Shown here: piece after piece, positions 1 through 64,000 of the stretch | How positions within the stretch are numbered: the stretch's first letter is position 1 | Layout of the letters: every line of letters begins with the position of its first letter | NCBI GenBank assembly: GCA_944384125.1 | Contig: CALWSF010000005.1 | Span: 29,445 to 93,444 of the forward strand | Source of the DNA: an uncultured Lachnospiraceae bacterium | GTDB lineage: Bacteria > Bacillota > Clostridia > Lachnospirales > Lachnospiraceae | Direction of reading: 5' to 3' | DNA length: 64,000 nt | Position numbers and translations under genes: made by a program | The notes under the pieces: model-generated | Told to the model about the DNA's origin: nothing | What the model saw: the letters and a program-made list of their open reading frames with translations, nothing else | Databases searched by the model: none

Positions 1-82
1 CTTAAAAGGTGGAATATTTTAACAGAATGTTCGATTTTTTAAGATCTGATTTTAAAAAAAGAAATGAACAGAGGGTATTTTT

Positions 83-1165
83 ATGTCTATTAAATACAAA
101 TGGCTGGCAGGAAGACTTGAACTTCTGATCCAGAAAAACATTCAAAATTCCATACACAGGCTCCCCACTGAAAAAGAACTGTGCACCAGGTACCATGTAA
201 GCCGCCAGACTGTACGAATGGCACTGTCTCTTCTGGAGCAGAACGGGCTAATTGAAAAAAGGCAGGGGAGCGGTACATACATTACAGGCCGTCTCCAGAA
301 TACCGCTGAAAATACCGTGGGAATTCTGATATCCAGTGACCAGGAATATATCTATCCCGGTGTTCTCAGCGTTATAAAGGATACTCTCCTGTCCGGCGGC
401 TTCAAGACCAGGATCCATGTCACGGACAACTGTGTCAGCCGGGAGAGGGAGATTCTTGAGGAAATTCTGAAAAATCCGGTTCGGGCGCTTATTGTGGAAG
501 GCTGTAAAACAGCCCTTCCAAATCCAAATCTGGATCTGTACCACAGGCTGATTAAAAAAGGCTGCGCCCCTGTATTTCTCTACAACTATTATCCCGCTCT
601 CCCTGATGTTCTCTGCATAAAAGATGACAATTATTCCGGCAGTTCCATGCTGACAGAATATCTGGCCTCCCGGGGACACACTGCCATCGGAGGTATTTTC
701 AAATCCGACGATCTCCAGGGAATCGAGCGGTATCAGGGTTTTTCCGAGACCATGCGGAATCTGGGACTTAAGCTTCCCGACAGCAGAATAGGCTGGTACG
801 GCTCCCGGGAGCTTCATCGGCTTATCCATGAAAAAGATACGCGTTTTCTCAGCGACATTGTTAAAGACACGCTCCGTTCCTGCACCGCTGTCATCTGCTA
901 CAACGATTTTATCGCTTACTATTTAATTGATGAACTGATCCGCGCCGGGTACTCTCTCCCCGGCGACATGGCCATCGCTGCTTTTGACAATACCTACCTG
1001 AGCAATTCCAACATCCTCACAGTAACAACTCTGTCACACCAGCCCCATGAACTGGGGCTTAGGGCCGCAGGGTCCGTCATCCGGAAACTCAGCGGACTTC
1101 CTGCATCCTCCTACGAAGCACCATGGGAGCTGAACCTCAAGGAAAGTACCCGGACAGAGCTCTGA
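83..1165 (+). CDS. GntR-type HTH regulator with LacI-like sugar-binding domain (AraR-like)
   Basis: Cytoplasmic transcriptional regulator of 360 aa. Residues about 5-70 form a GntR winged helix (PTEKELCTRYHVSRQTVRMA, then the wing GSGTYI). Residues about 75-340 resemble a periplasmic-binding-protein/LacI effector domain (NTVGILIS at its start, AAFDNTYLS near its end). This GntR plus LacI architecture is that of AraR, which responds to a sugar. The ATG has a GAGG Shine-Dalgarno 8 nt upstream. It converges, 10 bp away, on the response regulator of the sugar-sensing unit, so joint control of a carbohydrate locus left of the window is plausible. The ligand is unknown. Confidence 0.85.
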   Translation: MSIKYKWLAGRLELLIQKNIQNSIHRLPTEKELCTRYHVSRQTVRMALSLLEQNGLIEKRQGSGTYITGRLQNTAENTVGILISSDQEYIYPGVLSVIKDTLLSGGFKTRIHVTDNCVSREREILEEILKNPVRALIVEGCKTALPNPNLDLYHRLIKKGCAPVFLYNYYPALPDVLCIKDDNYSGSSMLTEYLASRGHTAIGGIFKSDDLQGIERYQGFSETMRNLGLKLPDSRIGWYGSRELHRLIHEKDTRFLSDIVKDTLRSCTAVICYNDFIAYYLIDELIRAGYSLPGDMAIAAFDNTYLSNSNILTVTTLSHQPHELGLRAAGSVIRKLSGLPASSYEAPWELNLKESTRTEL

Positions 1166-1175
1166 CAGGCCTCTG

Positions 1176-2792
1176 CTACTTTCTCTTCTCCGCACGGTAC
1201 TCTCTGGGACTGCATCCCTGCAGCTTTTTAAACACAAAGCTGAAATAGTGGGCATCCCTGTACCCTACCTCTCTGGCTATCTCTCCGGAAGACCTGTCTG
1301 TCTGGCGAAGCAGCCGCTTTGCCTTCTCAATCCGCTTTTCCGTCACATATTCCACAAAGGTTTTCTGCATTCCCTGACTGAATATGGCACTCAGATAATT
1401 GGCACTGGCACCTGTATTTTCCGCTACCATATTGAGGGACAGATTGTCCCTGTCAAAATTGGCATCAATATATTCCAGTGCCCGCTTCAGTATTTTTCCT
1501 CCCTGATAGCTGTTTATCTGATCCCGGATTCTCATAGCAGTCCGGAGCATACCGACAAAATAAGCAAAAACTTCACTTTCATCCCGATGGATATTTTCCA
1601 CCGCCAGCTCAATCTCATCCGAGTACTCCTCTTTTTTTGCCCCGATTGATTCAAGAAACGCCACAGCCGCAAACCGGATATTTAAGATCACATAGCTGCG
1701 GAACATCTTTGATTTCAGTGCATTGCTTATATTCTGAAGGTATGACTCCACAAAATCGTGAATTTCCTTATCCTCTCCCCTCGCAAGAAAATCCCTGATG
1801 ATCTCCGGATCCATCTGCATGAAATCCACTTCGCCTATATTTTTTTCCTCCGAATCTGACAGATGATCCGACAGGCTGTTCTCCGACAGAATATGAAGAT
1901 GGGGCAGAATAAAGCGGTACGCAAAATAATGATTTACTGTCTTATAACATTCAGGAAGCATACTGAGCCTGCTTACCGGTTTTCCCACGGCCGCATACCA
2001 TTCCAGACATTCTTCCTCCGCTATACACACTTTTCGGATATGAGCGAGAGCATTTTCCACAAGCTCCTCCATATGCTCCTCCTCTGCCTTTATCAGAACG
2101 CCGTAGCAGTTAATATTGAGGCGGAACAGGATATACTGCGGATGTCTGAGAAAAAAATGAAATACCTCCTCCTGCTTTCTGGCAAAATGCTCCCGGCGCT
2201 CCAGGGGAGATCCCTCTTTTTTTTCATAGATAGAAAGCAGAAGAAGGTTATAGCAGGAAGCTGTAAGCTCCAGGGATCTCTGCGCTGCCTCCTCATAAAT
2301 CTCCTTGACTGAAAGCTTCCCGTCCAGAAGTCTTTCGAAAAAACGGCGCAGGGAAAACTGCTCAAATTCCTGCATCTCATCCTGAAACTGAAGCTGATAG
2401 TCTTTCCGCTCCGCATCCTGTTCTATTTTCTCTTTCATCTCCAGAAGAACATTTCTGAGCGTCTGTCTTGTGATTGGCTTTAACAGATACTGATCAACAC
2501 CTGCCGCAATCGCCTGGCGGGCATACTCAAAATCATCATAACCGCTAATAATAATAATCCTGATCCCGGGAAATTCCTCTTTTACGATTTCACTGAGGGA
2601 CAGTCCGTCCATAAACGGCATCTTGATATCTGTGAGAAGTATATCCGGCTTCATTCTGCGAATCATGGGGAGTGCCATTTCTCCGTCGCTGGCCTCTCCC
2701 ACAAGCTGAAAACCGTACTGCTCCCAGGGGATCTTATCGCGAAAACCCTCTCTTATTACACTCTCATCCTCAACTAAAAATACTTTCAGCAT
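1176..2792 (-). CDS. AraC-family response regulator (YesN-like)
   Basis: Two-component output protein, 538 aa. The receiver domain spans residues 1-120 with acidic pocket VEDE (8-10) and phospho-acceptor Asp55 in LLTDIKMP. The middle 300 residues are the poorly conserved linker usual in YesN proteins. The C-terminal 100 residues form an AraC double HTH (ISLAREVGYR-like segment GEIAREVGYRDAHYFSFVFK, then GCSPREYR). An in-frame ATG 123 nt upstream was rejected: it lies inside the preceding gene, and the chosen start has GGGAGAG just upstream and begins exactly at the receiver fold (MLKVFLVEDE). It follows the sugar-binding gene after 16 bp. Confidence 0.88.
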   Translation of the reverse strand: MLKVFLVEDESVIREGFRDKIPWEQYGFQLVGEASDGEMALPMIRRMKPDILLTDIKMPFMDGLSLSEIVKEEFPGIRIIIISGYDDFEYARQAIAAGVDQYLLKPITRQTLRNVLLEMKEKIEQDAERKDYQLQFQDEMQEFEQFSLRRFFERLLDGKLSVKEIYEEAAQRSLELTASCYNLLLLSIYEKKEGSPLERREHFARKQEEVFHFFLRHPQYILFRLNINCYGVLIKAEEEHMEELVENALAHIRKVCIAEEECLEWYAAVGKPVSRLSMLPECYKTVNHYFAYRFILPHLHILSENSLSDHLSDSEEKNIGEVDFMQMDPEIIRDFLARGEDKEIHDFVESYLQNISNALKSKMFRSYVILNIRFAAVAFLESIGAKKEEYSDEIELAVENIHRDESEVFAYFVGMLRTAMRIRDQINSYQGGKILKRALEYIDANFDRDNLSLNMVAENTGASANYLSAIFSQGMQKTFVEYVTEKRIEKAKRLLRQTDRSSGEIAREVGYRDAHYFSFVFKKLQGCSPREYRAEKRK

Positions 2793-2808
2793 ATATTTTC
2801 TCTCCCTG

Positions 2809-3858
2809 CTAATCTTCCGGCTCCTCCAGTGCCGTCGCCGCATTATTTTTCGTATACACCGTCTCCGGCACAAAATAAAGCTTTGCAACCGGATCTCCTT
2901 TTTCCAGCCTTTCAATTACCGTTTCCGCATACTCTCCCTGATGCGGATTACACTCAATGTCCGCTGTGATAACCCCGTCCGCAACAAGCTTCAGGGCATT
3001 TTTTACCGCATCAAAGGAAATAATCATAATATCTCCATCTGTCCCGGCCGTTTTCCCCGCACGGTCAATCGCCTCCAGGGCGCCGAATGTCATATCATCA
3101 TTCTGAGAGATCAGCACATCTATATCCTCATATTTGTCAAGAAGGCGCTCCATTTCCTCCTCTCCCTTGGCAGTCGTAAACTCTGCATCTACCTGCTCCA
3201 GGATAATCCAGTTGTCATGCTGCTGCGCTACCTCCCTGAACCCCCTGGTCCTTCCTATGGTGGCCGTTGCTCCCTCTGTGCCCTGCAGCACAACAATCCG
3301 GATGGTATCATCCTGCCGCCCCTGCCTTGTGAGATACTTTGCCAGCACAGTTCCGGCCATACGCCCCTCTCTTGTAAAATCAGAACCTATCCAGGTCGTA
3401 TACAGAGAAGTATCCTTCACGTTTACCTTTCTGTCAATCAGAATAACAGGGATACCTGCTTCCTTTGCCTCCTGCAGTACCGTATCCCAGCCATCTTCCG
3501 TGAGAGGAGAAAAAACAATATAATCCACTCTCTGAGATATAAAGCTGCGCAGCGCCTTTATCTGATTTTCCTGTTTCTGTCTTGCATTGTCAAATATAAG
3601 GAAATAGCCGTTTTCTTTCGTAAAAACATTCTGTATGGATTCTGTATTTGCCGTTCTCCACACAGACTCGCTCCCTACCTGCGAAACTCCCACAACAGTC
3701 AGATTTTCATCCACCGGCGTGCGCATATCTTCCAGCTTTTTTTCTCCGTTTATCTCCCCGCATCCCAAAAGCATCAGTCCCGCAGCAAACATGGCAACTG
3801 CCAGAACGATAAGAACTGTAACCGTAATCCGAAACCACTCTCTCTTATTTTCTGTCAA
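2809..3858 (-). CDS. Lipoprotein-like sugar-binding protein, sensor partner
   Basis: Periplasmic-binding-protein type I fold, 349 aa, related to ribose/galactose binding proteins (TVVGVSQVGSES at the start of the mature domain; VILIDRKV; IISFDAVKNAL). An N-terminal hydrophobic segment at about residues 11-32 ends in LLGC, so Cys33 is a lipobox candidate. I chose the TTG start: AGGAG stands 7 nt upstream, whereas an ATG 33 nt earlier has no ribosome site. The gene overlaps the kinase by 14 nt and is followed by the response regulator. No permease or ATPase genes accompany it here, which favours a role as extracellular co-receptor for the kinase rather than transport. Confidence 0.8.
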   Translation of the reverse strand: MTENKREWFRITVTVLIVLAVAMFAAGLMLLGCGEINGEKKLEDMRTPVDENLTVVGVSQVGSESVWRTANTESIQNVFTKENGYFLIFDNARQKQENQIKALRSFISQRVDYIVFSPLTEDGWDTVLQEAKEAGIPVILIDRKVNVKDTSLYTTWIGSDFTREGRMAGTVLAKYLTRQGRQDDTIRIVVLQGTEGATATIGRTRGFREVAQQHDNWIILEQVDAEFTTAKGEEEMERLLDKYEDIDVLISQNDDMTFGALEAIDRAGKTAGTDGDIMIISFDAVKNALKLVADGVITADIECNPHQGEYAETVIERLEKGDPVAKLYFVPETVYTKNNAATALEEPED

Positions 3859-5338
3859 AGCCCTGCTCCTTTCCCGCCCCGATATTTGCATAAACAGCCG
3901 GAATCGTCAGCGTTACCTTTGTCCCCTTTCCTTTTTCCGACTCAATCTTCATGCCGTACTGGGAACCGAAATACATGTGAATACGCTCATTTACATTGGC
4001 GAGACCAAACCCTTTTTCTGTTTCTCTGCAGGGACGTTCTATTTCTGACTGCAGCTTGCCAAGCTCATCCTCCGACATACCCACACCGTCATCTGTCACA
4101 GTAAGAATGAGAATATCCCCCTCTTTCTTACCGCTGACACAGATTCGCCCTTTCGCCCGCTTGTACTTGATCCCGTGATAAAGTGCATTTTCCACAAGAG
4201 GCTGCAGAGTCAGCTTTAAAATCCGGTATTCATAGAGAGCCGGATCTATGGCAATCTCATATTCCAGAATATCTCTGTAACGCGCTTCCTGAATCTCCAG
4301 ATAGCTGCTGATATGCTGTTTTTCCTCCCGCAGTGTGATGAATTCTTTTCCACGGCTGAGTACCAGTCTGAAAAAATCCGACAGCGTCACAACCATGTTC
4401 ACAGCTTCATCCGTTTTATTTCCCTCAATCAGCCATACAATTGTATCCAGAGTATTATAGAGAAAATGGGGATTTATCTGCTCCTGAAGGAGTCTCAGAT
4501 CAGCCCGGCGCATCTTCTGCTCATCTTCTTTAATTTTACTGATAAGACTCTGCATATTTTCCGCCATATCATTAAATCCGCGGGCCAGCGTCTCCAGCTC
4601 ATCCCGGGAGTTTACCTCTGCCCTGGCACTAAGATCGCCCCCCGAAACCCGCTTTGTTGCATCATAAAGAACTCTGACAGGTCTGAGAATATCCGATGTG
4701 ATGTAATACGTGACAAGAATTGTCAGAACAACCAGAACTACTATGAGAATTCCGCACACAATACTGAAGCTGTTGATCCTGCTCTTCAGCGCAGCCGTTA
4801 CCGTTTCCATGCTGCGCATCTGGTAATATATGTAATATTGAATATTATCCTGAATCAGTTCCGTAAGAATATAGATATTATCATCCAGTTCCTTGATATT
4901 TTTATCATACTGCCCGCCCAGCTCTATATTATGAATGATATCATCCACCCTTTTTTCAAGTGTATCAATATTCCGCAGAAGGCTCTCCAGCCAGACTCTG
5001 CTCTCCGGGTCTGTGGTAATATCACGCAGAACTGTAAACTCATCACGCAGATCTCCAATCAGAACGTACGGATCCTGAAGTGTCTGATCCTCCGAAATGT
5101 TTTCAAAATCCACATAGCCAACCACAAGTTTATACAGGCTTTCATCCATTTCCTCTTTGAAATTCAGATTGTAATTGTTGGCAATCGTAAGATTTCCCAC
5201 AATGCGATCATAAATCCGATTGTAATTTACCATGGAAATAAGGAGTACCACAACCAGTACCAAAAACGGCAGTACTATGGCTGCTGAAAACAGCAGTATT
5301 TTTTTATTTATCGATAATCGAATAGAATTTGCCTTCAT
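3845..5338 (-). CDS. Sensor histidine kinase (YesM/LytS-like)
   Basis: Membrane kinase of 497 aa. Transmembrane helices at about 14-36 and 191-213 enclose an extracellular sensor region of 150 residues. A HAMP segment (about 214-266) precedes the His_kinase domain with phospho-acceptor His291 in QINPHFLYNTL, followed by an HATPase domain (LVENALYHGI and TDDGVGMS boxes, then FGLANVNERI). This is the YesM class, normally paired with a YesN regulator, as found two genes downstream. First gene of a three-gene operon. Confidence 0.9.
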   Translation of the reverse strand: MKANSIRLSINKKILLFSAAIVLPFLVLVVVLLISMVNYNRIYDRIVGNLTIANNYNLNFKEEMDESLYKLVVGYVDFENISEDQTLQDPYVLIGDLRDEFTVLRDITTDPESRVWLESLLRNIDTLEKRVDDIIHNIELGGQYDKNIKELDDNIYILTELIQDNIQYYIYYQMRSMETVTAALKSRINSFSIVCGILIVVLVVLTILVTYYITSDILRPVRVLYDATKRVSGGDLSARAEVNSRDELETLARGFNDMAENMQSLISKIKEDEQKMRRADLRLLQEQINPHFLYNTLDTIVWLIEGNKTDEAVNMVVTLSDFFRLVLSRGKEFITLREEKQHISSYLEIQEARYRDILEYEIAIDPALYEYRILKLTLQPLVENALYHGIKYKRAKGRICVSGKKEGDILILTVTDDGVGMSEDELGKLQSEIERPCRETEKGFGLANVNERIHMYFGSQYGMKIESEKGKGTKVTLTIPAVYANIGAGKEQGFDRK

Positions 5339-5446
5339 CGCCCTGTCAGAAATCCCCCCTGCTCCATCCGTACTTTTTCCGGAATCCGCAAAAACATTTT
5401 TTCATTCCCGCATCATAAAACAGATATCAGATACCCGGCCATCATT

Positions 5447-5475
5447 ATTATAAAGTGGTTTTTCATTTTGAACAA
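5447..5475 (-). promoter_or_regulatory. Putative sigma-A promoter of the sugar-sensing operon
   Basis: On the minus strand a perfect TATAAT (5452-5447) lies 17 nt downstream of TTGTTC (5475-5470), about 110 bp before the kinase start. The -35 matches only in TTG, so the call rests mainly on the -10 box and its position in the divergent spacer. Confidence 0.4.
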
Positions 5476-5592
5476 TAGGCTTTTTGTCCTCCCCTGTTCT
5501 GTGATCTCGTCACATACAAAAAATCTGATTTATGATAGAATAAAAAAAATTCCGGTCGCATGACCGAAAATATTAAATAAGGAGAGTATAAA

Positions 5593-5787
5593 ATGGCAAA
5601 AAGAAAAGCAGTGGCAGACAAAGCAATCTGTGTGGCCTGCGGAGAATGTGAACACGTCTGTCCCAGGAACGCCATACATGTGTGGAAGGGGATTCATGCA
5701 AAAACAGACTTTTCCCTGTGCGTGGGATGCGGAATCTGTGCCAGAAACTGTCCGGCCGGATGTATTGTAATGGAGGATATGGAATAA
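5593..5787 (+). CDS. 2[4Fe-4S] ferredoxin-like protein
   Basis: A 64-aa protein consisting almost only of two 4Fe-4S motifs: CVACGECEHVCP and CVGCGICARNCP, each CxxCxxCxxxCP. Such small bacterial ferredoxins carry low-potential electrons. An AAGGAGAG ribosome site precedes the ATG. A possible TAGAAT -10 box is at 5536-5541. The stop codon overlaps the start of the next gene by one base, so the two are translationally coupled. Confidence 0.88.
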   Translation: MAKRKAVADKAICVACGECEHVCPRNAIHVWKGIHAKTDFSLCVGCGICARNCPAGCIVMEDME

Positions 5788-6359
5788 TGAAGAAAAAATG
5801 GTATGATTATCTGTGGATCTGGTCCATTCTGTATTTTATTCTCGGCTTTTTCAACATTCTTTTTGCGTGGCTCGGAATGATAGACTTTCTCGTTCCTCTG
5901 TTTATGGCACTCTTTTTCAGAAACAAATGGTTCTGCAATCACATGTGCGGCAGAGGACAGCTCTTCCGCCTTCTCGGCAAAGACCTGAAATGCAGCCGCA
6001 GTAAACCCACCCCAAAATGGATGACGTCCCGTTATTTCCGCTACGGCTTTCTCGTATTCTTTCTCTGTATGTTCGGAAACATGCTCTTTCAGACATGGCT
6101 TGTTGCATCGGGGGCACAGAGCCTTCGCGAAGTTATTAAACTCTTCTGGACCTTCCGGCTTCCTTGGAACTGGGCCTACACAGCCGGCACAACAGCCGAC
6201 TGGATCGCACAGTACAGCTTTGGCTTCTACAGTCTGATGCTGACCTCTACCATAATCGGTCTCATCGTCATGGTACTCTACATGCCGAGAAGCTGGTGCA
6301 CATTCTGCCCCATGGGCACAATGACACAGCTTGCCTGCAGACTGCCAGATAAAAAATAA
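5787..6359 (+). CDS. Membrane 4Fe-4S-type protein (NapH/NosR-like, Fer4_5)
   Basis: Polytopic membrane protein of 190 aa with about four helices (about 7-35, 75-95, 125-150, 155-170) and paired cysteine clusters: CNHMCGRGQ after the first helices and CTFCPMGT near the C terminus. This is the core of the NapH/NosR/CcoG-like Fer4_5 family, which passes electrons between the membrane and soluble partners. It lacks the C-terminal ferredoxin domains of NapH; the adjacent 64-aa ferredoxin probably supplies them in trans. I chose the ATG overlapping the ferredoxin stop (TAATG); a longer in-frame extension would run through that gene. Electron donor and acceptor cannot be inferred. Confidence 0.78.
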   Translation: MKKKWYDYLWIWSILYFILGFFNILFAWLGMIDFLVPLFMALFFRNKWFCNHMCGRGQLFRLLGKDLKCSRSKPTPKWMTSRYFRYGFLVFFLCMFGNMLFQTWLVASGAQSLREVIKLFWTFRLPWNWAYTAGTTADWIAQYSFGFYSLMLTSTIIGLIVMVLYMPRSWCTFCPMGTMTQLACRLPDKK

Positions 6360-6366
6360 GACAAAA

Positions 6367-6430
6367 GCCCGGGATACCGGCATGGAAAAGCTCATAATTC
6401 ATCTGCTTTTTTCATACCGGTGCCCGAGGC
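6367..6430. terminator. Imperfect stem-loop between convergent genes
   Basis: Arms 6367-6384 (GCCCGGGATACCGGCATG) and 6413-6430 pair with a few G-U pairs and one bulge across a 28-nt loop. T-rich sequence follows on the plus strand. It separates the iron-sulfur operon from the diguanylate cyclase and could end both transcripts. Confidence 0.5.
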
Positions 6431-6466
6431 TTGACTTTCCAGTTTTTTAATAATACTGTCTCTGTT

Positions 6467-7795
6467 TTAATATTCTAAAATTTCTCCCCTGTTCCTGTGA
6501 AACTTCCGCTTCTCTTCATACATACACTCATCTGCTTCATTAACCATCTCCATAAAATCCTTCGGCCCTATGTCGCGCCATACTGCACCTATGGACAGAT
6601 CATTCATAAGCTCGGGAACCGCTTTTGTCTGTGCAACAATTTTCTCAAATTCTTCGCGCTCAACCCCGGGGCAAATCACGAGAAACTCATCTCCCCCCAT
6701 ACGGTACACCGCATTTCTTCCGAAAATATTCATAAGACTCTGACAGACTCCCTGAATCAGCTGATCGCCGCATTCATGCCCCAATGTATCATTAACATGT
6801 TTTAATCCATTTACATCTCCGAATAATATACCCACACGATCCGCAAATTTTTCACTTGCCGTGAATTCACTCAGCGCATAACGGTTTTTGGCTCCTGTCA
6901 GCTGATCATAATAACTGATTTGTTTCAGGGTATTGACCATATCTCTTCTGTATAAAGTTGCCGAAATAAAATGACATAAAAGCTTACAGAAATGAACTAT
7001 CTGCGTAATTTTGTTTTCAGGCGGATTGTCTATTCTCAGAAGCCCTCCCATATCTCCGTCACGCATCAGAGGAAAAACTATCAGGCTTTTTACATCATAG
7101 GGTTTCAGATATTCCGCTATCTCCTCATTTTTCCGGTACACTTTCTCCATATCACGCAAAACGACAGGTTCATTATGACGAAGCATACCGTACCATGAGC
7201 TCAGCTCCTGTATCATTTCCTGCTCCACCGGAACGGGCCCCGGCAAATTTCTTTCTCCCTGAAACCATCCATATGTCCCATGAAAATTCCCGTCATTGCC
7301 CGGCTCATAAATAAAGCACCCTGTACACTCCAGATGCACACATATATATTCCAGCATTCCGGAAAGAAGATCCTCTTCATTAGATGCAAAACACCCAAGC
7401 ATAAGACATTCGTTTAACATCGTTTCCTGATAAATCAAAAAGGAATCTTCTATATCACACTCCGGCTCCTTCATTTTAAGTCCAATTACCGCCCTGAACT
7501 TTTGATCCTCATATTCCATTACAACAGTTTTAATACGCAGACTCTCTCCCAAGATCGGATTTCTGCAGACTGTTTCATCAACTTCACGGGCATCCAGACT
7601 GTCGTTCTGACAGAATAAACAGGGGGCTTTAAGCCCCTGAAGCAGAGTATAGCATTTTTTTGCTTTATAATCCGTCTCTGAGGCTTTGAATTTTTCCCGT
7701 GCATACCGGTTCATATATGCTATTTCATATGTATTTATATTAATTACGATTACAATTTCATTTATATTTTCCAAATATTCCCAAGGCGCTTTCAT
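6467..7795 (-). CDS. Diguanylate cyclase with PAS-like, GAF-like and GGDEF domains
   Basis: Predicted soluble enzyme of 442 aa that makes cyclic-di-GMP from two GTP. Residues 1-110 look like a PAS fold (IVIVINI, IAYMNRYA) with a Cys-rich patch CLFC at 59-62. Residues about 130-285 look like a GAF sensor. Residues 295-442 are GGDEF, with DQLTGAKNR at its start and an intact GGDEF signature at 367-371. The RxxD inhibitory site expected five residues before it is absent (RNAV), so product inhibition may be lost. An AGGAGG site stands 8 nt before ATG. A sigma-28-like promoter lies immediately upstream, divergent from a phosphodiesterase gene. Confidence 0.92.
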   Translation of the reverse strand: MKAPWEYLENINEIVIVININTYEIAYMNRYAREKFKASETDYKAKKCYTLLQGLKAPCLFCQNDSLDAREVDETVCRNPILGESLRIKTVVMEYEDQKFRAVIGLKMKEPECDIEDSFLIYQETMLNECLMLGCFASNEEDLLSGMLEYICVHLECTGCFIYEPGNDGNFHGTYGWFQGERNLPGPVPVEQEMIQELSSWYGMLRHNEPVVLRDMEKVYRKNEEIAEYLKPYDVKSLIVFPLMRDGDMGGLLRIDNPPENKITQIVHFCKLLCHFISATLYRRDMVNTLKQISYYDQLTGAKNRYALSEFTASEKFADRVGILFGDVNGLKHVNDTLGHECGDQLIQGVCQSLMNIFGRNAVYRMGGDEFLVICPGVEREEFEKIVAQTKAVPELMNDLSIGAVWRDIGPKDFMEMVNEADECMYEEKRKFHRNRGEILEY

Positions 7796-7831
7796 AAAAA
7801 CAACCTCCTGTATTTCTATCCCCTATTTATA

Positions 7832-7858
7832 ATATCGTTATTTTTTTTTTGTAATTTA
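7832..7858 (-). promoter_or_regulatory. Sigma-28-type promoter of the diguanylate cyclase
   Basis: Read on the minus strand: TAAA (7858-7855), a 15-nt spacer, then AACGATAT (7839-7832). This matches the sigma-28/SigD pattern TAAA-N15-GCCGATAN except for two bases of the -10. The predicted leader is about 30 nt. Confidence 0.75.
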
Positions 7859-7908
7859 ATAAATATCATATTTTTGTTGCACGTTTTGCAAAATCTATGT
7901 AAAATGCC

Positions 7909-7936
7909 TAATATTTATATATAAAACCCCCGATAT
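7909..7936 (+). promoter_or_regulatory. Sigma-28-type promoter of the HD-GYP gene
   Basis: TAAT (7909-7912), 16-nt spacer, CCCGATAT (7929-7936). The -10 is close to the GCCGATAT consensus and the -35 has one mismatch. The start codon is 33 nt downstream. Confidence 0.65.
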
Positions 7937-7969
7937 ACAAAAAGATATTAAAATGTAAAGGAGTCTCTC

Positions 7970-9247
7970 ATGAAAGATATATCTCTGGAAAATTTAATGG
8001 ACATTATCGTTCGTTCCTTAAACCAGATGGATGCACAGCTTACGGGACACGGAGAACGGGTTGCATATTGTATGGTACACCTTCTGGAGAAGAATCCACA
8101 GTTCTCTGATGAAGAAATCTGCAAAATTACCTGGATCGTACTTTTACACGATATCGGAAATTTTCATGATATCGGCATTTCAGATTTAGTAAAAAAGGAA
8201 TACAACACAGATTTTTCTCACGCACGATACGGTTACCTTTTCCTCAAATATTTCAGCCCGTTTGCAGAATATGCTCCTCTTGTACTGTTTCACCACTCCA
8301 GCCATGATCGGGTGGATGCTTCATCCATGAGCGAAAAATTAAAATGGGTAACAAAATGTCTTCAGATTTTCGATACTACTGATTTATATCATATACGCCA
8401 CCCGCAGATAACAAAACAAGCACTGCTTAATTATCTCAAACGTCTCTCCACTATCATTTTTTCTGAGGAAGCCATAGAGACAATTGAGCAGCTGGCAGTA
8501 CAGTCCCCCGATAACAGCCTTCCATTCTCACTCCCGCCACAGGAAGAAATTCATGAATTTCTTCTCAAACGTTTAAAAAGAATGGATGTAACAGAACATG
8601 AAGAAGAACTCCTTCTCAGAACTCTCGTTAACTCTATTGACTTCAGAAGCCACTACACAGCAATCCATTGCAATATCATGGTTCATGTCAGCGACCTTCT
8701 GGCCAGGCTTTGCGGACTGGATGAAAAAACCTGCCGTTCTGTTCACCTGGGAGCCCTTCTTCATGATCTCGGGAAAATATCTATTCCGCTGCGCATTCTG
8801 GAATCCAACGGCAAGCTGGAAGGGGCAGACTGGGTGGTAATGCAGGCCCATGTAAACATTACAGAACATATTTTACAGGGAAAAGTAAGTGATGAGGTAC
8901 TGCAGATTGCTATCCGGCACCACGAGACTCTGGATGGAAAAGGCTATCCTTACGGTCTTTCTTCTCAGGATCTGACACTTCCCCAGCGAATCGTATCTGT
9001 TGCTGATATTGTGAGTGCTCTTTCTGAGCAAAGAAGCTACAAAGCTCCTTTTACTTTTGAAAAAATTCTCAGTATTCTGGATGAAATGTGTGCAAACGGA
9101 AAAATCTGTCCTCACGTAGTAGGCATACTTAAAGAAAACCGGGAAATCGTTTACCAGGAGATTCAGACTGCAAGCACCCGTGCCATGGGAATTTATGAAA
9201 GAATCCAAAAAGAATATAATGAACTTGGCGATGCACAGATAGAATAA
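7970..9247 (+). CDS. Tandem HD-domain protein with HD-GYP phosphodiesterase
   Basis: Predicted c-di-GMP phosphodiesterase, 425 aa, no membrane segment. An N-terminal HD-like domain (LLHDIGNF at 58-65, FHHSSHD at 107-113) is followed by a second HD domain with full HD-GYP hallmarks: HDLGK at 265-269 and HHETLDGKGYP at 317-327. The second should hydrolyse c-di-GMP to pGpG/GMP; the first has no GYP and may be regulatory. AAAGGAG lies 7 nt before ATG. Divergent from the diguanylate cyclase, from back-to-back sigma-28-like promoters. Confidence 0.9.
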   Translation: MKDISLENLMDIIVRSLNQMDAQLTGHGERVAYCMVHLLEKNPQFSDEEICKITWIVLLHDIGNFHDIGISDLVKKEYNTDFSHARYGYLFLKYFSPFAEYAPLVLFHHSSHDRVDASSMSEKLKWVTKCLQIFDTTDLYHIRHPQITKQALLNYLKRLSTIIFSEEAIETIEQLAVQSPDNSLPFSLPPQEEIHEFLLKRLKRMDVTEHEEELLLRTLVNSIDFRSHYTAIHCNIMVHVSDLLARLCGLDEKTCRSVHLGALLHDLGKISIPLRILESNGKLEGADWVVMQAHVNITEHILQGKVSDEVLQIAIRHHETLDGKGYPYGLSSQDLTLPQRIVSVADIVSALSEQRSYKAPFTFEKILSILDEMCANGKICPHVVGILKENREIVYQEIQTASTRAMGIYERIQKEYNELGDAQIE

Positions 9248-9248
9248 C

Positions 9249-9300
9249 AAATTCCTCTGACAGAAACAAATTTTTTGTATCCTGTCAGAGGAATTTATTT
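9249..9300. terminator. Bidirectional intrinsic terminator
   Basis: A 15-bp perfect stem (9249-9263 with 9282-9296; AATTCCTCTGACAG and its complement) around an 18-nt loop, starting two bases after the HD-GYP stop and lying 50 bp beyond the end of the opposing gene. A-rich and T-rich flanks fit use from both sides. Confidence 0.75.
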
Positions 9301-9349
9301 GCTATACAGCCAAACGCAAAATTTCTGCTTTCTTATCAAACAGCACAGA

Positions 9350-10039
9350 CTATTTTCCCGCATATGGAACTTCCACCAGAAGCTCTGCACATTCTTCCAG
9401 TTTCTCTTTTTGGAATCTCTCCTCCGGCCATGTACATCTGCCATCATTTTTCTCCATATCCTGAAGTACAATTACATCCGCATTTTTTTCTTCCCACTCA
9501 TAATCGTCATACCAGACAACCGGAAGTTCATCCGGAAACTCCTCTCCTTCATAACAGCGGACAACACTTCCGTCTGGTTTTTTTTCATAAAAAGGAGCCG
9601 GGATCAGGTAGCATGTGCAATCCTGACGTTCCAAAAACTCCTGCCACAGCTTTTCTATTCCGTCCCACATATCCTTCCGGAACACAACGAATACAACCTC
9701 TTTTACCTCTGTAAACTCTTCGTTCAGAGTATCAGCAATCTCCTGTCCTTTATTCTGTATCTGCTGCGCAATATGTTTCCGCTCTACACCTTCTTTCGAT
9801 GAAAAACACTGCCACAGAAGATCACAGTATTCTTCCAGAAGAAGGACACTTTTTGTCCCTTCTCCCTCAGATTCCTCAATGGAATTGCCTAATTCAATCG
9901 CACAGTTCTGCATGTCTTCCAGAAGCTGCTCTATATTACCATCTTTTTTTTCATATACGATTAACTTTTCCAGTGTTCTCTCCGCTCTTCTCAGGGAAGA
10001 AACCACTTCTTCAAATTTCTTTTTTATCTGTCTGCGCAT
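9350..10039 (-). CDS. Orphan domain like the N-terminal module of CDP-glycerol glycerophosphotransferase-family proteins
   Basis: A 229-aa protein without signal peptide. Residues 1-105 are charged and probably coiled-coil. Residues about 110-229 (EVVFVVFRKDMWDGIEKLW, CYLIPAPFYEKKPDGS, ADVIVLQD, AELLVEVPY) resemble, as I recall the family, the segment that precedes the catalytic half of CDP-glycerol glycerophosphotransferase-like proteins common in Lachnospiraceae. It stops at VPYAGK where those proteins continue, so it is either a stand-alone domain or truncated. A sigma-28-like -10 box lies upstream, which puts it in the motility regulon. Function unknown. Confidence 0.6.
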   Translation of the reverse strand: MRRQIKKKFEEVVSSLRRAERTLEKLIVYEKKDGNIEQLLEDMQNCAIELGNSIEESEGEGTKSVLLLEEYCDLLWQCFSSKEGVERKHIAQQIQNKGQEIADTLNEEFTEVKEVVFVVFRKDMWDGIEKLWQEFLERQDCTCYLIPAPFYEKKPDGSVVRCYEGEEFPDELPVVWYDDYEWEEKNADVIVLQDMEKNDGRCTWPEERFQKEKLEECAELLVEVPYAGK

Positions 10040-10073
10040 AATAAACTCCTTCTGTATGCAATTTCAATTATAT

Positions 10074-10099
10074 ATATCGTTATTTTCTCTGTTTATATA
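10074..10099 (-). promoter_or_regulatory. Putative sigma-28 promoter of the orphan gene
   Basis: Minus strand: TATA (10099-10096), 14-nt spacer, AACGATAT (10081-10074). The -10 is the same octamer as that of the diguanylate cyclase promoter; the -35 has one mismatch to TAAA. The start codon is 35 nt downstream. Confidence 0.5.
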
Positions 10100-10127
10100 A
10101 CACTGTTTATATTTTTTTCTGTTAAGG

Positions 10128-10154
10128 TTATCATTTTGACATTTTCCCCGATAT
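10128..10154 (+). promoter_or_regulatory. Putative sigma-28 promoter of the cheA operon
   Basis: CCCGATAT at 10147-10154 matches the sigma-28 -10 well and is identical to the HD-GYP gene's box. At the expected distance the -35 is only TTAT (10128-10131). The leader to cheA would be about 90 nt. Confidence 0.45.
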
Positions 10155-10252
10155 TTAATATAGGAATACGATTGCCATTTTTTGCTCTGTGCGAAATCAG
10201 TAAAAATAGAATGGTGTACTGAAAAATTTAGGAAGGACAGGTGGTGTTTACT

Positions 10253-12394
10253 ATGGATAACGGTATGGACAGCATGATGGACACTTATCTCTATGAAACC
10301 AATTCTCTGCTGGATCAGCTCGATGAAATGCTGGTTGCCGATGAAAAGGAAGGCGATTTCCCGACGGATGATGTAAACGAAATATTTCGTATCATGCATA
10401 CCATCAAAGGCTCCTCCGCAATGATGGAGTTTACCTCGCTTGCAACCATTGCACACCGGATGGAAGACTTGTTTTTCTATATCCGGGATAAAGGAATTGA
10501 AAATCTGGATCCTGCTCATAAAAAAGAGCTGTTTAATCTGATGTTTCGCTCAGAAGATAATCTTCGTGCGGAAGTAGAAAAAGTCGAAAAAGGTCAGCCT
10601 CTGACAGAAAATGTGGAAGACTTTGTATCAGAAATCGGAAATTTCCTTACAAAAATCAGCAATGGAGAAGGAGCCGTCCCGGGAAATAAATCCGGAGAAA
10701 AGAAAGCAGAAAAAACTCCTGAAAAAACTGATGATAAAAAAACTGATACAGCTGCCGAACAGCCGGCGGTTTCTTCGAGTTCAGTTTCAGAAGGGCTTCC
10801 GCAGGATCCTCAGGCAGCATGTTTTATCCACGTCTTTTTAGAGGATAATATCGGAATGGAAAATCTGCGGGCTTTCATGATCGTCAATGCCATCAAAGAG
10901 TGCGATATTGAGACACGCTCCTACCCTCCGGATCTGGAATCCAATGCAGACACCTGCAGTACTATTATTGAAAATGGTTTTTATCTTGCCTTTGACTCAA
11001 AAGATGACGCTAAAAAAGCACTGGATATTCTCCAGTCCCAGAGTCATATCCGTTCCTACCAGGAAATCGAGCAGCCCGCCCCCGCTCCTTCTGATACAGC
11101 TGTTCAGGAAACTCCCCCTGTTCAGGAAGGAGAAACGGAAACCAAGCAGGCTTCCACCACTGCCGCAGCTGCGCATCCGGCTTCACATGCACCTGTAAAG
11201 CAGAATCTTATCAGTGTTAATCTGCAAAAACTGGATGATCTGATCAACATTGTGGGAGAGATTGTCATTACTGAATCGATGGTATCCTCCGCACCGGAAC
11301 TGGCACAGCTTCCGTCAGGCAGTTACGATAATTTTATGAAATCCGCCAGACAGCTTCGTAAACTTACAGATGATCTCCAGGATGTTGCTCTGTCGCTTCG
11401 AATGGTTCCTATTTCCGGAATTTTCCAGAAAATGAATCGAATCGTCCGTGATATGAAGCAAAAACTGGATAAGGATGTCCGGCTCACTATTATCGGAGAA
11501 GATACAGAGGTTGATAAAACAATCATTGACGGTATTCAGGATCCTATTATGCATATGGTCCGCAACTGCATGGATCACGGAATTGAAAGCAGTCGCGCTG
11601 AGCGTGTGGCAGCGGGAAAAGATCCGCAGGGAGAGATTATTTTATCCGCAACTCATACCAGCAGTGAGGTAGTCATTACTGTTTCTGATGACGGCAATGG
11701 CATGGATCCTCAGGCCCTGCTTAAAAAAGCCAGCGAAAAAGGTCTTCTTACAAAACCTGAATCCGAATATTCAAAAAAGGAAATTCTGGCACTGACTATG
11801 CTTCCCGGATTTTCCACTAATAAACAGGTTACCGAATACTCCGGCAGGGGTGTCGGTATGGATGTTGTAAAGAAAAATGTAGAATCCGTCGGCGGCATTA
11901 TTTCCCTGGACAGTGAGAAAGGAAAAGGAACTACCATCACTTTAAAAATTCCTCTTACTCTCTCTATTGTAGACGGAATGAAAATGCGGGTAGGAAGCTC
12001 TATATTTACAATCCCCATTGCCAATATACGCCAGTCCTTTAAGATTACTCAGGAACAGCTCATTTATGATGAGGCCGGAAACGAAATGGTTAAATGTATG
12101 GACAGTTTTTATCCTATTGTCCGCTTACATGAATTTTACCGTATTGACACCCCGGTCACAGACATTTCTGATGGAATTATTATATGGGTGGAATCCTCTG
12201 ATCGCTCCTTCTGCCTGTTCGTGGATGATCTGCTCGGACAGCAGCAGGTAGTGTTAAAACCTTTCCCGGTATATTTAAACCGACTGGAACTGAAAAATTA
12301 CGGCATTTCCGGCTGCACGATACTGGGCGATGGCAATATAAGTATTATACTGGACGTATTAAGCCTGCATACCGCAGCAATCGAAAACCGATAA
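10253..12394 (+). CDS. cheA: Chemotaxis histidine kinase CheA
   Basis: Central chemotaxis kinase, 713 aa, which autophosphorylates and passes phosphate to CheY and CheB. P1/Hpt domain with phospho-His49 in MHTIKGSS; charged linker about 125-180; a P2-like response-regulator docking domain about 185-275; a second linker rich in Pro/Glu/Thr; P3 dimerisation about 320-390; P4 ATPase with the N box HMVRNCMDHGIE and SDDGNGMD, and GRGVGMDVV; C-terminal P5 CheW-like domain. Two GTG codons at 10241 and 10244 are alternative starts. I prefer ATG 10253 because AGGTGG lies 8 nt before it; GTG 10244 has GGAAGG 7 nt upstream and cannot be excluded. First gene of cheA-cheW-cheR-cheB. Confidence 0.97.
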   Translation: MDNGMDSMMDTYLYETNSLLDQLDEMLVADEKEGDFPTDDVNEIFRIMHTIKGSSAMMEFTSLATIAHRMEDLFFYIRDKGIENLDPAHKKELFNLMFRSEDNLRAEVEKVEKGQPLTENVEDFVSEIGNFLTKISNGEGAVPGNKSGEKKAEKTPEKTDDKKTDTAAEQPAVSSSSVSEGLPQDPQAACFIHVFLEDNIGMENLRAFMIVNAIKECDIETRSYPPDLESNADTCSTIIENGFYLAFDSKDDAKKALDILQSQSHIRSYQEIEQPAPAPSDTAVQETPPVQEGETETKQASTTAAAAHPASHAPVKQNLISVNLQKLDDLINIVGEIVITESMVSSAPELAQLPSGSYDNFMKSARQLRKLTDDLQDVALSLRMVPISGIFQKMNRIVRDMKQKLDKDVRLTIIGEDTEVDKTIIDGIQDPIMHMVRNCMDHGIESSRAERVAAGKDPQGEIILSATHTSSEVVITVSDDGNGMDPQALLKKASEKGLLTKPESEYSKKEILALTMLPGFSTNKQVTEYSGRGVGMDVVKKNVESVGGIISLDSEKGKGTTITLKIPLTLSIVDGMKMRVGSSIFTIPIANIRQSFKITQEQLIYDEAGNEMVKCMDSFYPIVRLHEFYRIDTPVTDISDGIIIWVESSDRSFCLFVDDLLGQQQVVLKPFPVYLNRLELKNYGISGCTILGDGNISIILDVLSLHTAAIENR

Positions 12395-12410
12395 TGGAGG
12401 AGGAATCATT

Positions 12411-12887
12411 ATGTCAGATGAAATTAAAGCACCGGAGATTTCCCAGTCTGCTGAGAAATCTGAGAAAACACAGAATATCAAACGTTGCCTGACCTTTGAA
12501 TCAGCTGATCTTCCTTTATTCATCAGCACCGAATATGTCGTTGAAATCATTAACGGCCATACCATCACTCCTCTCCCTCTGGCACCGTCCTATATACTGG
12601 GCATTATCAATCTCCGCGGACAGATCCTGACTGTTATGGATCTGCAGGCTTATATGGGAAAAGAGCCGGTTGTATTCACACCGCAGACATGTATTATTGT
12701 TCTGGATATAGAAGGCATTCAGCTGGGTGTAGTCGTTGATTCTGTGCGCCAGGTAACCGATATCGATCTCAGCTATACAAAGCCTATTCCCGTCAAACGG
12801 CAGCAGCGTCTTCTGAACGGCATGGTAACACTGGAAGACGGCAGCGTGCTGATGGCGCTGGATTGTCCGGCCCTTATCCGGGAATAA
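12411..12887 (+). CDS. cheW: Chemotaxis coupling protein CheW
   Basis: CheW domain protein, 158 aa, that couples receptors to CheA at the membrane array. After a 25-residue polar N-terminal tail the CheW fold is clear: STEYVVEIINGH, then ILGIINLRGQILTVMDL, and LGVVVDSVRQV. The tail is longer than usual for CheW. It starts 16 bp after cheA with GGAGGAGG upstream. No receptor (MCP) gene lies in the window. Confidence 0.95.
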   Translation: MSDEIKAPEISQSAEKSEKTQNIKRCLTFESADLPLFISTEYVVEIINGHTITPLPLAPSYILGIINLRGQILTVMDLQAYMGKEPVVFTPQTCIIVLDIEGIQLGVVVDSVRQVTDIDLSYTKPIPVKRQQRLLNGMVTLEDGSVLMALDCPALIRE

Positions 12888-12908
12888 CAACTGTAACAGG
12901 AGTATCAT

Positions 12909-13721
12909 ATGCTAACCCTTAGTGAAAAAGATTTTATCAGGCTTTATCAATATATTAAACAGCATTACGGAATTGACCTGAGCAAAAAAAAGCAGCTTAT
13001 TGTCAGCAGGCTTTCCACAACGCTCTCAAAAGAAGGCTATTCCAGTTTTACAGCTTATATAGATGACATTACTGCGGGAAGACGTCCCGAATTAATTACA
13101 CCTATGCTGAATAAGCTTACAACCAACTATACCTATTTTCTGAGAGAGAGAAACCACTTTGACTACATGATGAGTACGGTTCTGCCTTATCTTGTACGCA
13201 AGCATGAACGTGATAAAGTTCTCAGTATCTGGAGTGCCGGCTGCTCTTCCGGCGAGGAACCTTATACAATTTCCATGTATCTGAAGGAGTTTCTCGGCGC
13301 TCAGGCTCCTTATTGGGATACACGGATTCTGGCTACCGATATTTCTCAGCAGATATTAAATTCAGCACAGAATCCTTCTTATGAGGAAGAGAGTCTCAAA
13401 GATGTCTCTCCCAGCTGGCGCCGCAAATATTTTCTTTCCCGCTCTGACGGTACATGGACGGTTGCGCCCTCAATTCAGAAGAATGTTATTTTTCGCCCTT
13501 TTAACTTAATGGAGCCGATTCATTTCAAGCGAAATTTTGATTTGATTTTCTGCAGAAATGTGATGATCTATTTCGATCAGAACACAAAGGACAATCTGGT
13601 ACGCCGATTTTATGATGTAACACTTCCGGGAGGTTATCTCTTTATTGGCCACTCTGAAAGTATTACAAAGACTACCTGTCCATATCAATATATTATGCCT
13701 GCCATTTATCGGAAAGCATAA
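12909..13721 (+). CDS. cheR: Chemoreceptor glutamate methyltransferase CheR
   Basis: 270 aa; transfers methyl from S-adenosylmethionine to receptor glutamates. The N-terminal helical CheR_N domain (about 1-75) precedes the Rossmann methyltransferase with SAGCSSGEEPYT as the SAM-binding loop, LATDISQQIL, and the late motif FDLIFCRNVMIYFD. GHSES near the end is typical. Ribosome site AGGAG precedes ATG; 21 bp after cheW. Confidence 0.97.
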   Translation: MLTLSEKDFIRLYQYIKQHYGIDLSKKKQLIVSRLSTTLSKEGYSSFTAYIDDITAGRRPELITPMLNKLTTNYTYFLRERNHFDYMMSTVLPYLVRKHERDKVLSIWSAGCSSGEEPYTISMYLKEFLGAQAPYWDTRILATDISQQILNSAQNPSYEEESLKDVSPSWRRKYFLSRSDGTWTVAPSIQKNVIFRPFNLMEPIHFKRNFDLIFCRNVMIYFDQNTKDNLVRRFYDVTLPGGYLFIGHSESITKTTCPYQYIMPAIYRKA

Positions 13722-13741
13722 GAACAAAAAGGAGCTTATGT

Positions 13742-14797
13742 ATGAACAATCCCATCAAAATCATGGTAATTGATGATTCCATTCTTTTCAGGAACTGGCT
13801 GATAAAAAATCTTGAGAAAGATCTGCGGTTTCAGGTTGTTGGCTGGGCATCGAATGCATTCGATGCTATGGCAAAGCTTCCGGCTTACAAGCCTGACGTT
13901 CTGACTCTTGATATAGAAATGCCCGGAATGACCGGGCTTGAATTTTTGAAAAAGCTTTTTCCGCTCCATCCTATTCCCGTCATTCTCGTTTCTTCTTTGA
14001 ATATGGGAGTTTTCGATGCGCTGAATGCAGGTGCTGTTGATTTTGTCAGGAAACCGGATGAAGCACCTCAGGCCAAGGAAGAATTTCTGAAGGCGCTTAC
14101 CGCGAAGCTCATTATAGCCTCCCGTTCCCACGTTCGCCTTCCTTCCAGTACATCATCTTCCTTCCCCAGCTCTGCAGAAGCACCGTCCGCAAAGCAGACA
14201 CTCTCTGTCAAGAGCTCAAATCAGTTGATTGCAATCGGGGCCTCTACCGGAGGTACAGAAGCAATTTTAGAGGTAGTACGCCAGTTTCCTGCTGATATGC
14301 CTGGTGTTGTCATAACACAGCACATGCCTGCCGGTTTTACTGCCATGTATGCAGAACGCCTGAATCGTCTGTGCAGGATGGAGGCAAAGGAGGCAAAGGA
14401 TGGCGACAGAGTTCGCCGGGGTCTGATCCTTCTTGCCCCCGGCGGGCTCCAGATGCGGGTTGTCCGTCTTGGAGACGGGTACGCCGTACACTGTACCAAA
14501 GACGAACGGGTTAATGGACACTGCCCTTCTGTGGACGTACTGTTTGATTCCGTCGCTCTGACGGCACGCCAAAATGCGATTGGTATTCTTCTTACAGGCA
14601 TGGGGGCCGACGGCGCGGCAGGCCTTCTCCGCATGAGAAAAAACGGTGCTTATACCATCGGGCAGGATAAAGCAACCTGTGTCGTCTACGGTATGCCAAT
14701 GGAAGCCTACAAAATCGGAGCTGTATGTCTCCAATCCCCACTCTCCTCTATTCCGCAGGCTGTATTCCGTCAGCTGTCCGCATCATCAGGACGCTGA
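13742..14797 (+). CDS. cheB: Receptor methylesterase/deamidase CheB
   Basis: 351 aa. Receiver domain 1-120 with phospho-acceptor Asp57 (LTLDIEMPGM), a Ser-rich linker (about 130-155), and a methylesterase domain whose catalytic triad is visible: Ser168 (GASTGG), His194 (TQHMPAGFT) and Asp290 (GMGADG). CheA phosphorylation relieves inhibition by the receiver, giving adaptation together with CheR and CheD. GGAGC upstream of ATG; 20 bp after cheR. Confidence 0.97.
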   Translation: MNNPIKIMVIDDSILFRNWLIKNLEKDLRFQVVGWASNAFDAMAKLPAYKPDVLTLDIEMPGMTGLEFLKKLFPLHPIPVILVSSLNMGVFDALNAGAVDFVRKPDEAPQAKEEFLKALTAKLIIASRSHVRLPSSTSSSFPSSAEAPSAKQTLSVKSSNQLIAIGASTGGTEAILEVVRQFPADMPGVVITQHMPAGFTAMYAERLNRLCRMEAKEAKDGDRVRRGLILLAPGGLQMRVVRLGDGYAVHCTKDERVNGHCPSVDVLFDSVALTARQNAIGILLTGMGADGAAGLLRMRKNGAYTIGQDKATCVVYGMPMEAYKIGAVCLQSPLSSIPQAVFRQLSASSGR

Positions 14798-14811
14798 AAG
14801 ACATTAACCAT

Positions 14812-15729
14812 ATGAAAAAAAGAAACATTAAATACCCGAAAAATAATAAGCCCGGGAACTCCCGGGCTAATCCTTTTCTCTTCCGCCTGATTGGCGGAGG
14901 AATTTTTCTTTGTGCACTTATACTTGCAGGAAGCCTGCTTTCCTTTTTCCGTCCCGGCTCTGTCAGACAGCTCCTGACATTCTCGGGAAATGCAGTTTCG
15001 GCCTTTCTGTCTGAATCCGCTGAGAGAATAAGAGATTTCGATCCTGATTCTTTTACTGATATGATTCAGAATATTTTCTCAGATAAGGAAGAAGACGAAG
15101 CACCACCCATGGAGCTGTCCGAAAAAACGGGAGACATTGCCTCTCTGCACACACCATTTTCTGAAGAGCTGTCAGAACAGACATATATTGTCATGCTTGA
15201 TTCCTCTATGGGACCAATGCTCTATTACAATCAGGGAGATGCACGATGGGGCGATTACCTGTACGGAGGCTTTGATCCCATGTCTGCCTATGGCTGCGGT
15301 CCAACAGCGGTAGCCATGCTGATTAACAGTTTTTCCACCCCTGTCACGCCGGACACTATGGCAGACTGGGCATCTGCAAACGGCTATTATGCCCGTGGAA
15401 GCGGCTCATATCACAGTCTGATTCCTGATTCACTGACTGCATTCGGCCTGTCCGTAGAAAGTGTCTCGGATTATTCCGTCGCAAATGTCAGTGAACTTTT
15501 AAAAAGCGGCCATATCCTGGTTGCTCTTATGGGTAAAGGAATTCTGACTGATAACGGGCATTTTATTCTTATCACTCGTCTTTTAGAGGATGGTTCTGTC
15601 TCTATTGCAGATCCGAACAGTTATGAGAACACCCAGAAGCGCTGGGATCTGTCACTGCTCATGGATGAACTGAAAGAATCTTATGACAGCGGAGGACCGC
15701 TTTGGGCCGTCTGCCTGCCATCCCCCTGA
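14812..15729 (+). CDS. Membrane-anchored C39-like cysteine peptidase
   Basis: 305 aa, not a recognised chemotaxis component. One N-terminal transmembrane helix (about 26-46) after a basic tail puts the rest outside the cell. Residues about 135-300 form a peptidase_C39_2 (papain-like) domain: Gln141 near YYNQGDARWG, catalytic Cys162 in YGCGPTAVAML, His250 in DNGHFILI and the third-residue motif IADPNS. It starts 14 bp after cheB; an in-frame ATG inside cheB was rejected, although no strong Shine-Dalgarno supports the chosen start. Probably cotranscribed with cheB. A substrate in the wall or on exported flagellar proteins is conjecture. Confidence 0.78.
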   Translation: MKKRNIKYPKNNKPGNSRANPFLFRLIGGGIFLCALILAGSLLSFFRPGSVRQLLTFSGNAVSAFLSESAERIRDFDPDSFTDMIQNIFSDKEEDEAPPMELSEKTGDIASLHTPFSEELSEQTYIVMLDSSMGPMLYYNQGDARWGDYLYGGFDPMSAYGCGPTAVAMLINSFSTPVTPDTMADWASANGYYARGSGSYHSLIPDSLTAFGLSVESVSDYSVANVSELLKSGHILVALMGKGILTDNGHFILITRLLEDGSVSIADPNSYENTQKRWDLSLLMDELKESYDSGGPLWAVCLPSP

Positions 15730-15746
15730 TCTCCGGAGAACTGACA

Positions 15747-17072
15747 CTATCTTTTAACTGCTCTGTCAAAGGCACTCAGTTCTTCCGGAGTACAGCATGA
15801 TCGAATCTGTGCTGCCAGTTCCCCATAACCGGATTTTTCCACAATACGAAGGAGAAAAATACGGTCCTTCTGCTCACTGAGCCTGTACAGCTTCCCCAAA
15901 AACTCTTTTACCTCCTCCGGAGCAGGATGCCCTGATTCACGGTAGGCCCTGTAAAAAGTGACAATCAGTACATGAAGCGTACTGGGAAGATAAGGATTCT
16001 CTTTTAAAACAGCTATGGCACAGGAAACACATTTATCAAGGTTTCCCATATTAAAATAGCACACTGCCAGACGCTCCCAGACGGACTGAAGCTGACCGGA
16101 AAGTGCCATGGCACGATTTGCATTTCCCCATTTTTCAATCAGCTCTACCGCCCTTTCCGAGTGATAAACGGACTTTTCAAGATTACCTTTGTTGTAATAG
16201 AGTATACTCGCTATATAGTCAAAATCCGCCTCTTTGGGCATTTTTTTGATTGCCTGTTCATAAATTTCTTCAAATTCTTCTTCCCTTCCGCTGTCGGCCA
16301 GAATCTGCAGAAGCCGGTAAAATGTAAGGGAAATTCTGACATTCAGCTCATCCACTTTGTCAGGGAAACGGGAAATTGCCTCTCTGTACCATTTTTCCGC
16401 ATTTTCGTTATCTCCCGTTACCTGATAGGAATCTGCCAGATACCCCATCATATCAGGATCTTCCGGGTTTTCACTGAGCTCTTTTAATATAATCGGAATA
16501 TTTCTCTTTCCCTTTGCCCCATTCAGATTTGACTCCCCGTGATAGCCCATATGAAATATAGAAAAGGCATCACTCCCGTTTACCAGATTCTTCTCTCCCT
16601 CATAAGCACATAAATCTTCGTGAATCCGGCCTTTATACCGCAGTCCCGGCAGACGTTTAAATACACGTGACTGAGTGCCCCCTACCAGAATTCTCTCCTG
16701 TTCATCCACCTGCATCCAGTCCGTGGCGACTGCATTATATTTTGTGTCTTTGAGACTTCGCAGAAACGGTAATATATTTTTGACCTGATCCTCAGGCACA
16801 TATTCGTCGGCATCCAGAAAAGCAATCCATTCTCCCGTCGCTTTATCAATAGCATAATTTTTTGCAGCCGCAAAATCATCAATCCAGGAGAAAAAATATA
16901 CTTTGGCTCCCATTTCCCGGGCAATCTCCACCGTGCGATCCGTACTTCCCGTGTCTACCACAATCTGTTCGCACACAATATCCTTCCCCCAGCTCAAAGC
17001 ACGCCGGATATTTTTTTCCTCATTTTTTACAATCATACACTGAGACAGTGACGGTATCCGTCTTATTCCCAC
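15747..17072 (-). CDS. Family 2 glycosyltransferase with TPR-like tail (copy 1)
   Basis: 441 aa, cytoplasmic. The N-terminal 230 residues are a GT-A domain (SQCMIVKNEEKN, VVDTGSTDRT, metal-binding DAD in AFLDADEYV). The C-terminal half is helical, with TPR-like repeats rich in YY/W-A motifs. This GT2-TPR architecture is shared with SunS-type protein glycosyltransferases. I chose GTG 17072: AAAGGAG is 8 nt upstream and the start matches the paralogue. It overlaps the upstream paralogue by 10 nt; both genes are 1326 nt long and clearly duplicated. Lying downstream of flagellin, it is a candidate flagellin glycosyltransferase. Confidence 0.82.
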   Translation of the reverse strand: MGIRRIPSLSQCMIVKNEEKNIRRALSWGKDIVCEQIVVDTGSTDRTVEIAREMGAKVYFFSWIDDFAAAKNYAIDKATGEWIAFLDADEYVPEDQVKNILPFLRSLKDTKYNAVATDWMQVDEQERILVGGTQSRVFKRLPGLRYKGRIHEDLCAYEGEKNLVNGSDAFSIFHMGYHGESNLNGAKGKRNIPIILKELSENPEDPDMMGYLADSYQVTGDNENAEKWYREAISRFPDKVDELNVRISLTFYRLLQILADSGREEEFEEIYEQAIKKMPKEADFDYIASILYYNKGNLEKSVYHSERAVELIEKWGNANRAMALSGQLQSVWERLAVCYFNMGNLDKCVSCAIAVLKENPYLPSTLHVLIVTFYRAYRESGHPAPEEVKEFLGKLYRLSEQKDRIFLLRIVEKSGYGELAAQIRSCCTPEELSAFDRAVKR

Positions 17073-18388
17073 TTCCCATTCTCCTTTCCAAGCGCCGCTT
17101 TCAGACAGAAAGCTTCTTCTTTTGTGAGCCATCCGTATATCTTATTTTCAAGTTCTTCCCAGCCAATCTCTTTCGCCGCTCGCAGACAGAACAGTGTCGC
17201 CTTCAGAGGCTTTCTGTCTCCATATATCCTGTGGAGAAAATTTTCCGCACTGACGGCTGCTTCCTTTTCACTCATCAAAAATGCCTTCAGGACAGCCACC
17301 AGTGTCCCCATTTCGTAGGGATTTTCCTGAAGCAGACAGCGCCCGTACTGAATACATTCATCCACTTTTCCTGCTTTCTGAGAGCAGACTGTCATCGCCT
17401 CCAGCGCCTTTGGAAGATCTCCTCCGAGAATCATAGCACGATCCCGGTTTCCAAATTTCTCCAGCTTTTCAAATGCCCGTCCTATATATTCAGAACCTTC
17501 ATCATAGTTTCCCTCTGAAGCCAGATAACGACCCAGAATATAATCAAAGTCCGGTTCTTCTGGTATACGGGATACAGCAAGAGTATATAATTTTCTTACC
17601 TTCTCCTCCTGTTTTTCGCCGGCCTCCAGCTGCATAAGACGGGAAAAAGTGGCTGCACACCGTACATTTTTCTCATCTTTCCCCATGGCTGCTATGGCAC
17701 TTTCGTACCATTTACGGGCCTGTCCTGTTTCTCCGAGACTTCCATATTCATCCCCTATATATCCCAGAATCTCACTGCTCTCCGGGTTTTCCTCAAGCTC
17801 CCGCATTAAAAGGCGAAGATTTCTGCCTTCTGTCTTTTTCCTCTCGGCTGCTTTTCCTGCGTATCCCGTATGAAGGATCGAAATTTTCCCCACCGCATCC
17901 GCCAGACAAAGCGGCCGTCCATCTTCAAAGAGAAGCTGCTCATGGATTCGTCTGTGATACCGGAGATCCGGCAGATTGCGAAACATACGGATCTGAGTCC
18001 CTGCCGAACAGACTTTTCCTTCCTCATCCAGATCAAGAAGGCTGCAGGCCACTGCATCAACACGGCTGTCGAGTTTATCCGCCAGTGCCTTCATCTTCTG
18101 CTCATCTCCCGGAGCAGGAATTTCATCCGCATCCAGAAACGCAATCCACTCTCCCTGCGCTTTTTCAATCGCAAAATTTTTGGCTGCAGCAAAATCATCT
18201 GTCCACGAAAAAGAGTATACCTTTGCCCCCATCTCCCGGGCAATTTCTTTTGTCCGATCCGTACTTCCCGTATCTACCACTATCTGCTCCAGAAGAAACT
18301 CCCGTCCCCAGGAAAGCGCCCTGCGGATATTCTCTTCCTCATTTTTTACTATCATACACTGAGAAATTCCTCTTTTTTTCTGAAGCAT
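17063..18388 (-). CDS. Family 2 glycosyltransferase with TPR-like tail (copy 2)
   Basis: 441 aa, strongly similar to the next gene over its first 100 residues (SQCMIVKNEEENIRRALSWG, VVDTGSTDRT, AFLDADEI). The C-terminal part again has helical TPR-like repeats, so both copies keep catalytic and repeat modules. Start: ATG 18388 with GGGAGAG 8 nt upstream; an ATG 15 nt earlier has no good site and would be out of register with the paralogue. It is separated from flagellin A by a strong terminator, so it probably has its own promoter or depends on read-through. Confidence 0.82.
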   Translation of the reverse strand: MLQKKRGISQCMIVKNEEENIRRALSWGREFLLEQIVVDTGSTDRTKEIAREMGAKVYSFSWTDDFAAAKNFAIEKAQGEWIAFLDADEIPAPGDEQKMKALADKLDSRVDAVACSLLDLDEEGKVCSAGTQIRMFRNLPDLRYHRRIHEQLLFEDGRPLCLADAVGKISILHTGYAGKAAERKKTEGRNLRLLMRELEENPESSEILGYIGDEYGSLGETGQARKWYESAIAAMGKDEKNVRCAATFSRLMQLEAGEKQEEKVRKLYTLAVSRIPEEPDFDYILGRYLASEGNYDEGSEYIGRAFEKLEKFGNRDRAMILGGDLPKALEAMTVCSQKAGKVDECIQYGRCLLQENPYEMGTLVAVLKAFLMSEKEAAVSAENFLHRIYGDRKPLKATLFCLRAAKEIGWEELENKIYGWLTKEEAFCLKAALGKENGKWE

Positions 18389-18440
18389 CTTCTTCTCTCC
18401 CATACTATTCTTCTATTCTCTATTGCAAAACACATAATTC

Positions 18441-18495
18441 AAAAAAGGAAAGGGAAAGCCATTCCCTTACCGGTCGAAAACGGCTTTCCCTTTCC
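18441..18495 (-). terminator. Intrinsic terminator of flagellin A
   Basis: Perfect 14-bp stem GGAAAGGGAAAGCC (18447-18460) with its complement at 18482-18495, 21-nt loop, followed on the minus strand by TTTTTT. Located 60 bp after the flagellin A stop. Confidence 0.85.
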
Positions 18496-18554
18496 AAATG
18501 ACTGAAAAGCTCAGTCTTTTTAACTGTTCTGAGTCTCAACTCACAGTTAAAAGC

Positions 18555-19388
18555 TTACTGCAGCAGGCTCAGCACGCTCTGAGGCGTTGCATTTGCCTGA
18601 GACAACATGGACTGAGATGCCTGCAGAAGAATATTATTCTTCGTGAATGCAGTAATCTCATCTGCCATATCTGTATCACGGATACGGCTCTCAGCAGCCT
18701 GAATATTCTCAGATGTTACATCCAGGTTGGCAATGGTGTGCTCCAGACGGTTCTGAGCAGCACCGAGTTTAGCACGATATCTGGAAACGGTATCAATAGC
18801 ACTCTTGATTACAGAAATAGCTTTATTAGCCTCTGTTGTACTTGTAGTACCCATTCCTACTGATTTCAGATTTCCAAGTTCAGCAGAAATTCCGCTTGCT
18901 GTCATAAGGCTGGTTCCAACACTGATGGTCTCTGCAGCTGTCGGTCCGATCTGGAATGTCATGTTCTTTCCATCAGATGCCAGCGGTTTGATACCATTGA
19001 AGTCTGTATTCTTTGCAATACGATCGATCTCGTTTAACAGCTCGTCAACCTCTGCCTGGATGTTAGCTCTTGCTGTGGAGTTATAGGTTCCGTTAGCTGC
19101 CTCGGTAGCCAGTGTGGTCATACGCTGAAGCATGGAGTGAACCTCTGTCAGAGCACCCTCTGCTGTCTGAATCAGACCAACTGCATCCTCTGCGTTCTTG
19201 GAAGCCTGATTAAGACCATTGATCTGAGAACGCATGCTCTCGGAAATAGCAAGACCTGCAGCATCATCGCCGGCACGGTTAATACGGTAACCGGAAGACA
19301 GCTTCTCCAGGTTTTTGCTCAGAGCGCTCTGGTTGATTCCCAAGTTTCTGTAAGAATTGATTGCTGCTATGTTGTGTTGAATCTGCAT
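18555..19388 (-). CDS. hag: Flagellin A (major flagellin candidate)
   Basis: 277-aa short flagellin made of D0/D1 domains only. The N terminus (IQHNIAAINSYRNLG, LEKLSSGYRINRAGDDAAGL) and C terminus (SRIRDTDMADEI, MLSQANATPQSVLSLLQ) are canonical; the central region (about 140-185) is short with no D2/D3. Subunits are exported through the filament and assembled with FliS/FliW as partners. A 110-nt leader, a CsrA-type hairpin over the ribosome site and a dedicated terminator suggest a highly expressed, separately regulated mRNA. A shadow of the upstream flagellin B operon may read into it. Confidence 0.97.
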   Translation of the reverse strand: MQIQHNIAAINSYRNLGINQSALSKNLEKLSSGYRINRAGDDAAGLAISESMRSQINGLNQASKNAEDAVGLIQTAEGALTEVHSMLQRMTTLATEAANGTYNSTARANIQAEVDELLNEIDRIAKNTDFNGIKPLASDGKNMTFQIGPTAAETISVGTSLMTASGISAELGNLKSVGMGTTSTTEANKAISVIKSAIDTVSRYRAKLGAAQNRLEHTIANLDVTSENIQAAESRIRDTDMADEITAFTKNNILLQASQSMLSQANATPQSVLSLLQ

Positions 19389-19392
19389 AATT

Positions 19393-19407
19393 CATACCTC
19401 CTGTATG
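19393..19407 (-). promoter_or_regulatory. CsrA-type hairpin over the flagellin Shine-Dalgarno
   Basis: Minus-strand RNA CATAC-AGGAG-GTATG: a perfect 5-bp stem that presents the Shine-Dalgarno AGGAG, with its GGA, in the loop, 4 nt before the ATG. AUACAGGA matches the known CsrA consensus (RUACARGGAUGU). More GGA motifs lie upstream at about 19425-19446, as in the two-site B. subtilis hag leader. CsrA and FliW are encoded at 31.7-32.5 kb. Confidence 0.7.
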
Positions 19408-19509
19408 TACTACTACTGCGGAAACCTCCCTGTCTCCACCCTCCGTCGCCGCACGGGCCCTGCCGCAACAGAATATACTGATGATTGTACTTTCATCTTA
19501 CACTTATAT

Positions 19510-19536
19510 GTATCGTGTTTTTTGCAAAAATAATAA
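19510..19536 (-). promoter_or_regulatory. Putative sigma-28-type promoter of flagellin A
   Basis: Minus strand: TTAT (19536-19533), 15-nt spacer, CACGATAC (19517-19510). CGATA is preserved, but both boxes deviate from consensus. It gives a leader of about 115 nt. The weak boxes are surprising for a flagellin gene. Confidence 0.4.
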
Positions 19537-19550
19537 GTAAAATATATATT

Positions 19551-20393
19551 TTATTTTAACAAATTCAAAATCATCTGCGGAATGGAAACTGCCTGGGACA
19601 TCATAGCCTGAGATGCCTCAAGCACAATCCGATCCTTTGTGTACGCAGTTACCTCTTCCGCCATATTGGTATCGCGGATCCGGCTTTCCGCCGAACTCAT
19701 ATTCTCATCCGTAACCGTCAGGCTGTTATGAGTATGTTCCAGATGATTCTGGGCTGCTCCCAGACTTCCCCGCATATCTGATACAGCCTCAATGGCATTA
19801 TCAATCACATCCACTGATTTTCCCGCTTCCTCCACGCTGCTGAAATCCGTTGTGTCAAGAAGCAGTGCCTTACTTCCCAGATAATACCGGTTTACATCCA
19901 GCAGCTCCTTGTCAGAAGGGCCTATCTGGAGGGTAATATTGTCCGATACCTGGGGCGGATCAATGTTGGCCGGCAGTGACGAATCAAAGAGATCAATCTC
20001 ATTAAAATCAGTGGACGATGCAATTCTGTCAAATTCTTCCAGAAGCTGGAGACGCTCCTCCTCCACAGCCTGCCTTGCACTGCTGCTGTAAGTTCCATTC
20101 GCTGCCTGAATTGCCAGCGTCTTGAGACGATCAAGCATGCTGTGAATTTCCGTCAGGGCTCCGTCTGCAGTCTGAGCAAGCCCCACTCCGTCTGTAACAT
20201 TTCGCTCCGCCTGCTTAAGACCGTTAATCTGAGAACGCATCAATTCTGATATGGCCAGTCCTGCTGCATCATCTCCTGCCCGATTAATTCTGTATCCGGA
20301 AGAGAGCTTCTCCAGCGCTTTATTTAATGACCGATTTCCAATTTTCTGATTGCGGGATGTATTTATCGCACTGATATTGTTTCTGATAATCAT
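19551..20393 (-). CDS. Flagellin B (divergent second flagellin)
   Basis: 280 aa with intact flagellin ends (LEKLSSGYRINRAGDDAAGL; SRIRDTNMAEEV; MILNLLK) but diverged from flagellin A, with a different variable core around residues 130-190 (an acidic/Pro stretch NIDPPQV). It could be a minor subunit, a filament-zone variant or an alternative flagellin. It sits last in the sigma-28-led operon, 24 bp after a glycosyltransferase, with AAGGAGG upstream but without the CsrA-type hairpin seen for flagellin A. No terminator separates it from the flagellin A promoter. Confidence 0.93.
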   Translation of the reverse strand: MIIRNNISAINTSRNQKIGNRSLNKALEKLSSGYRINRAGDDAAGLAISELMRSQINGLKQAERNVTDGVGLAQTADGALTEIHSMLDRLKTLAIQAANGTYSSSARQAVEEERLQLLEEFDRIASSTDFNEIDLFDSSLPANIDPPQVSDNITLQIGPSDKELLDVNRYYLGSKALLLDTTDFSSVEEAGKSVDVIDNAIEAVSDMRGSLGAAQNHLEHTHNSLTVTDENMSSAESRIRDTNMAEEVTAYTKDRIVLEASQAMMSQAVSIPQMILNLLK

Positions 20394-20417
20394 GATATCC
20401 TTACCTCCTTCTAACGC

Positions 20418-21491
20418 CTACAAGGCCTCCAAACGTCTTAATGCCGGCTCATATCCTTCCTTTGCCGCACGGCCATAATATTCTTTTGCCTGCTCACTCT
20501 GCCCTGTTACCTCGTACCAGACACCCAGATTATACAGAGCAAGATATGAACCTGTTCCTTTCACACTTCCCTGCCCTTCCTGGTCTCCTATCTCAAGGCA
20601 CTTTTTCCAGCTTTCCTCTATCTCTCCCAAACATCCTATATATCGCTTTACATCTGACAGCACCAGCTTCATATAATAAAGTCCCCGCAGGAAATAAAAA
20701 TCCGGGCTCTTCCGGAATTTTATTTCATTACTTTCAAACAGTCCCCCTGCTTCCTGAAGCAAATCTCCTGCCAGGTCAACCAGTGTGTAAAGATAAAGCA
20801 AAACCCCTTCCTGCCAGTATCCTTCCCCGCCATCCGACAAACGGTAAAACCGTCGAAAATAAGGAAGGCTGTTCTCCAGCTGATTTAAATTGCGAAGTGT
20901 AACTGCAACCTGATACTGATAGTACCCATCTTCAGGATGTTCTCTCTCTGCCTGTAAAAGGTACTGCAGATTTCTCTTTCCTTTCCCCTCCTGAAGATAT
21001 CCGTCATGTTTTACCGCCAGAGGAGATGCATACATTGGAAAACAGGAATCCGGCTGCTCGTGGATCATGCCCGTATAACGAACCCCACATGGCAGCAGAC
21101 GGGGCAGATAACTGCTGGAAAACCGCATCTCTCCGGTTTTTCCATCTCTGAAACAATCCTGACGAAGTATTCCTCCCAGGCATTTCTGCCGGCCTGAAAG
21201 CCACCGTTTCAGCTCATCCCGGGTACCGGACACAATCCACTCATCTCCATCCAGTATAAGATTCCAGTCTCCGTCCGAATGCGCAAGTGCCGCATTGCGC
21301 GCCGCTGAAAAATCCCCTGTCCAGACAAAGTGATATACCTCCGCTCCCATCCTCCGGGCAATCGAAGCTGTATTATCTTCCGAACCCGTATCCACCACTA
21401 TCATACGATCAACCAGTCCTCTCGCAGAGTCCAGACAGCGTTCCAGTCTTTCTGCCTCGTCTCTTACAATCATGACCAGATTAATTTTCAA
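20418..21491 (-). CDS. Family 2 glycosyltransferase with TPR-like tail (copy 3)
   Basis: 357 aa; GT-A domain with MIVRDEAERLERCL, VVDTGSEDNT and metal-binding DGD in LILDGDEW, then a shorter helical tail with a last TPR-like unit (ALYNLGVWYEVTGQSEQAKEYYGRAA is its register). It overlaps the PilZ gene by 4 nt (ATGA) and directly precedes flagellin B. That coupling makes flagellin B the most obvious acceptor, but neither the donor sugar nor the acceptor is visible in sequence. Confidence 0.8.
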   Translation of the reverse strand: MKINLVMIVRDEAERLERCLDSARGLVDRMIVVDTGSEDNTASIARRMGAEVYHFVWTGDFSAARNAALAHSDGDWNLILDGDEWIVSGTRDELKRWLSGRQKCLGGILRQDCFRDGKTGEMRFSSSYLPRLLPCGVRYTGMIHEQPDSCFPMYASPLAVKHDGYLQEGKGKRNLQYLLQAEREHPEDGYYQYQVAVTLRNLNQLENSLPYFRRFYRLSDGGEGYWQEGVLLYLYTLVDLAGDLLQEAGGLFESNEIKFRKSPDFYFLRGLYYMKLVLSDVKRYIGCLGEIEESWKKCLEIGDQEGQGSVKGTGSYLALYNLGVWYEVTGQSEQAKEYYGRAAKEGYEPALRRLEAL

Positions 21492-22114
21492 TTTTCTTCC
21501 CTTTCCTTCTGAATCTGTATCTGATAAACCAGGCTTCGTATTTTGGCCTCCGCTGCCCGCGGCAGCACCTCAAACCGGCAGCCATATCCGTATTTTCCAT
21601 GAATCATCGGGCGCATCCATCTGGTACTTGCTTCCAGTTCCCATTCACTCTTCAGAAATTTTGCCCGGAAACTGATTATTTCATCTTTAGACAACAGCTG
21701 AGAGGTAGACACAAAAAAACCTCCCGCACTGATATTCTCTATTATTCCAAAAAAACTGCCATGCTTGGCCGATTTAAATTCCTCCTCATACTGAACCGGT
21801 ACTCGCATATCCGCCTGACGCTGAATTACACTGTATGCTTTCTGAATTCTGCAGTCCGCCACCCAGTATTCGGATTCCTTCATATAATTGGGATTGCGCC
21901 GGAATACCAGTTCTGAATATGTACGGATTCTCCCTTTCCATGCATCAAAAAAATCTACGGGCAGTACAACTCTCGCATCTTTAAAATGCCCCTCTCTGAA
22001 ATACAGTAAAATCTTTTTATCATCCTGTTTTACAACCCTGGCCTCCGCCAGAGGTTTCCCATCTGTTCCGTATACAAGACAACGTTCACACGCCTTTGTC
22101 AGCATCACTCTCAC
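21488..22114 (-). CDS. PilZ-domain protein, candidate c-di-GMP receptor
   Basis: 208 aa, two-part layout like YcgR/MotI: an N-terminal beta-rich domain (1-100) and a C-terminal PilZ domain (about 95-205). The PilZ signature NISAGGFF fits [D/N]xSxxG. The RxxxR motif is degenerate: QRQADMRV has Gln at the usual first Arg, though an Arg lies one residue earlier. c-di-GMP binding is therefore possible but not assured. Overlaps the glycosyltransferase by 4 nt and follows the lytic transglycosylase by 28 bp. A brake acting on the motor would be the known family role. Confidence 0.78.
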   Translation of the reverse strand: MRVMLTKACERCLVYGTDGKPLAEARVVKQDDKKILLYFREGHFKDARVVLPVDFFDAWKGRIRTYSELVFRRNPNYMKESEYWVADCRIQKAYSVIQRQADMRVPVQYEEEFKSAKHGSFFGIIENISAGGFFVSTSQLLSKDEIISFRAKFLKSEWELEASTRWMRPMIHGKYGYGCRFEVLPRAAEAKIRSLVYQIQIQKEREEN

Positions 22115-22142
22115 TCCTTCTGCATTCCGAAATGTCTTTCTA

Positions 22143-22892
22143 TTATGTCAGCAGGCTTCCCACATCATTCTGAGCATTCATCATCATCTGAATTCTTAAA
22201 AGCTCAATCAGGCTGGCAAAGCTTTCCTTACTCATTGTAACTGTCTCCCCATTATCCTCCACTCCCTCCAGGCTCAGTCCCGAAAGAGAAAACGGAGAGT
22301 ATGATGACATCATCGCCTTCACATACAGATCCCCGTCGTAATCAGTTCCAGTGCCGCTCTGTTCTGCTGCACTGGCAGTCATATAAACTGTCTCGTCTCC
22401 CATATAGCTTTTGACCCGTTTCACATAATTCTGTGTTTCTTCATAGGGCGGAATTCCATTATACTTTTCGACGCTTCCTGGTCCTGCATTGTATGCTGCC
22501 AGTGCCAGTTCAACATTCCCGCCAAATCGCTCAAGATTTTCCCGCAGATATTTTGTTCCTCCCATAATATTCTGCCGCGGATCAAAGGGATCAGAAACGC
22601 CAAGGGCACTGGCCGTACCTGGCATAAGCTGCATGACACCCATCGCTCCTGCCCCGGAAACTGCTTTGGGATTAAAGCTTGACTCCGCCTTGGAAACTGC
22701 CCGGATAAGGTTTTTGGAAACACCGTAAATTCGGGATGCCTCATCAAAAATCTGCTCCATATAGGCAGGTGCCCCCAGCTTTTCCTTAAGTGTCTGTGTA
22801 AATCCTCCCTTTTCACTTCCGGAAGCAGACGTTTTTTCTATCCCTTTATTCTGCATGGCTGCCGCCGCGGCAGCCGATGTTACCAGTGACAT
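22143..22892 (-). CDS. Lytic transglycosylase (SLT family)
   Basis: 249 aa; cleaves peptidoglycan glycan strands with anhydromuramyl formation. SLT domain at about 45-165: catalytic Glu70 in SKAESSF, then GAMGVMQLMPGTA, and AAYNAGPGSV. There is no classical signal peptide; the N terminus is Ala-rich and polar, so export may use the flagellar type III route, as for FlgJ-like muramidases. A C-terminal 70-residue tail is unassigned. It sits inside the sigma-28-led operon, fitting local wall opening for flagella or their associated surface proteins. Confidence 0.85.
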   Translation of the reverse strand: MSLVTSAAAAAAMQNKGIEKTSASGSEKGGFTQTLKEKLGAPAYMEQIFDEASRIYGVSKNLIRAVSKAESSFNPKAVSGAGAMGVMQLMPGTASALGVSDPFDPRQNIMGGTKYLRENLERFGGNVELALAAYNAGPGSVEKYNGIPPYEETQNYVKRVKSYMGDETVYMTASAAEQSGTGTDYDGDLYVKAMMSSYSPFSLSGLSLEGVEDNGETVTMSKESFASLIELLRIQMMMNAQNDVGSLLT

Positions 22893-22920
22893 ACTTTCAT
22901 CCTTCCTCTTTCATAAATTA

Positions 22921-24132
22921 TCAAAGCTTTGTTGCAATTCCGCCGGGAGCAATATACCAGCCATCCACTATGGTATTTTCCGCCATACTTCCGTCCGCGT
23001 TCAGATAATACCAGCAATTATTCCAGTTAAGCCACCCCGTCTTCATGCTTCCGTCCGCTTCCATAAAATACCATTTTCCATCAACCAGTACCCACTGCGT
23101 CTGCATAAAGCCATATGCATTCAGATAATACCATTTGTCAGGACTCGGATTCAGCCACCCGGTTCTCAGACTCCCATCTTCTCCCAGATACCTCCATCCG
23201 TCTCCGAGATTAATCCACCCGGTCTGCATAACCCCGTTTTCATTCATGTAATACCAGTATCCATTTACAAAGATCCATCCCTTTGCCATATTTCCATTCT
23301 GGTCAAAGTAATACCACTTATCCGAGAGTTTTTTCCATGAATTTCTGGCCAGCTGTCCATCTCCGTACACATAGTTGGAACCTTTCACTTCTCCTCCGTC
23401 ACCTGCACTGTAACGGCTGACATACTGTTTTTCTTCCGTATCCAGCTCTACTTCCGTATCACGGGAAGTAACATAATTCCCCTCTTTAAAATATTTCTTT
23501 TCATCTGATGTCAATGGGACAGCTTTTACCTCATAATAATATGTAACATCATCCTTCGTCATATATGAAGACAAATCCACGCTGCTGGTCTCTACATTCA
23601 GACGTTTTACAACCTTATCATCCCCATACAGTGTTACCGTATAGCCAGGTGCAAAATCTACCTTTTTCCATACAGCTTTCCGACTGGAGGTGCTGCTCCA
23701 TCCTGCCTCGGCAGTATCTCCCAATGTCATAACAGGGCGATAATCTACCTTGACCTGCAGTGTTGTATCGTCCAGAGCCTTTGCCGAAACAAAATCTGCT
23801 CCGGTAACCTTGCACTCCGAACGATTCAGACTGGTCGGAAAAAATTTTCCCTCATCAGCAAAGAGATTTATGTCCACCCGGACCTTTTTTCCCGGTTCCC
23901 ATTTATCATAATCTGTTTTAAACTGCACATCTCCAAGAGAATATCCGTTTCCATCCGCCGTAATAACAGGATCCGGAATCTCCTCCGGCGCTCCAAAATC
24001 TGTATCAATTTTAACCGTAACTTTTTCAATTACACTGGATTCTGCTGCAAAGCTCTGAAAATCTGCCTCTGTGTACCAGAAAACAGCCATTACAGTCAGA
24101 ACACATACTAAAATTTTTTTCACTCCTGCCAT
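22921..24132 (-). CDS. Secreted choline-binding-like repeat protein A
   Basis: 403 aa. A signal peptide (KKILVCVLTVMAVFWY, cleavage near residue 30) is followed by an N-terminal domain of 215 residues that I cannot assign, then about seven 20-residue wall-binding repeats (WYYFDQNGNMAKGW type) from about 265 to the end. Such repeats bind choline or other wall polymers. The N-terminal domain is shared with the preceding gene (VSA..., KADF/KVDF..GY.VTLY, YMT), indicating a tandem duplication. Cotranscription with flagellar genes is unusual for this family. Confidence 0.82.
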   Translation of the reverse strand: MAGVKKILVCVLTVMAVFWYTEADFQSFAAESSVIEKVTVKIDTDFGAPEEIPDPVITADGNGYSLGDVQFKTDYDKWEPGKKVRVDINLFADEGKFFPTSLNRSECKVTGADFVSAKALDDTTLQVKVDYRPVMTLGDTAEAGWSSTSSRKAVWKKVDFAPGYTVTLYGDDKVVKRLNVETSSVDLSSYMTKDDVTYYYEVKAVPLTSDEKKYFKEGNYVTSRDTEVELDTEEKQYVSRYSAGDGGEVKGSNYVYGDGQLARNSWKKLSDKWYYFDQNGNMAKGWIFVNGYWYYMNENGVMQTGWINLGDGWRYLGEDGSLRTGWLNPSPDKWYYLNAYGFMQTQWVLVDGKWYFMEADGSMKTGWLNWNNCWYYLNADGSMAENTIVDGWYIAPGGIATKL

Positions 24133-24144
24133 ATCTGCTTCCTC

Positions 24145-25524
24145 CTATGGATTCCACACACCATCCGCGCCTACATAAAACCCGGCAATCTGCGCATTGC
24201 GTGCCATCTCCCCGCTTCCGGGATAAAAATAGTACCATCTGCCATCAATCTGCCACCAGCCTTCTACCATCTCTCCTCTGGAATTTGTATAATATGTCTT
24301 TCCATCACGTTCAAACCAGCCGGTAAACATCGCTCCCTGCAGACTGTTGTCCAGTGTATTCAGATAATACCAGTGTCCGTTCTGCTGAAGCCATCCGGTA
24401 TACATGGTTCCGTCCGCATTAAAATAATAATAATACGGCCCTATTACCTTCCACCCGGATGCTGCCATTGAACCCTGCGGAGCGTTTCCTTCCGCAAAAG
24501 GAAGAAAATAATACCATTTATCACCAAGACGAATCCAGCCCACTGCCATCTGACCACTGTCAAAAAGCAGGTACCGATATCCGCCAATATCCTGCCATCC
24601 TGTCATCATTGATGCATTCATATCAAAATAATACCAGAATCCGTCAATCAGGCCCCAGCCGCCTCTCGCCAGATTTCCGTCCGGATAGCGATATCTCCAG
24701 ACTGTGCCATCTTTTACCCAGCCAACTGTCTCTGCTGTCCCCGATCTGACACTTGTGCTGCTTTCCTTCTGTCCTTTTCCGTCTGAAACATAGCGATCCG
24801 TGATATTCAGTTCGCCGGATTCAATCCAGTCACTGTCGCCTCCATATTTTTTCTGCAGATCTGTACTGGGTACAGTCCGCACCTTAAAAGTATAATCTCC
24901 CGATTCCGTCATATACGGATAAAAATTATAATTTCGGGCAGAAGTCTTATCTACGCTGTAGATACGTTTTCCATTTCTGTACAGAGTGACCTCATAGTAA
25001 CCGGAATCAAAATCTGCCTTTTCCCACCTGGCTTCTCCCATATTTTTTTCATTCCAGTAAGCATCCTCCGGAGGAGAGAAATCTCCTTTCACACCATTAA
25101 TCCGCAGGGTTACAACGAGAGAATCCCCTTCTCTGCGCGCCGATACAAAACTTCCGCCGCTGATTTTTACATCAGAAGATTTATAGCTTGCAAGAAAATA
25201 TGCCTCACTTACATCCTCCGGCTCCAGGGTAACTTTCATTCTCGGCTCATCCGCCACATTTACTCCCCCTGACAGACTGTCAATCCACTCCGCCTCTGTG
25301 AGATTGTAACGGGAATTTCCGGCAGACACCCCGATTTCTCCTTCCGATACAGAGGAATCTGTCTGAATATCCGGAAGATCCTGTCCCGGCTGCAGCTTTG
25401 ATGTCACTTTCACGCTCACAGACTGTATCGGCTTAGTAGCCGCTAAAACCATCTGCGGTCTTTCACAGATAAAAGAAACGCAGGAAAGTACCAGTGCGCA
25501 GATTGCCAATCTTTTTTTAATCAT
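24145..25524 (-). CDS. Secreted choline-binding-like repeat protein B
   Basis: 459 aa. Signal peptide (KKRLAICALVLSCVSFIC, mature from about residue 28), then an unassigned domain homologous to that of protein A (GGSFVSARREGDSLVV, KADFDSGYYEVTLY, YPYMTESGDYTF), then about eight wall-binding repeats (WYYFDMNASMMTGW type) to the C terminus. Start ATG 25524 follows AGGAGGACACGG; a longer frame lies inside the upstream gene. It overlaps that gene by 8 nt, so translation is coupled to the FlhB-like protein. Predicted to be wall-attached. Confidence 0.82.
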   Translation of the reverse strand: MIKKRLAICALVLSCVSFICERPQMVLAATKPIQSVSVKVTSKLQPGQDLPDIQTDSSVSEGEIGVSAGNSRYNLTEAEWIDSLSGGVNVADEPRMKVTLEPEDVSEAYFLASYKSSDVKISGGSFVSARREGDSLVVTLRINGVKGDFSPPEDAYWNEKNMGEARWEKADFDSGYYEVTLYRNGKRIYSVDKTSARNYNFYPYMTESGDYTFKVRTVPSTDLQKKYGGDSDWIESGELNITDRYVSDGKGQKESSTSVRSGTAETVGWVKDGTVWRYRYPDGNLARGGWGLIDGFWYYFDMNASMMTGWQDIGGYRYLLFDSGQMAVGWIRLGDKWYYFLPFAEGNAPQGSMAASGWKVIGPYYYYFNADGTMYTGWLQQNGHWYYLNTLDNSLQGAMFTGWFERDGKTYYTNSRGEMVEGWWQIDGRWYYFYPGSGEMARNAQIAGFYVGADGVWNP

Positions 25525-25822
25525 CCGTGTCCTCCTGTTTTGGCTGTTTTGCCGGCAATGTAAACTGAAGAAAATATATATAAATTTCCACAATTGCCTG
25601 ATACAGCTCCTGTGGTACTTCCGCTCCCAGTTTCAGCTGTGACAGGAGGGATGCAAGAGAATCATCCTCATAAACAGGAATTCCTGCCTCCATGGCTGTC
25701 TCTGTGATTTTCTGTGCCATATATCCCATTCCCGATGCCACAATTACGGGAGCTTCATTTTTATCAGGGTTGTATTTAAGAGCTACCGCTTTCTGTTTCA
25801 TCAAATCGTCAAACTCGGACAT
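25517..25822 (-). CDS. FlhB C-terminal-domain homologue (YlqH-like)
   Basis: 101 aa corresponding to the cytoplasmic C-terminal domain of FlhB (AVALKYNPDKNEAPVIVASG aligns with AIALRYNPHKDRAPVVLAKG of FlhB in this window). It lacks the membrane part and the autocleaving NPTH loop. B. subtilis has such a stand-alone copy, YlqH. It overlaps the YlqG-like gene by 14 nt, matching the ylqG-ylqH pair. Known for related proteins: possible substitution for the substrate-switch domain of FlhB. Here its coupling to secreted proteins is noteworthy. Confidence 0.85.
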   Translation of the reverse strand: MSEFDDLMKQKAVALKYNPDKNEAPVIVASGMGYMAQKITETAMEAGIPVYEDDSLASLLSQLKLGAEVPQELYQAIVEIYIYFLQFTLPAKQPKQEDTDD

Positions 25823-27236
25823 TTATGCCCCCTCCTCTTCTGGCAAGCTCCGGGAAAACTTCTTCCAGGCGTGTCTCAGCTGTCAGACTGCCAACAGATA
25901 TCTGTCTGCAGGCAATTCCATTTTTTTTCAGAATATCCTTCACATCGCCGCCAATCCGTTCTGCAGAAGCCGCAAGCGAATCCGGAACCTTCATCTGAAT
26001 TTTTGCAGTTTCCTCATTATAAAACAGAATCATCTCAAAATGCCCCAGCGTTTCTACACTGAACTTAAAAAAAAGCTTTGTCCCTCTGGCGCCATTCTCA
26101 TTTCCCTCTGCGTCCGGATCAATCCAGGCCTCCATCGTCCCATGATTTTCCTGAAACTGAAAAGGTAAAAACAGATGCAGCAGCGGCATATACACACTCT
26201 GATTCAGAAGAAGGCTGTTGAGCGCATTGTAATACTGCTGAACACTTTCGGAACCTGCTCCCCCTTTTGCTCCTTCCGCAAGAAAAGACAGCAGAGAATT
26301 TTCCTTTCCTTCCGTCCTGTTTCCAAGAGAATCCATCAGTTTCCGCATCTCCATCTCCGCCTCTTCCGGGCTCATCTCTCCGGCAAACAGATTTGAATTG
26401 GCCAGACGCTGAAATAATGTCTCTATCTGATCTGATCCCCCGCTTTCATATCGGGCTGCATAATAGATCAGAAGCATCACGGCCTCCCTTACCGGCCCAT
26501 AGTCATGACTGGAAGAAATATATGAGGCCAGAAACGGAAGCAGATTATTGTTCAGAACCTGTGTATTATGCGCCACATCTCCATTCTTTGCTCCCCAGTC
26601 CATCATATCCGCAAGCTGCCTGAAATCTTCTTTATATTGACGATGCAGGAGAATTTCAATATCTCTTGTAAGCAGAAACATCTGCCGGAGCAGATGTTCT
26701 CCGGAAACACCCGCACTGTAGCTTTTTAAAAACTGACCAATTCTGTTAAGGGTCTCTTCTGACGGCTGCCGCTGGCCAAGCAATGCACGAAGCCGCTCAA
26801 AAAACGGTCCGGAAAATAACACCTGCTGCGAAACAGCCTCTTTCAGAAGCCCGGCCAGAGCCTCAGGCGAATCGGCAGACATACTGTCAAGCAGATACTG
26901 TGCCAGTTTTGCCATCTCCGTCTGTCCGGTTCTGGCAAAAAACTGCGTTTTCCCGGAAAAAATTCCCTCAAGAAAAGACGAAACGGCAGAATTCTGAGCC
27001 AGTTGTTTCAAAAAAGCGCCGTAATTGCTGTCGTAATCAACAACGCCATAAAATCCCTGTTCCTGTGAACCGGCGCCCATCTTTTCCTGTCCGTCCGCCC
27101 GTACAACTCTGGAAGGATCCACCGGATTCTGTACTTTAAGTCCGGCAACCTGACGACCATCCGCCTGTCCGTCTGACGGATACCTTCCATATTCCGGCTT
27201 CAATTCCGGAGTTGTTACCTGTAATATATTTGCCAT
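25809..27236 (-). CDS. FliK-like export-control protein (YlqG-like)
   Basis: 475 aa. Residues about 1-60 are polar and Gly/Gln-rich, the middle is largely helical, and the last 100 residues resemble the FliK/Flg_hook C-terminal domain (HFEMILFYNEETAKIQMKV, ILKKNGIACRQISVGS). With the FlhB-like gene it reproduces the ylqG-ylqH pair. A separate, ordinary FliK is encoded in the main operon at 56.3-57.4 kb, so this is a paralogue. GGAGG 4 nt before ATG. First gene of the sigma-28-led operon. Confidence 0.72.
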   Translation of the reverse strand: MANILQVTTPELKPEYGRYPSDGQADGRQVAGLKVQNPVDPSRVVRADGQEKMGAGSQEQGFYGVVDYDSNYGAFLKQLAQNSAVSSFLEGIFSGKTQFFARTGQTEMAKLAQYLLDSMSADSPEALAGLLKEAVSQQVLFSGPFFERLRALLGQRQPSEETLNRIGQFLKSYSAGVSGEHLLRQMFLLTRDIEILLHRQYKEDFRQLADMMDWGAKNGDVAHNTQVLNNNLLPFLASYISSSHDYGPVREAVMLLIYYAARYESGGSDQIETLFQRLANSNLFAGEMSPEEAEMEMRKLMDSLGNRTEGKENSLLSFLAEGAKGGAGSESVQQYYNALNSLLLNQSVYMPLLHLFLPFQFQENHGTMEAWIDPDAEGNENGARGTKLFFKFSVETLGHFEMILFYNEETAKIQMKVPDSLAASAERIGGDVKDILKKNGIACRQISVGSLTAETRLEEVFPELARRGGGINVRV

Positions 27237-27291
27237 AACGCCTCCACACGATAAAAAATCATAAAAACGGCTTAATCATTTCTATAACTAT

Positions 27292-27319
27292 ATATCGGTA
27301 CAATACCATCAGATTATTA
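27292..27319 (-). promoter_or_regulatory. Sigma-28-type promoter of the YlqG-like operon
   Basis: Minus strand: TAAT (27319-27316), 16-nt spacer, ACCGATAT (27299-27292). CCGATAT is a full match to the SigD -10. Leader about 50 nt. Back to back with the flgM promoter. Confidence 0.68.
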
Positions 27320-27362
27320 GTTTTTTTCTCCTTTTTCTTGAAAATAACTCTCTCAATTTCCT

Positions 27363-27388
27363 TAAGTTTCCCCAAAATCCTACGATAA
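27363..27388 (+). promoter_or_regulatory. Sigma-28-type promoter of flgM
   Basis: TAAGTTT (27363-27369), then TACGATAA (27381-27388); 14 nt between TAAG and the octamer. This is close to TAAAGTTT-N11-GCCGATAA. The leader is about 85 nt. Confidence 0.7.
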
Positions 27389-27479
27389 AATAAATATAAC
27401 AAGTTAAATTTTGTCTCTGACAATTAAATTTGAGGAAGGAGGGGCCCGATCAGCCCATTTCCGAAAGGAGATATGGATT

Positions 27480-27791
27480 ATGAATCAAATTTATCAGACG
27501 ACTGGCATTACTCCGGGTTTCCCCTCTTCTGCACCCTGCGGAGGGGAACGGCAGCCCGTAAAAAACATTCCCGGAAATTACGATACGGTCACATTACATT
27601 CCGGCACATTATTTTCTACTGATGACAGATCATTTGCTGCTGCCATTGCCAGAAAGCTTACCGGAGAAGTCATTGAAGAATCAGGGAAAAATACATCCCC
27701 TGAAAAACTGGCAAGACTTAAGCGTGAGGTTTCCGACGGAACCTATACTCCCAATGCACAGCTGATTGCCAGACGGCTGCTGGGTTACTGA
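27480..27791 (+). CDS. flgM: Anti-sigma-28 factor FlgM
   Basis: 103 aa, small and mostly disordered, with the typical FlgM C-terminal helices (SPEKLARLKREVSDGTYTPNAQLIARRLL) that bind FliA. It holds sigma-28 until it is exported through the finished hook. Start ATG 27480 with AAAGGAG 9 nt upstream; a longer frame from a TTG would cross that site. First gene of the late operon; its own sigma-28-like promoter gives the usual feedback. Confidence 0.93.
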   Translation: MNQIYQTTGITPGFPSSAPCGGERQPVKNIPGNYDTVTLHSGTLFSTDDRSFAAAIARKLTGEVIEESGKNTSPEKLARLKREVSDGTYTPNAQLIARRLLGY

Positions 27792-27824
27792 TTACGCTTT
27801 ATTTATGATGGAGGACATCATTAC

Positions 27825-28295
27825 ATGCAGAATATTACTACAGAATCACTGAATACTTTTACGGTTCTGATTCAGGAACTGACAGACGTTGTAAAAGAAA
27901 TTTCTCAGATTGAAAACGAGAAAGCCCAGGCTGTATCACTGTATCATCACACAGATCTGGAAGCCTGCATCCGAAAAGAGCAGGCTTCTATTCTGAAGCT
28001 TAAAGGGCTGGAGGCAAAAAGACTGGAATACATGCGTGAGCATGGGTGGGAAGGGCTTTCATTCCGCCAGGTGCTTCCTCTTCTGCCGGAATCGCAGTCC
28101 GGAATACTGTCTCCCTTTTTTGATGATCTGAGCAGAGCTGTGGAGGGGCTTTCCTCTTCCAGACAATCTGCAGAGCGAATTTTAAATTTGCGCATGCGCA
28201 GTTTTCAGACTTTTCTCGAACAGGAGCATCGCAATTCAGCAATGAAAAATAACAACAATTCCCATAACCTTTCAATGCGGGAAAAATATGTCTGA
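27825..28295 (+). CDS. flgN: FlgN-family export chaperone for hook-filament junction proteins
   Basis: 156 aa, predicted all-helical with heptads (LIQELTDVVKEISQIENEKAQAV is such a stretch) and a polar Asn-rich C terminus. Position between flgM and flgK and length fit FlgN, which keeps FlgK and FlgL export-competent. Sequence conservation of this family is low, so context carries much of the call. GGAGG upstream of ATG. Confidence 0.82.
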   Translation: MQNITTESLNTFTVLIQELTDVVKEISQIENEKAQAVSLYHHTDLEACIRKEQASILKLKGLEAKRLEYMREHGWEGLSFRQVLPLLPESQSGILSPFFDDLSRAVEGLSSSRQSAERILNLRMRSFQTFLEQEHRNSAMKNNNNSHNLSMREKYV

Positions 28296-28341
28296 ATATT
28301 ATACGTTTACTTCGAATCAGATAAGGAGGATACATTAAAAT

Positions 28342-30000
28342 ATGGTTAGAGCAACTTTTGCAGGTTTTACGACTGCCCTTTCCGCACTTCAGGCCAATCA
28401 AAAACGTCTGGATATAACAGGGCAGAATCTTGCTAATATGAATACTGTAGGCTACACAAGACAGCAGCTGGATGTTTCCAGCCTGAACTTTACCAAACCA
28501 ACGGGACATTATTCCAGCGACCCTATGGCAAATGTGGGATTTGGAGTGGCAATGACAGGGGTGTCTCAGATTCGTGATCCCTATCTGGATATCCAGTACC
28601 GCCTTCAGATGTCAAAATCCAGCTACAGCGATTCCATGCAGACTTCTCTGGACTCTCTGGCAGCTATTCTGGATGAGACGAACGTTTCCGGTATCCGGCA
28701 GGCATTCGATGACATACAGTCAACTCTGACAAGCATGCAGGATCCCGCAAAAGTCAATGATCCGATATATGAGAGCGAACTTCGCACCCGTATGCAGCAG
28801 CTGACCAACCTTTTAAATTCTTCCTCCAAAGATATATCTCAGGCAATTAAAAATGAGTATACCAAACTGGACGGAACAGGCAGCAGCGAAAATGGTTACG
28901 TAGATGAAGTGAATGATATTTTAAGACAGATTGGAGATCTTAACCGGCAGATAAAAACAAATGAACTTGTAGGACAGTCAGCCCTTGAACTGAAGGATGA
29001 GCGAAATGTGCTGCTTGATGAACTGGCCGGCTACCTTCCCATTGAAGTCACATACTATAAAGATGAAGCTCATGACGGGATTGATGCCAACGGACAGACT
29101 GACACAGACGATGCAAAAAGCGAAATATACGACTTAGATAAGAATGGAAATATCATCGGAAAAAAAGAATGGCCCGATGATCTCAGAGTTGAACTCGTCT
29201 ACACAGACGGAAACAATGTCACACAGAAAATAACCCTGATAAATGGTACAGAGGGAAAAGGCAGCGAAAATTACGGTTCCTTAAAAGTACAGGCTGACCA
29301 GGATGATCCTACAAAAGCATCCGTTTCTTTTACTGGCGCAGGAAAGACAACACCTGACTGCTCCTTTGGTTATGATTCTGCCAGTGGAAAACCATCCACG
29401 AACCAGCTTTCAGGTGGCTCAATTGCCTCCAGCCTGGATATGCTTGTGCAGGACGGTACAGGCACAAGTGTTCGGGGTTACCAGTATTACATGAATAAAC
29501 TCGATACACTGGCAAGAACTTTTGCAGAGGTTATCAACAAATGTAACACAGACCATAAGGGTGACGCTTTACTGACAGCTCAGCCCAATGGCGGAAATAT
29601 AACTGCCGCCAATATTGGACTAAGCAGTGACTGGGTTGCAGGAAATATTCACATTGCCTCAGATGGAGACAGTACTAATGGCGCCATTCTGGATATGCTG
29701 GCTTCCATGAAAAATACGCATACTGATTTGGATAATAATTCTTTTGCGGATTTTGCCAACCATGTTTCCACCATCCTGGCAAATGATTCGTATAATAATA
29801 CAAACTCATTAAAAACCAATGTCACAGTATTGAATGGAATACAGAATTCAAGAGACTCTCTATCCGGTGTGAGTCTTGACGAGGAAGCGTCTAACATGAT
29901 GTCCTACATTTCAGCATACAATGCTGCTTCCCGTCTTATGACAACACTTGATGAAGCTCTGGATACCCTGATTAACGGAACCGGAGTAGTCGGACGATAA
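28342..30000 (+). CDS. flgK: Hook-filament junction protein FlgK (HAP1)
   Basis: 552 aa. The N-terminal rod-type motif (ALSALQANQKRLDITGQNLANMNTVGYTRQ region, residues 11-40) and C-terminal heptad domain (LDEEASNMMSYISAYNAASRLMTTLDEALDTLI region) are those of FlgK. A central insert (about 230-360) is the variable surface domain. Exported by the flagellar system and assembled between hook and FlgL. AAGGAGG lies upstream, with a rather long 12-nt spacing to the ATG. Confidence 0.97.
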   Translation: MVRATFAGFTTALSALQANQKRLDITGQNLANMNTVGYTRQQLDVSSLNFTKPTGHYSSDPMANVGFGVAMTGVSQIRDPYLDIQYRLQMSKSSYSDSMQTSLDSLAAILDETNVSGIRQAFDDIQSTLTSMQDPAKVNDPIYESELRTRMQQLTNLLNSSSKDISQAIKNEYTKLDGTGSSENGYVDEVNDILRQIGDLNRQIKTNELVGQSALELKDERNVLLDELAGYLPIEVTYYKDEAHDGIDANGQTDTDDAKSEIYDLDKNGNIIGKKEWPDDLRVELVYTDGNNVTQKITLINGTEGKGSENYGSLKVQADQDDPTKASVSFTGAGKTTPDCSFGYDSASGKPSTNQLSGGSIASSLDMLVQDGTGTSVRGYQYYMNKLDTLARTFAEVINKCNTDHKGDALLTAQPNGGNITAANIGLSSDWVAGNIHIASDGDSTNGAILDMLASMKNTHTDLDNNSFADFANHVSTILANDSYNNTNSLKTNVTVLNGIQNSRDSLSGVSLDEEASNMMSYISAYNAASRLMTTLDEALDTLINGTGVVGR

Positions 30001-30051
30001 GTTTCTTTGATTGGCTCATTTCATATCGCTATTTTAAAGGAGGAACGCAAT

Positions 30052-31179
30052 ATGCGTGTTACCAATGCATCAACCAGCCGGAATTTCTCTGCCTCTGTCA
30101 ATGAGGTGCACCAGCGGCTGAATAAAAGTATGGATAAAATCTCTACCGGTAAAGCTTATTCTGCAGCGGCAGAAAATCCGCTTGCATACTATGAAGGCAA
30201 AAAAATTGATAATCAGTACCAGGATGTGCTGAGTAAGATGTCGCTGATTACAGATGTCAAAAATCGTCTTTATCAGCAGGAGCTGGGAGCCAGGGACATA
30301 CAGAGTATTCTGGCAGAAGCCAAAACAAAAGTACAGTATGCCAGAACAGAAACCTCTTCACAGGATTCCACCCTGGATACTTTAAGGCAGGATCTTCTCC
30401 AGAAACAGCAGGCTATCGTGAATGATCTAAATGCTCAGTTTCAGGATTTCTACATTTATGGCGGAAATGATCTCTCCACTCCTCCGTTCTCTCTGAGTGA
30501 AGACGGAATGACACTGACTTTTACTCATACTTTTCCCGGGGACACGGCTCCTACGGAAGTTAATATGCAATTGACAAAGCAGCCTGATGGATCCTATATA
30601 TATAATATCGATCCAGCAGACGAGGACACATTGAGAAAAGCAATGGAAGAGCAGGGGCGTGTGGACATCGGATACGGCTCTTCTGATGATATAAATACAC
30701 TTCTGGACACTTACACAGGCGGTTTTAATCTGCTGACCGGAGTCAGCTCTGACGCTGTCCGCGCTGATACGGCCCATAATATTAGCATTACTGATAAAAT
30801 AAACAGCAGTGCCCTTACACTTATCGGATCTGCCGCGATGGCAATAGGAGATTATATCAATACCCCGGAAGATCAGAAAGCAGATGCCAAGGGTGTTCTT
30901 GATGATGTGCTGGGCAGCACTATTGATTCCATGACGGAGGCAGAACATATGCTGAGTGTCTCCTACTCGGATCTGGGAAATAAATATAATCTTCTGGAAG
31001 ATACAGAAAGCAAGCTGACGCTTTCAAAAAACAATCTGACTGAACAGTACACTGATAAACTGGGAGCAGATCCATATGAATCTATTATTGAGATGTATAA
31101 TTACAGATACTCCTACAATGCGGCACTCCAGGTAGGTTCACAGCTCTTTGGTTCTTCTCTTTTTGATTTTGTTAAGTAA
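30052..31179 (+). CDS. flgL: Hook-filament junction protein FlgL (HAP3)
   Basis: 375 aa with a flagellin-like N terminus (MRVTNASTSRNF, LNKSMDKISTGKAYSAAAENP) and a C-terminal helix ending SSLFDFVK. Start ATG 30052 is preceded by GGAGGAACGCAAT; an in-frame ATG 45 nt upstream has no ribosome site. Forms the second junction zone, under the filament. 51 bp after flgK. Confidence 0.95.
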   Translation: MRVTNASTSRNFSASVNEVHQRLNKSMDKISTGKAYSAAAENPLAYYEGKKIDNQYQDVLSKMSLITDVKNRLYQQELGARDIQSILAEAKTKVQYARTETSSQDSTLDTLRQDLLQKQQAIVNDLNAQFQDFYIYGGNDLSTPPFSLSEDGMTLTFTHTFPGDTAPTEVNMQLTKQPDGSYIYNIDPADEDTLRKAMEEQGRVDIGYGSSDDINTLLDTYTGGFNLLTGVSSDAVRADTAHNISITDKINSSALTLIGSAAMAIGDYINTPEDQKADAKGVLDDVLGSTIDSMTEAEHMLSVSYSDLGNKYNLLEDTESKLTLSKNNLTEQYTDKLGADPYESIIEMYNYRYSYNAALQVGSQLFGSSLFDFVK

Positions 31180-31215
31180 AAACGATTTACGATTCTGATA
31201 TAAGGGGGTGTCTTT

Positions 31216-31722
31216 ATGAGTATGCTTTTAAAGGTTCATACAGAACCATTTCAGGCCATACATTTCACACAGAATGCACGCCTGATTTCATCCAACAGCA
31301 TGGAAAGTCAGCGGCGGATGGCTCTTGCCAGGCACATAGCCTTTTCAACCCGAAGCAATGTTGATGCATGGGGCGGCGATCAGCTGAAGAACATATTAAA
31401 AATCAATCATGCTTTTTCATCGAAACCCCAGGATCCGTCTGTTTCTGTTCATTCCCTGAGAGCCTCTTCTCCGACTGCGCTTTTATCAGGTAATTCAGTT
31501 CCTGATTCGGGACAGGCCTCGGAGATATCAACTCAAACGACAGCCCAGAATTCTTCTTCCTATGCAGTAGAGCGGGCAGCTCTTGAGATGCGGACAATTT
31601 CAGGGGATTTAACCTTTGTTCCGCCGCTTGTGCTGACTATTATTACGCAGTATCCCAGTATTTCCTTTGAATATACCGGTGATTACAATCTTTTTCCCGC
31701 ACCTGAAGACATGAACACTTAA
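31216..31722 (+). CDS. YviE-position protein (possible DUF6470)
   Basis: 168 aa, no signal peptide or membrane helix. The order flgL - this gene - fliW - csrA equals flgL-yviE-yviF-csrA of B. subtilis, and the N terminus (LLKVHTEPFQAIHFTQNARL) could be the beta-rich start of the YviE/DUF6470 family. The middle (about 70-120) is Ser-rich and low in complexity. The assignment rests mostly on position. Function unknown in either organism. Confidence 0.6.
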   Translation: MSMLLKVHTEPFQAIHFTQNARLISSNSMESQRRMALARHIAFSTRSNVDAWGGDQLKNILKINHAFSSKPQDPSVSVHSLRASSPTALLSGNSVPDSGQASEISTQTTAQNSSSYAVERAALEMRTISGDLTFVPPLVLTIITQYPSISFEYTGDYNLFPAPEDMNT

Positions 31723-31750
31723 ATTAAACACATAACATGAGGGTTTTATT

Positions 31751-32221
31751 ATGCTGGTTAAAACTGATTATTTCGGAGATGTAGAATATGACAAAAATGA
31801 TCTTTTATTTTTTCCTGACGGACTCTTGGGATTTCAGGATATAAAATATTTTCTTCCCTTTTGTCTTGAAGAAAATGATGATTCTGTCATCCTGCTTCAG
31901 TCAACAGAGAAGCCGGAAATTGCATTTCTGGTTATTAATCCATATTATCTTCTCTCCGATTATAAACCGGTACTTACAACAGAAGAGCTGGAATTTTTAA
32001 AGGTATCTGACTCCGGAGACCTTTGCTATTATGCAATTTGTGTTGTACGGAGTCAGTATCTGGACAGTACAGTCAATCTTAAATGTCCTCTGGCTGTCAA
32101 TCCGGAAACAAGAGTCGGCATACAGGTTATAATGCAGAATACCCCTTACGGATATCGCCATGCATTTAAATCCTTCCCGGCAATTCAGAATACAGACATA
32201 CAGGAGGAAGGAACATGCTGA
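31751..32221 (+). CDS. fliW: Flagellar assembly factor FliW, CsrA antagonist
   Basis: 156 aa single-domain beta-rich protein (YFGDVEYDKNDLLFFPDGLLGF start is diagnostic; LNCPLAVNP-like segment NLKCPLAVNPETRVGIQV near the end). FliW binds flagellin or CsrA and thereby releases flagellin mRNA from CsrA when free flagellin is low. It overlaps csrA by 7 nt, so both are made together. Confidence 0.96.
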   Translation: MLVKTDYFGDVEYDKNDLLFFPDGLLGFQDIKYFLPFCLEENDDSVILLQSTEKPEIAFLVINPYYLLSDYKPVLTTEELEFLKVSDSGDLCYYAICVVRSQYLDSTVNLKCPLAVNPETRVGIQVIMQNTPYGYRHAFKSFPAIQNTDIQEEGTC

Positions 32222-32508
32222 TTCTGAGACGCAAAAAAAATGAGAGTTTTCTAATAGGAAAGAATATTCGTATTACCGTTATAGAATGTGCTTCTGACGG
32301 TGTTCGGATTGCAATTGATGCTCCTAAACATATTTCCATTATCCGGGAAGAACTGGCTGAGGCAGAGAAAGTCAATCAGGACGCTCTGGGACCGGAAGCT
32401 GCCTCTTTAATGCCGCTCCATCAGATACTTTCTGTCTTTCCGGCATCATCTGAAAAGTCAGATGATGCAACGGATAAAAATCAAAAAGAAGGCGAAACCG
32501 AATCTTAA
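32215..32508 (+). CDS. csrA: Translational regulator CsrA
   Basis: 97 aa. The first 60 residues are the CsrA dimer fold (MLILRRKKNESFLIGKNI, VRIAIDAPKHISIIREEL). A 35-residue acidic, polar C-terminal extension (SEKSDDATDKNQKEGE) goes beyond the family's usual 60-75 aa. It should bind GGA hairpins such as the one at the flagellin start. GGAGGAAGG sits inside the fliW end. Last gene of the flgM operon; a terminator follows. Confidence 0.96.
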   Translation: MLILRRKKNESFLIGKNIRITVIECASDGVRIAIDAPKHISIIREELAEAEKVNQDALGPEAASLMPLHQILSVFPASSEKSDDATDKNQKEGETES

Positions 32509-32534
32509 TTCATTCGGTTTCGTCTTCTCTTTTT
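32491..32534. terminator. Bidirectional intrinsic terminator after csrA
   Basis: CGAAACCGAAT (32493-32503) pairs perfectly with ATTCGGTTTCG (32512-32522) over an 8-nt loop; a pyrimidine/T-rich run ending TTTTT follows on plus. It overlaps the ends of both csrA and the opposing nucleotidyltransferase gene. Confidence 0.8.
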
Positions 32535-33703
32535 AAATCAATTCTTAATCTTCTGAGCCCTCTTATTATCCAAAATAAAGGATACAGAACAGGTATTTTT
32601 TCCAGGATCGGATAGAGGGAACACATATATGAATAAGAAGGTAATATCCATTTTATACTTTTCTTTATTCTTTCCGTTTTTTTCTGTATCTTCTGTTTAA
32701 AACGGAGAATCTTATCCCTTCTCTTCTCCTTTTCCAATTCCTTCTGAATAGCCTTGTCCAGCGCCAATGCCTGCTGTTCTCTTTCCCGGCTGATCATCCC
32801 TCTGGTTAACAGTCGACTTTCCATTGAATCGAACAGTTCACTGTCTTCCTCAGAAAAACTGTGTCTCTGCAGATATTCTGTTTTCTTATCTGCAAACCAC
32901 ATATATGTCAGATCCAGCAATCTCTGTGCCAAGTCTTCGATTTTGAATTCACGCAGACGGACTTTTAATTCATCTGAATTTTCATTCCACCACTTTCGAT
33001 AAATCACATACAAATCCAGCACATTCTGAAGAGTAAGCGCATTGCTGACATATGCATACACAGCCAAAACCATACAAAACACCAGATAATCCTGTTGCTT
33101 CAGAATATAAATCTGAGAAAATCCGTCAGCAGGAACTGCCTTTTCCACCAGGTGTATAGCTGCCTTTTCATAATATGGAGGCTTGAATGGCAGTCTCCAG
33201 TATAAATCTACCATAAGCCCCGAAGGCCCTTTCAATCTGATTCCGGCATCCTCCAGTAACTCTAAAAGCTCATACCCCAGGTCTATCAGATATCCTTTTG
33301 CCAGGCTGTATGACTCTTTATCCATCATAAGCGACAGGCTGTGAATGCCTGCCGCCTCCTCAATCTGATAAAGTCTTCGAACTTCATTTGACCCCAGCAG
33401 AACACAGGGGACTTTCCGCATTTCAAAAAGGTTCAGTACCTCCCGCTCTGCTTCATCACATATCTCTGACAGCCGTAAATATTCCTGATACTTTTCGAAA
33501 AAACGCTCTCTCCATCTTTCAGGAACATCCTCTCCATGACCAAGAATCCCCAGATACACAATATTGGCAATCCTGTGATAATCCGCCATACGGTACATCT
33601 TTTCCCAGTCCAGTCGTTTATGGATGATTCTCAAATCATCCTGACGCATAATTGTTCCCGCAATCCCCAACAGACAGCGTCCCTCAAAAATCAATCGGTC
33701 CAT
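32510..33703 (-). CDS. Nucleotidyltransferase-family protein (NTP_transf_5-like), degenerate core
   Basis: 397 aa. Layout fits the NTP_transf_5 family: helical N terminus, LLGSNEVRRLYQIEEAAG where the family has LKG...YP, VDLYWRL, and a C-terminal signature around SYMCSLYPILEKIPVLYPLFW. The usual Arg...Asp-x-Asp metal site is replaced by HSLSLMMD, so catalysis is doubtful. A charged coiled-coil (about 310-350) precedes the tail. Last gene of the fliD-fliS-fliT-like run, 42 bp after it. Family members often accompany polysaccharide or glycosylation genes; its role with the filament cap genes is unknown. Confidence 0.65.
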   Translation of the reverse strand: MDRLIFEGRCLLGIAGTIMRQDDLRIIHKRLDWEKMYRMADYHRIANIVYLGILGHGEDVPERWRERFFEKYQEYLRLSEICDEAEREVLNLFEMRKVPCVLLGSNEVRRLYQIEEAAGIHSLSLMMDKESYSLAKGYLIDLGYELLELLEDAGIRLKGPSGLMVDLYWRLPFKPPYYEKAAIHLVEKAVPADGFSQIYILKQQDYLVFCMVLAVYAYVSNALTLQNVLDLYVIYRKWWNENSDELKVRLREFKIEDLAQRLLDLTYMWFADKKTEYLQRHSFSEEDSELFDSMESRLLTRGMISREREQQALALDKAIQKELEKEKRRDKILRFKQKIQKKTERIKKSIKWILPSYSYMCSLYPILEKIPVLYPLFWIIRGLRRLRIDLKREDETE

Positions 33704-33745
33704 AACCCCACTTCCTCCCCGGATGGCTGCTCCTGCGGTCCGTTT

Positions 33746-34141
33746 TTATTTATAAAAAGTCTTATCTCCCGCAACCCGCCGGTTCAGTCTCTCGTCAATC
33801 CGCCGTATTTCTTTTATCAGGCATACAGAATTAACCGCTATCTCATACGCCTTTTTCTCTTCCTGTCCCGCACTGTCCGGAGGTGTCTGAGGCGGGCGGG
33901 CCAGAAGTCTGGCCACCGCCTCCCCCGCTTCCACGCTCGTTTTTCCAAGCTTTATGAGCTCTTCCTGACATGTATCCACTTTTGCCATTTCATCCGCTCT
34001 TTCTCTCAGAATAAGCAGTGCAGAAACCTGATCATTTCTCTGTAAAGGCTCTTCCAATTCTCTCGTTAAATTACTGATTTCTCTTATACAGTTCAGACGC
34101 CTCTGCATAAGCAGCATAACCTTCTCCATAACCTGATCCAT
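33746..34141 (-). CDS. FliT-position helical protein
   Basis: 131 aa, predicted helical throughout (MQRRLNCIREISNLTRELE, VNSVCLIKEIRRIDERLN). Position directly after fliD and fliS and this coiled-coil nature match FliT-class chaperones, which guard FliD. Sequence identity in that family is too low to name it firmly; FlgN-like chaperones are an alternative. AGGAGAT precedes ATG. 14 bp after fliS. Confidence 0.6.
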   Translation of the reverse strand: MDQVMEKVMLLMQRRLNCIREISNLTRELEEPLQRNDQVSALLILRERADEMAKVDTCQEELIKLGKTSVEAGEAVARLLARPPQTPPDSAGQEEKKAYEIAVNSVCLIKEIRRIDERLNRRVAGDKTFYK

Positions 34142-34155
34142 GGCAATATCTCCTG

Positions 34156-34560
34156 TTAGCCCAAAATTCCCTGATTCCGCCCCAGCGAATTTTCTCCTGT
34201 ACGATTGGCAGCCTCCTCAAATCCCTCCCTCAGTTCTGAAAGAATATGCCTGATTCTGCCAATCTCTTCTTTCTGTCTCTCGCGTCCTGATTTAACTCTG
34301 CTGATATCATACAGAAGATATGTATAAATTCTTCTCAAGTCACGGCTGATGGGATAACTCATATCCAGTACACTGTTCAAATAATGAACAATATCTCTAA
34401 CCCTGACCATAGAGTTTTCAAATTCCTGGTACATCTTCTCTTCCAAAGCAAGTTCCGCCCGCGCAAGACGTTTGTCTGCCTCTACATAAAGCAGATTCAG
34501 AAGCTCCGCTCCCGACATAGAAAAAACACTCTGTTCTTTATATTTCTGATATATATTCAT
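34156..34560 (-). CDS. fliS: Flagellin export chaperone FliS
   Basis: 134 aa, four-helix chaperone that caps the flagellin C terminus before export. MNIYQKYKEQSV start, ELLNLLYVEADKRL and the second-helix FENSMVRVRDIVHYLNSVLD are typical. Start ATG 34560 with AGGGGAA 7 nt upstream; an earlier ATG adds eight residues without a better ribosome site. 34 bp after fliD. Confidence 0.93.
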   Translation of the reverse strand: MNIYQKYKEQSVFSMSGAELLNLLYVEADKRLARAELALEEKMYQEFENSMVRVRDIVHYLNSVLDMSYPISRDLRRIYTYLLYDISRVKSGRERQKEEIGRIRHILSELREGFEEAANRTGENSLGRNQGILG

Positions 34561-34594
34561 TCTTATCTTCCCCTGCCATTTCAATATGGATAAC

Positions 34595-37021
34595 TTATCC
34601 CAAAGATGACAACCATGAAGACTGAGAATTCATCTGGCTGATCAGGGTCTCAATAGAAGCAAACTGAGTAATATATCTGTCCTGCTCCGTAGCCAGACGC
34701 TCGCGCAATGTCTGCAGATCCTCCTGCATCGTTTTAAGTTCTTTATAAATCTGATTGTCAGAAACAGAAAGAGGAACTTTTTCCGAACCGGCAAGTTCAA
34801 TAAGGCTTCCGTAGGAACCTCCGTTTCTGGTAGCGTATCTGGTAGCATATTTTGTCAGGGTATCCTCAATTGTCTTGGAAAGTCCTGTTGTGATGTCACT
34901 GCCACCCGCAAAAATTTCTCCAACCCGCTCCGGATCTTCTTCCATGGCTTTTCGGAATTTTGTCTCATCAAAACTAATTGTCCCGCCGTCACTGTAATCA
35001 TCGGAAACCGATATGCCCATTTCTTCAAGTTCCTGCAGACTTATTCCATTGGATGACACCATAGACACAAGAACATTCTGCAGATCCATGCTCAGATTGC
35101 GAATCGTAGAATCGCCGAAAAGAAGACCTGATTTGGCTTTCTCTTCCCATTGCTCGATCTCTTTTTCTGTCATTTCATCTTTCTGAGCATCTGTCAGCGG
35201 CCCATAACTGCTGTCACTTTTTGTAGTCAGCTGCTTATTGACCTCCGTAACCATTGCATTATATTCTTCGATGAATTTTGAAACGGCTTCTGTCACTCCA
35301 TCTATATCCGCCTTACCGGAAAAACTTACGGAGCTCCCGCTGTTTTCATCTAATTTTAACTCGCCTGACGAATCTTTTGTGTACCCAAAAGTTCCGGTAA
35401 CGGTTACCTTCAGTCCTTCCAAATCAAAAGTATTGGAAGAACGATTAATCTCAACCGTCATGCCATTTCCATAACTTACAGCGATAACAGCATCCTCGCC
35501 TTTAACAAATCCTCCGCCATTTTCTTCACTGCCGCCAAACAGCTCGCTGGCTAATGGATTACTTATATCAATCTGACGCCCTGAGCCTGTTTCCTCCGAA
35601 ATCAAAACAAACTGTCCTGTTGTATCCACATATGTCGCTTTTACTCCGACTCCCTTGGTATTGTTTATTTTGTCAATAATTTCGCCAACTGTACTGTTGA
35701 TGGTCAGACCTTCAATCTTTGTCCCGTTTATTTCCAGGTTTAATTTTCCATCCTCAGAATACTTCGATAAATCTAATCCTAAATTAGCTTGATCCAGAGT
35801 ATCGGAAAGATTAATCTTTGTACTTGCACCTTTCTCTAAGCCCAGATTAGAGAGCAATACAGAATCAGAAGAGCTGACAGAGAGGGTAGAGCTTTCTTCT
35901 TTTGTGGTAATCTTCAAATCTCCCGATTCATTTTTATCAAATATAACATTACCCTCTCCAAATGCATCATTCAGACGTTTTTGTACGTTTTCTACCATTG
36001 TGTCAAGATTCATACTGGAACTGTATTCATCTTCTGTCACTAAAGCGATATTTTTTGTGACTCCATTATAGGTAAATGACAGTGTCTTTCCTTTCAGGTA
36101 ATCAAATGCATTCTCAAAATCATCATTGACATAGGAGTCCTTAAACGAACCGAGGTTTGCATTATATTCATCCAAACTGATTCCGTTTTTTTCGAGACTG
36201 CCATCAGCGCTCTTCTGATAGCCCAAACCTTCCAGAGCAGTAGAATTTTCCTGAATAACGATCTGTGTTGTTGCACCGTCTTTCTTATTGATACTCAGTT
36301 TGTCTCCATCATAACTGAATTCAATTATATCAGAAAGCTTTTCATCCCCCATTTTAAGGCCAGACTGCTCCAAAGCCGTCTGAAGATTTTTTGCGACTTC
36401 TTCAGGGGCAGCCGTATAATCAATCTGCTGCACTTTTCCATTTTCATCTTTGTAAGTTGAAGGAAGCTCAAACGTTACCTTGTTCTCATAGTAACCCTCT
36501 CCTCCATCCGTTCCCTCGTGCCAGGTTGCAAAACGAAGCTGTTTTCCTGCCAAATTGGATGATACCATGGAATTATCCGCAAAACGATCTCCGTTTATTG
36601 TCACTGCTCCGTTTATTTCATCACTTTTCTGGACAGCTGATGATGCCAGCTCTTTTACACCCAAAATTGATATCATACTCATCATATCAGATGAACCGGA
36701 GGCTGTTACAAATTTTGTTATATCTGGATCTCCAATTGCGGTAATCTGATTTTTGGCAAAAAACGCACTGCTCATCAAATTGTTGCTGGATGAGTATGTA
36801 AAATAATTATCCTGCAGCGCCAGAATCATATCACTGATAGTCTGATAAGCATCCTGCTTCCACTCAAGCTTCGTCATATCGCTCTTTTTATTATCAATTT
36901 TATTCTGGGTTCCCATGGTCATCTGCTCAATCAGAGCGTCACGATCCAGACCGGTTGCAAGACCACCATATCCTCTTAAGGCTGTATTTCCTAAACTGCT
37001 GGTTCCTGAGACACTTGCCAT
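34595..37021 (-). CDS. fliD: Filament cap protein FliD (HAP2)
   Basis: 808 aa, exported and assembled as the filament cap. The N-terminal FliD domain (GLATGLDRDALIEQM) and C-terminal FliD_C domain (FIEEYNAMVTEVNKQL; ISVSDDYSDGGTISFDETKF; final ERLATEQDRYITQFA helix) are clear. It is much longer than B. subtilis FliD (about 500 aa); the extra mass is a large Ser/Thr/Asp-rich central region (about 150-500) of surface D2/D3-type domains, probably exposed for contact or adhesion. AAAGGAG precedes ATG. Own sigma-28-type promoter. Confidence 0.96.
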   Translation of the reverse strand: MASVSGTSSLGNTALRGYGGLATGLDRDALIEQMTMGTQNKIDNKKSDMTKLEWKQDAYQTISDMILALQDNYFTYSSSNNLMSSAFFAKNQITAIGDPDITKFVTASGSSDMMSMISILGVKELASSAVQKSDEINGAVTINGDRFADNSMVSSNLAGKQLRFATWHEGTDGGEGYYENKVTFELPSTYKDENGKVQQIDYTAAPEEVAKNLQTALEQSGLKMGDEKLSDIIEFSYDGDKLSINKKDGATTQIVIQENSTALEGLGYQKSADGSLEKNGISLDEYNANLGSFKDSYVNDDFENAFDYLKGKTLSFTYNGVTKNIALVTEDEYSSSMNLDTMVENVQKRLNDAFGEGNVIFDKNESGDLKITTKEESSTLSVSSSDSVLLSNLGLEKGASTKINLSDTLDQANLGLDLSKYSEDGKLNLEINGTKIEGLTINSTVGEIIDKINNTKGVGVKATYVDTTGQFVLISEETGSGRQIDISNPLASELFGGSEENGGGFVKGEDAVIAVSYGNGMTVEINRSSNTFDLEGLKVTVTGTFGYTKDSSGELKLDENSGSSVSFSGKADIDGVTEAVSKFIEEYNAMVTEVNKQLTTKSDSSYGPLTDAQKDEMTEKEIEQWEEKAKSGLLFGDSTIRNLSMDLQNVLVSMVSSNGISLQELEEMGISVSDDYSDGGTISFDETKFRKAMEEDPERVGEIFAGGSDITTGLSKTIEDTLTKYATRYATRNGGSYGSLIELAGSEKVPLSVSDNQIYKELKTMQEDLQTLRERLATEQDRYITQFASIETLISQMNSQSSWLSSLG

Positions 37022-37093
37022 ATCTAATCTCTCCTTTCGCCATCTTAAAAAGCTGCATAATACAGCAAAATTTCTTTAATCTCTATATTTTAT

Positions 37094-37120
37094 ATATCGT
37101 AAATTTCAGGAAAAACTTTA
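37094..37120 (-). promoter_or_regulatory. Sigma-28-type promoter of fliD
   Basis: Minus strand: TAAAGTTT begins at 37120, TAAA then N15 then TACGATAT (37101-37094). The -35 is a full match and the -10 has two mismatches. Best sigma-28 candidate in the window; leader about 65 nt. Confidence 0.82.
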
Positions 37121-37167
37121 CAGAAATGGGAGAGAACCTGTCTCAGAAACTCCTCAGTCTCAAAAAT

Positions 37168-37854
37168 CTATTCCTGTTTCTTTAATGCTGCTTTATGTCG
37201 AGGATTCTCTTTTACTTTCATACATGCTTTTATAAGAGCCGTCAGAATGGCAACTTTATATTTATTTTCATAATAATTAAGAAGAGGAACAACTGAATCC
37301 TTCTGCACAATCATGTACTTTGACGGAAGATATGTCAGAACCAGCGCCATAACGTCTGCCCTGCAGCGCTTGCAGCCGCAGACACCATACTGAGTGGGAT
37401 CCGGCTGCTGCCGACGAATAATTGCCTCCATTACGTTAACATAACAATATTCCTCATCATCCAGTTCAGGAAACGTGGCTTCCGGTTCTTTTTTCACGTT
37501 TTCCTTCGGTTCTTCCGGCTTCTCCGGTTCTTCTTTATTGTCTGTATCACTTGCCTTAAGCTCTTCCGGTTCCTCCCGGCTCTGCTTAAAAGATGGCTCC
37601 TCCTTTTCCAGCTCTGAAACAAGATTTTCCCGGATTTTTTCTGATATTTCTTCATTTTCAGAACCTTCATCCACTACTGTTATACGAGGAAGAGAATGAC
37701 TCTTTGAATCAGACTGCTCCTGAAAAACCGGAACCTTTTCCGGTTCTGCCCCGGCTTTGGCTTTCTCCCCCTCCTGCTTCTCCTCTTTTTCTTCCTCTGT
37801 CGGTGCTGTCAGTAAATTTAAGACATGAGACGTTTTATTCGTTCGTTTTGCCAT
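37168..37854 (-). CDS. ComFB-domain protein, candidate c-di-GMP receptor
   Basis: 228 aa. Residues 1-130 are a Glu/Lys/Pro-rich, probably disordered tail with EEPE/KPEEP runs. Residues 133-228 match the ComFB (late competence) fold: YVNVMEAIIRRQ, YGVCGCKRCRADVMALVLTYLP with cysteines 159, 161 and 164, and NYYENKYKVAILTALIKACMKV. ComFB proteins have recently been described as c-di-GMP receptors in other bacteria. Last gene of the 32-gene flagellar run, 18 bp after parA. No intrinsic terminator is seen behind it, so read-through into fliD is possible. Confidence 0.8.
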   Translation of the reverse strand: MAKRTNKTSHVLNLLTAPTEEEKEEKQEGEKAKAGAEPEKVPVFQEQSDSKSHSLPRITVVDEGSENEEISEKIRENLVSELEKEEPSFKQSREEPEELKASDTDNKEEPEKPEEPKENVKKEPEATFPELDDEEYCYVNVMEAIIRRQQPDPTQYGVCGCKRCRADVMALVLTYLPSKYMIVQKDSVVPLLNYYENKYKVAILTALIKACMKVKENPRHKAALKKQE

Positions 37855-37872
37855 TTTCCCTTTCCCCTCCTT

Positions 37873-38634
37873 CTATCCTATGGCTTTCTCAATTTCCTCC
37901 AGAAAGGCCTGATAGTCCTTGACTGCTCCGGAACGGGCATTATAAGAAAAAATATTTTCTCCGTGAGCCGGGGCCTCCGCAATCGCCACACCGCTTCGTA
38001 TTTTGGTCTCAAATACCTGTGTGTCAATCTGGACTGCCAGCTGCTGTGCCATTTCCATCACATCCCGTGAGAGAACCGTCCGTCCGCTGAACCGTGTCAG
38101 TAATATTCCCAGAACCTGCAGCTTGGGATTAAACAGTCGCTTTACAGATTCAATCGTTTCTTTCAGCTGAGAAAGCCCTACCAGGCTCAGGATATCGGAA
38201 GCCATTGGAATTATCAGATAATCTGAAGCTGTATACGCATTGATCGTCAGCAGATTCAAAGCCGGCGGTGTATCAATTATTATATAGTCATAATCCTCCT
38301 TCACTTCTTCCAGAGCATGAAGGAGAATCAGTTCACGCTCCTTTGGTATACGCTCCAGTCCGCTGCTGCTCAAGGTAATATCAGAAACCAGAAGTTCACA
38401 GGAATCTGCCTGGCAGACAGCATCCTTTATTGCAGCATTTCCCGTTAATACATCAAGTACAGTCGGTTTTCCTTCACTCTCCGCACCCAGACAAAATCCA
38501 AGATTTCCCTGGGGATCCAAATCCACCCCCAGCACTCTCTTTCCATTCATGCCCAGTCCAGCAGCCAACGCAGCACTTGTAGTGGTCTTTCCGACTCCTC
38601 CCTTCTGGTTTGAAATTGTAATTACGGTTGCCAC
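37873..38634 (-). CDS. ParA/Soj-family ATPase
   Basis: 253 aa with a deviant Walker A KGGVGKTTTS (residues 11-20), VDLDPQGN and the Walker B region IIIDTPPALN. This is the ParA/Soj group, not FlhG, which lacks this DPQGN style and normally follows flhF. No parB or parS-like repeats are adjacent. In other bacteria ParA homologues encoded with chemotaxis genes position receptor arrays. Its place after cheC-cheD-cheV suggests such a role. GGAGG before ATG. Confidence 0.85.
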   Translation of the reverse strand: MATVITISNQKGGVGKTTTSAALAAGLGMNGKRVLGVDLDPQGNLGFCLGAESEGKPTVLDVLTGNAAIKDAVCQADSCELLVSDITLSSSGLERIPKERELILLHALEEVKEDYDYIIIDTPPALNLLTINAYTASDYLIIPMASDILSLVGLSQLKETIESVKRLFNPKLQVLGILLTRFSGRTVLSRDVMEMAQQLAVQIDTQVFETKIRSGVAIAEAPAHGENIFSYNARSGAVKDYQAFLEEIEKAIG

Positions 38635-38650
38635 AATAATACCTCCTTCA

Positions 38651-39571
38651 TCATTCGTCTTCCCACAGCTCTGTTTCCTCTTCCGTTAATCCTCTGTCAA
38701 TCAGTCCGTCACTTCCATTTTGATCACATAAAACATATGACAGCGTAATTTCATCTACAAGACTGTCCTGCCGCTCTTTTATTGCTGCCAGCCATTCCAG
38801 ACGTTCCATCTCATCTTTGTTATTCAGAAACACAGGTGTTCCCCACTCGCTGATTTCCATGGAAAAATTATTCTCATTTTCAAAGGATGTTGCATCATCC
38901 TCCATATCAAAGTACAGAAAGCCGGAGCTGTCAGTCTGTATTTCCAGCCAGAGTGTTCCATCCTCTTTTCCCCGCAGAAGTCTTGCCTTTTCACTGCCGG
39001 CTGCAACTTCTGTTTCAAAGGAAACATTCAGTTCCTGCTCCTCACTGTCCCAGATATAAACCGCCAACAGATGACCCGGAACTCCCGCATTCAGCGGATT
39101 TACCGCAGATACAGCCAAATCCCGGTATCCGTCACGATTCAAATCATCTGATACAATCCAGGCGTATTCCTGACCATTTTTTTTCAGTTCAGAAAAAATC
39201 TGCTTAATTTCTTTTTTAGCTGCTTTTCTGTAACTGTCAAATGCCTTTACTTCTGTCCCCTCTGATCCTACATATTTTCCGTCTCCGGTAAACGCATTAT
39301 ATACCTTAGCTCCGTCTGAGCCCAGGTAATAACGCTCTCCCGAGTTTTTATCCGTTACCCATCCCGTCTTCATATGTCCGGAAGAATCCACATAATATTC
39401 TTTTCCATCACTCTCAATCCACTCATCTTCAGCCGGCTCTGCCGGAGAATAAAAGTACATCCAGTATTTTCCGTCATCAGACAGGGCCCAGCCCTCTGCG
39501 CGGGCGGGGAATGAAAAAGCAAGCACGGCGCAGAGAATCAGTCCCGGCAATGCAATCCTATTCTTCTTCAT
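38651..39571 (-). CDS. Secreted protein with short wall-binding repeat region
   Basis: 306 aa. Signal peptide (KKNRIALPGLILCAVLAFSF, cleavage after ARA at about 25), then four short choline-binding-like units (about 27-105; EWIESDGKEYYVDSSGHMKT type), then a 200-residue C-terminal domain with DLNRDGYRDLAVS, reminiscent of an FG-GAP/EF-hand-like calcium loop, otherwise unassigned. Start ATG 39571 has AAAGGAG 10 nt upstream; an upstream in-frame ATG lies inside cheV. Overlaps cheV by 14 nt. An extracellular protein inside a chemotaxis operon is unusual. Confidence 0.75.
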   Translation of the reverse strand: MKKNRIALPGLILCAVLAFSFPARAEGWALSDDGKYWMYFYSPAEPAEDEWIESDGKEYYVDSSGHMKTGWVTDKNSGERYYLGSDGAKVYNAFTGDGKYVGSEGTEVKAFDSYRKAAKKEIKQIFSELKKNGQEYAWIVSDDLNRDGYRDLAVSAVNPLNAGVPGHLLAVYIWDSEEQELNVSFETEVAAGSEKARLLRGKEDGTLWLEIQTDSSGFLYFDMEDDATSFENENNFSMEISEWGTPVFLNNKDEMERLEWLAAIKERQDSLVDEITLSYVLCDQNGSDGLIDRGLTEEETELWEDE

Positions 39572-40499
39572 CCATTCCCTGCTCCTTTCGGAATTTCTCC
39601 AGAAGCTCATCAATTACCGTTACCAGATGTCCAATTTCCGGTTTGGAAAGCTGCTCATCTGCTCCCAGTTCCTTACCTTTGATTCGCATAAGATCATTAA
39701 TAAGGGATGAGAAAATGATAACCGGTATTTTTTTCAGGCGCTCATCTTCCTTAATCAGTTTTGTCAGCCTGTGGCCGTCCATTTCCGGCATCTCAATATC
39801 CGTAATGACAAGATTAACTTTCTTATAAAGATCAGAGTCATTTCTTATTGCAGACAGATAATCCCATGCCTCGCGTCCGTTATTGAAATTTGTCAGATTC
39901 ATAAACCCGGCTCTCGAGAGCGCATCATCAATCATTCGCCGCAGCAGAATAGAATCCTCGGCAATTACAAGAGGACACTGGCAGAGAGGCCGATCTCCCA
40001 TCTGCTCCACTTCCGAAACCTGAATGCTTGTTTCGGGAGCTATCTCCGCCACAATTTTCTCAAAATCAAGAATTGTCACGAGTTCGTCTCCGCACTGGGC
40101 GATACCGGTCGCAACTCCCTCATCTCCACGGGAAAGTGTTTTGTCTGGCTTCTGAATATTACTCCATGAAATACGGCTGATGCCTTCAATACTCTGAACA
40201 CGAAAGGCAACTGTCATTTTATTGAAATTCGTGATAATAAATAAATCACGGACACCGTGCTCCACACGTTCTCCCAGAAGATAATACACCAGATCAATAA
40301 CCGTAATCAGCTCTTCTCTGGGTTTGAAAATTCCCTCTACGGAAGGATGTGCATGCGGCATGGGCTTAACCTTCTGGCTCATCATAATCTCTTTTACCTT
40401 TGCCACATTGATGCCGTAATATTCACCCTGAATTTTGAATTTCATAATTTCAATTTCATTTGTTCCCGATTCCAACAGAATCTTATCCCTCTGCTCCAT
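39558..40499 (-). CDS. cheV: Chemotaxis coupling/adaptation protein CheV
   Basis: 313 aa: CheW-like domain (about 15-155; YYGINVAKVKEIM, GIFKPREELITVIDL) fused to a receiver domain (about 175-305) with phospho-acceptor Asp234 in VITDIEMPEMDG and the conserved Lys in QLSKPEIG. It couples receptors to CheA in a phosphorylation-dependent way, a third adaptation path beside CheB/CheR and CheC/CheD. 28 bp after cheD. Confidence 0.95.
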   Translation of the reverse strand: MEQRDKILLESGTNEIEIMKFKIQGEYYGINVAKVKEIMMSQKVKPMPHAHPSVEGIFKPREELITVIDLVYYLLGERVEHGVRDLFIITNFNKMTVAFRVQSIEGISRISWSNIQKPDKTLSRGDEGVATGIAQCGDELVTILDFEKIVAEIAPETSIQVSEVEQMGDRPLCQCPLVIAEDSILLRRMIDDALSRAGFMNLTNFNNGREAWDYLSAIRNDSDLYKKVNLVITDIEMPEMDGHRLTKLIKEDERLKKIPVIIFSSLINDLMRIKGKELGADEQLSKPEIGHLVTVIDELLEKFRKEQGMDEEE

Positions 40500-40527
40500 T
40501 CTGCCAACCTTCCTTTCCCGGTATTAA

Positions 40528-41013
40528 TTATAAATGAAGCTCCGGTCTGCCAAATACCTTTACCAGCACATCTCCCGTAGCCACATTCAGACTCATTGTT
40601 CTGGCACAGCTTCCGCCTATATCCTCTCTTTTTATCCGAAGGCCTTCGGCTGCAAGAATTTTTTTTACCATAACCGCATTTCTCTGTCCGATATTTCCGA
40701 AATTCGCGTTACCGCTGATTTCAAACATCTTAGCCCCACCTGCGATTTTTATTTCTGCTCTGCGCTTCACAAAACCAAATGCTGTCAGCTTTCTCAGAGT
40801 TTCCTGTATCCCGCTGTCCGCATATTTAAATACATTCTGATCTCTCATATCCCCCTTTTCGGGTAGCATGATGTGCAGCAGCGCTCCAAGCCGCAAAAAG
40901 GGGTCATAAAAGCTGATTCCAATACATGAACCCAAGGCGTATGTAATGATTCTCCCTTCGCCTCTGGTCAGCTTCATATCTCCGATTCCCACCTTCAGTT
41001 CTTTTTCCATCAT
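40528..41013 (-). CDS. cheD: Chemoreceptor glutamine deamidase CheD
   Basis: 161 aa. Catalytic Cys30 (GSCIGISFYDP) and His47 (LLHIMLP) are present, with the later Thr/Ser region KKLTAFG and AEIKIAGGAKMF. CheD deamidates receptor glutamines and binds CheC. It abuts cheC exactly (stop and start adjacent), fitting formation of a CheC-CheD complex. Confidence 0.95.
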   Translation of the reverse strand: MMEKELKVGIGDMKLTRGEGRIITYALGSCIGISFYDPFLRLGALLHIMLPEKGDMRDQNVFKYADSGIQETLRKLTAFGFVKRRAEIKIAGGAKMFEISGNANFGNIGQRNAVMVKKILAAEGLRIKREDIGGSCARTMSLNVATGDVLVKVFGRPELHL

Positions 41014-41637
41014 CTATGAAACCCCTAATTTCTCCATAATCTCATTGAGCGATTCTATATCCGGCAGCATAAGCAGTCCATCCGACAACCGCTTTCCATC
41101 CAGAATAAATTCTGCATTGATATACATAAGCCGATCTGTCTCATAGCCATGCTCAGCTACAGGAACTGTCATGATTCCTCCCAGCATATTAACGGTAGAA
41201 GAAGGAACTGACAAACTGACATCCACATTTACCAGATGCGAAAATGCATTGATATAAGAACAGATAATAATATTTCCTACTTCCTGGAGTGCTGAAAAGG
41301 CCAGTTCATCAATTTCCAGAAATGACTGGTATTCTTTGCCCAACAGTTTTTCAAACACCACATTTGCCAAATCCAGCTTGAACACAAAAAGCATCAGGCC
41401 CCGGATTTCACCGGACATCTGTACTAATGTCGCAGCCACTATCTCCTCCATATCACCGAGACGTTTTACTGCTTCTTCCACCGTCAGAATCTGAATTTCC
41501 GGTATCGTAATACGAACTTCCTTACCCAGAAATTTAGAAAGGGCCGTGGCTCCATGACTTGTACCGATGCTGCTGATCTCTTTCATCACATCCATTTCCT
41601 GAAGATTCATGTCCTCATACGAGCGTATTCTCGCCAT
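41014..41637 (-). CDS. cheC: CheY-P phosphatase CheC
   Basis: 207 aa with two CheC/FliY pseudo-repeats. The second active site is intact (Glu119 and Asn122 in LQEVGNIIICSYIN). The first is altered: EISSIGTSHGA keeps Glu20, but the usual Asn positions are Ser23 and His28. In B. subtilis the second site contributes most activity, so function is likely retained. Stimulated by CheD, encoded next. 15 bp after flgG. Confidence 0.93.
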   Translation of the reverse strand: MARIRSYEDMNLQEMDVMKEISSIGTSHGATALSKFLGKEVRITIPEIQILTVEEAVKRLGDMEEIVAATLVQMSGEIRGLMLFVFKLDLANVVFEKLLGKEYQSFLEIDELAFSALQEVGNIIICSYINAFSHLVNVDVSLSVPSSTVNMLGGIMTVPVAEHGYETDRLMYINAEFILDGKRLSDGLLMLPDIESLNEIMEKLGVS

Positions 41638-41652
41638 CTCTCAAGCCTCCTA

Positions 41653-42432
41653 TCATCCTCTCAGGGAATTAATCGTACTTTCTATTTCATCCGATGTCTG
41701 AACCATTTTCAATGCATAGGAAAATGCTCTCTGACACTCAATCACTCTCGTCATTTCCTTCGCCAGATCAGTTCCCGATGTCTCAAGCGCTCCTGTCATC
41801 AGCCCGGGATTTTCCACCAGCTGCGGAGTAAGCTCCTGTCCCGCCATATACTCATTATCCCCTGCACTCATAAGGCGGCTGGGATTGGAAAATGTATAAA
41901 CTCCTACTTTCTGTTTTTCTTCGTCGTCCTCCTCATCGTCCTCATCTTCATCATACTCCCCCTGCCGCATCTCGTTGATTTTTTCAATATCAAGGACTTC
42001 AAGAAGAATCGGCTCTCCATCCTCATCCAATACATATTTTCCTGTATCGGACATCAGATAAAATCCATCCTCCATTTCTCCGCGATGAAAATGACCGTCC
42101 CTGGTATATGTAATTTCTCCGGTCTCCGGATTCTGAAGCATGAAAAATGCATTTCCCTGCATTATGGCATAATCATACATATCTCCGGTCTGTGTAATAC
42201 CGCTCATGGAAAAGTCCGTACTTGTTCTCTGCACACGGACACCGTTTCCGGCCTGCAGATCCGTCGTAGCTTCCTCAGAATCGTTCAGATTATAATTGAG
42301 CAAATCTGTAAATACTGCTGTTTTAGGTTTAAAGCCGTCATTATTAATGTTTGCCAGGTTGTTTGCCACAACCGATATTTTGTCTGAGCTTCCCTTTGCC
42401 CCAAGTGCTCCCACATAAAAAGAAAGATTCAT
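41653..42432 (-). CDS. flgG: Distal rod protein FlgG-like (FlhP type)
   Basis: 259 aa flagellar rod/hook family protein: ISVVANNLANINNDGFKPKTAVF near the N terminus and a C-terminal EMTRVIECQRAFSYALKMVQTSDEIESTINSLR helix. An acidic run, DEDEDDEEDDEE, at 161-172 interrupts the D1-type domain and is not typical of FlgG. It follows an flgF-like gene, the same arrangement as flhO-flhP in B. subtilis. Assigning F versus G between the two is by order and could be reversed. Confidence 0.85.
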   Translation of the reverse strand: MNLSFYVGALGAKGSSDKISVVANNLANINNDGFKPKTAVFTDLLNYNLNDSEEATTDLQAGNGVRVQRTSTDFSMSGITQTGDMYDYAIMQGNAFFMLQNPETGEITYTRDGHFHRGEMEDGFYLMSDTGKYVLDEDGEPILLEVLDIEKINEMRQGEYDEDEDDEEDDEEKQKVGVYTFSNPSRLMSAGDNEYMAGQELTPQLVENPGLMTGALETSGTDLAKEMTRVIECQRAFSYALKMVQTSDEIESTINSLRG

Positions 42433-42447
42433 TCTATTAAGCCTCCC

Positions 42448-43233
42448 TTATACTTTTCCTACATCCGCAACGGCTTTCCCCATAATCTGATCATACATTT
42501 TCAGAACCTGAGCTGCGCTCTGCAGAGCCCTCTGAGAAGACATCATACTTGTCATCTCTTCCACCATGTCTACATTGGATTTCTCCACACTCTTCCAGAG
42601 AATTCCCTGACCGTTTGTACCGATATTTATCTGCTGCTCTGCCTGTGCAGTGGAAAATACACCGTAGTCTTCCTTGTGAAGTGCATTATAATCCGCAAAA
42701 TCCACCAGCCTGAGCTGTCCCAGCTGCGTTGTCTCCTGCTCTCCGTCTTCAATCTCCGTCACAGAAATAATACCTCTGGAATCCACCGTGAAATTTTCGT
42801 TATCAATACGAATGGGCTGTCCGTCCATTCCCAGAACACGGCCAACTCCGGCAAGTGTCAGGTATCCCTCTTCATCAACCTCGAATGAACCGTTTCTCGT
42901 ATACACCGTTCCATTCTCTCCCTGTACACAGAAAAAACCATTTCCCTGAATGGCAAAATCATATATTCCTCCGGTTTCCTCAAAACCACCCTGGGCATAA
43001 TTAACATACGTCTGATCCGCCGTTTTAATCTTTGACATGCTGCCTAACTCTGTGGGATTTCCTTTATTGTGAGCCCCTGTGCGATAAAGAATCTCTTCTT
43101 CAAATGTAGTGCTCGTCATCTTGTCACTTTTGTATCCCGGAGTCTGAATATTGACCATATTATTGCTGATTACGTTCAGATTCCTGCTCTGGGTCAGCAT
43201 TCCTGATGTTAAATTATAAAATCCCTGATACAT
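42448..43233 (-). CDS. flgF: Rod protein FlgF-like (FlhO type)
   Basis: 261 aa. N terminus LTSGMLTQSRNLNVISNNMVNIQTPGYK is the rod signature; YDFAIQGNGFF marks the D1 domain; MVEEMTSMMSSQRALQSAAQVLKMYDQIM is the C-terminal heptad helix. Together with the next gene it forms the distal rod. Only 12 bp after fliA, so it is in the same transcript as sigma-28. Confidence 0.87.
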   Translation of the reverse strand: MYQGFYNLTSGMLTQSRNLNVISNNMVNIQTPGYKSDKMTSTTFEEEILYRTGAHNKGNPTELGSMSKIKTADQTYVNYAQGGFEETGGIYDFAIQGNGFFCVQGENGTVYTRNGSFEVDEEGYLTLAGVGRVLGMDGQPIRIDNENFTVDSRGIISVTEIEDGEQETTQLGQLRLVDFADYNALHKEDYGVFSTAQAEQQINIGTNGQGILWKSVEKSNVDMVEEMTSMMSSQRALQSAAQVLKMYDQIMGKAVADVGKV

Positions 43234-43245
43234 GCCGATACCTCC

Positions 43246-44022
43246 TCAAGTATTATAGTATTCCTCCATATATGTTTTCAGTTTTCGTATTGCCGCACTG
43301 TGCAGCTGGGAAATACGCGACTGACTTACATTCATCACAGCTGCAATTTCTCTCATATTTAAATTTTCGACATAATAAAGTGAAATTACCGTTTTTTCCT
43401 TTTTTTCCAGCTTCTCCACGGCCTGCGCGAGAACACGGCTGGCCTCCCCGTCCAGATAATGCTCTTCCGGCTGTTTGCTGGTATCCTGGCTGGCAAGCTG
43501 AACAGACCACCCTGATTCTGACTCCTCCGTAACCATATCCAGGGAAAGAACATTCATCAGATTCATTTTATCCTGAATTTTTCTAAGTTTACCCACATCA
43601 ATATGAATATGCTGCGCAACCTCCTCGTCCGAGGGAGTACGCCCCAGTGATGCAGCCAGTTCATTCCTGGCGTTCTCCACCGCCATCCCCTTTTTCTTAA
43701 ATTCTCTGGGAAGATATCTGTTTTTGTAGATCATATCAATGATCATGCCTCTCAGCCTCATGGCTATGTAGGTTTCAAACTTGTTATGCCGGCTGATGTC
43801 ATACCGATCGATTCCCCTCATAACAGCAATGACCCCCTCATTAATTATCTCTTCCATCTGAATCTTCCCTGCAAAAGCAGAATACATCTGAGCAGCAATA
43901 GCCTTTACCAGATAGAGATAACGCATTGTCAGCTCCTGTCTGATCTCAATCGTTTTTTCCTCCTGATAAAGCTCCAGAAGTTCACGGTTGCTCATCTGTT
44001 TCAAGCGATCAGTCTGCTGCAC
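43246..44022 (-). CDS. fliA: Sigma-28 factor FliA/SigD
   Basis: 258 aa. Region 2 (MRYLYLVKAIAAQM; INEGVIAVMRGIDRYD; FETYIAMRLRGMIID), region 3 (RNELAASLGRTPSDEEVA) and region 4 HTH (LNMREIAAVMNVSQSRISQLHSAAIRKL) are complete. It directs RNA polymerase to TAAA-N15-GCCGATAN promoters, several of which are visible in this window, and is restrained by FlgM (27.5 kb). It lies mid-operon after flhA, 18 bp away, where many Firmicutes have flhF-flhG first. Confidence 0.97.
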   Translation of the reverse strand: MQQTDRLKQMSNRELLELYQEEKTIEIRQELTMRYLYLVKAIAAQMYSAFAGKIQMEEIINEGVIAVMRGIDRYDISRHNKFETYIAMRLRGMIIDMIYKNRYLPREFKKKGMAVENARNELAASLGRTPSDEEVAQHIHIDVGKLRKIQDKMNLMNVLSLDMVTEESESGWSVQLASQDTSKQPEEHYLDGEASRVLAQAVEKLEKKEKTVISLYYVENLNMREIAAVMNVSQSRISQLHSAAIRKLKTYMEEYYNT

Positions 44023-44040
44023 GGTATCTCTCCCCTTCCT

Positions 44041-46164
44041 CTATGCACGTTTTTTCTCTTCTGCTCCCAGACTCAGATTTCCAATTGACTGAATCTGTAT
44101 GTTACCGGCAATCTCATTGAAAGAAAGAACCCTGACATTCGGATAAAACTGCTCAATGAGATGATAAAAGTGGATTCTCATTACCTGGGATGTCAGGATA
44201 ACCGGTGCCTGACCAAAACTGTCAAACTTCTTAAGCAGAGATGTCATTTGTCCAATCATACTCTGCAGTATATCCGGTCCGATTGCCAGATAAAAACCGC
44301 CCTCCCCTTTCGTAATTGAAGAAACAAGAGTTCTTTCCAGATCTGAATCCAGAGTGATAACCTTCATTGAGCCATCCTCACAGTACAGTCTGGTAATCGT
44401 ACGCTTTAATGCAATACGAATTGCCTCAATCAGGCCATCAACATCTTTCCCCGTTCCCTGCTCCAGAATTGTCTCAATAATCGTCTCCATATCACGGATA
44501 GGCACTCCTTCCTTCAGAAGATTCGTAAGAATTTTCTGAAGCAGACTGTAGGAAATCAAATTAGGAAATGCCTCTTCTATCAGTTCCGGAGAATTTTTCT
44601 TGGTATTCTCAACCAGCCGGACCACTTCCTGACGGGTCAGGAGCTCATATGCATGCTGCCTTACCACTTCTGAGAGATGCGTAACCATAACAGACAGCGG
44701 ATCAATTACCGTATATCCATAAAGCTCCGCTTTTTCTCTGTCTTCCGGCTTAATCCAGCGGCTAGGGATTCCATAAGCCGGCTCGACCGTCTCAATTCCG
44801 TCAATCTCTTTTTCCGGGTGTTCCGGCTCAAGGGCAAGATAATAATCTGTAAGGATTTCTCCTTTGGCCACATCTTCGCCTTTTATTTTGATTGAATACT
44901 GATTGGGATTCAGCGCGGAACTGTCCCGAAGGCGAATAGAGGGAATTACAAATCCCATATCCTGTGCATATTGCCGTCTGAAAATAATAATTCGACTGAC
45001 CATACGGCCTCCCACTGATTCATCCACCAGCGGAATCAGACTGTATCCAAATTCCATCTCAATGGGCTCCACGGTCAGGAGCGTGTACACATTGTTTACA
45101 TCACGGTAGTAATCTTCCTCCGAAACAGACGGTGCCTGTTCCGGCTCTGCCATCGCAGTGTCCGCTGCACCCGGCGCCAGTCCGGACGCAAACGCAAGCT
45201 CCGGTGCCGGCTGCAGCATATGTCTGCTCAGATAATAACCTCCTGTAACCAGAATAACCGACACAATAAGGATCTGAATCACAGGCATTCCCGGAATCAG
45301 ACTCAGCACAGCGACTGCAATACCACTGATCATGATCGCATAGGGCTGCGCCATAAACTGCTTTGAAATATCCTCATTCAGGCTTCCCTGTGACACGGCT
45401 CTTGTAACAATCATGCCGGTAGCCGTTGAAATCAGCAGCGCCGGGATCTGACCAACAAGTCCATCACCCACTGTGGCAATGGAATATGTATTCAGAACTT
45501 CCCCAATCGGCTGGCCGGACTGGATAATTCCGATGATGCTTCCTCCTATGAGGTTAATTGCCGTAGTAATAAGAGACATGACAGCGTCTCCCTTAACAAT
45601 TTTGGTGGCACCATCCATCGCACCATAAAAGTCAGCTTCGCTCTGAATCTTTTCACGGCGCCTGCGGGCTTCCTGCTCATTAATCAGACCTGAGCTCAAA
45701 TCCGCATCAATTGCCATCTGCTTTCCGGGCATAGCATCCAGATTAAACCTGGCTGCCACCTCCGCAACTCGCTCAGCACCCTTCGTGATGACAATAAACT
45801 GCATCAAAACAATAATCAGATAAATAATCAGACCTACTACTACATTGCCCCGCAGAATAAAATCACCAAACGCTTGGATTACCTGACCGGAAGATCCCAT
45901 ATTGGTCAGGATATTCCGTGTTGTAGATACATTAATTCCCAGACGGAACAGCGTTGTAATAAGGAGCAGCGACGGGAAAATAGAAAATTCCAGAGGCTCC
46001 CGGATAGTCATCGTCACAACAAGAACTGTCATTGACAGAGACATATTCAGGATAATCGCCACATCCACCAGAGGTGCCGGCAACGGGATAATTAAAAGTA
46101 GTATGATTGTCAGTACAAATAGTACAACTGAAAAGCTTAAAATTTTCTTCATCTGATTCTTCAC
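44041..46164 (-). CDS. flhA: Flagellar export gate protein FlhA
   Basis: 707 aa. Eight N-terminal membrane helices (about 7-310) with the conserved FHIPEP region (AARFNLDAMPGKQMAID ... EARRRREKIQSEADFYGAMDGA in segments), then the nonameric cytoplasmic domain (about 350-700) that docks export chaperones and substrates. Length is normal. 17 bp after flhB. Confidence 0.97.
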   Translation of the reverse strand: MKNQMKKILSFSVVLFVLTIILLLIIPLPAPLVDVAIILNMSLSMTVLVVTMTIREPLEFSIFPSLLLITTLFRLGINVSTTRNILTNMGSSGQVIQAFGDFILRGNVVVGLIIYLIIVLMQFIVITKGAERVAEVAARFNLDAMPGKQMAIDADLSSGLINEQEARRRREKIQSEADFYGAMDGATKIVKGDAVMSLITTAINLIGGSIIGIIQSGQPIGEVLNTYSIATVGDGLVGQIPALLISTATGMIVTRAVSQGSLNEDISKQFMAQPYAIMISGIAVAVLSLIPGMPVIQILIVSVILVTGGYYLSRHMLQPAPELAFASGLAPGAADTAMAEPEQAPSVSEEDYYRDVNNVYTLLTVEPIEMEFGYSLIPLVDESVGGRMVSRIIIFRRQYAQDMGFVIPSIRLRDSSALNPNQYSIKIKGEDVAKGEILTDYYLALEPEHPEKEIDGIETVEPAYGIPSRWIKPEDREKAELYGYTVIDPLSVMVTHLSEVVRQHAYELLTRQEVVRLVENTKKNSPELIEEAFPNLISYSLLQKILTNLLKEGVPIRDMETIIETILEQGTGKDVDGLIEAIRIALKRTITRLYCEDGSMKVITLDSDLERTLVSSITKGEGGFYLAIGPDILQSMIGQMTSLLKKFDSFGQAPVILTSQVMRIHFYHLIEQFYPNVRVLSFNEIAGNIQIQSIGNLSLGAEEKKRA

Positions 46165-46181
46165 CTGTCTGAACCGTAATT

Positions 46182-47255
46182 CTATCGCAGCAGATCTTCT
46201 TTTCCTGCTGCCCGATAAATGTAAACCAGTATCTCCGCCACAGCTCCGTAAAACTCCGGAGGAATCTCTCTGTCCAGATCACACACCGGATAAAGAGCAC
46301 GGGCCAGTTCCCTGTTTTCAATTACTGATACACCATTTTCCTTCCCAACCCGGACAATCCGCAATGCCAGCTCATCCTGTCCTTTCGCAAGGACAACCGG
46401 AGCCCGATCTTTATGAGGATTGTACCGAAGCGCAATTGCAAGATGCGTAGGATTTCGGATAATCACATCCGCCTCCGGCACCTTCTGCATCATACGGCTT
46501 AGAGCCATCTGACGCTGGATTTTTCTTATTCTTCCCTTGATCTCGGGATTTCCTTCTGTCTGTTTAAATTCATCCTTTACCTCCTGTTTTGTCATCATCA
46601 GGTTTTTCTCATAATCCCACCGACGGTAAAGGAAATCAAAAAAAGCTATCACAGCAAATGCCAGACAAACTTTTTTTACCAGATCATAAACCATCTGGAG
46701 GCTGTATGCCCCTGCGTTGATTGGCGACATATCCATCATTCTCGCAACAGGAACCAGCTCCTCTTTCAGCAGAAAATACAGAAGAATAATCAAAAGAGAG
46801 CATTTAAATAGGTTTCCCAGAAGCCCAACCAGATTTTTCAGAGAAAACAGATGCTTTATCCCCGAAATCGGATTAAGCTTACTCAAATTTGGTTTTAAAC
46901 GGCGAAATGTAACAAGAAAACGTGTCTGTCCCCAATGGGCCAGTATTGCAACTGCCGTTACTGCAAATAAAAGCGGTAGGGCACAGCGCAGAGCACTGTA
47001 GCCCAGTCTGGCATATGTCTCATAGGAAAAAACCGATTCAAATGGCGCGTCTATATCCGATAAAATGAATACCATGTATTCTTTTACAGTCTTATATATA
47101 GACGGTATAAAAAAATGAAGAAACGTAAAAGAAGAAAACAGCAATATTACATTTGCAACATCCCGGCTCTGAAGAACATTTCCTTCTTTTCGTGCATCAC
47201 TTCGCCGTTTACCGGTTGGTTTTTCGGTCTTTTCCTGTCCATTTGACTCCGCCAC
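46182..47255 (-). CDS. flhB: Flagellar export switch protein FlhB
   Basis: 357 aa. N-terminal KTEKPTGKRRSDARKEGNV, four membrane helices (about 35-58, 88-108, 145-165, 190-212), and a cytoplasmic domain with autocleavage motif NPTH at 268-271 in IIRNPTHLAIALRY. Cleavage and contact with FliK switch export from hook to filament substrates. A second, NPTH-less copy of the C-terminal domain occurs at 25.5 kb. Confidence 0.97.
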   Translation of the reverse strand: MAESNGQEKTEKPTGKRRSDARKEGNVLQSRDVANVILLFSSFTFLHFFIPSIYKTVKEYMVFILSDIDAPFESVFSYETYARLGYSALRCALPLLFAVTAVAILAHWGQTRFLVTFRRLKPNLSKLNPISGIKHLFSLKNLVGLLGNLFKCSLLIILLYFLLKEELVPVARMMDMSPINAGAYSLQMVYDLVKKVCLAFAVIAFFDFLYRRWDYEKNLMMTKQEVKDEFKQTEGNPEIKGRIRKIQRQMALSRMMQKVPEADVIIRNPTHLAIALRYNPHKDRAPVVLAKGQDELALRIVRVGKENGVSVIENRELARALYPVCDLDREIPPEFYGAVAEILVYIYRAAGKEDLLR

Positions 47256-47276
47256 TGACTGTTCCCCCCTTTGTGC

Positions 47277-48044
47277 TTAAAAATACCGCATGAAATCTTC
47301 CACTGAACGTTCGAGAAAATCAATTACTTCATACAGCTGATCAGACATGGGGCTGAACAAATATACCAGCATAAGAAGTCCCACCATCAGCTTAATCTGG
47401 AAATTGACAACAAATACATTAATCTGGGGAATAATCTTCATGAGAATTCCCACCGCCGCTTCGGTAACCAGTTCCATGGCGATCAGAGGGAACGCAAACT
47501 GCAGCCCCATATAGATGGCCTGAGTATACATATCCAGCACTTTTATTCCTATGTACGGGTTGATGTTTACCTGACCGAAGGGTATTTCAGAAGCAGAACG
47601 GAAAAACAAACCCACCAGCCACACATGACCGTCAAGAGCAAGAAACAGCATCATCAAAAAGGCATAAAACACACCGCTCGTTACCGTCATCTGCGTATTG
47701 TATTCCGGATCATAAATCTGAGCCATCGAAAGTCCCATTGAAAAATCCATAACCGCAGAAGCATACTGCACCACCAGTACTGCCAGTTCAATGGCAAAGC
47801 CTATCACGAAGCCCAGAAACAGCTCTGAGACAAGCATCACTCCATACTCAACAAGTGTAGCAGGCTCCTTCTGCAGCTCTCCTCCCTGGGAAACATACAA
47901 AAGGACTGAAAACGCAAAAATAAAGGCTGCCTTGACCTGTGATGGAACATTTGTCCGCCCGAATACAGGATTCAGAGCAACAGCTCCTGTCATCCGCATG
48001 GTAATTAAAGAAAAGAGAATAAACATTGTTTTATCCTCCGGCAA
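47277..48044 (-). CDS. fliR: Flagellar export gate protein FliR
   Basis: 255 aa, strongly hydrophobic with six helices; AALNPVFGRTNVPSQVKAAF-type segment near residue 20 and the FliR pattern GFAIELAVLVVQYASAVMDFSMGLSM (here in pieces) fit. It completes the FliPQR export gate. It overlaps fliQ by 14 nt. Confidence 0.95.
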   Translation of the reverse strand: MPEDKTMFILFSLITMRMTGAVALNPVFGRTNVPSQVKAAFIFAFSVLLYVSQGGELQKEPATLVEYGVMLVSELFLGFVIGFAIELAVLVVQYASAVMDFSMGLSMAQIYDPEYNTQMTVTSGVFYAFLMMLFLALDGHVWLVGLFFRSASEIPFGQVNINPYIGIKVLDMYTQAIYMGLQFAFPLIAMELVTEAAVGILMKIIPQINVFVVNFQIKLMVGLLMLVYLFSPMSDQLYEVIDFLERSVEDFMRYF

Positions 48045-48294
48045 TAAATCCGCAAATCTTTCTTACGAACTCCTGAAGCATCAGCAGATCCGTACTGCCC
48101 AGAGCAGAAAGTACAACCAGCAATGCAAGAAGCTTGGGAACAAAGGTCATTGTCTGCTCATTGATCTGCGTGGCTGCCTGAAAAATTGCTACAATAATCC
48201 CGACTATCAGACTGATTCCTAAAAAGGGAAGGGAAATGCGTACTGCAATCTGAAAAGTTTCATATAAGACATCCAGTACCTCTACATCACTCAT
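48031..48294 (-). CDS. fliQ: Flagellar export gate protein FliQ
   Basis: 87 aa with two membrane helices (about 16-38 and 48-75) and the FliQ core ISLIVGIIVAIFQAATQINEQT. Part of the FliPQR gate. 18 bp after fliP; its end overlaps fliR. Confidence 0.95.
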   Translation of the reverse strand: MSDVEVLDVLYETFQIAVRISLPFLGISLIVGIIVAIFQAATQINEQTMTFVPKLLALLVVLSALGSTDLLMLQEFVRKICGFIAGG

Positions 48295-48312
48295 TTCTAT
48301 ACACCTCCCTAT

Positions 48313-48969
48313 TTACCGAAAGCTCTGAACAATGCTCCCAAACAGAAGCTGCCATCCATCTACCGAAACAAAGAGTAAAAGTTTAAATGGCATGGAAACC
48401 ATTGTAGGCGGCAGCATGACCATACCCATGGCCATCAGTGTAGTAGAAACAACGATATCAATCAGAAGAAACGGCAGATAAATCAGAAAGCCAGCCATAA
48501 AGCCTCTTTTCAGTTCACTGGTCATAAATGCCGGCGTTACAACTGTCAGAGGGTAATCCATGACCTCTTTATCCGGGTCTTCCCCCGCCATCTCAACAAA
48601 GGCATCCAGTGTATCTTTTTCTGTATTTCTCAGCATAAATTCCTTCATGGGAACCGTCATCTGTTCTACCGCCTCAGCCTGCGTGAGCTCTCCCCTTAAA
48701 TATGGCTGGTACGCATCCTGATTGACACTGGCTACTACCGGACTCATGATATAAAGCGTCAGAAACAGTGCAATACCCACCAGCACCATATTCGGCGGCG
48801 TCTGCTGCACGCCCATGGCACTTCTGGTAAAAGACAGAATGATCACAATTCTGGTAAAGGAAGTCATCATTAAAACAATCGAAGGCAGCAGCGCTACCAT
48901 CGTTATCATAAAAAGCAATTCGAGGGTAGGCACATTTCCGCCATTCAATCCTTCCAAAAGACTATTCAT
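48313..48969 (-). CDS. fliP: Flagellar export gate protein FliP
   Basis: 218 aa. Core motif LPSIVLMMTSFTRIVIILSFTR and GVQQTPPNMVLVGIALFLT are diagnostic; later FMLRNTEKDTL and the C-terminal helices follow. It lacks a cleavable signal peptide of the E. coli type. Start ATG 48969 with AAAGGAG 6 nt upstream; an ATG 30 nt earlier is less well placed. Overlaps fliO by 8 nt. Confidence 0.96.
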   Translation of the reverse strand: MNSLLEGLNGGNVPTLELLFMITMVALLPSIVLMMTSFTRIVIILSFTRSAMGVQQTPPNMVLVGIALFLTLYIMSPVVASVNQDAYQPYLRGELTQAEAVEQMTVPMKEFMLRNTEKDTLDAFVEMAGEDPDKEVMDYPLTVVTPAFMTSELKRGFMAGFLIYLPFLLIDIVVSTTLMAMGMVMLPPTMVSMPFKLLLFVSVDGWQLLFGSIVQSFR

Positions 48970-49309
48970 TCCTGTCTCCTTTCCTCTCCTCTCTGCCAAA
49001 ACGGGCTCTCAGTATCTGGCTGAACGCTTTGGGCGGCTCTGAGAGTTCTGTATTATTCAGTTCCGCTTCCTGACTGGCAATCAGAGTAAACCCTCCCTGT
49101 GCGGCTCCGAGAAGATATTCTTTTTCTCCATACCGAATCAGCAAAAGGCGTTTATCTGTCCCTATCGGAATCTGCTCCAGTATATGAATTTTCTTTCCAT
49201 TTCCGGCTACATGATTCCATCTGCTGCCAAGAAAACGGCTGCACCAGTATGCCAGGGCCAGAACTAATATCAGTGTAAAAACGGCTCCGAGAAGTGATAT
49301 ACCTCCCAT
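48962..49309 (-). CDS. fliO: Flagellar export assembly protein FliO
   Basis: 115 aa: one N-terminal helix (about 4-24; LGAVFTLILVLALAYWC) and the small cytoplasmic FliO domain (IHILEQIPIGTDKRLLLIRYG, YLLGAAQGGFTLI). Helps assemble FliP. It shares one base with fliY (TAATG) and overlaps fliP, so translation is coupled. Confidence 0.92.
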   Translation of the reverse strand: MGGISLLGAVFTLILVLALAYWCSRFLGSRWNHVAGNGKKIHILEQIPIGTDKRLLLIRYGEKEYLLGAAQGGFTLIASQEAELNNTELSEPPKAFSQILRARFGREERKGDRNE

Positions 49310-50667
49310 TAAAGAGTCTCCTCATCTATTGTCTTTGAGACAATCTCTGTAATACGGACACCAAAATTATCCTCTACAACTACGATATCTCCTCTTGCAA
49401 TTACCCGTCCATTGACAAAGAGATCCACCTGTTCGCCGGCCATCTTGTCAAGCACGACCAGAGACCCCTGGGTAAATTCGAGAATATCCCTTACTTTCTT
49501 CTTTGTGCGTCCAATCTCAACCGATACCTCCAGAGGAACCTGCATCAGCATTTCCTGATTTGTATATTCCTCTTCCTCCCCGGCCTTAGTATCACCTGTT
49601 TCCAGAGATACAGAAGAAAGCGGTCGTATCAGATTCGGTCTGTCCGGATCTTTCTGTTTTCCTTTTCCATCTGACTTCCGCATATCCTGCATCATTTCCA
49701 TCATCTGTGCCTGCGTCTGCTGCATCTGCGTCAGCAGCTGAAGCATTACAGGATCCATTGCCGCAGGAGGAGCATATACAGGCTGCACATAACCGGCCAT
49801 CTGAGGCGGAACCTGCTGCTGCGTCTGCTGAGCCGCTGCAAATGGCTGATCCATCTGTATTTTCCCGGCATCCGGCTGCTCTGACTGCTTCTCATCATTT
49901 TGAGCAGAAGGCAACGGAATATCCTCGGAAAGCGGCTGCATGATTTCAGGAGAATCCGTCACTGTTTCTGCCGCTTTTACCGGTTCCTCCACATTTTTCG
50001 GAAGTTCAGCCTTTTCTTCCTCTTTTTCTGCACTCTGAGCGGTATTCTGGATTTCAGGCTCTTTATCCACAGCCAGAGTATCCTCAAAAGGCTTTAAGAG
50101 CCGTCTTGCAAGATCCATGGACATGATATTTAAAAATTCACTTTTCAGCTTGCCCTCTATCTCAAGAACGAAGCTGACTACTACCATGCTGTCTTTTGCA
50201 GGAAAGTAATCATCCTTAAATTTTTCTTCACTGTCAATAATGAATGATTTTGGAGTCGAAATATTGACTGTCGTTCCCAAAAATTCTGACAGAGCCGTTG
50301 CGGATGAACCCATCATCTGATTCATAACTTCACAGATTGCACTGATGGTTACTTCATCCATCTCAAATTCATTCTCCGGGATTTCAGCTCCCATAAGAAT
50401 TCCAACTATGACACGTACATCCTCCTTCCGGAAGATCATTACGTTTCTTCCTTCCAGACCTTCTGTATAGGCAATCTCAACTCCGATTGCCGGCTCCAGT
50501 TTTTTAAAGCCAAATTCATCCCGGGTCTGAATCCGCACGGTAGGTGTCGTAATGTTGGCCTTTGCTCCCAGCATCGTAGATATTGCCGTAGCAGAAGCGC
50601 CAAGGCTGATATTCATTATTTCGCCTATCGCATCTTTTTCCATTTCATTAAAGCCGCCTGCGCCCAT
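49309..50667 (-). CDS. fliY: Motor switch phosphatase FliY (CheC-FliN fusion)
   Basis: 452 aa. The N-terminal CheC-like part (1-205) has two phosphatase sites: Glu16/Asn19 (GEIMNISLG) and Glu113/Asn116 (CEVMNQMMG). A long linker (about 210-350) is Glu/Pro then Gln/Met-rich (MQQTQAQMMEMMQ type). The C-terminal 90 residues are a FliN/SpoA domain (PLEVSVEIGRTKKKVRDILEF; DLFVNGRVIARGDIVVV). Acts in the C ring and dephosphorylates CheY-P. No N-terminal CheY-binding peptide like EIDALL of FliM is evident. Confidence 0.95.
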   Translation of the reverse strand: MGAGGFNEMEKDAIGEIMNISLGASATAISTMLGAKANITTPTVRIQTRDEFGFKKLEPAIGVEIAYTEGLEGRNVMIFRKEDVRVIVGILMGAEIPENEFEMDEVTISAICEVMNQMMGSSATALSEFLGTTVNISTPKSFIIDSEEKFKDDYFPAKDSMVVVSFVLEIEGKLKSEFLNIMSMDLARRLLKPFEDTLAVDKEPEIQNTAQSAEKEEEKAELPKNVEEPVKAAETVTDSPEIMQPLSEDIPLPSAQNDEKQSEQPDAGKIQMDQPFAAAQQTQQQVPPQMAGYVQPVYAPPAAMDPVMLQLLTQMQQTQAQMMEMMQDMRKSDGKGKQKDPDRPNLIRPLSSVSLETGDTKAGEEEEYTNQEMLMQVPLEVSVEIGRTKKKVRDILEFTQGSLVVLDKMAGEQVDLFVNGRVIARGDIVVVEDNFGVRITEIVSKTIDEETL

Positions 50668-50710
50668 TTTTCAATCTCCTTACTATGTCTTGCCAGATAT
50701 CAGCAAAGGC

Positions 50711-51160
50711 TTATTTTCCTATATCCAGCGCTTTCTGCGCCATGGTCTTCATAGCATTCAGAGCTGTTACGTTTGCCTCATAGGATCTGGTTGCTGCCAT
50801 ACTGTCTACTGTTTCTTTCAGCAGATCCACATTTGGCATCGTCACATATCCGTTCTCATCCGCATCGGGATGCTCCGGATTATAGACGCGCTTCATCTCT
50901 CTGTCATCTTCCACAATCTGTGCCACTCTTACACCGGCACTGGTACTCTGAAAGCCCTTGCCCGCCTGTGCGTTCAGCAAAGCCTGTCTGAAAGAATCCG
51001 ATCCGTAACTCTCAAAAACGACATCTTTTCTCCGATAGGCTCCCCCGGCTTCTGTCCTTGTTGTGTCAATGTTGGCAATATTTTCAGCAGCAACATCCAT
51101 TCTGATCCGCTGTGCACTCATACCGGATGCACAGATATCGAAGGAACTCAAAAATGCCAT
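50711..51160 (-). CDS. flgC: Proximal rod protein FlgC, displaced from flgB
   Basis: 149 aa, standard FlgC length. N-terminal DICASGMSAQRIRMDVAAENIANIDTT, middle NPEHPDADENGYVTMPNVD and C-terminal MAATRSYEANVTALNAMKTMAQKALDI (shown here as markers in part) are classic. Normally flgC lies between flgB and fliE. Here flgB is followed directly by fliE at 63 kb and flgC sits between cheY and fliY, 12 bp after cheY. No second copy is seen. Confidence 0.95.
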   Translation of the reverse strand: MAFLSSFDICASGMSAQRIRMDVAAENIANIDTTRTEAGGAYRRKDVVFESYGSDSFRQALLNAQAGKGFQSTSAGVRVAQIVEDDREMKRVYNPEHPDADENGYVTMPNVDLLKETVDSMAATRSYEANVTALNAMKTMAQKALDIGK

Positions 51161-51172
51161 ATTACCGCCCCC

Positions 51173-51538
51173 TTATGCTTTTCCTACAATTGAATTTACA
51201 GTCTGTACAATTCGCTCACTGTTAAACGGCTTGACAATAAAATCCTTCGCACCTGACTTAATAGCATCCACAACCATGCTCTCCTGGCCCATAGCCGTAC
51301 ACATAACGACCTTGGCACCGGGATCCATCTCACGAATTTTTTTCAGCGCCTGAAGTCCGTCCATATTGGGCATCGTGATATCCATAATAACCATATCCGG
51401 ATTTTCTTCTCCGTATTTCTTTACCGCGTCAGCCCCATCCTGGGCCTCAACAAAATCACTGTACCCGTTTTCTGTCAATGCCTTTTTTAACATCATCCTC
51501 ATAAAAGCCGCATCATCCACCAACATAATCTTTGCCAT
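51173..51538 (-). CDS. cheY: Chemotaxis response regulator CheY
   Basis: 121 aa single receiver domain: acidic pair Asp8-Asp9, phospho-acceptor Asp53 (MVIMDITMPNMDG), Thr in MCTAMGQ, and Lys in FIVKPFN. Phosphorylated by CheA, it binds the switch (FliM/FliY). In this lineage CheC and FliY are the phosphatases. 21 bp after fliM. Confidence 0.97.
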   Translation of the reverse strand: MAKIMLVDDAAFMRMMLKKALTENGYSDFVEAQDGADAVKKYGEENPDMVIMDITMPNMDGLQALKKIREMDPGAKVVMCTAMGQESMVVDAIKSGAKDFIVKPFNSERIVQTVNSIVGKA

Positions 51539-51559
51539 GACTAATCAATCTCCTTTTTC

Positions 51560-52606
51560 TTACTCTATCTTTTCCTTTTGAGTCTCTGACTCCTCAATCA
51601 GCCTGCGGTTAATCTGTATGGCCATATTCTTTTTATAGGTACCCATTTTCCCCGCAAACCAGGCCTGTTTCTCCACAAAGAGCTTTACCTCTCCATTCTG
51701 AGAATGGTTGAGGTCAATTACATCACCGGGATGCAGATGATAAATATCATTCAAATCCAGCTCGACCTTGGCCAGAAGTCCTGTTACTGTCATCTTGGAA
51801 TCCTTAAGACTTTCCAAAATGATATCCCTGTTATTTTCATACACGGCGCCCCGGCCCATATGTTTCCGGCTGTCAATTAAATGGAACAGATACTCAAGAA
51901 GCGTACCCGGGATACAGATTTTTATTTTTTCTGATGCCATACCGCTCACATCTACATTCAGCAGGATTGTCGCAACTGTCTCATCCAGTCCCACATCCTG
52001 CACCATACTCAGGTTTTCCTCCACCCGTTCCATGTTAAAATCAATGGATAAATAATTGGAAAATCCATCCCGCAGAGCACTTATATAATATCGGCATATT
52101 CTGCGGTACAGCGCTTTCTCCACATCTGAATACCGGTAACCATTCTCAACGCGGATAATCTCATCTCCGCCGCCGAGCATATGACTAATCAGAGTCAGTA
52201 CAAGTCCCGGGCTTATATTTATCATAAGCGGAATATTATTTCTGCTGGAATCCGGAGCTTCAGCCGAAACAAGCGTCACGCTGTCATTATCTCCGACTTC
52301 ATTCACAAATTCATAATACCGGCGTTCCTGAATTTCCATGACAGTGGTATCTGTCATAATGCGGAATACGCCATTTATCTGTGATGTAAGGATTCTGGCA
52401 TAATTCTCAAATATACTATTCAGCAGCTTCATCTTTTCCTTCGTGAATTTACGAGGACTGTAGAAGTCATATTTGGTATATTTAATTTCCTGTTTGCCAT
52501 TATCTTTCTGCGACGTTTCTTCCGCTTTCTCTCCGGGACTGTCGCCCCCATTTTTCATTGCATTTAATAGTTCATCTATCTGACTTTGGGACAGTACATC
52601 AGCCAT
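51560..52606 (-). CDS. fliM: Flagellar motor switch protein FliM
   Basis: 348 aa. CheY-P-binding N-terminal peptide LSQSQIDELLNAM (4-16), central CheC-like domain with GGGDEIIR-type loop (MLGGGDEI), and C-terminal SpoA domain (AKVELDLNDIYHLHPGDVIDL). Forms the C ring with FliG and FliY. It begins 21 bp after motB; a fliL gene, found here in many Firmicutes, is absent. Confidence 0.97.
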   Translation of the reverse strand: MADVLSQSQIDELLNAMKNGGDSPGEKAEETSQKDNGKQEIKYTKYDFYSPRKFTKEKMKLLNSIFENYARILTSQINGVFRIMTDTTVMEIQERRYYEFVNEVGDNDSVTLVSAEAPDSSRNNIPLMINISPGLVLTLISHMLGGGDEIIRVENGYRYSDVEKALYRRICRYYISALRDGFSNYLSIDFNMERVEENLSMVQDVGLDETVATILLNVDVSGMASEKIKICIPGTLLEYLFHLIDSRKHMGRGAVYENNRDIILESLKDSKMTVTGLLAKVELDLNDIYHLHPGDVIDLNHSQNGEVKLFVEKQAWFAGKMGTYKKNMAIQINRRLIEESETQKEKIE

Positions 52607-52627
52607 TTCACAGCCACCTTTACTCTT

Positions 52628-53542
52628 TTATTCCGGCGAAACATCCCCGGTTTGGGCAGGAGACGGAGAAACGCCATTTCCCTCAACACCTGCTGAATTT
52701 TCCGGACCTGCCTCCGGCGGACTCAAAGCTTCCTTCTCATCTCCCGGAACACCGTCTGTCACAATTGTTTCATTTTCTCCGCTCATTACCTCACTGAGAT
52801 ACTCATCCAGACTTCTCTGTTCCGCATCTTTATCCAGAATCAGGATCTCTACCCGGCGATTTTCCGCCCTTCCTTCACGCGTACCCACATCGCCCACAGG
52901 GCGGAACTGACCATAATCAATTCCAACCAGTTTCTCAGGCTCGATTACCTGTCTGTTCTGAATATATATGGTAACCTCAGCACTTCTCATCGCTGAAAGC
53001 ATTCTGTCCGTTCGCGGATCATTCGGTTTATTGGGATCTCCCTGGGAAGTATGCCCCATAATGTCGATCTGTCTGATCTGGTCTGCAACAGGGGCAATTG
53101 AATCGCAGAATATATCCAGCACATGTTTACCCTCCTCTGTCAGAACCGAACTGTCTCCATTAAAAAAGGCTTTTCCCTGAAACTGAATAAAAGTATAGCC
53201 ATTGCCTCTTGAGAGAGATACATCCGAGACACCTTCATTGTTCATCTGCTGTGCCAGATACAGATAAAGCTTTCCTATCTCTTCAGGCTGAAGCTCCTGA
53301 TCCGAATTCATATTTCCGGTAACCTCGTACTCCCCGTCATGAAGTTCCTGCTGCAGTGCAACCTCCTGGCGTTCACCGGTCGCCGGATTAATACTCTTGA
53401 CAAATATTTCCCACTTTTGCTGATTCAGATTGGACATGGCATACAGCATGACAAAAAAGGTCAAAAGCAGGGTTACCATATCGCCATATGTATCCATCCA
53501 GTTTCCTCCGCCTTCGGGAGCCTTTTTTCTTTTCCTTGCCAT
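52628..53542 (-). CDS. motB: Stator protein MotB
   Basis: 304 aa. One transmembrane helix (about 22-40) preceded by proton-binding Asp21 in YGDMVTLLLTFF, then a periplasmic-side linker and an OmpA/MotB peptidoglycan-binding domain (FFNGDSSVLTEEG; DIMGHTSQGDPN; GRAENRRVEILI). The last 50 residues are a Pro/Glu-rich tail. Start ATG 53542 with GGGAGGAG 7 nt upstream; an in-frame ATG 24 nt earlier would overlap motA. 4 bp after motA. Confidence 0.95.
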   Translation of the reverse strand: MARKRKKAPEGGGNWMDTYGDMVTLLLTFFVMLYAMSNLNQQKWEIFVKSINPATGERQEVALQQELHDGEYEVTGNMNSDQELQPEEIGKLYLYLAQQMNNEGVSDVSLSRGNGYTFIQFQGKAFFNGDSSVLTEEGKHVLDIFCDSIAPVADQIRQIDIMGHTSQGDPNKPNDPRTDRMLSAMRSAEVTIYIQNRQVIEPEKLVGIDYGQFRPVGDVGTREGRAENRRVEILILDKDAEQRSLDEYLSEVMSGENETIVTDGVPGDEKEALSPPEAGPENSAGVEGNGVSPSPAQTGDVSPE

Positions 53543-53546
53543 GTTC

Positions 53547-54344
53547 CTACTCCTCCCGTTCCTCATCCGCGCGAGCTAAAAGTTTTCTCTGCTGTGACTG
53601 CTTCAGAGATGAAAGAAGATGCTCCCGCAGGAATTTGGGATTTTCCCCTGCCTGAATTGCCAGAATTCCCTCAATAATCAGGGAACAATACAGTTCCTCC
53701 TCCTCCTGACGAATTCGCAGTTTTTTCGCTATGGGCTTAAAAAACAGATTGGAAAGCATACAGCCATAAAAGGTAGTAATCAATGCGACTGACATGGAAC
53801 TTCCCAGATTCGTAGATGTCCCGTCACTCACATTCAGCTGTTTCAGCATGTTAATAAGTCCAATCAGGGTTCCTATCATACCAAAAGCCGGAGCATAATC
53901 AGACCCCTTTTCATAAAGGCCGGCAACCTCCTCATGGCGGCTCGCCATATTATCCATCTCCATCTCAAGCAGATAGCGGACTCTGTCCGGATCATTGGCA
54001 TCCACAATCATCAGTACGCTCTGTTTAAAAAAAGGGTCTGAAATCTCGTTGGCTTTTTCCTCCAGAGCCAGCAGACCATTCTGTCTGGCAACCATGGCCA
54101 AATCCACCATCTGTTCTACCATATTAGGTATATTGTATTTTTTTCCTCTAAACAGGACAGCAACATGTCTGGGAATATCAAGAATTATATGCAGCGGATA
54201 GCTGGCCAGCAAAGCCGCCAGAGTTCCTCCCAATACGATTAGTACGCTGCTCACATCCCAGAAATTCATGAGCTGGGCAGTACCAATACCAAATACAACC
54301 AGAATAATTCCCAGCACAATTCCTATCACTGTTGTCAAGTCCAT
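53547..54344 (-). CDS. motA: Stator protein MotA
   Basis: 265 aa with four membrane helices (about 4-22, 32-52, 148-168, 180-205), the cytoplasmic loop between helices 2 and 3, and the MotA signature ASRHEEVAGLYEKGSDYAPAFGMIGTLIGLI (broken here to mark YAPAFGMIGTLIGLI). Uses Pro/Glu-type stator residues with MotB to drive rotation, most likely with protons. 26 bp after flbD. Confidence 0.96.
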   Translation of the reverse strand: MDLTTVIGIVLGIILVVFGIGTAQLMNFWDVSSVLIVLGGTLAALLASYPLHIILDIPRHVAVLFRGKKYNIPNMVEQMVDLAMVARQNGLLALEEKANEISDPFFKQSVLMIVDANDPDRVRYLLEMEMDNMASRHEEVAGLYEKGSDYAPAFGMIGTLIGLINMLKQLNVSDGTSTNLGSSMSVALITTFYGCMLSNLFFKPIAKKLRIRQEEEELYCSLIIEGILAIQAGENPKFLREHLLSSLKQSQQRKLLARADEEREE

Positions 54345-54370
54345 ATCCTGTTTCCTCCTTCAGAATCTAA

Positions 54371-54580
54371 TTAAAAATTCTGCGATTCGTGTTTTTCTCC
54401 ATGAAAATACCGGCTGAAGGCCTTCTCTATCTGCCGGCTGATAGACTCCACTGTGTCTTTTACCAGAAAAAAATCGCCATTCATCATTCTGATTTTTGTT
54501 TCAGGAATACATTCAATTGATTCAATCTGAAATGCATTCAAATAAAGTACAGAACCGTTCAACCGTTCAACACTTATCAT
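54371..54580 (-). CDS. flbD: Flagellar protein FlbD
   Basis: 69 aa, matching the short FlbD family that sits between flgE and motA/fliL in Firmicutes: ISVERLNGSVLYLNAFQIES, then IRMMNGDFFLVKDTVESI (quoted in part). Function unclear; possibly a regulator. GGAGAGAGG precedes ATG and lies at the foot of a strong hairpin. Confidence 0.9.
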   Translation of the reverse strand: MISVERLNGSVLYLNAFQIESIECIPETKIRMMNGDFFLVKDTVESISRQIEKAFSRYFHGEKHESQNF

Positions 54581-54594
54581 ACTTTCCTCTCTCC

Positions 54595-54630
54595 GGCGGC
54601 TTCCGGTTTTTCAGATAACCGGAAGCCGCC
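54595..54630. terminator. Strong hairpin inside the flagellar operon, between flgE and flbD
   Basis: Perfect 14-bp stem GGCGGCTTCCGGTT (54595-54608) with 54617-54630, 8-nt loop. On the plus strand it is followed by TTATTTTT, as for an antisense terminator. On the minus strand, the coding direction, no U-run follows; instead the flbD ribosome site begins right after it. It may attenuate transcription or protect the 3' end of flgE mRNA. Confidence 0.6.
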
Positions 54631-54650
54631 TTATTTTTCAAAACAATATA

Positions 54651-55616
54651 TTATCGTTTCATACTGATCAGATCCGAAAGCATTTCATCACTGACTGTAA
54701 TAATCTTGGAATTAGCCTGAAATCCTCTCTGAGTAGTAATCATTTCTGAAAATTCTTTTGCCAGATCCACATTGGAAGTCTCAATATAGCCGGCCATCAG
54801 ATTGCTTGTTCCGCCGGGAGCTGCCGCAGTCACATCTCCGGAGTTATCAGACAGGTTTGCCGTATAATAGCCTCCTCCATTCTTGGTAAGACCATTGGGG
54901 TTCTGAAAATATGCAAGGCCCACTTTGCCCAGATAAAAGCTGACAGTCTCTCCTTGATCATCTTCACCCATGCCTTTAATCATTCCGTTCTGGTCAATAG
55001 AAACGCTTTTTAAAAGCACGAGGTTCTGTTCATCGTGATCATAACTAAATGTTCCATCTGTTGTCGGTACACGCAGAGGCACCAGCTTATTAAAATCTCC
55101 AATCGTATCTGACTTGCCATCATCTGTCCTGAATCCGTATACATAGTTTCCGTTCAGATCCTGAAGATAGCCGTTGGCATCTATCTGAAACTGCCCTACT
55201 CTCGTATACTGAAATCCCGTGTTTTTCAGCGCATTATCCTGTGTTATATCAACACCGGCATCCGGATCGGTAATCAGTGTAGGCATCGTGATAAAAAAGC
55301 CTTCTCCGTTAATGGATGCGTTAAGGCCTCCCACATAAGACGGAACACTGGCTGTCATATCCGTGCTTATGGAACCGGTCAGAGAACCATAGCCGTACTG
55401 AGCCGCATTCACACCGCCCGAGGTTGTTGTAGTATTGTCCGCATTGCCTTTGGTGGACGCTGTGGCTGTCTGGTACAGAGCCTCTTTAAAATTGTAGCTC
55501 TGAGACTTGAATCCCCATGTGTTTACATTCGCAATATTGTTTCCTATTACATCCATTTTGCTCTGATGGGCTCTGAGTCCGGCTACGGCTGAGTCCATTG
55601 CTCTTAACATTGCCAT
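54651..55616 (-). CDS. flgE: Flagellar hook protein FlgE
   Basis: 321 aa. N-terminal AVAGLRAHQSKMDVIGNNIANVNTWGFK-type motif and C-terminal EFSEMITTQRGFQANSKIITVSDEML (markers, in part) are those of hook proteins; ASINGEGFFI is the D1 loop. It is shorter than enteric FlgE (about 400 aa) with a reduced outer domain. Hook subunits need FlgD for capping and FliK for length. 54 bp after flgD. Confidence 0.95.
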   Translation of the reverse strand: MAMLRAMDSAVAGLRAHQSKMDVIGNNIANVNTWGFKSQSYNFKEALYQTATASTKGNADNTTTTSGGVNAAQYGYGSLTGSISTDMTASVPSYVGGLNASINGEGFFITMPTLITDPDAGVDITQDNALKNTGFQYTRVGQFQIDANGYLQDLNGNYVYGFRTDDGKSDTIGDFNKLVPLRVPTTDGTFSYDHDEQNLVLLKSVSIDQNGMIKGMGEDDQGETVSFYLGKVGLAYFQNPNGLTKNGGGYYTANLSDNSGDVTAAAPGGTSNLMAGYIETSNVDLAKEFSEMITTQRGFQANSKIITVSDEMLSDLISMKR

Positions 55617-55670
55617 GTTCTTTTCCTTCCTTTCGTCATAAATACTTTTCTGTCTATCTCCTCAGAATAT

Positions 55671-56240
55671 TTATCTGCTCTGAAGCGCCTTTAAAAAATC
55701 CACTCCTGTAAATCCCTGTGCTGCCGACTCTGTTCCCGGAGTTTCCTCATTATCCTCTCCATCGCCTTCCTCGTATGGATTAGGAATTTTTCCCAGCCCC
55801 AGCACATATGAAATAGGATACTCCTTATCATCATCTTTAAGCTTAATGGTAGGCGATGAGCTTGTCAGATTTACAGATTCCACAATGCCGTACTTTACAT
55901 TTACGGCTACTTCCTGACCAAAACTGTTCTCCTCTGTCACTGCTACTGTGACCTCCTGATTTATCAGGCTGGCCGCATACGTCGAAACATTGATCGCTGT
56001 GGATGTATCGATAGAATTTGTCATGGACTGCATGGACTGAACCATGGCCATCTGTGTCATCTGCGCCATCATTTCACTGTTGTCCATCGGATTTGTCATA
56101 TCCTGATTCTGCAGCTGCGCAGCCAGAAGCTGAAAATATCCGGTAATTGTCAGCGTATTTTTATCGTTTGACTCCGGCGTATAGCTCCCGGTCTGATATG
56201 GATTGTCGCTGGAGCTTATTCCCCCTACTGTTGTTGCCAT
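55671..56240 (-). CDS. flgD: Hook cap protein FlgD
   Basis: 189 aa. LTITGYFQLLAAQLQNQDMTNPMDNSEMMAQMTQ (pieces) is the FlgD signature near residue 30; a short beta domain (YGIVESVNLTSSSPTIKL) follows and the C terminus is Gly/Glu-rich (YEEGDGEDNEETPGTE). It lacks the full C-terminal Fn3-like domain of enteric FlgD, as usual in Firmicutes. 23 bp after fliK. Confidence 0.93.
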   Translation of the reverse strand: MATTVGGISSSDNPYQTGSYTPESNDKNTLTITGYFQLLAAQLQNQDMTNPMDNSEMMAQMTQMAMVQSMQSMTNSIDTSTAINVSTYAASLINQEVTVAVTEENSFGQEVAVNVKYGIVESVNLTSSSPTIKLKDDDKEYPISYVLGLGKIPNPYEEGDGEDNEETPGTESAAQGFTGVDFLKALQSR

Positions 56241-56263
56241 ATTCTGCTCTCCTTTCCCTGATA

Positions 56264-57448
56264 TCAGATTAGTCCCAGACGAAGCTGCTGAGCAAACGAA
56301 TCCGCCTGGGCCTGTTTCTGCCTGTGCTCCTGCTGCCCATCCTTCTGTGGATTATCGCCTGTTCCGCCCTGTCTCTCAAAATTTTCTTCATTCTGCTGTC
56401 CGAAATTTCCCGCATAGATTACCGTATCCTGTCCGGTATTGTCCCTGAGAATTGCCCCCAGCTGCTGTGAATGCTGTCCCAGCAGTTCCAGAGTCCTGAC
56501 ATTATCCGACAAAATAGAAACCTCTGCTCTGCCCGCTTCATACAAAACCCGGATAGTCAGTTTACCAAGAGACGCCGGTTCCAGCTCCAATACCATCTCG
56601 CCGTTCTTCGCAGGCAGATGTTCCGAAAGCATCTGTCCGAGATCCTGAACTATCTGTGTCTGTGTTGTAGACATCTTATAAACAGGTACCTGTTCCTGCG
56701 CCGCAGAAATAACTGTCTCCACAGGCTTTGACGCAGAAGCAGATGCCGCCAGTCCGGAAGCCATCTGTTCTCCTTTTGCCCCAATATTTATCGTCTCTCT
56801 GGATGCATTATGATTTTGTGACATCTCCTGATTCCCGCTGCCACTGTCTTCCCCGACCGTCATTTCTTCTGTTTCGTCCCCATAACCGGAGAGACCTGCC
56901 GGCTCCTCATAACCCGCTTCAGAAAACGCTTTAATATCCTGTTCAGGCTGCACATCCGCTCCTTCTCCTGTCTGATCCGCAAATACCCGGACTGTCTCTT
57001 CCATTCCATTTATATCTGCTTCCGCCGATGATGCATTCTGAATCTGTGCCTTATCTTCAGAAACCGGGACCACTTCTTCCGAAGATGCGGAGACCGCCTC
57101 TGTATTGTCCACTCTCTGACCGGCTTCCATTATTTGTGACACATCCTTAATGCTGTCCGAAATATTTGCCGCCTGCAAAACTGCGAGAAGCCCCAATCCT
57201 GCCGCAGTCTCATCCAGCTGCTCCTCTTTTATATTTCCTGCAGGAGCTTCTTCGCTGTCAGAGACTGTGCCCTCTTCCTGGGAGACATCCTTTTTCTCTT
57301 CTGATTTGTCTGAATCTTTTATCTTTGCCTGTTCCTTTTTACGAATAAAAAGTTCCTCGAAACTGCTGCTCTCACTCCCTGTTTCTTTTGCTTCTGCTTT
57401 ACCTGCACTGCCGGATGATACCGGCAGCCTCAGATCCACCCTCAGCAT
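56264..57448 (-). CDS. fliK: Hook-length control protein FliK
   Basis: 394 aa. Residues 1-270 are Glu/Ser/Ala-rich and of low complexity. Residues about 280-365 hold the Flg_hook domain (MVLELEPASLGKLTIRVLYE; VSILSDNVRTLELLGQH). The C terminus is Gln-rich (DGQQEHRQKQAQADS). Exported ruler that contacts FlhB to switch substrates. A second protein with such a C-terminal domain lies at 25.8-27.2 kb. Confidence 0.88.
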   Translation of the reverse strand: MLRVDLRLPVSSGSAGKAEAKETGSESSSFEELFIRKKEQAKIKDSDKSEEKKDVSQEEGTVSDSEEAPAGNIKEEQLDETAAGLGLLAVLQAANISDSIKDVSQIMEAGQRVDNTEAVSASSEEVVPVSEDKAQIQNASSAEADINGMEETVRVFADQTGEGADVQPEQDIKAFSEAGYEEPAGLSGYGDETEEMTVGEDSGSGNQEMSQNHNASRETINIGAKGEQMASGLAASASASKPVETVISAAQEQVPVYKMSTTQTQIVQDLGQMLSEHLPAKNGEMVLELEPASLGKLTIRVLYEAGRAEVSILSDNVRTLELLGQHSQQLGAILRDNTGQDTVIYAGNFGQQNEENFERQGGTGDNPQKDGQQEHRQKQAQADSFAQQLRLGLI

Positions 57449-57486
57449 TTCCTTACCCTCCTTCTGTCAGAAATCCGTTTCAGAAT

Positions 57487-57933
57487 TTATCTTCTTCCGG
57501 TCTGACTGGTATGTGACACAAATTCTTCTATAAACTGTTCAAGCTCTTTCTGTTCCGCCTGATGATATTCCTTAAGCCTTCTGTCCTTTAATTTTTCATA
57601 TCTGGCTGTGTCTACGTTGGCCCGGATAACTTCTTCCTTTTTTTTCTGCTCCTGCTCTCTGAGCACAACCAGCTTTTCTTTTTCACATTGAATAATGTCT
57701 TCCATACGACCAATACAAATGTCAAAAAGCTGCATTTCCTTAACCGATGAGCCATTTCTCTTTTTTTCGTCCAGCCCGGCGCAAAACTGATCCATCTTAC
57801 GATTTAATCCGGCTATCTCTTCTTTCTTCACATTTACCTTTTTGAGAGCAGCCGCATGCTGTGTTTTAAGTTCATCCAGAACCTGTGTTTTATAATTTAA
57901 AACTGTCTCCAACCGATATTGAAACCGCTTCAC
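57487..57933 (-). CDS. fliJ: Flagellar export coiled-coil protein FliJ
   Basis: 148 aa, one long antiparallel coiled coil (FQYRLETVLNYKTQVLDELK start; EKEKLVVLREQEQKKKEEV middle). It sits inside the FliI ATPase ring as a rotor-like stalk and recycles chaperones. Position after fliI (22 bp) is canonical. Confidence 0.9.
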   Translation of the reverse strand: MKRFQYRLETVLNYKTQVLDELKTQHAAALKKVNVKKEEIAGLNRKMDQFCAGLDEKKRNGSSVKEMQLFDICIGRMEDIIQCEKEKLVVLREQEQKKKEEVIRANVDTARYEKLKDRRLKEYHQAEQKELEQFIEEFVSHTSQTGRR

Positions 57934-57955
57934 ACCTCTGCGCCTCCTGAACGCT

Positions 57956-59257
57956 TTAACCGGTAATTGCCTTCATCTGTTCCAGCACTTCTTCATATGA
58001 AAAACTCTCATTTACCCCCTGCTCAAGAAAAGCATTTATTTTTCCAATTTTGGAAACTGCTTCATCCAGGGCCGGGTTAACCCCTTTTTTATAAGCACCA
58101 ATTGAAATAAGGTCCGCATTTTTCTGGTAAATTCCCAGCAGATTTCTCATTTTGGAAGCCAGCTTTTTGTGCTCCTCCGAAACCAGATCCACCATCAGAC
58201 GCGAAATACTGGCTCCAATGTCAATGGCCGGAAAATGATTCTCATTGGCAAGCTGACGGCTAAGCACTATATGTCCGTCCAGGATACCTCTGACTGTATC
58301 TGAAATTGGTTCATTTGTATCATCGCCTTCTACCAGCACAGTATAAACTCCGGTAATAGATCCCTTTCCGAAATTCCCGCTTCGTTCAAGGAGTCTGGGA
58401 AATTCCGCATATATTGAAGGTGTATAGCCTCTGGCAATGGGCGGTTCCCCGATTGCGAGTCCTATCTCTCGCTGAGCCATCGCATATCGTGTAAGGGAAT
58501 CCATCATAAGAAGGACATCCATTCCCCGATCCTTAAAATATTCGGCAATTGTTGTAGCCGCCAGAGGACATTTCATGCGAAGCATCGCCGGCTGATCTGA
58601 GGTTGCTACAACCAGAACCGAACGGGCCATACCCTCTTCCCCCAGATCCTTCTTAACGAATTCCAGTACTTCTCTTCCTCTTTCCCCCACAAGCGCAATC
58701 ACATTGATATCAGCTTTGACGTTTTTTGCAATCATGCCCATCAATGTGCTTTTTCCTACTCCGGATCCTGAAAAAATACCTATTCTCTGTCCCTTTCCAA
58801 TCGTATTCAGTCCATCGATTGCCTTCACTCCAAAATGAAGTCTCTCCCGGATAGGCGGACGCTCAAGAGGATTCGTATAGTGACTGTCCACTGTGTAATA
58901 CTGAGTTTTCTCAAAAGGGGCACCGCCGTCAATCGGTTCGCCCAGCGCGTTTATAATCCGTCCTTTCAGAAAATCTCCTACCGGAATATGAAGCTTCTGC
59001 CGCGTATTTCTTACAAAGCTCCCGGAGACAATGCCTGTGGTGTTTTCGTAGGTCATCAGCTGAATTTTTCCATCTTTGAATCCCACAACCTCTGCCGGTA
59101 CCTGACGGTTCTGTTCCTCATTGTAAATCATTACAATATCACCGATTGCCGATTTTCCTCCAGACGCCTCCATGGACATGCCGACTACATTTTCTATTTT
59201 GCCAATATGCCGAACCGTTTCAGCCTTCTCAATCAATTTGGGTATATTCTTAAACAT
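57956..59257 (-). CDS. fliI: Flagellar export ATPase FliI
   Basis: 433 aa, F1-beta-like hexameric ATPase. Walker A GSGVGKST at 164-171, GERGREVLEF, Walker B VLLMMDSLTRYAMAQREI (LLMMDSLTR), and type III-specific ARGYTPSIYAEFPRLLER. Energises export with FliH and FliJ. 22 bp before fliJ, 5 bp after fliH. Confidence 0.97.
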   Translation of the reverse strand: MFKNIPKLIEKAETVRHIGKIENVVGMSMEASGGKSAIGDIVMIYNEEQNRQVPAEVVGFKDGKIQLMTYENTTGIVSGSFVRNTRQKLHIPVGDFLKGRIINALGEPIDGGAPFEKTQYYTVDSHYTNPLERPPIRERLHFGVKAIDGLNTIGKGQRIGIFSGSGVGKSTLMGMIAKNVKADINVIALVGERGREVLEFVKKDLGEEGMARSVLVVATSDQPAMLRMKCPLAATTIAEYFKDRGMDVLLMMDSLTRYAMAQREIGLAIGEPPIARGYTPSIYAEFPRLLERSGNFGKGSITGVYTVLVEGDDTNEPISDTVRGILDGHIVLSRQLANENHFPAIDIGASISRLMVDLVSEEHKKLASKMRNLLGIYQKNADLISIGAYKKGVNPALDEAVSKIGKINAFLEQGVNESFSYEEVLEQMKAITG

Positions 59258-59262
59258 TCTTT

Positions 59263-60081
59263 TTAAGGCTTAACTCCTTCCAGAATCTCACGGATATTTT
59301 CCATCTGGGTACTGACACTTGTATCAATAACACCTTCCGGCATCTCAATAATGCAGGTTCCTTCGCCTTCTTTATCCATAATCACAAATTTAATATTATC
59401 GGACAGCACTGCCAGCTGAGCAGCTACGTCTGCATCTATCTTTGACATCATTGAATAGTCAAAACTGTCTATGTAAATCTTGACCCAGGCTGTCTTTTTC
59501 AGCTTTTCTGTGGCACTCAGTATCATCCGTTTCATCACTTCTCCACTGGAATGAAGGCTGATATGAATAACCTTTTCCGCCACCGCTGTTGCACAGTCCA
59601 GAAGCTCTCCCTCATAGCGGCGCAGACATTCTTCTTTGGCCGTCTCGATATTTTCAAGAGCAGTCTGAATATCTTCATGCAGCTGATTCAATACCTTTCC
59701 GATTTGCTCAGATGATTCACTTTCTGCCTTTTTAAGTCCTTCTCTGTGACCCTCATCAAATCCAAGCTCCCGGGCCTCCCGGCGGATATTTTCCGCCTCC
59801 TCATTCACTTCATTCAGAATCTTTTCACGAAGAGCTTCTGCCTTTTTCTCCGCTTCCGCCAAAATTGCCTCTGCCTGACGTTTTGCTTCCTCGATTATTC
59901 GATCCTGTTCTGCGACAGGAGGAGGTTCGCTCCGGGCAAACTCATCCTCTGCAGAATCGGCCTTTTCCTCAGCTTCCTGCTCTTTCCTCTCGGGAGGTGT
60001 AATCGTCGGAGGAGAAAAGCGGCTCACTTCACACTCTGATCCTCTGTAAATATTCCGGTTAGATGATGATATCATCATCAT
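59263..60081 (-). CDS. fliH: Flagellar export stator protein FliH
   Basis: 272 aa. A long Glu/Ala-rich coiled coil (about 50-130; EEAKRQAEAILAEAEKKAEA) precedes the FliH/V-ATPase-E domain (about 130-260; CATAVAEKVIHISL, VKIYIDSFDYSMM). Regulates FliI. Three ATGs in a row start the gene. The third, at 60075, has GGGAGG 8 nt upstream and may be the one used. It overlaps fliG by 23 nt. Confidence 0.93.
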   Translation of the reverse strand: MMMISSSNRNIYRGSECEVSRFSPPTITPPERKEQEAEEKADSAEDEFARSEPPPVAEQDRIIEEAKRQAEAILAEAEKKAEALREKILNEVNEEAENIRREARELGFDEGHREGLKKAESESSEQIGKVLNQLHEDIQTALENIETAKEECLRRYEGELLDCATAVAEKVIHISLHSSGEVMKRMILSATEKLKKTAWVKIYIDSFDYSMMSKIDADVAAQLAVLSDNIKFVIMDKEGEGTCIIEMPEGVIDTSVSTQMENIREILEGVKP

Positions 60082-61123
60082 CCCCTCCCTTCTTGATAAT
60101 TACCTCTCCCTTTTCCTCCAGAGAGCGAATCAGATTTACAATGCGCTGCTGTGCTTCCTCAACATCCTTCAGTCTTACATTTGTTGTAATCTCCAGATCT
60201 GACTGAACGGATTCTGCCATACGTTTTGACATATTTCCAAAGAATACCACCTTCATATCGTCGGAAGCATTCTTCAAAGCATATACAATATCCTTGGGAT
60301 CGCAGTCGCGCACAAATCTCTGTACAGAACGATTGTCCATATCCAGAATATTCTCGAATACGAACATTTTGTCTCTGATGCTCTGTGACAGTTCCGGGTT
60401 CGTTTTATCCAGTTCTGTGAAGATCTTCCTTTCACTGCCGCGATCAATGTGGTTCATCACATCAGCCACATAATCTATACCGCCGAGATTCGTGTTGTCT
60501 TCGCTGGTAATAATCGTTGCAAATTTGCGTTTCATCTCTTCTTCTACAATTGCAATAGCTTCCGGCGAAACCCTGTCCATTTTGGCCATTCCCTCCACAG
60601 TCGCAATGCGCTTCTCATCAGGAAGGTTTTCCAGAATCTGGGCTGCCTGTTCAGGTCCCATATAGGACATAATCAGGGCAATTACCTGTGGCCGCTCGTG
60701 CTGCAGCAGCGATATAAGTGCCTTCGGATCCCCTTTCATAAAGAAATTGAACGGTCTCGACTGAAGTGTCTTGGATACCTTTTCCAAAAGAGTTCTTGCT
60801 GTTGATTCGCCGAATGCCTTTTCCAGAACATTCCGCGCATAATCCAGTCCTCCATCCGTCATCATCTTATGAGTCAGGCACAGCTTATAAAACTCATCCA
60901 GCGCTTTCTCGACCTGCGCGTTGGTTGTTTTTCCCGCTTTTGCCACCTCGTAGGTCAAATCCTCAATTTCCTGTTCATTCAGATACTTATATATCTGAGA
61001 GGCTCTGTCCGCCCCCAGTGATACGATTACTACGGCCGCCTTCTGCTCGCTGCTCATCTGTTCTGCTGCGGAATCGTCTTCTGACTCTCTAACTCCGACC
61101 CCGTCCGTCTTTACCTCTGCCAT
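60059..61123 (-). CDS. fliG: Motor switch protein FliG
   Basis: 354 aa. N-terminal FliF-binding part (AAVVIVSLGADRASQIYKYL), middle domain with EHPQ-like motif (HERPQVIALIMSYMGPEQAAQIL), and C-terminal torque domain (ENILDMDNRSVQRFVRDCDPKDIVYALK region, with charged residues facing MotA). The extra N-terminal 22 residues are polar. Ends in DDDDIII. It overlaps fliF by 35 nt, with GAGAGG before the ATG. Confidence 0.97.
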   Translation of the reverse strand: MAEVKTDGVGVRESEDDSAAEQMSSEQKAAVVIVSLGADRASQIYKYLNEQEIEDLTYEVAKAGKTTNAQVEKALDEFYKLCLTHKMMTDGGLDYARNVLEKAFGESTARTLLEKVSKTLQSRPFNFFMKGDPKALISLLQHERPQVIALIMSYMGPEQAAQILENLPDEKRIATVEGMAKMDRVSPEAIAIVEEEMKRKFATIITSEDNTNLGGIDYVADVMNHIDRGSERKIFTELDKTNPELSQSIRDKMFVFENILDMDNRSVQRFVRDCDPKDIVYALKNASDDMKVVFFGNMSKRMAESVQSDLEITTNVRLKDVEEAQQRIVNLIRSLEEKGEVIIKKGGDDDDIII

Positions 61124-62798
61124 TACTTTCCTCTCCTCTCAGCCAGCTCTGAATCAGCTTCGCCGCAATCTGGGGATTCTGATCTACAAACTCGCCTATA
61201 CTTTGCTTCAGCTTCAAATTGCGCTGCATACGCAGATTGATGAGCTCTTCATTCGCAGACAAATCATCCGGCTCTTCCGGCTCTTTTTCTTCAAACGCCT
61301 GTGCAAAACCATCATTTGGCTCATCAAGCGGAGGCGGTGTAAGCCCTCCTTCAAATTCGCCGAACTCTGACATCTGTTTTTTCTTACTGCGCCGCCGCAT
61401 AATAAGAAGAATCAGAATCAGCAAAATCAGCAGACCAGCTGCAACAGCCGCAATAAACAGAGGATTGGATAACGACAGCCCTGTCTGTGCTGATGTTCCC
61501 GCCGGCTGTGCCGCCTGATCCGAGCTTCCATTTCCCGGTGCCCGGATTATTGTGATTTTCTGCTGGGCAGTATCGAGCGGGATACCGGCAGAATTGGCAA
61601 CCAGATTACGCAAATCATCGGTGCTGACAGTCGTTGTATCGTCTGTCAGAATTACCACACCTACAGATGTGTCTTCAAGCACACCCGGGTCTACCTGACG
61701 CTGTTCCTTTACAGAATTGAACAGCCACTCTCTTGAAGCTGTCTCATTGCCATATGTATCTCCCTGTGTATTTCCCTCATCGTTGTACTGATATCTGGGG
61801 ACATCCGCATTGGCATCAGCTCCGGCGACTCCTCCGTCCGTCTCATCTGCTGTTCCCATATTTTCGCTGGATACATCTTCCTTATATAATAAGCCGGTTT
61901 TATCTCCATCTCCTGTTTTTTCCGGTGTAGTATACTCAGTTGTCTCCTGAATCAGCTTTTCCATGTTAAGCGTTCCTTTAACAGAAACCGCCACATTTCC
62001 TACTCCGTATAACTGTTCCAGAACACGTCTGACATTCCCTGCTATATTATTTTCAATCAGACTTGTAAGCGCCGTCATATCTTTGGTCGCGCTGAATGTA
62101 TCCTGTCCCTCCGGGGTACTCGCATCCACTTCCAGCATAGTTGCTGCATCAAACACGGAAACATTCGTAAAATTCATTCCGCGAACGGCACGTGCGATCA
62201 GATTCTTAATTGCAGAAGCCTTATCAGCAGTAAGGGTGGCTCCCTGCTCCATCGTTACAACAACCGAAGCAGAGGCATCTGCCTCCCCCTCATCTCCAAG
62301 TGCATAACGCTGTTCGCCCGCCTCGGCAATTGTCACTTTTGCATCACTGACACCATCAAAAAGCCGGATCTGCGCCCCTAATCTGTCCTGAAGCTCATAC
62401 AACGTATATTGTTTCTTGTCAGACTCTGTCGTCATTAATCCGGCATTGTCCAAATACATATCGTATGTAAAACCACTTTTCGGATAACCCTTGCTTAAGA
62501 GCTCTGCCCGAATCTGATCCACCTGAACATCCGGGATCTGAATAGAGCCCGAACTGGTATTATAGCGGTAGTCTATATTTTCATCCTGTAAAAGTCCGAC
62601 TACCTCCTGAGCCTCATCCTGATTCAGCCCGGTAAACAATGTGCTGTATCCCTTATCTCCGCCCAAAAACTGAAATGCTAAAAAACAGACCGCTGCGATG
62701 GCCAGCGTTCCGCCGATCAGCACACCGGAAATTTTTTTTGTGTGTGGAGATAAATTTTGCCACTTTTCTTTTATAATCTGTGTATTCATTGGTTTCAT
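61089..62798 (-). CDS. fliF: Flagellar MS-ring protein FliF
   Basis: 569 aa. Two membrane helices (about 27-46 and 447-468) bracket the ring-building motifs (TLFTGLNQDEAQEVVGLL; VDQIRAELLSKGYPKSG; ALGDEGEADASASVVV). The C-terminal cytoplasmic tail (about 470-569) binds FliG. Three nested ATGs exist; ATG 62798 has GGAAGA 7 nt upstream and ATG 62789 is a close alternative. 25 bp after fliE. Confidence 0.97.
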   Translation of the reverse strand: MKPMNTQIIKEKWQNLSPHTKKISGVLIGGTLAIAAVCFLAFQFLGGDKGYSTLFTGLNQDEAQEVVGLLQDENIDYRYNTSSGSIQIPDVQVDQIRAELLSKGYPKSGFTYDMYLDNAGLMTTESDKKQYTLYELQDRLGAQIRLFDGVSDAKVTIAEAGEQRYALGDEGEADASASVVVTMEQGATLTADKASAIKNLIARAVRGMNFTNVSVFDAATMLEVDASTPEGQDTFSATKDMTALTSLIENNIAGNVRRVLEQLYGVGNVAVSVKGTLNMEKLIQETTEYTTPEKTGDGDKTGLLYKEDVSSENMGTADETDGGVAGADANADVPRYQYNDEGNTQGDTYGNETASREWLFNSVKEQRQVDPGVLEDTSVGVVILTDDTTTVSTDDLRNLVANSAGIPLDTAQQKITIIRAPGNGSSDQAAQPAGTSAQTGLSLSNPLFIAAVAAGLLILLILILLIMRRRSKKKQMSEFGEFEGGLTPPPLDEPNDGFAQAFEEKEPEEPDDLSANEELINLRMQRNLKLKQSIGEFVDQNPQIAAKLIQSWLRGEESNGRGKDGRGRS

Positions 62799-62823
62799 GT
62801 CCTAATCTTCCGCATCCAAACTT

Positions 62824-63135
62824 TTATATACTGATACGCATCAGTTCGCTGTAAGCTTCCATCGCTTTATTTCTCATTGCAACCATCACATCCAGACTGA
62901 GCGCTGCTTTTGCCTCTGCAATCGGCAATGTATGCATGTCATCTATCTGCCCTGTTGCCAGAAGATACTGTTTCTCTTCCACATCTTTCTGTGTCGTCTC
63001 AACCTGATTTACAACCTGATGAAAAATATCCTTAAACAGCTGTGCCTCTTGTGAAGGCGCAAAAACTGCCTCTTCTTTTTCTGTCCCAATATTTCCAAGG
63101 GGCGTCATCGGTGTAATAAACATTGCCGCATCCAT
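62824..63135 (-). CDS. fliE: MS ring-rod junction protein FliE
   Basis: 103 aa. C-terminal signature AKAALSLDVMVAMRNKAMEAYSELMRISI (quoted in part: LDVMVAMRNKAMEAY) and FKDIFHQVVNQVETTQ are those of FliE, the first exported rod component. It directly follows flgB, with flgC missing between them. GGAGG precedes the ATG. Confidence 0.93.
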   Translation of the reverse strand: MDAAMFITPMTPLGNIGTEKEEAVFAPSQEAQLFKDIFHQVVNQVETTQKDVEEKQYLLATGQIDDMHTLPIAEAKAALSLDVMVAMRNKAMEAYSELMRISI

Positions 63136-63155
63136 CTGATTCTCATCCTCCTATA

Positions 63156-63545
63156 TTAAAATGTTTTGGCTGCCGCACGCAGTCTGGAAATATCATTAGA
63201 TACAGAATTAACCATCGCCTGATATTCATATGCGGTTCTGACCAGTTCAACCTGTTCCTGATCCATATCCACATTGTTTCCATCCAGACGACTGCTTTCA
63301 GTGCGTGTAACATGTAAATTTAAGCCTGTTCGCCCAATCGCGTCAGTAACTGCCTGTTTTTCATTATTTGCAGAGGAGGCACCCTCCAGCCGGCGTGCCA
63401 GTTCATCTTCAAACGTCACATATCTTGATTTAAATGCAGGAGTATCTACATTCGCAATGTTATTCATCGTCACACTCTGACGAATCCACAGGTAATCCAA
63501 CGTTTTTTCTGTTAAAAACAAACCATTTCCATACATTTGAGACAT
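63156..63545 (-). CDS. flgB: Proximal rod protein FlgB
   Basis: 129 aa. LTEKTLDYLWIRQSVTMNNIANVDTPAFKSRYVTFEDEL (in part NNIANVDTPAFKSRYVTFE) at 28-46, and C-terminal EYQAMVNSVSNDISRLRAA, are diagnostic. First gene of the 32-gene flagellar and chemotaxis run; GGGGAGGAG precedes ATG. Confidence 0.95.
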   Translation of the reverse strand: MSQMYGNGLFLTEKTLDYLWIRQSVTMNNIANVDTPAFKSRYVTFEDELARRLEGASSANNEKQAVTDAIGRTGLNLHVTRTESSRLDGNNVDMDQEQVELVRTAYEYQAMVNSVSNDISRLRAAAKTF

Positions 63546-63581
63546 GGCTTCTCCTCCCCATTCCCCACATTTGTAATTTGC

Positions 63582-63612
63582 GACATAATGTAAATTATGT
63601 CATATTATGTCA
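63582..63612. promoter_or_regulatory. Operator-like repeat cluster downstream of the fla promoter
   Basis: Three copies of one octamer: on the minus strand TGACATAAT at 63612-63604, again at 63602-63594 (10-bp period), then the inverted form ATTATGTC at 63589-63582. The second and third form a perfect 8-bp inverted repeat with a 4-nt spacer. Predicted to cover about +11 to +42 of the flgB transcript, a position fit for a repressor. The protein is unknown. Confidence 0.6.
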
Positions 63613-63629
63613 CTTTCATAATCTTTTTT

Positions 63630-63658
63630 ATTATAGCATGCATTCAAATGCTTTTCAA
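63630..63658 (-). promoter_or_regulatory. Sigma-A promoter of the flgB operon
   Basis: Minus strand: TTGAAA (63658-63653), exactly 17 nt, TATAAT (63635-63630) with an upstream TGC extended -10. Near-consensus. The start site would be about 63623, giving an 80-nt leader. Confidence 0.85.
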
Positions 63659-63707
63659 CGTGCATAATTTCATTTTTTTAAGAATTCGTTGTAAAAATTT
63701 TATTTTT

Positions 63708-63777
63708 ATTATACCAAAATATTCATATTTATTTTGCAAAAAAAATGAATTATTTTTAATTTGAATTAATTATACCA
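63708..63777 (-). promoter_or_regulatory. Two further extended -10 boxes upstream of the fla promoter
   Basis: TGGTATAAT occurs twice on the minus strand, at 63716-63708 and 63777-63769, in very AT-rich DNA. Both are perfect TGnTATAAT elements with no clear -35. They may be accessory promoters or part of an upstream control region. The non-coding stretch 63546-64000 otherwise holds no recognisable gene. Confidence 0.45.
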
Positions 63778-63819
63778 GAAATACAGTGTCTGCTTTATTG
63801 ATGAATTGATAAAACTCAC

Positions 63820-63877
63820 AAAAATGGCGCACTTTAACAGGCTATTGTTTAATAGCCTGTTAAAGTGCGCCATTTTT
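63820..63877. terminator. Perfect 27-bp hairpin
   Basis: 63820-63846 and 63851-63877 are exact reverse complements (core GGCGCACTTTAACAGGC) around GTTT. A5 at one end and T5 at the other permit termination in both directions. It insulates the fla promoter from whatever lies to the right. Confidence 0.75.
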
Positions 63878-63928
63878 ATCTGTACACTGTTTGTCCCATA
63901 TGTACACCTTATAAAAAAAATATAGGGA

Positions 63929-63967
63929 CTGTCGCACTAAATAATTAGTGCGGCAGCACTTTTTTTG
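63929..63967 (+). terminator. Hairpin with T-run; possible insertion-sequence end
   Basis: CTGTCGCACTAA (63929-63940) pairs with TTAGTGCGGCAG (63945-63956; one G-U) over ATAA, followed by CACTTTTTTT on plus: a good intrinsic terminator. No plus-strand gene precedes it in the window. GGGACTGTCGCACTAA also resembles termini of some transposable elements, so a remnant is possible. Confidence 0.5.
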
Positions 63968-64000
63968 CAGAGAATAAGAGCCAGGTCTGTGCAAGGCCTG

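Follow-up and report, generated by a model that had tools for sequence, protein, structure and literature searches.

A conserved late flagellar accessory operon that places a lytic transglycosylase with an export-tag-like motif beside a free-standing FlhB C-terminal domain in Lachnospiraceae

Background

FlgJ provides flagellum-linked cutting of peptidoglycan by the exporter route. The transit of the rod through the wall in B. subtilis is treated in PMC12153297. Early flagellar subunits, as described in PMC8983047, combine a non-polar extreme N-terminus with a gate recognition motif through which they dock on the C-terminal domain of FlhB (FlhB-C); in FlgD the motif spans residues 36-40. The FlhB-C domain also exists in free form. 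HP1575 of H. pylori is a free FlhB-C domain, called a spare part in the title of a reference; PMC9321776 mentions an 'flhX-fliK' pair in Nitratiruptor, and FlhX is counted among the flagellar components in Actinobacteria. In the parts of the literature covered, a free FlhB-C beside a FliK-like gene has received no explanation beyond that of 'spare part'.

We analyzed a locus of this kind in a stretch of 64,000 nucleotides, hereafter the window, which carries a big flagellar and chemotaxis cluster and belongs to a genome of 3.44 Mb that is 94% complete. A sequence-only reading had proposed that it holds a sigma-28-led late flagellar module with c-di-GMP input through a PilZ protein.

Organization of the locus

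Downward from position 27236, the minus strand encodes YlqG, FlhX, CBP1, CBP2, SLT, a PilZ protein, GTa, flagellin B, flagellin A, GTb and GTc (Table 1). The eight genes from YlqG to flagellin B, which the sequence-only reading had described as a row with overlaps or short gaps, are all present in the order it gave, and the interval that it assigned to them also contains flagellin A and two more GT2-TPR genes. Calculated from the coordinates, the junctions measure -14 bases for YlqG to FlhX, -8 for FlhX to CBP1, +12 for CBP1 to CBP2, +28 for CBP2 to SLT, +28 for SLT to PilZ (+37 with the later PilZ start), -4 for PilZ to GTa and +24 for GTa to flagellin B; none exceeds +37. Since the window has its own complete FlhB and FliK, YlqG and FlhX are additions and not replacements. 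A gene for a FliA-like sigma factor also lies in the window. FlgN and FlgL of the divergent operon fall under the Pfam cut-offs.

Table 1. Features of the locus, in positions of the window
Feature	Positions	Strand	Remarks
Sigma-28-type promoter of YlqG	27292..27319	-	TAAT-N17-CCGATAT, 62 bases upstream of the YlqG start
YlqG-like protein	25809..27236	-	475 aa; remote likeness to the FliK C-terminal part
FlhX	25517..25822	-	101 aa; free-standing FlhB C-terminal domain without NPTH
CBP1	24145..25524	-	Sec-type N-terminus, N-terminal domain, choline-binding-type repeats; Met at 25524 preferred over 25593 as start
CBP2	22921..24132	-	Second choline-binding-type repeat protein; Sec-type N-terminus
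SLT lytic transglycosylase	22143..22892	-	No Sec-type N-terminus; conserved C-terminal tail
Gate-recognition-like motif of SLT	22788..22802	-	FTQTL, codons 31-35
PilZ-domain protein	21488..22114	-	Start GTG 22114 or ATG 22105
GTa	20418..21491	-	GT2-TPR glycosyltransferase
Flagellin B	19551..20393	-	Codon use suggests the minor flagellin
Weak sigma-28-like site upstream of flagellin A	19510..19536	-	TTAT-N16-ACGATAC (scan position 19516)
Flagellin A	18555..19388	-	Codon use suggests the major flagellin
Terminator-like hairpin 3' of flagellin A	18450..18468	-
GTb	17063..18403	-	GT2-TPR glycosyltransferase
GTc	15747..17132	-	GT2-TPR glycosyltransferase
flgM-flgN-flgK-flgL-orf-fliW-csrA	27411..32508	+	Divergent late operon
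FliA-like sigma factor gene	43246-44022
FlhB	46182-47255		Complete, with NPTH
FliK	56264-57448

Conservation of the gene row

The FlhX alignment was scanned over 84,980 species, each represented by a single genome. From the 400 relatives confirmed, the best 80 loci were kept; picked by closeness, they are biased towards this lineage and include Hungatella, Enterocloster, Oribacterium, Eisenbergiella, [Eubacterium] cellulosolvens, [Clostridium] aminophilum and many other Lachnospiraceae. YlqG adjoins FlhX in 78 of these best 80 of 400. The two exceptions are L112, where a gap of 422 bases separates the genes, and L129, whose piece starts near FlhX and is without YlqG. A lower count, 59/78, arose artificially because FlhX frames had been extended, and was discarded. 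On the other side of YlqG, flgM is divergent in 72 of the 75 loci with room for it.

Downstream genes were counted in the 63 loci that have over 6.5 kb of downstream sequence. SLT is found in 61 of them, PilZ in 57 and a glycosyltransferase in 53. CBP1 and CBP2 behave as a pair: both are present in 38 loci and both absent from 25, and one is never found without the other. The order CBP1-CBP2-SLT-PilZ-GT is broken in none of the 63 loci, a count that is non-empty for the 61 having at least two of the five kinds. In 33 loci none of the five kinds is missing, and 22 of these add a flagellin. The sequence-only reading had staked its operon on gene order in relatives, and that order is kept. We judge the row led by the sigma-28-type promoter to be a genuine accessory operon of the late flagellar stage, conserved among these relatives.

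A quick tree of YlqG and FlhX was built from 77 rows (L082, L095, L097 and L129 dropped), and the CBP state was known for 74 of them, three more rows being without state. It requires 8 changes of CBP state, in which gain and loss are not distinguishable, and the row of the window is a long branch of unsure placement.

The distribution is different in a less biased sample. Among 299 genomes of the family (298 genera), FlhA is encoded in 155 and YlqG is matched in 28, all of which have FlhA. Two of the YlqG matches are weak and partial; the other 26 are full-length, with one match spread over two contigs. Of these 26 genomes (window counted; one contig ends ahead of FlhX), 9 have a same-strand SLT gene 3' of FlhX, either next to it or with the CBPs in between, and another two have SLT on the far side of an opposite-strand PilZ gene. 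Five carry the CBP pair (window counted), and 17 have a PilZ gene nearby on either strand. In the other genomes, the majority of the family sample, YlqG/FlhX has che or fli genes as neighbours and no SLT run. In a sample of the whole order, YlqG was found in 26 of 295 genomes. In our reading YlqG/FlhX is the more ancient unit, and the wall genes are particular to a lineage.

Promoter and flagellins

The promoter of YlqG differs from the sigma-28 consensus quoted for Butyrivibrio in PMC3720852 by a single mismatch, located in the -35 box; a perfect TAAA-N14-17-CCGATAT has no match anywhere in the window. The regions upstream of ylqG were compared with their dinucleotide shuffles (77 regions, window counted; L095, L097, L102 and L129 dropped). 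With one -35 mismatch allowed, the published consensus is found in 37/77 regions, against a mean of 1.25 and a maximum of 5 in shuffled sequences; the full sigma-28 consensus is not attained in the other 40. The [CT]CGATAT part alone is found in 56/77 (shuffled mean 2.6, maximum 7). The proposal of a sigma-28-led late module thus finds its promoter kept upstream of ylqG in relatives. A score matrix placed 55 of 71 regions above the 99% null level; because these very sequences had served to train it, it was not used as proof. When a matrix was run over the window, shuffled scores rose up to 16.1, above most real sites (7.4 for the ylqG site), so that single sites found by the scan, in the window, are weak.

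CGT accounts for 9 of the 12 Arg codons of flagellin A versus 3 of 16 in flagellin B, and the codon use of flagellin A points to high expression. Flagellin B had been proposed as the last member of the operon. Its junction with GTa is tight in the window, but the gap is at most 100 bases in only 3 of 18 relatives; we therefore rejected flagellin B as a conserved member.

PilZ and choline-binding-type proteins

PilZ domains that bind c-di-GMP carry the motifs [DN]xSxxG and RxxxR. The PilZ protein of the locus, the only one found in this 94%-complete genome, matches the domain at 1.7e-9 and keeps the NxSxxG motif as NISAGG. In place of RxxxR, 18 of 26 aligned rows (window counted) have RQxxxR, 4 have RHxxxR, 3 have RRxxxK and 1 has another form. 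The replacement of the usual arginine pair makes c-di-GMP binding doubtful, which weakens the c-di-GMP input that had been proposed, the first motif being kept and the second altered.

CBP1 and CBP2 are putative choline-binding proteins according to their repeats, which are similar to repeats that bind choline and glycans in wall hydrolases and surface proteins; the first row of the CBP1 alignment used for this comparison has an extra Arg ahead of Met. A hydrophobic N-terminal stretch was counted in 42 of 46 CBP1 frames and 37 of 41 CBP2 frames, by the same count as for SLT below. Clients of the export gate were considered among the CBPs and rejected, because most carry Sec-type N-termini. Repeats of this type are common in the genome, with 64 stretches in 25 reading frames, of which the window holds three.

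SLT and its N-terminal motif

SLT matches PF01464 at 2.2e-32, and E70, which we take to be the catalytic Glu, is invariant in 25 rows. The domain is accompanied by a low-complexity linker and the conserved C-terminal tail. A simple hydrophobicity count with a cut of 1.8 detects a hydrophobic N-terminal stretch in 1 of 72 SLT frames; the alanine-rich start of the window's SLT scores 1.75, just below the cut. L082, with broken frames, was left out of the N-terminus, tree and motif counts. The genome encodes only two SLT proteins, and no FlgJ rod-binding domain was found in it.

The gate recognition motif has the form F-x-x-x-hydrophobic. SLT N-termini align poorly, save for an MSLVTS-like start in many (MSLV in the window, and similar in many of 40 starts compared) and a motif F[QR][NTS][VAI][LF] near residue 31. 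The pattern F..[VITASL][LFIMVY] occurs ahead of the SLT domain in 69 of 72 frames, whereas 1000 shuffles gave a mean of 13.2 and a maximum of 25; a cut that divided some N-termini inside the motif had given 63/72, and shifting it gave 69/72. Columns 0, +3 and +4 of the motif stand above poorly conserved flanks, in rows chosen by the motif.

In the window, the same pattern is found, at positions similar to that in SLT, in FliE (residue 34), FliK (30), FlgE (43) and one rod-type protein (41); it is also found, within residues 15-80, in FlgL (27), FlgK (67) and FlgM (75), and in YlqG (62). The strict pattern is absent from FlgD, from a FlgC-like protein and from another rod-type protein of the window, and the pattern is absent from both flagellins, from FliD and from all nine cytosolic proteins included in the comparison. 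Over the sets of frames, it falls in the first 55 residues of SLT in 64/72 frames, of PilZ in 10/67, GTa in 4/59, CBP1 in 10/46, CBP2 in 14/41, flagellin A in 1/34, FlgM in 17/71 and FliW in 10/68. It does so as well in FlhX (66/79) and FlgN (52/71); the pattern is short and, on its own, not specific. Judged by its N-terminus, SLT seems to be a flagellar export substrate.

YlqG and FlhX

The YlqH-like protein, here FlhX, had been taken for a paralogue of the FlhB C-terminal part, and its matches agree: the C-terminal part of Bac_export_2 at 1.5e-20 and FlhB C-terminal structures (PDB 3b1s_B, 1.1e-18). It starts at the point where FlhB is cut, and lacks both the NPTH self-cleavage motif and the transmembrane part. 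With the model TIGR00789 (flhB_rel) it scores 90.9 bits, below the curated cut-off of 117.35. A YED-x-SL stretch is invariant in 16 aligned rows and differs from the window's own FlhB.

The likeness of YlqG to FliK-C, also proposed from the sequence, is much more remote. YlqG has no Pfam match, Flg_hook (PF02120) included; a PDB search gave nothing notable (best E 0.39), and comparison with the single FliK of the window was not significant (E 0.46). Alignment of the YlqG-C and FliK-C profiles (L184 dropped from the FliK set, the wrong strand having been picked) gave a P of 0.003 but a probability of 10%, with eight unrelated controls at 0.072 or worse. A stretch of the NY..F...L type is conserved in 75 of 76 YlqG rows. 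Eight extra loci in other genomes were picked by hand because they had a second Flg_hook protein or matched YlqG weakly. Six of them have FlhX, and in three (L212, L216 and L217) the adjoining gene weakly matches both the FliK-C and the YlqG-C models. With moderate confidence, YlqG may be considered a diverged partner of the FliK-C type.

Proposed mechanism and alternatives

The reading to which we lean, with modest confidence, is a late flagellar accessory module in which SLT leaves through the flagellar gate, served by FlhX and YlqG. Following known flagellar control, the exit of FlgM would let sigma-28 transcribe both the divergent flgM-csrA operon and the YlqG-led operon. SLT would use the type III exporter of the flagellum as its exit, with the Fxx[VAI][LF] motif docking on FlhB-C or on FlhX, and may cut peptidoglycan where the flagellum crosses the wall, in a FlgJ- or CwlQ-like role. 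YlqG/FlhX would work at the export gate as a pair of the FliK-C/FlhB-C type; the modified export gate raised by the sequence-only reading is a conjecture. CBP1 and CBP2 would exit by Sec and then bind the wall, and the GT2 enzymes may glycosylate the flagellins. Gate-docking substrates are normally early and this operon is late, which counts against the docking of SLT; the family-sample counts of SLT after FlhX and of the CBP pair, the abundance of CBP repeats across the genome, the low specificity of the short motif pattern and the 10% probability of the YlqG-C/FliK-C alignment count against the module. In a further version, which we regard as improbable, FlhX and YlqG would be a second pair for docking and switching. 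Once the normal switch has taken place, this pair would maintain early-type export or open it again, letting late-made SLT with its early-type signal exit through finished or growing flagella while the CBPs mark or seal the hole.

SLT could also be an ordinary early-type substrate destined for the next flagella, sigma-28 being active while new basal bodies are in rod/hook mode (asynchronous building), with no special gate. We give this a real, if minor, chance: the signal layout of SLT resembles that of rod/hook subunits and the genome has no detected FlgJ rod-binding domain, yet the neighbourhood of FlhX/YlqG and SLT is left unexplained. The SigD regulon of Bacillus includes flagellin together with autolysins, and it is possible, though somewhat unlikely in our view, that the genes of the row share a late promoter and act separately, YlqG/FlhX being a spare part without special role, as HP1575 has been termed. 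The listing of B. subtilis CwlQ, an SLT-family enzyme, under sigD (PMC10653849), the missing CBP pair in 25/63 loci and a family sample in which YlqG/FlhX mostly has che or fli neighbours and lacks an SLT run fit such co-regulation; the order unbroken in 63/63 loci and the all-or-none CBP pair, over deep divergence, suggest something beyond shared timing. We think it unlikely that CBP1, CBP2 and SLT act away from the flagellar site, in the separation of motile cells or in their surface adhesion. This use would suit repeats that resemble those of wall hydrolases and surface proteins, but the genes sit inside a flagellar operon and SLT has no Sec-type N-terminus.

In the preferred reading of a late accessory module, the sharing of a late operon by FlhX/YlqG and a motif-bearing SLT suggests a concrete, testable client and job for the free domain. 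It also offers a lead on flagellar wall crossing in gut Lachnospiraceae like the present one, whose genome shows no FlgJ rod-binding domain. What interests us most is that a wall enzyme led by a sigma-28 site carries an early-type export motif and is encoded beside a free FlhB-C domain.

Comparison with known systems

No description of an operon with YlqG-FlhX-CBP-SLT-PilZ-GT was found in the open-licence PMC literature. The motility locus of Roseburia and Eubacterium (flgM-flgN/fliC) likewise has a late locus from flgM to csrA and sigma-28 flagellin promoters (PMC3720852); the part of that source consulted places pilZ in a fliO-pilZ cluster and does not mention a YlqG-FlhX-CBP-SLT row. CwlQ of B. 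subtilis, as listed under sigD, likewise combines an SLT domain with sigma-28-type control, whereas the SLT described here is in an operon with FlhX/YlqG and has its low-complexity linker and conserved C-terminal tail. With FlgJ the likeness is one of proposed role only, the present enzyme having an SLT domain in a genome where the rod-binding domain was not found. FlhX resembles HP1575/YlqH as an FlhB-C by sequence that starts at the FlhB cut without NPTH; unlike them it is sigma-28-led, has wall genes downstream and carries the YED-x-SL stretch. The parts are all of known kinds, and FlhX beside a FliK-like gene is already known; what look new are the shared operon and the export-tag-like motif on SLT.

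A possible flagellar lineage of the YlqG genomes

In the family sample (299 Lachnospiraceae genomes), the 26 genomes with a full-length YlqG, the remotely FliK-C-like protein adjoining FlhX, are found towards the bottom of the range of FlhA scores, which suggests that these genomes form a separate flagellar lineage inside the family.

Features of the array and its surroundings

Frames of FlhX, the free-standing FlhB C-terminal domain, frequently start with MSEF[DE]xLM, itself a string resembling the gate motif (the short hydrophobic motif of early export substrates that docks on FlhB-C) and immediately N-terminal to the domain. At L090, a locus from another genome, a 757-aa SLT protein combines two SLT-like segments with a long low-complexity tail. 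The source genome has a third flagellin gene on a small contig apart from the window. A third choline-binding-repeat protein of the window is encoded within a run of chemotaxis genes; its gene is flanked on one side by a CheV-like gene (CheW/response regulator) and on the other by the gene of a ParA-like ATPase.

The PF14907 gene adjoins csrA, as in many relatives. The C39-like peptidase gene follows cheB, convergent with the array end, and is again found past the cassette in several relatives, e.g. at L065 and L125.

Coordinates of the features (in the window unless prefixed)
Feature	Position	Strand
C39-like peptidase	14725-15729	+
FlhX start	25822 downwards	-
PF14907 nucleotidyltransferase-like	32510-33703	-
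Choline-binding-repeat protein	38651-39613	-
Third flagellin	G000:C112:3754-4164	
SLT protein	L090:10495-12768
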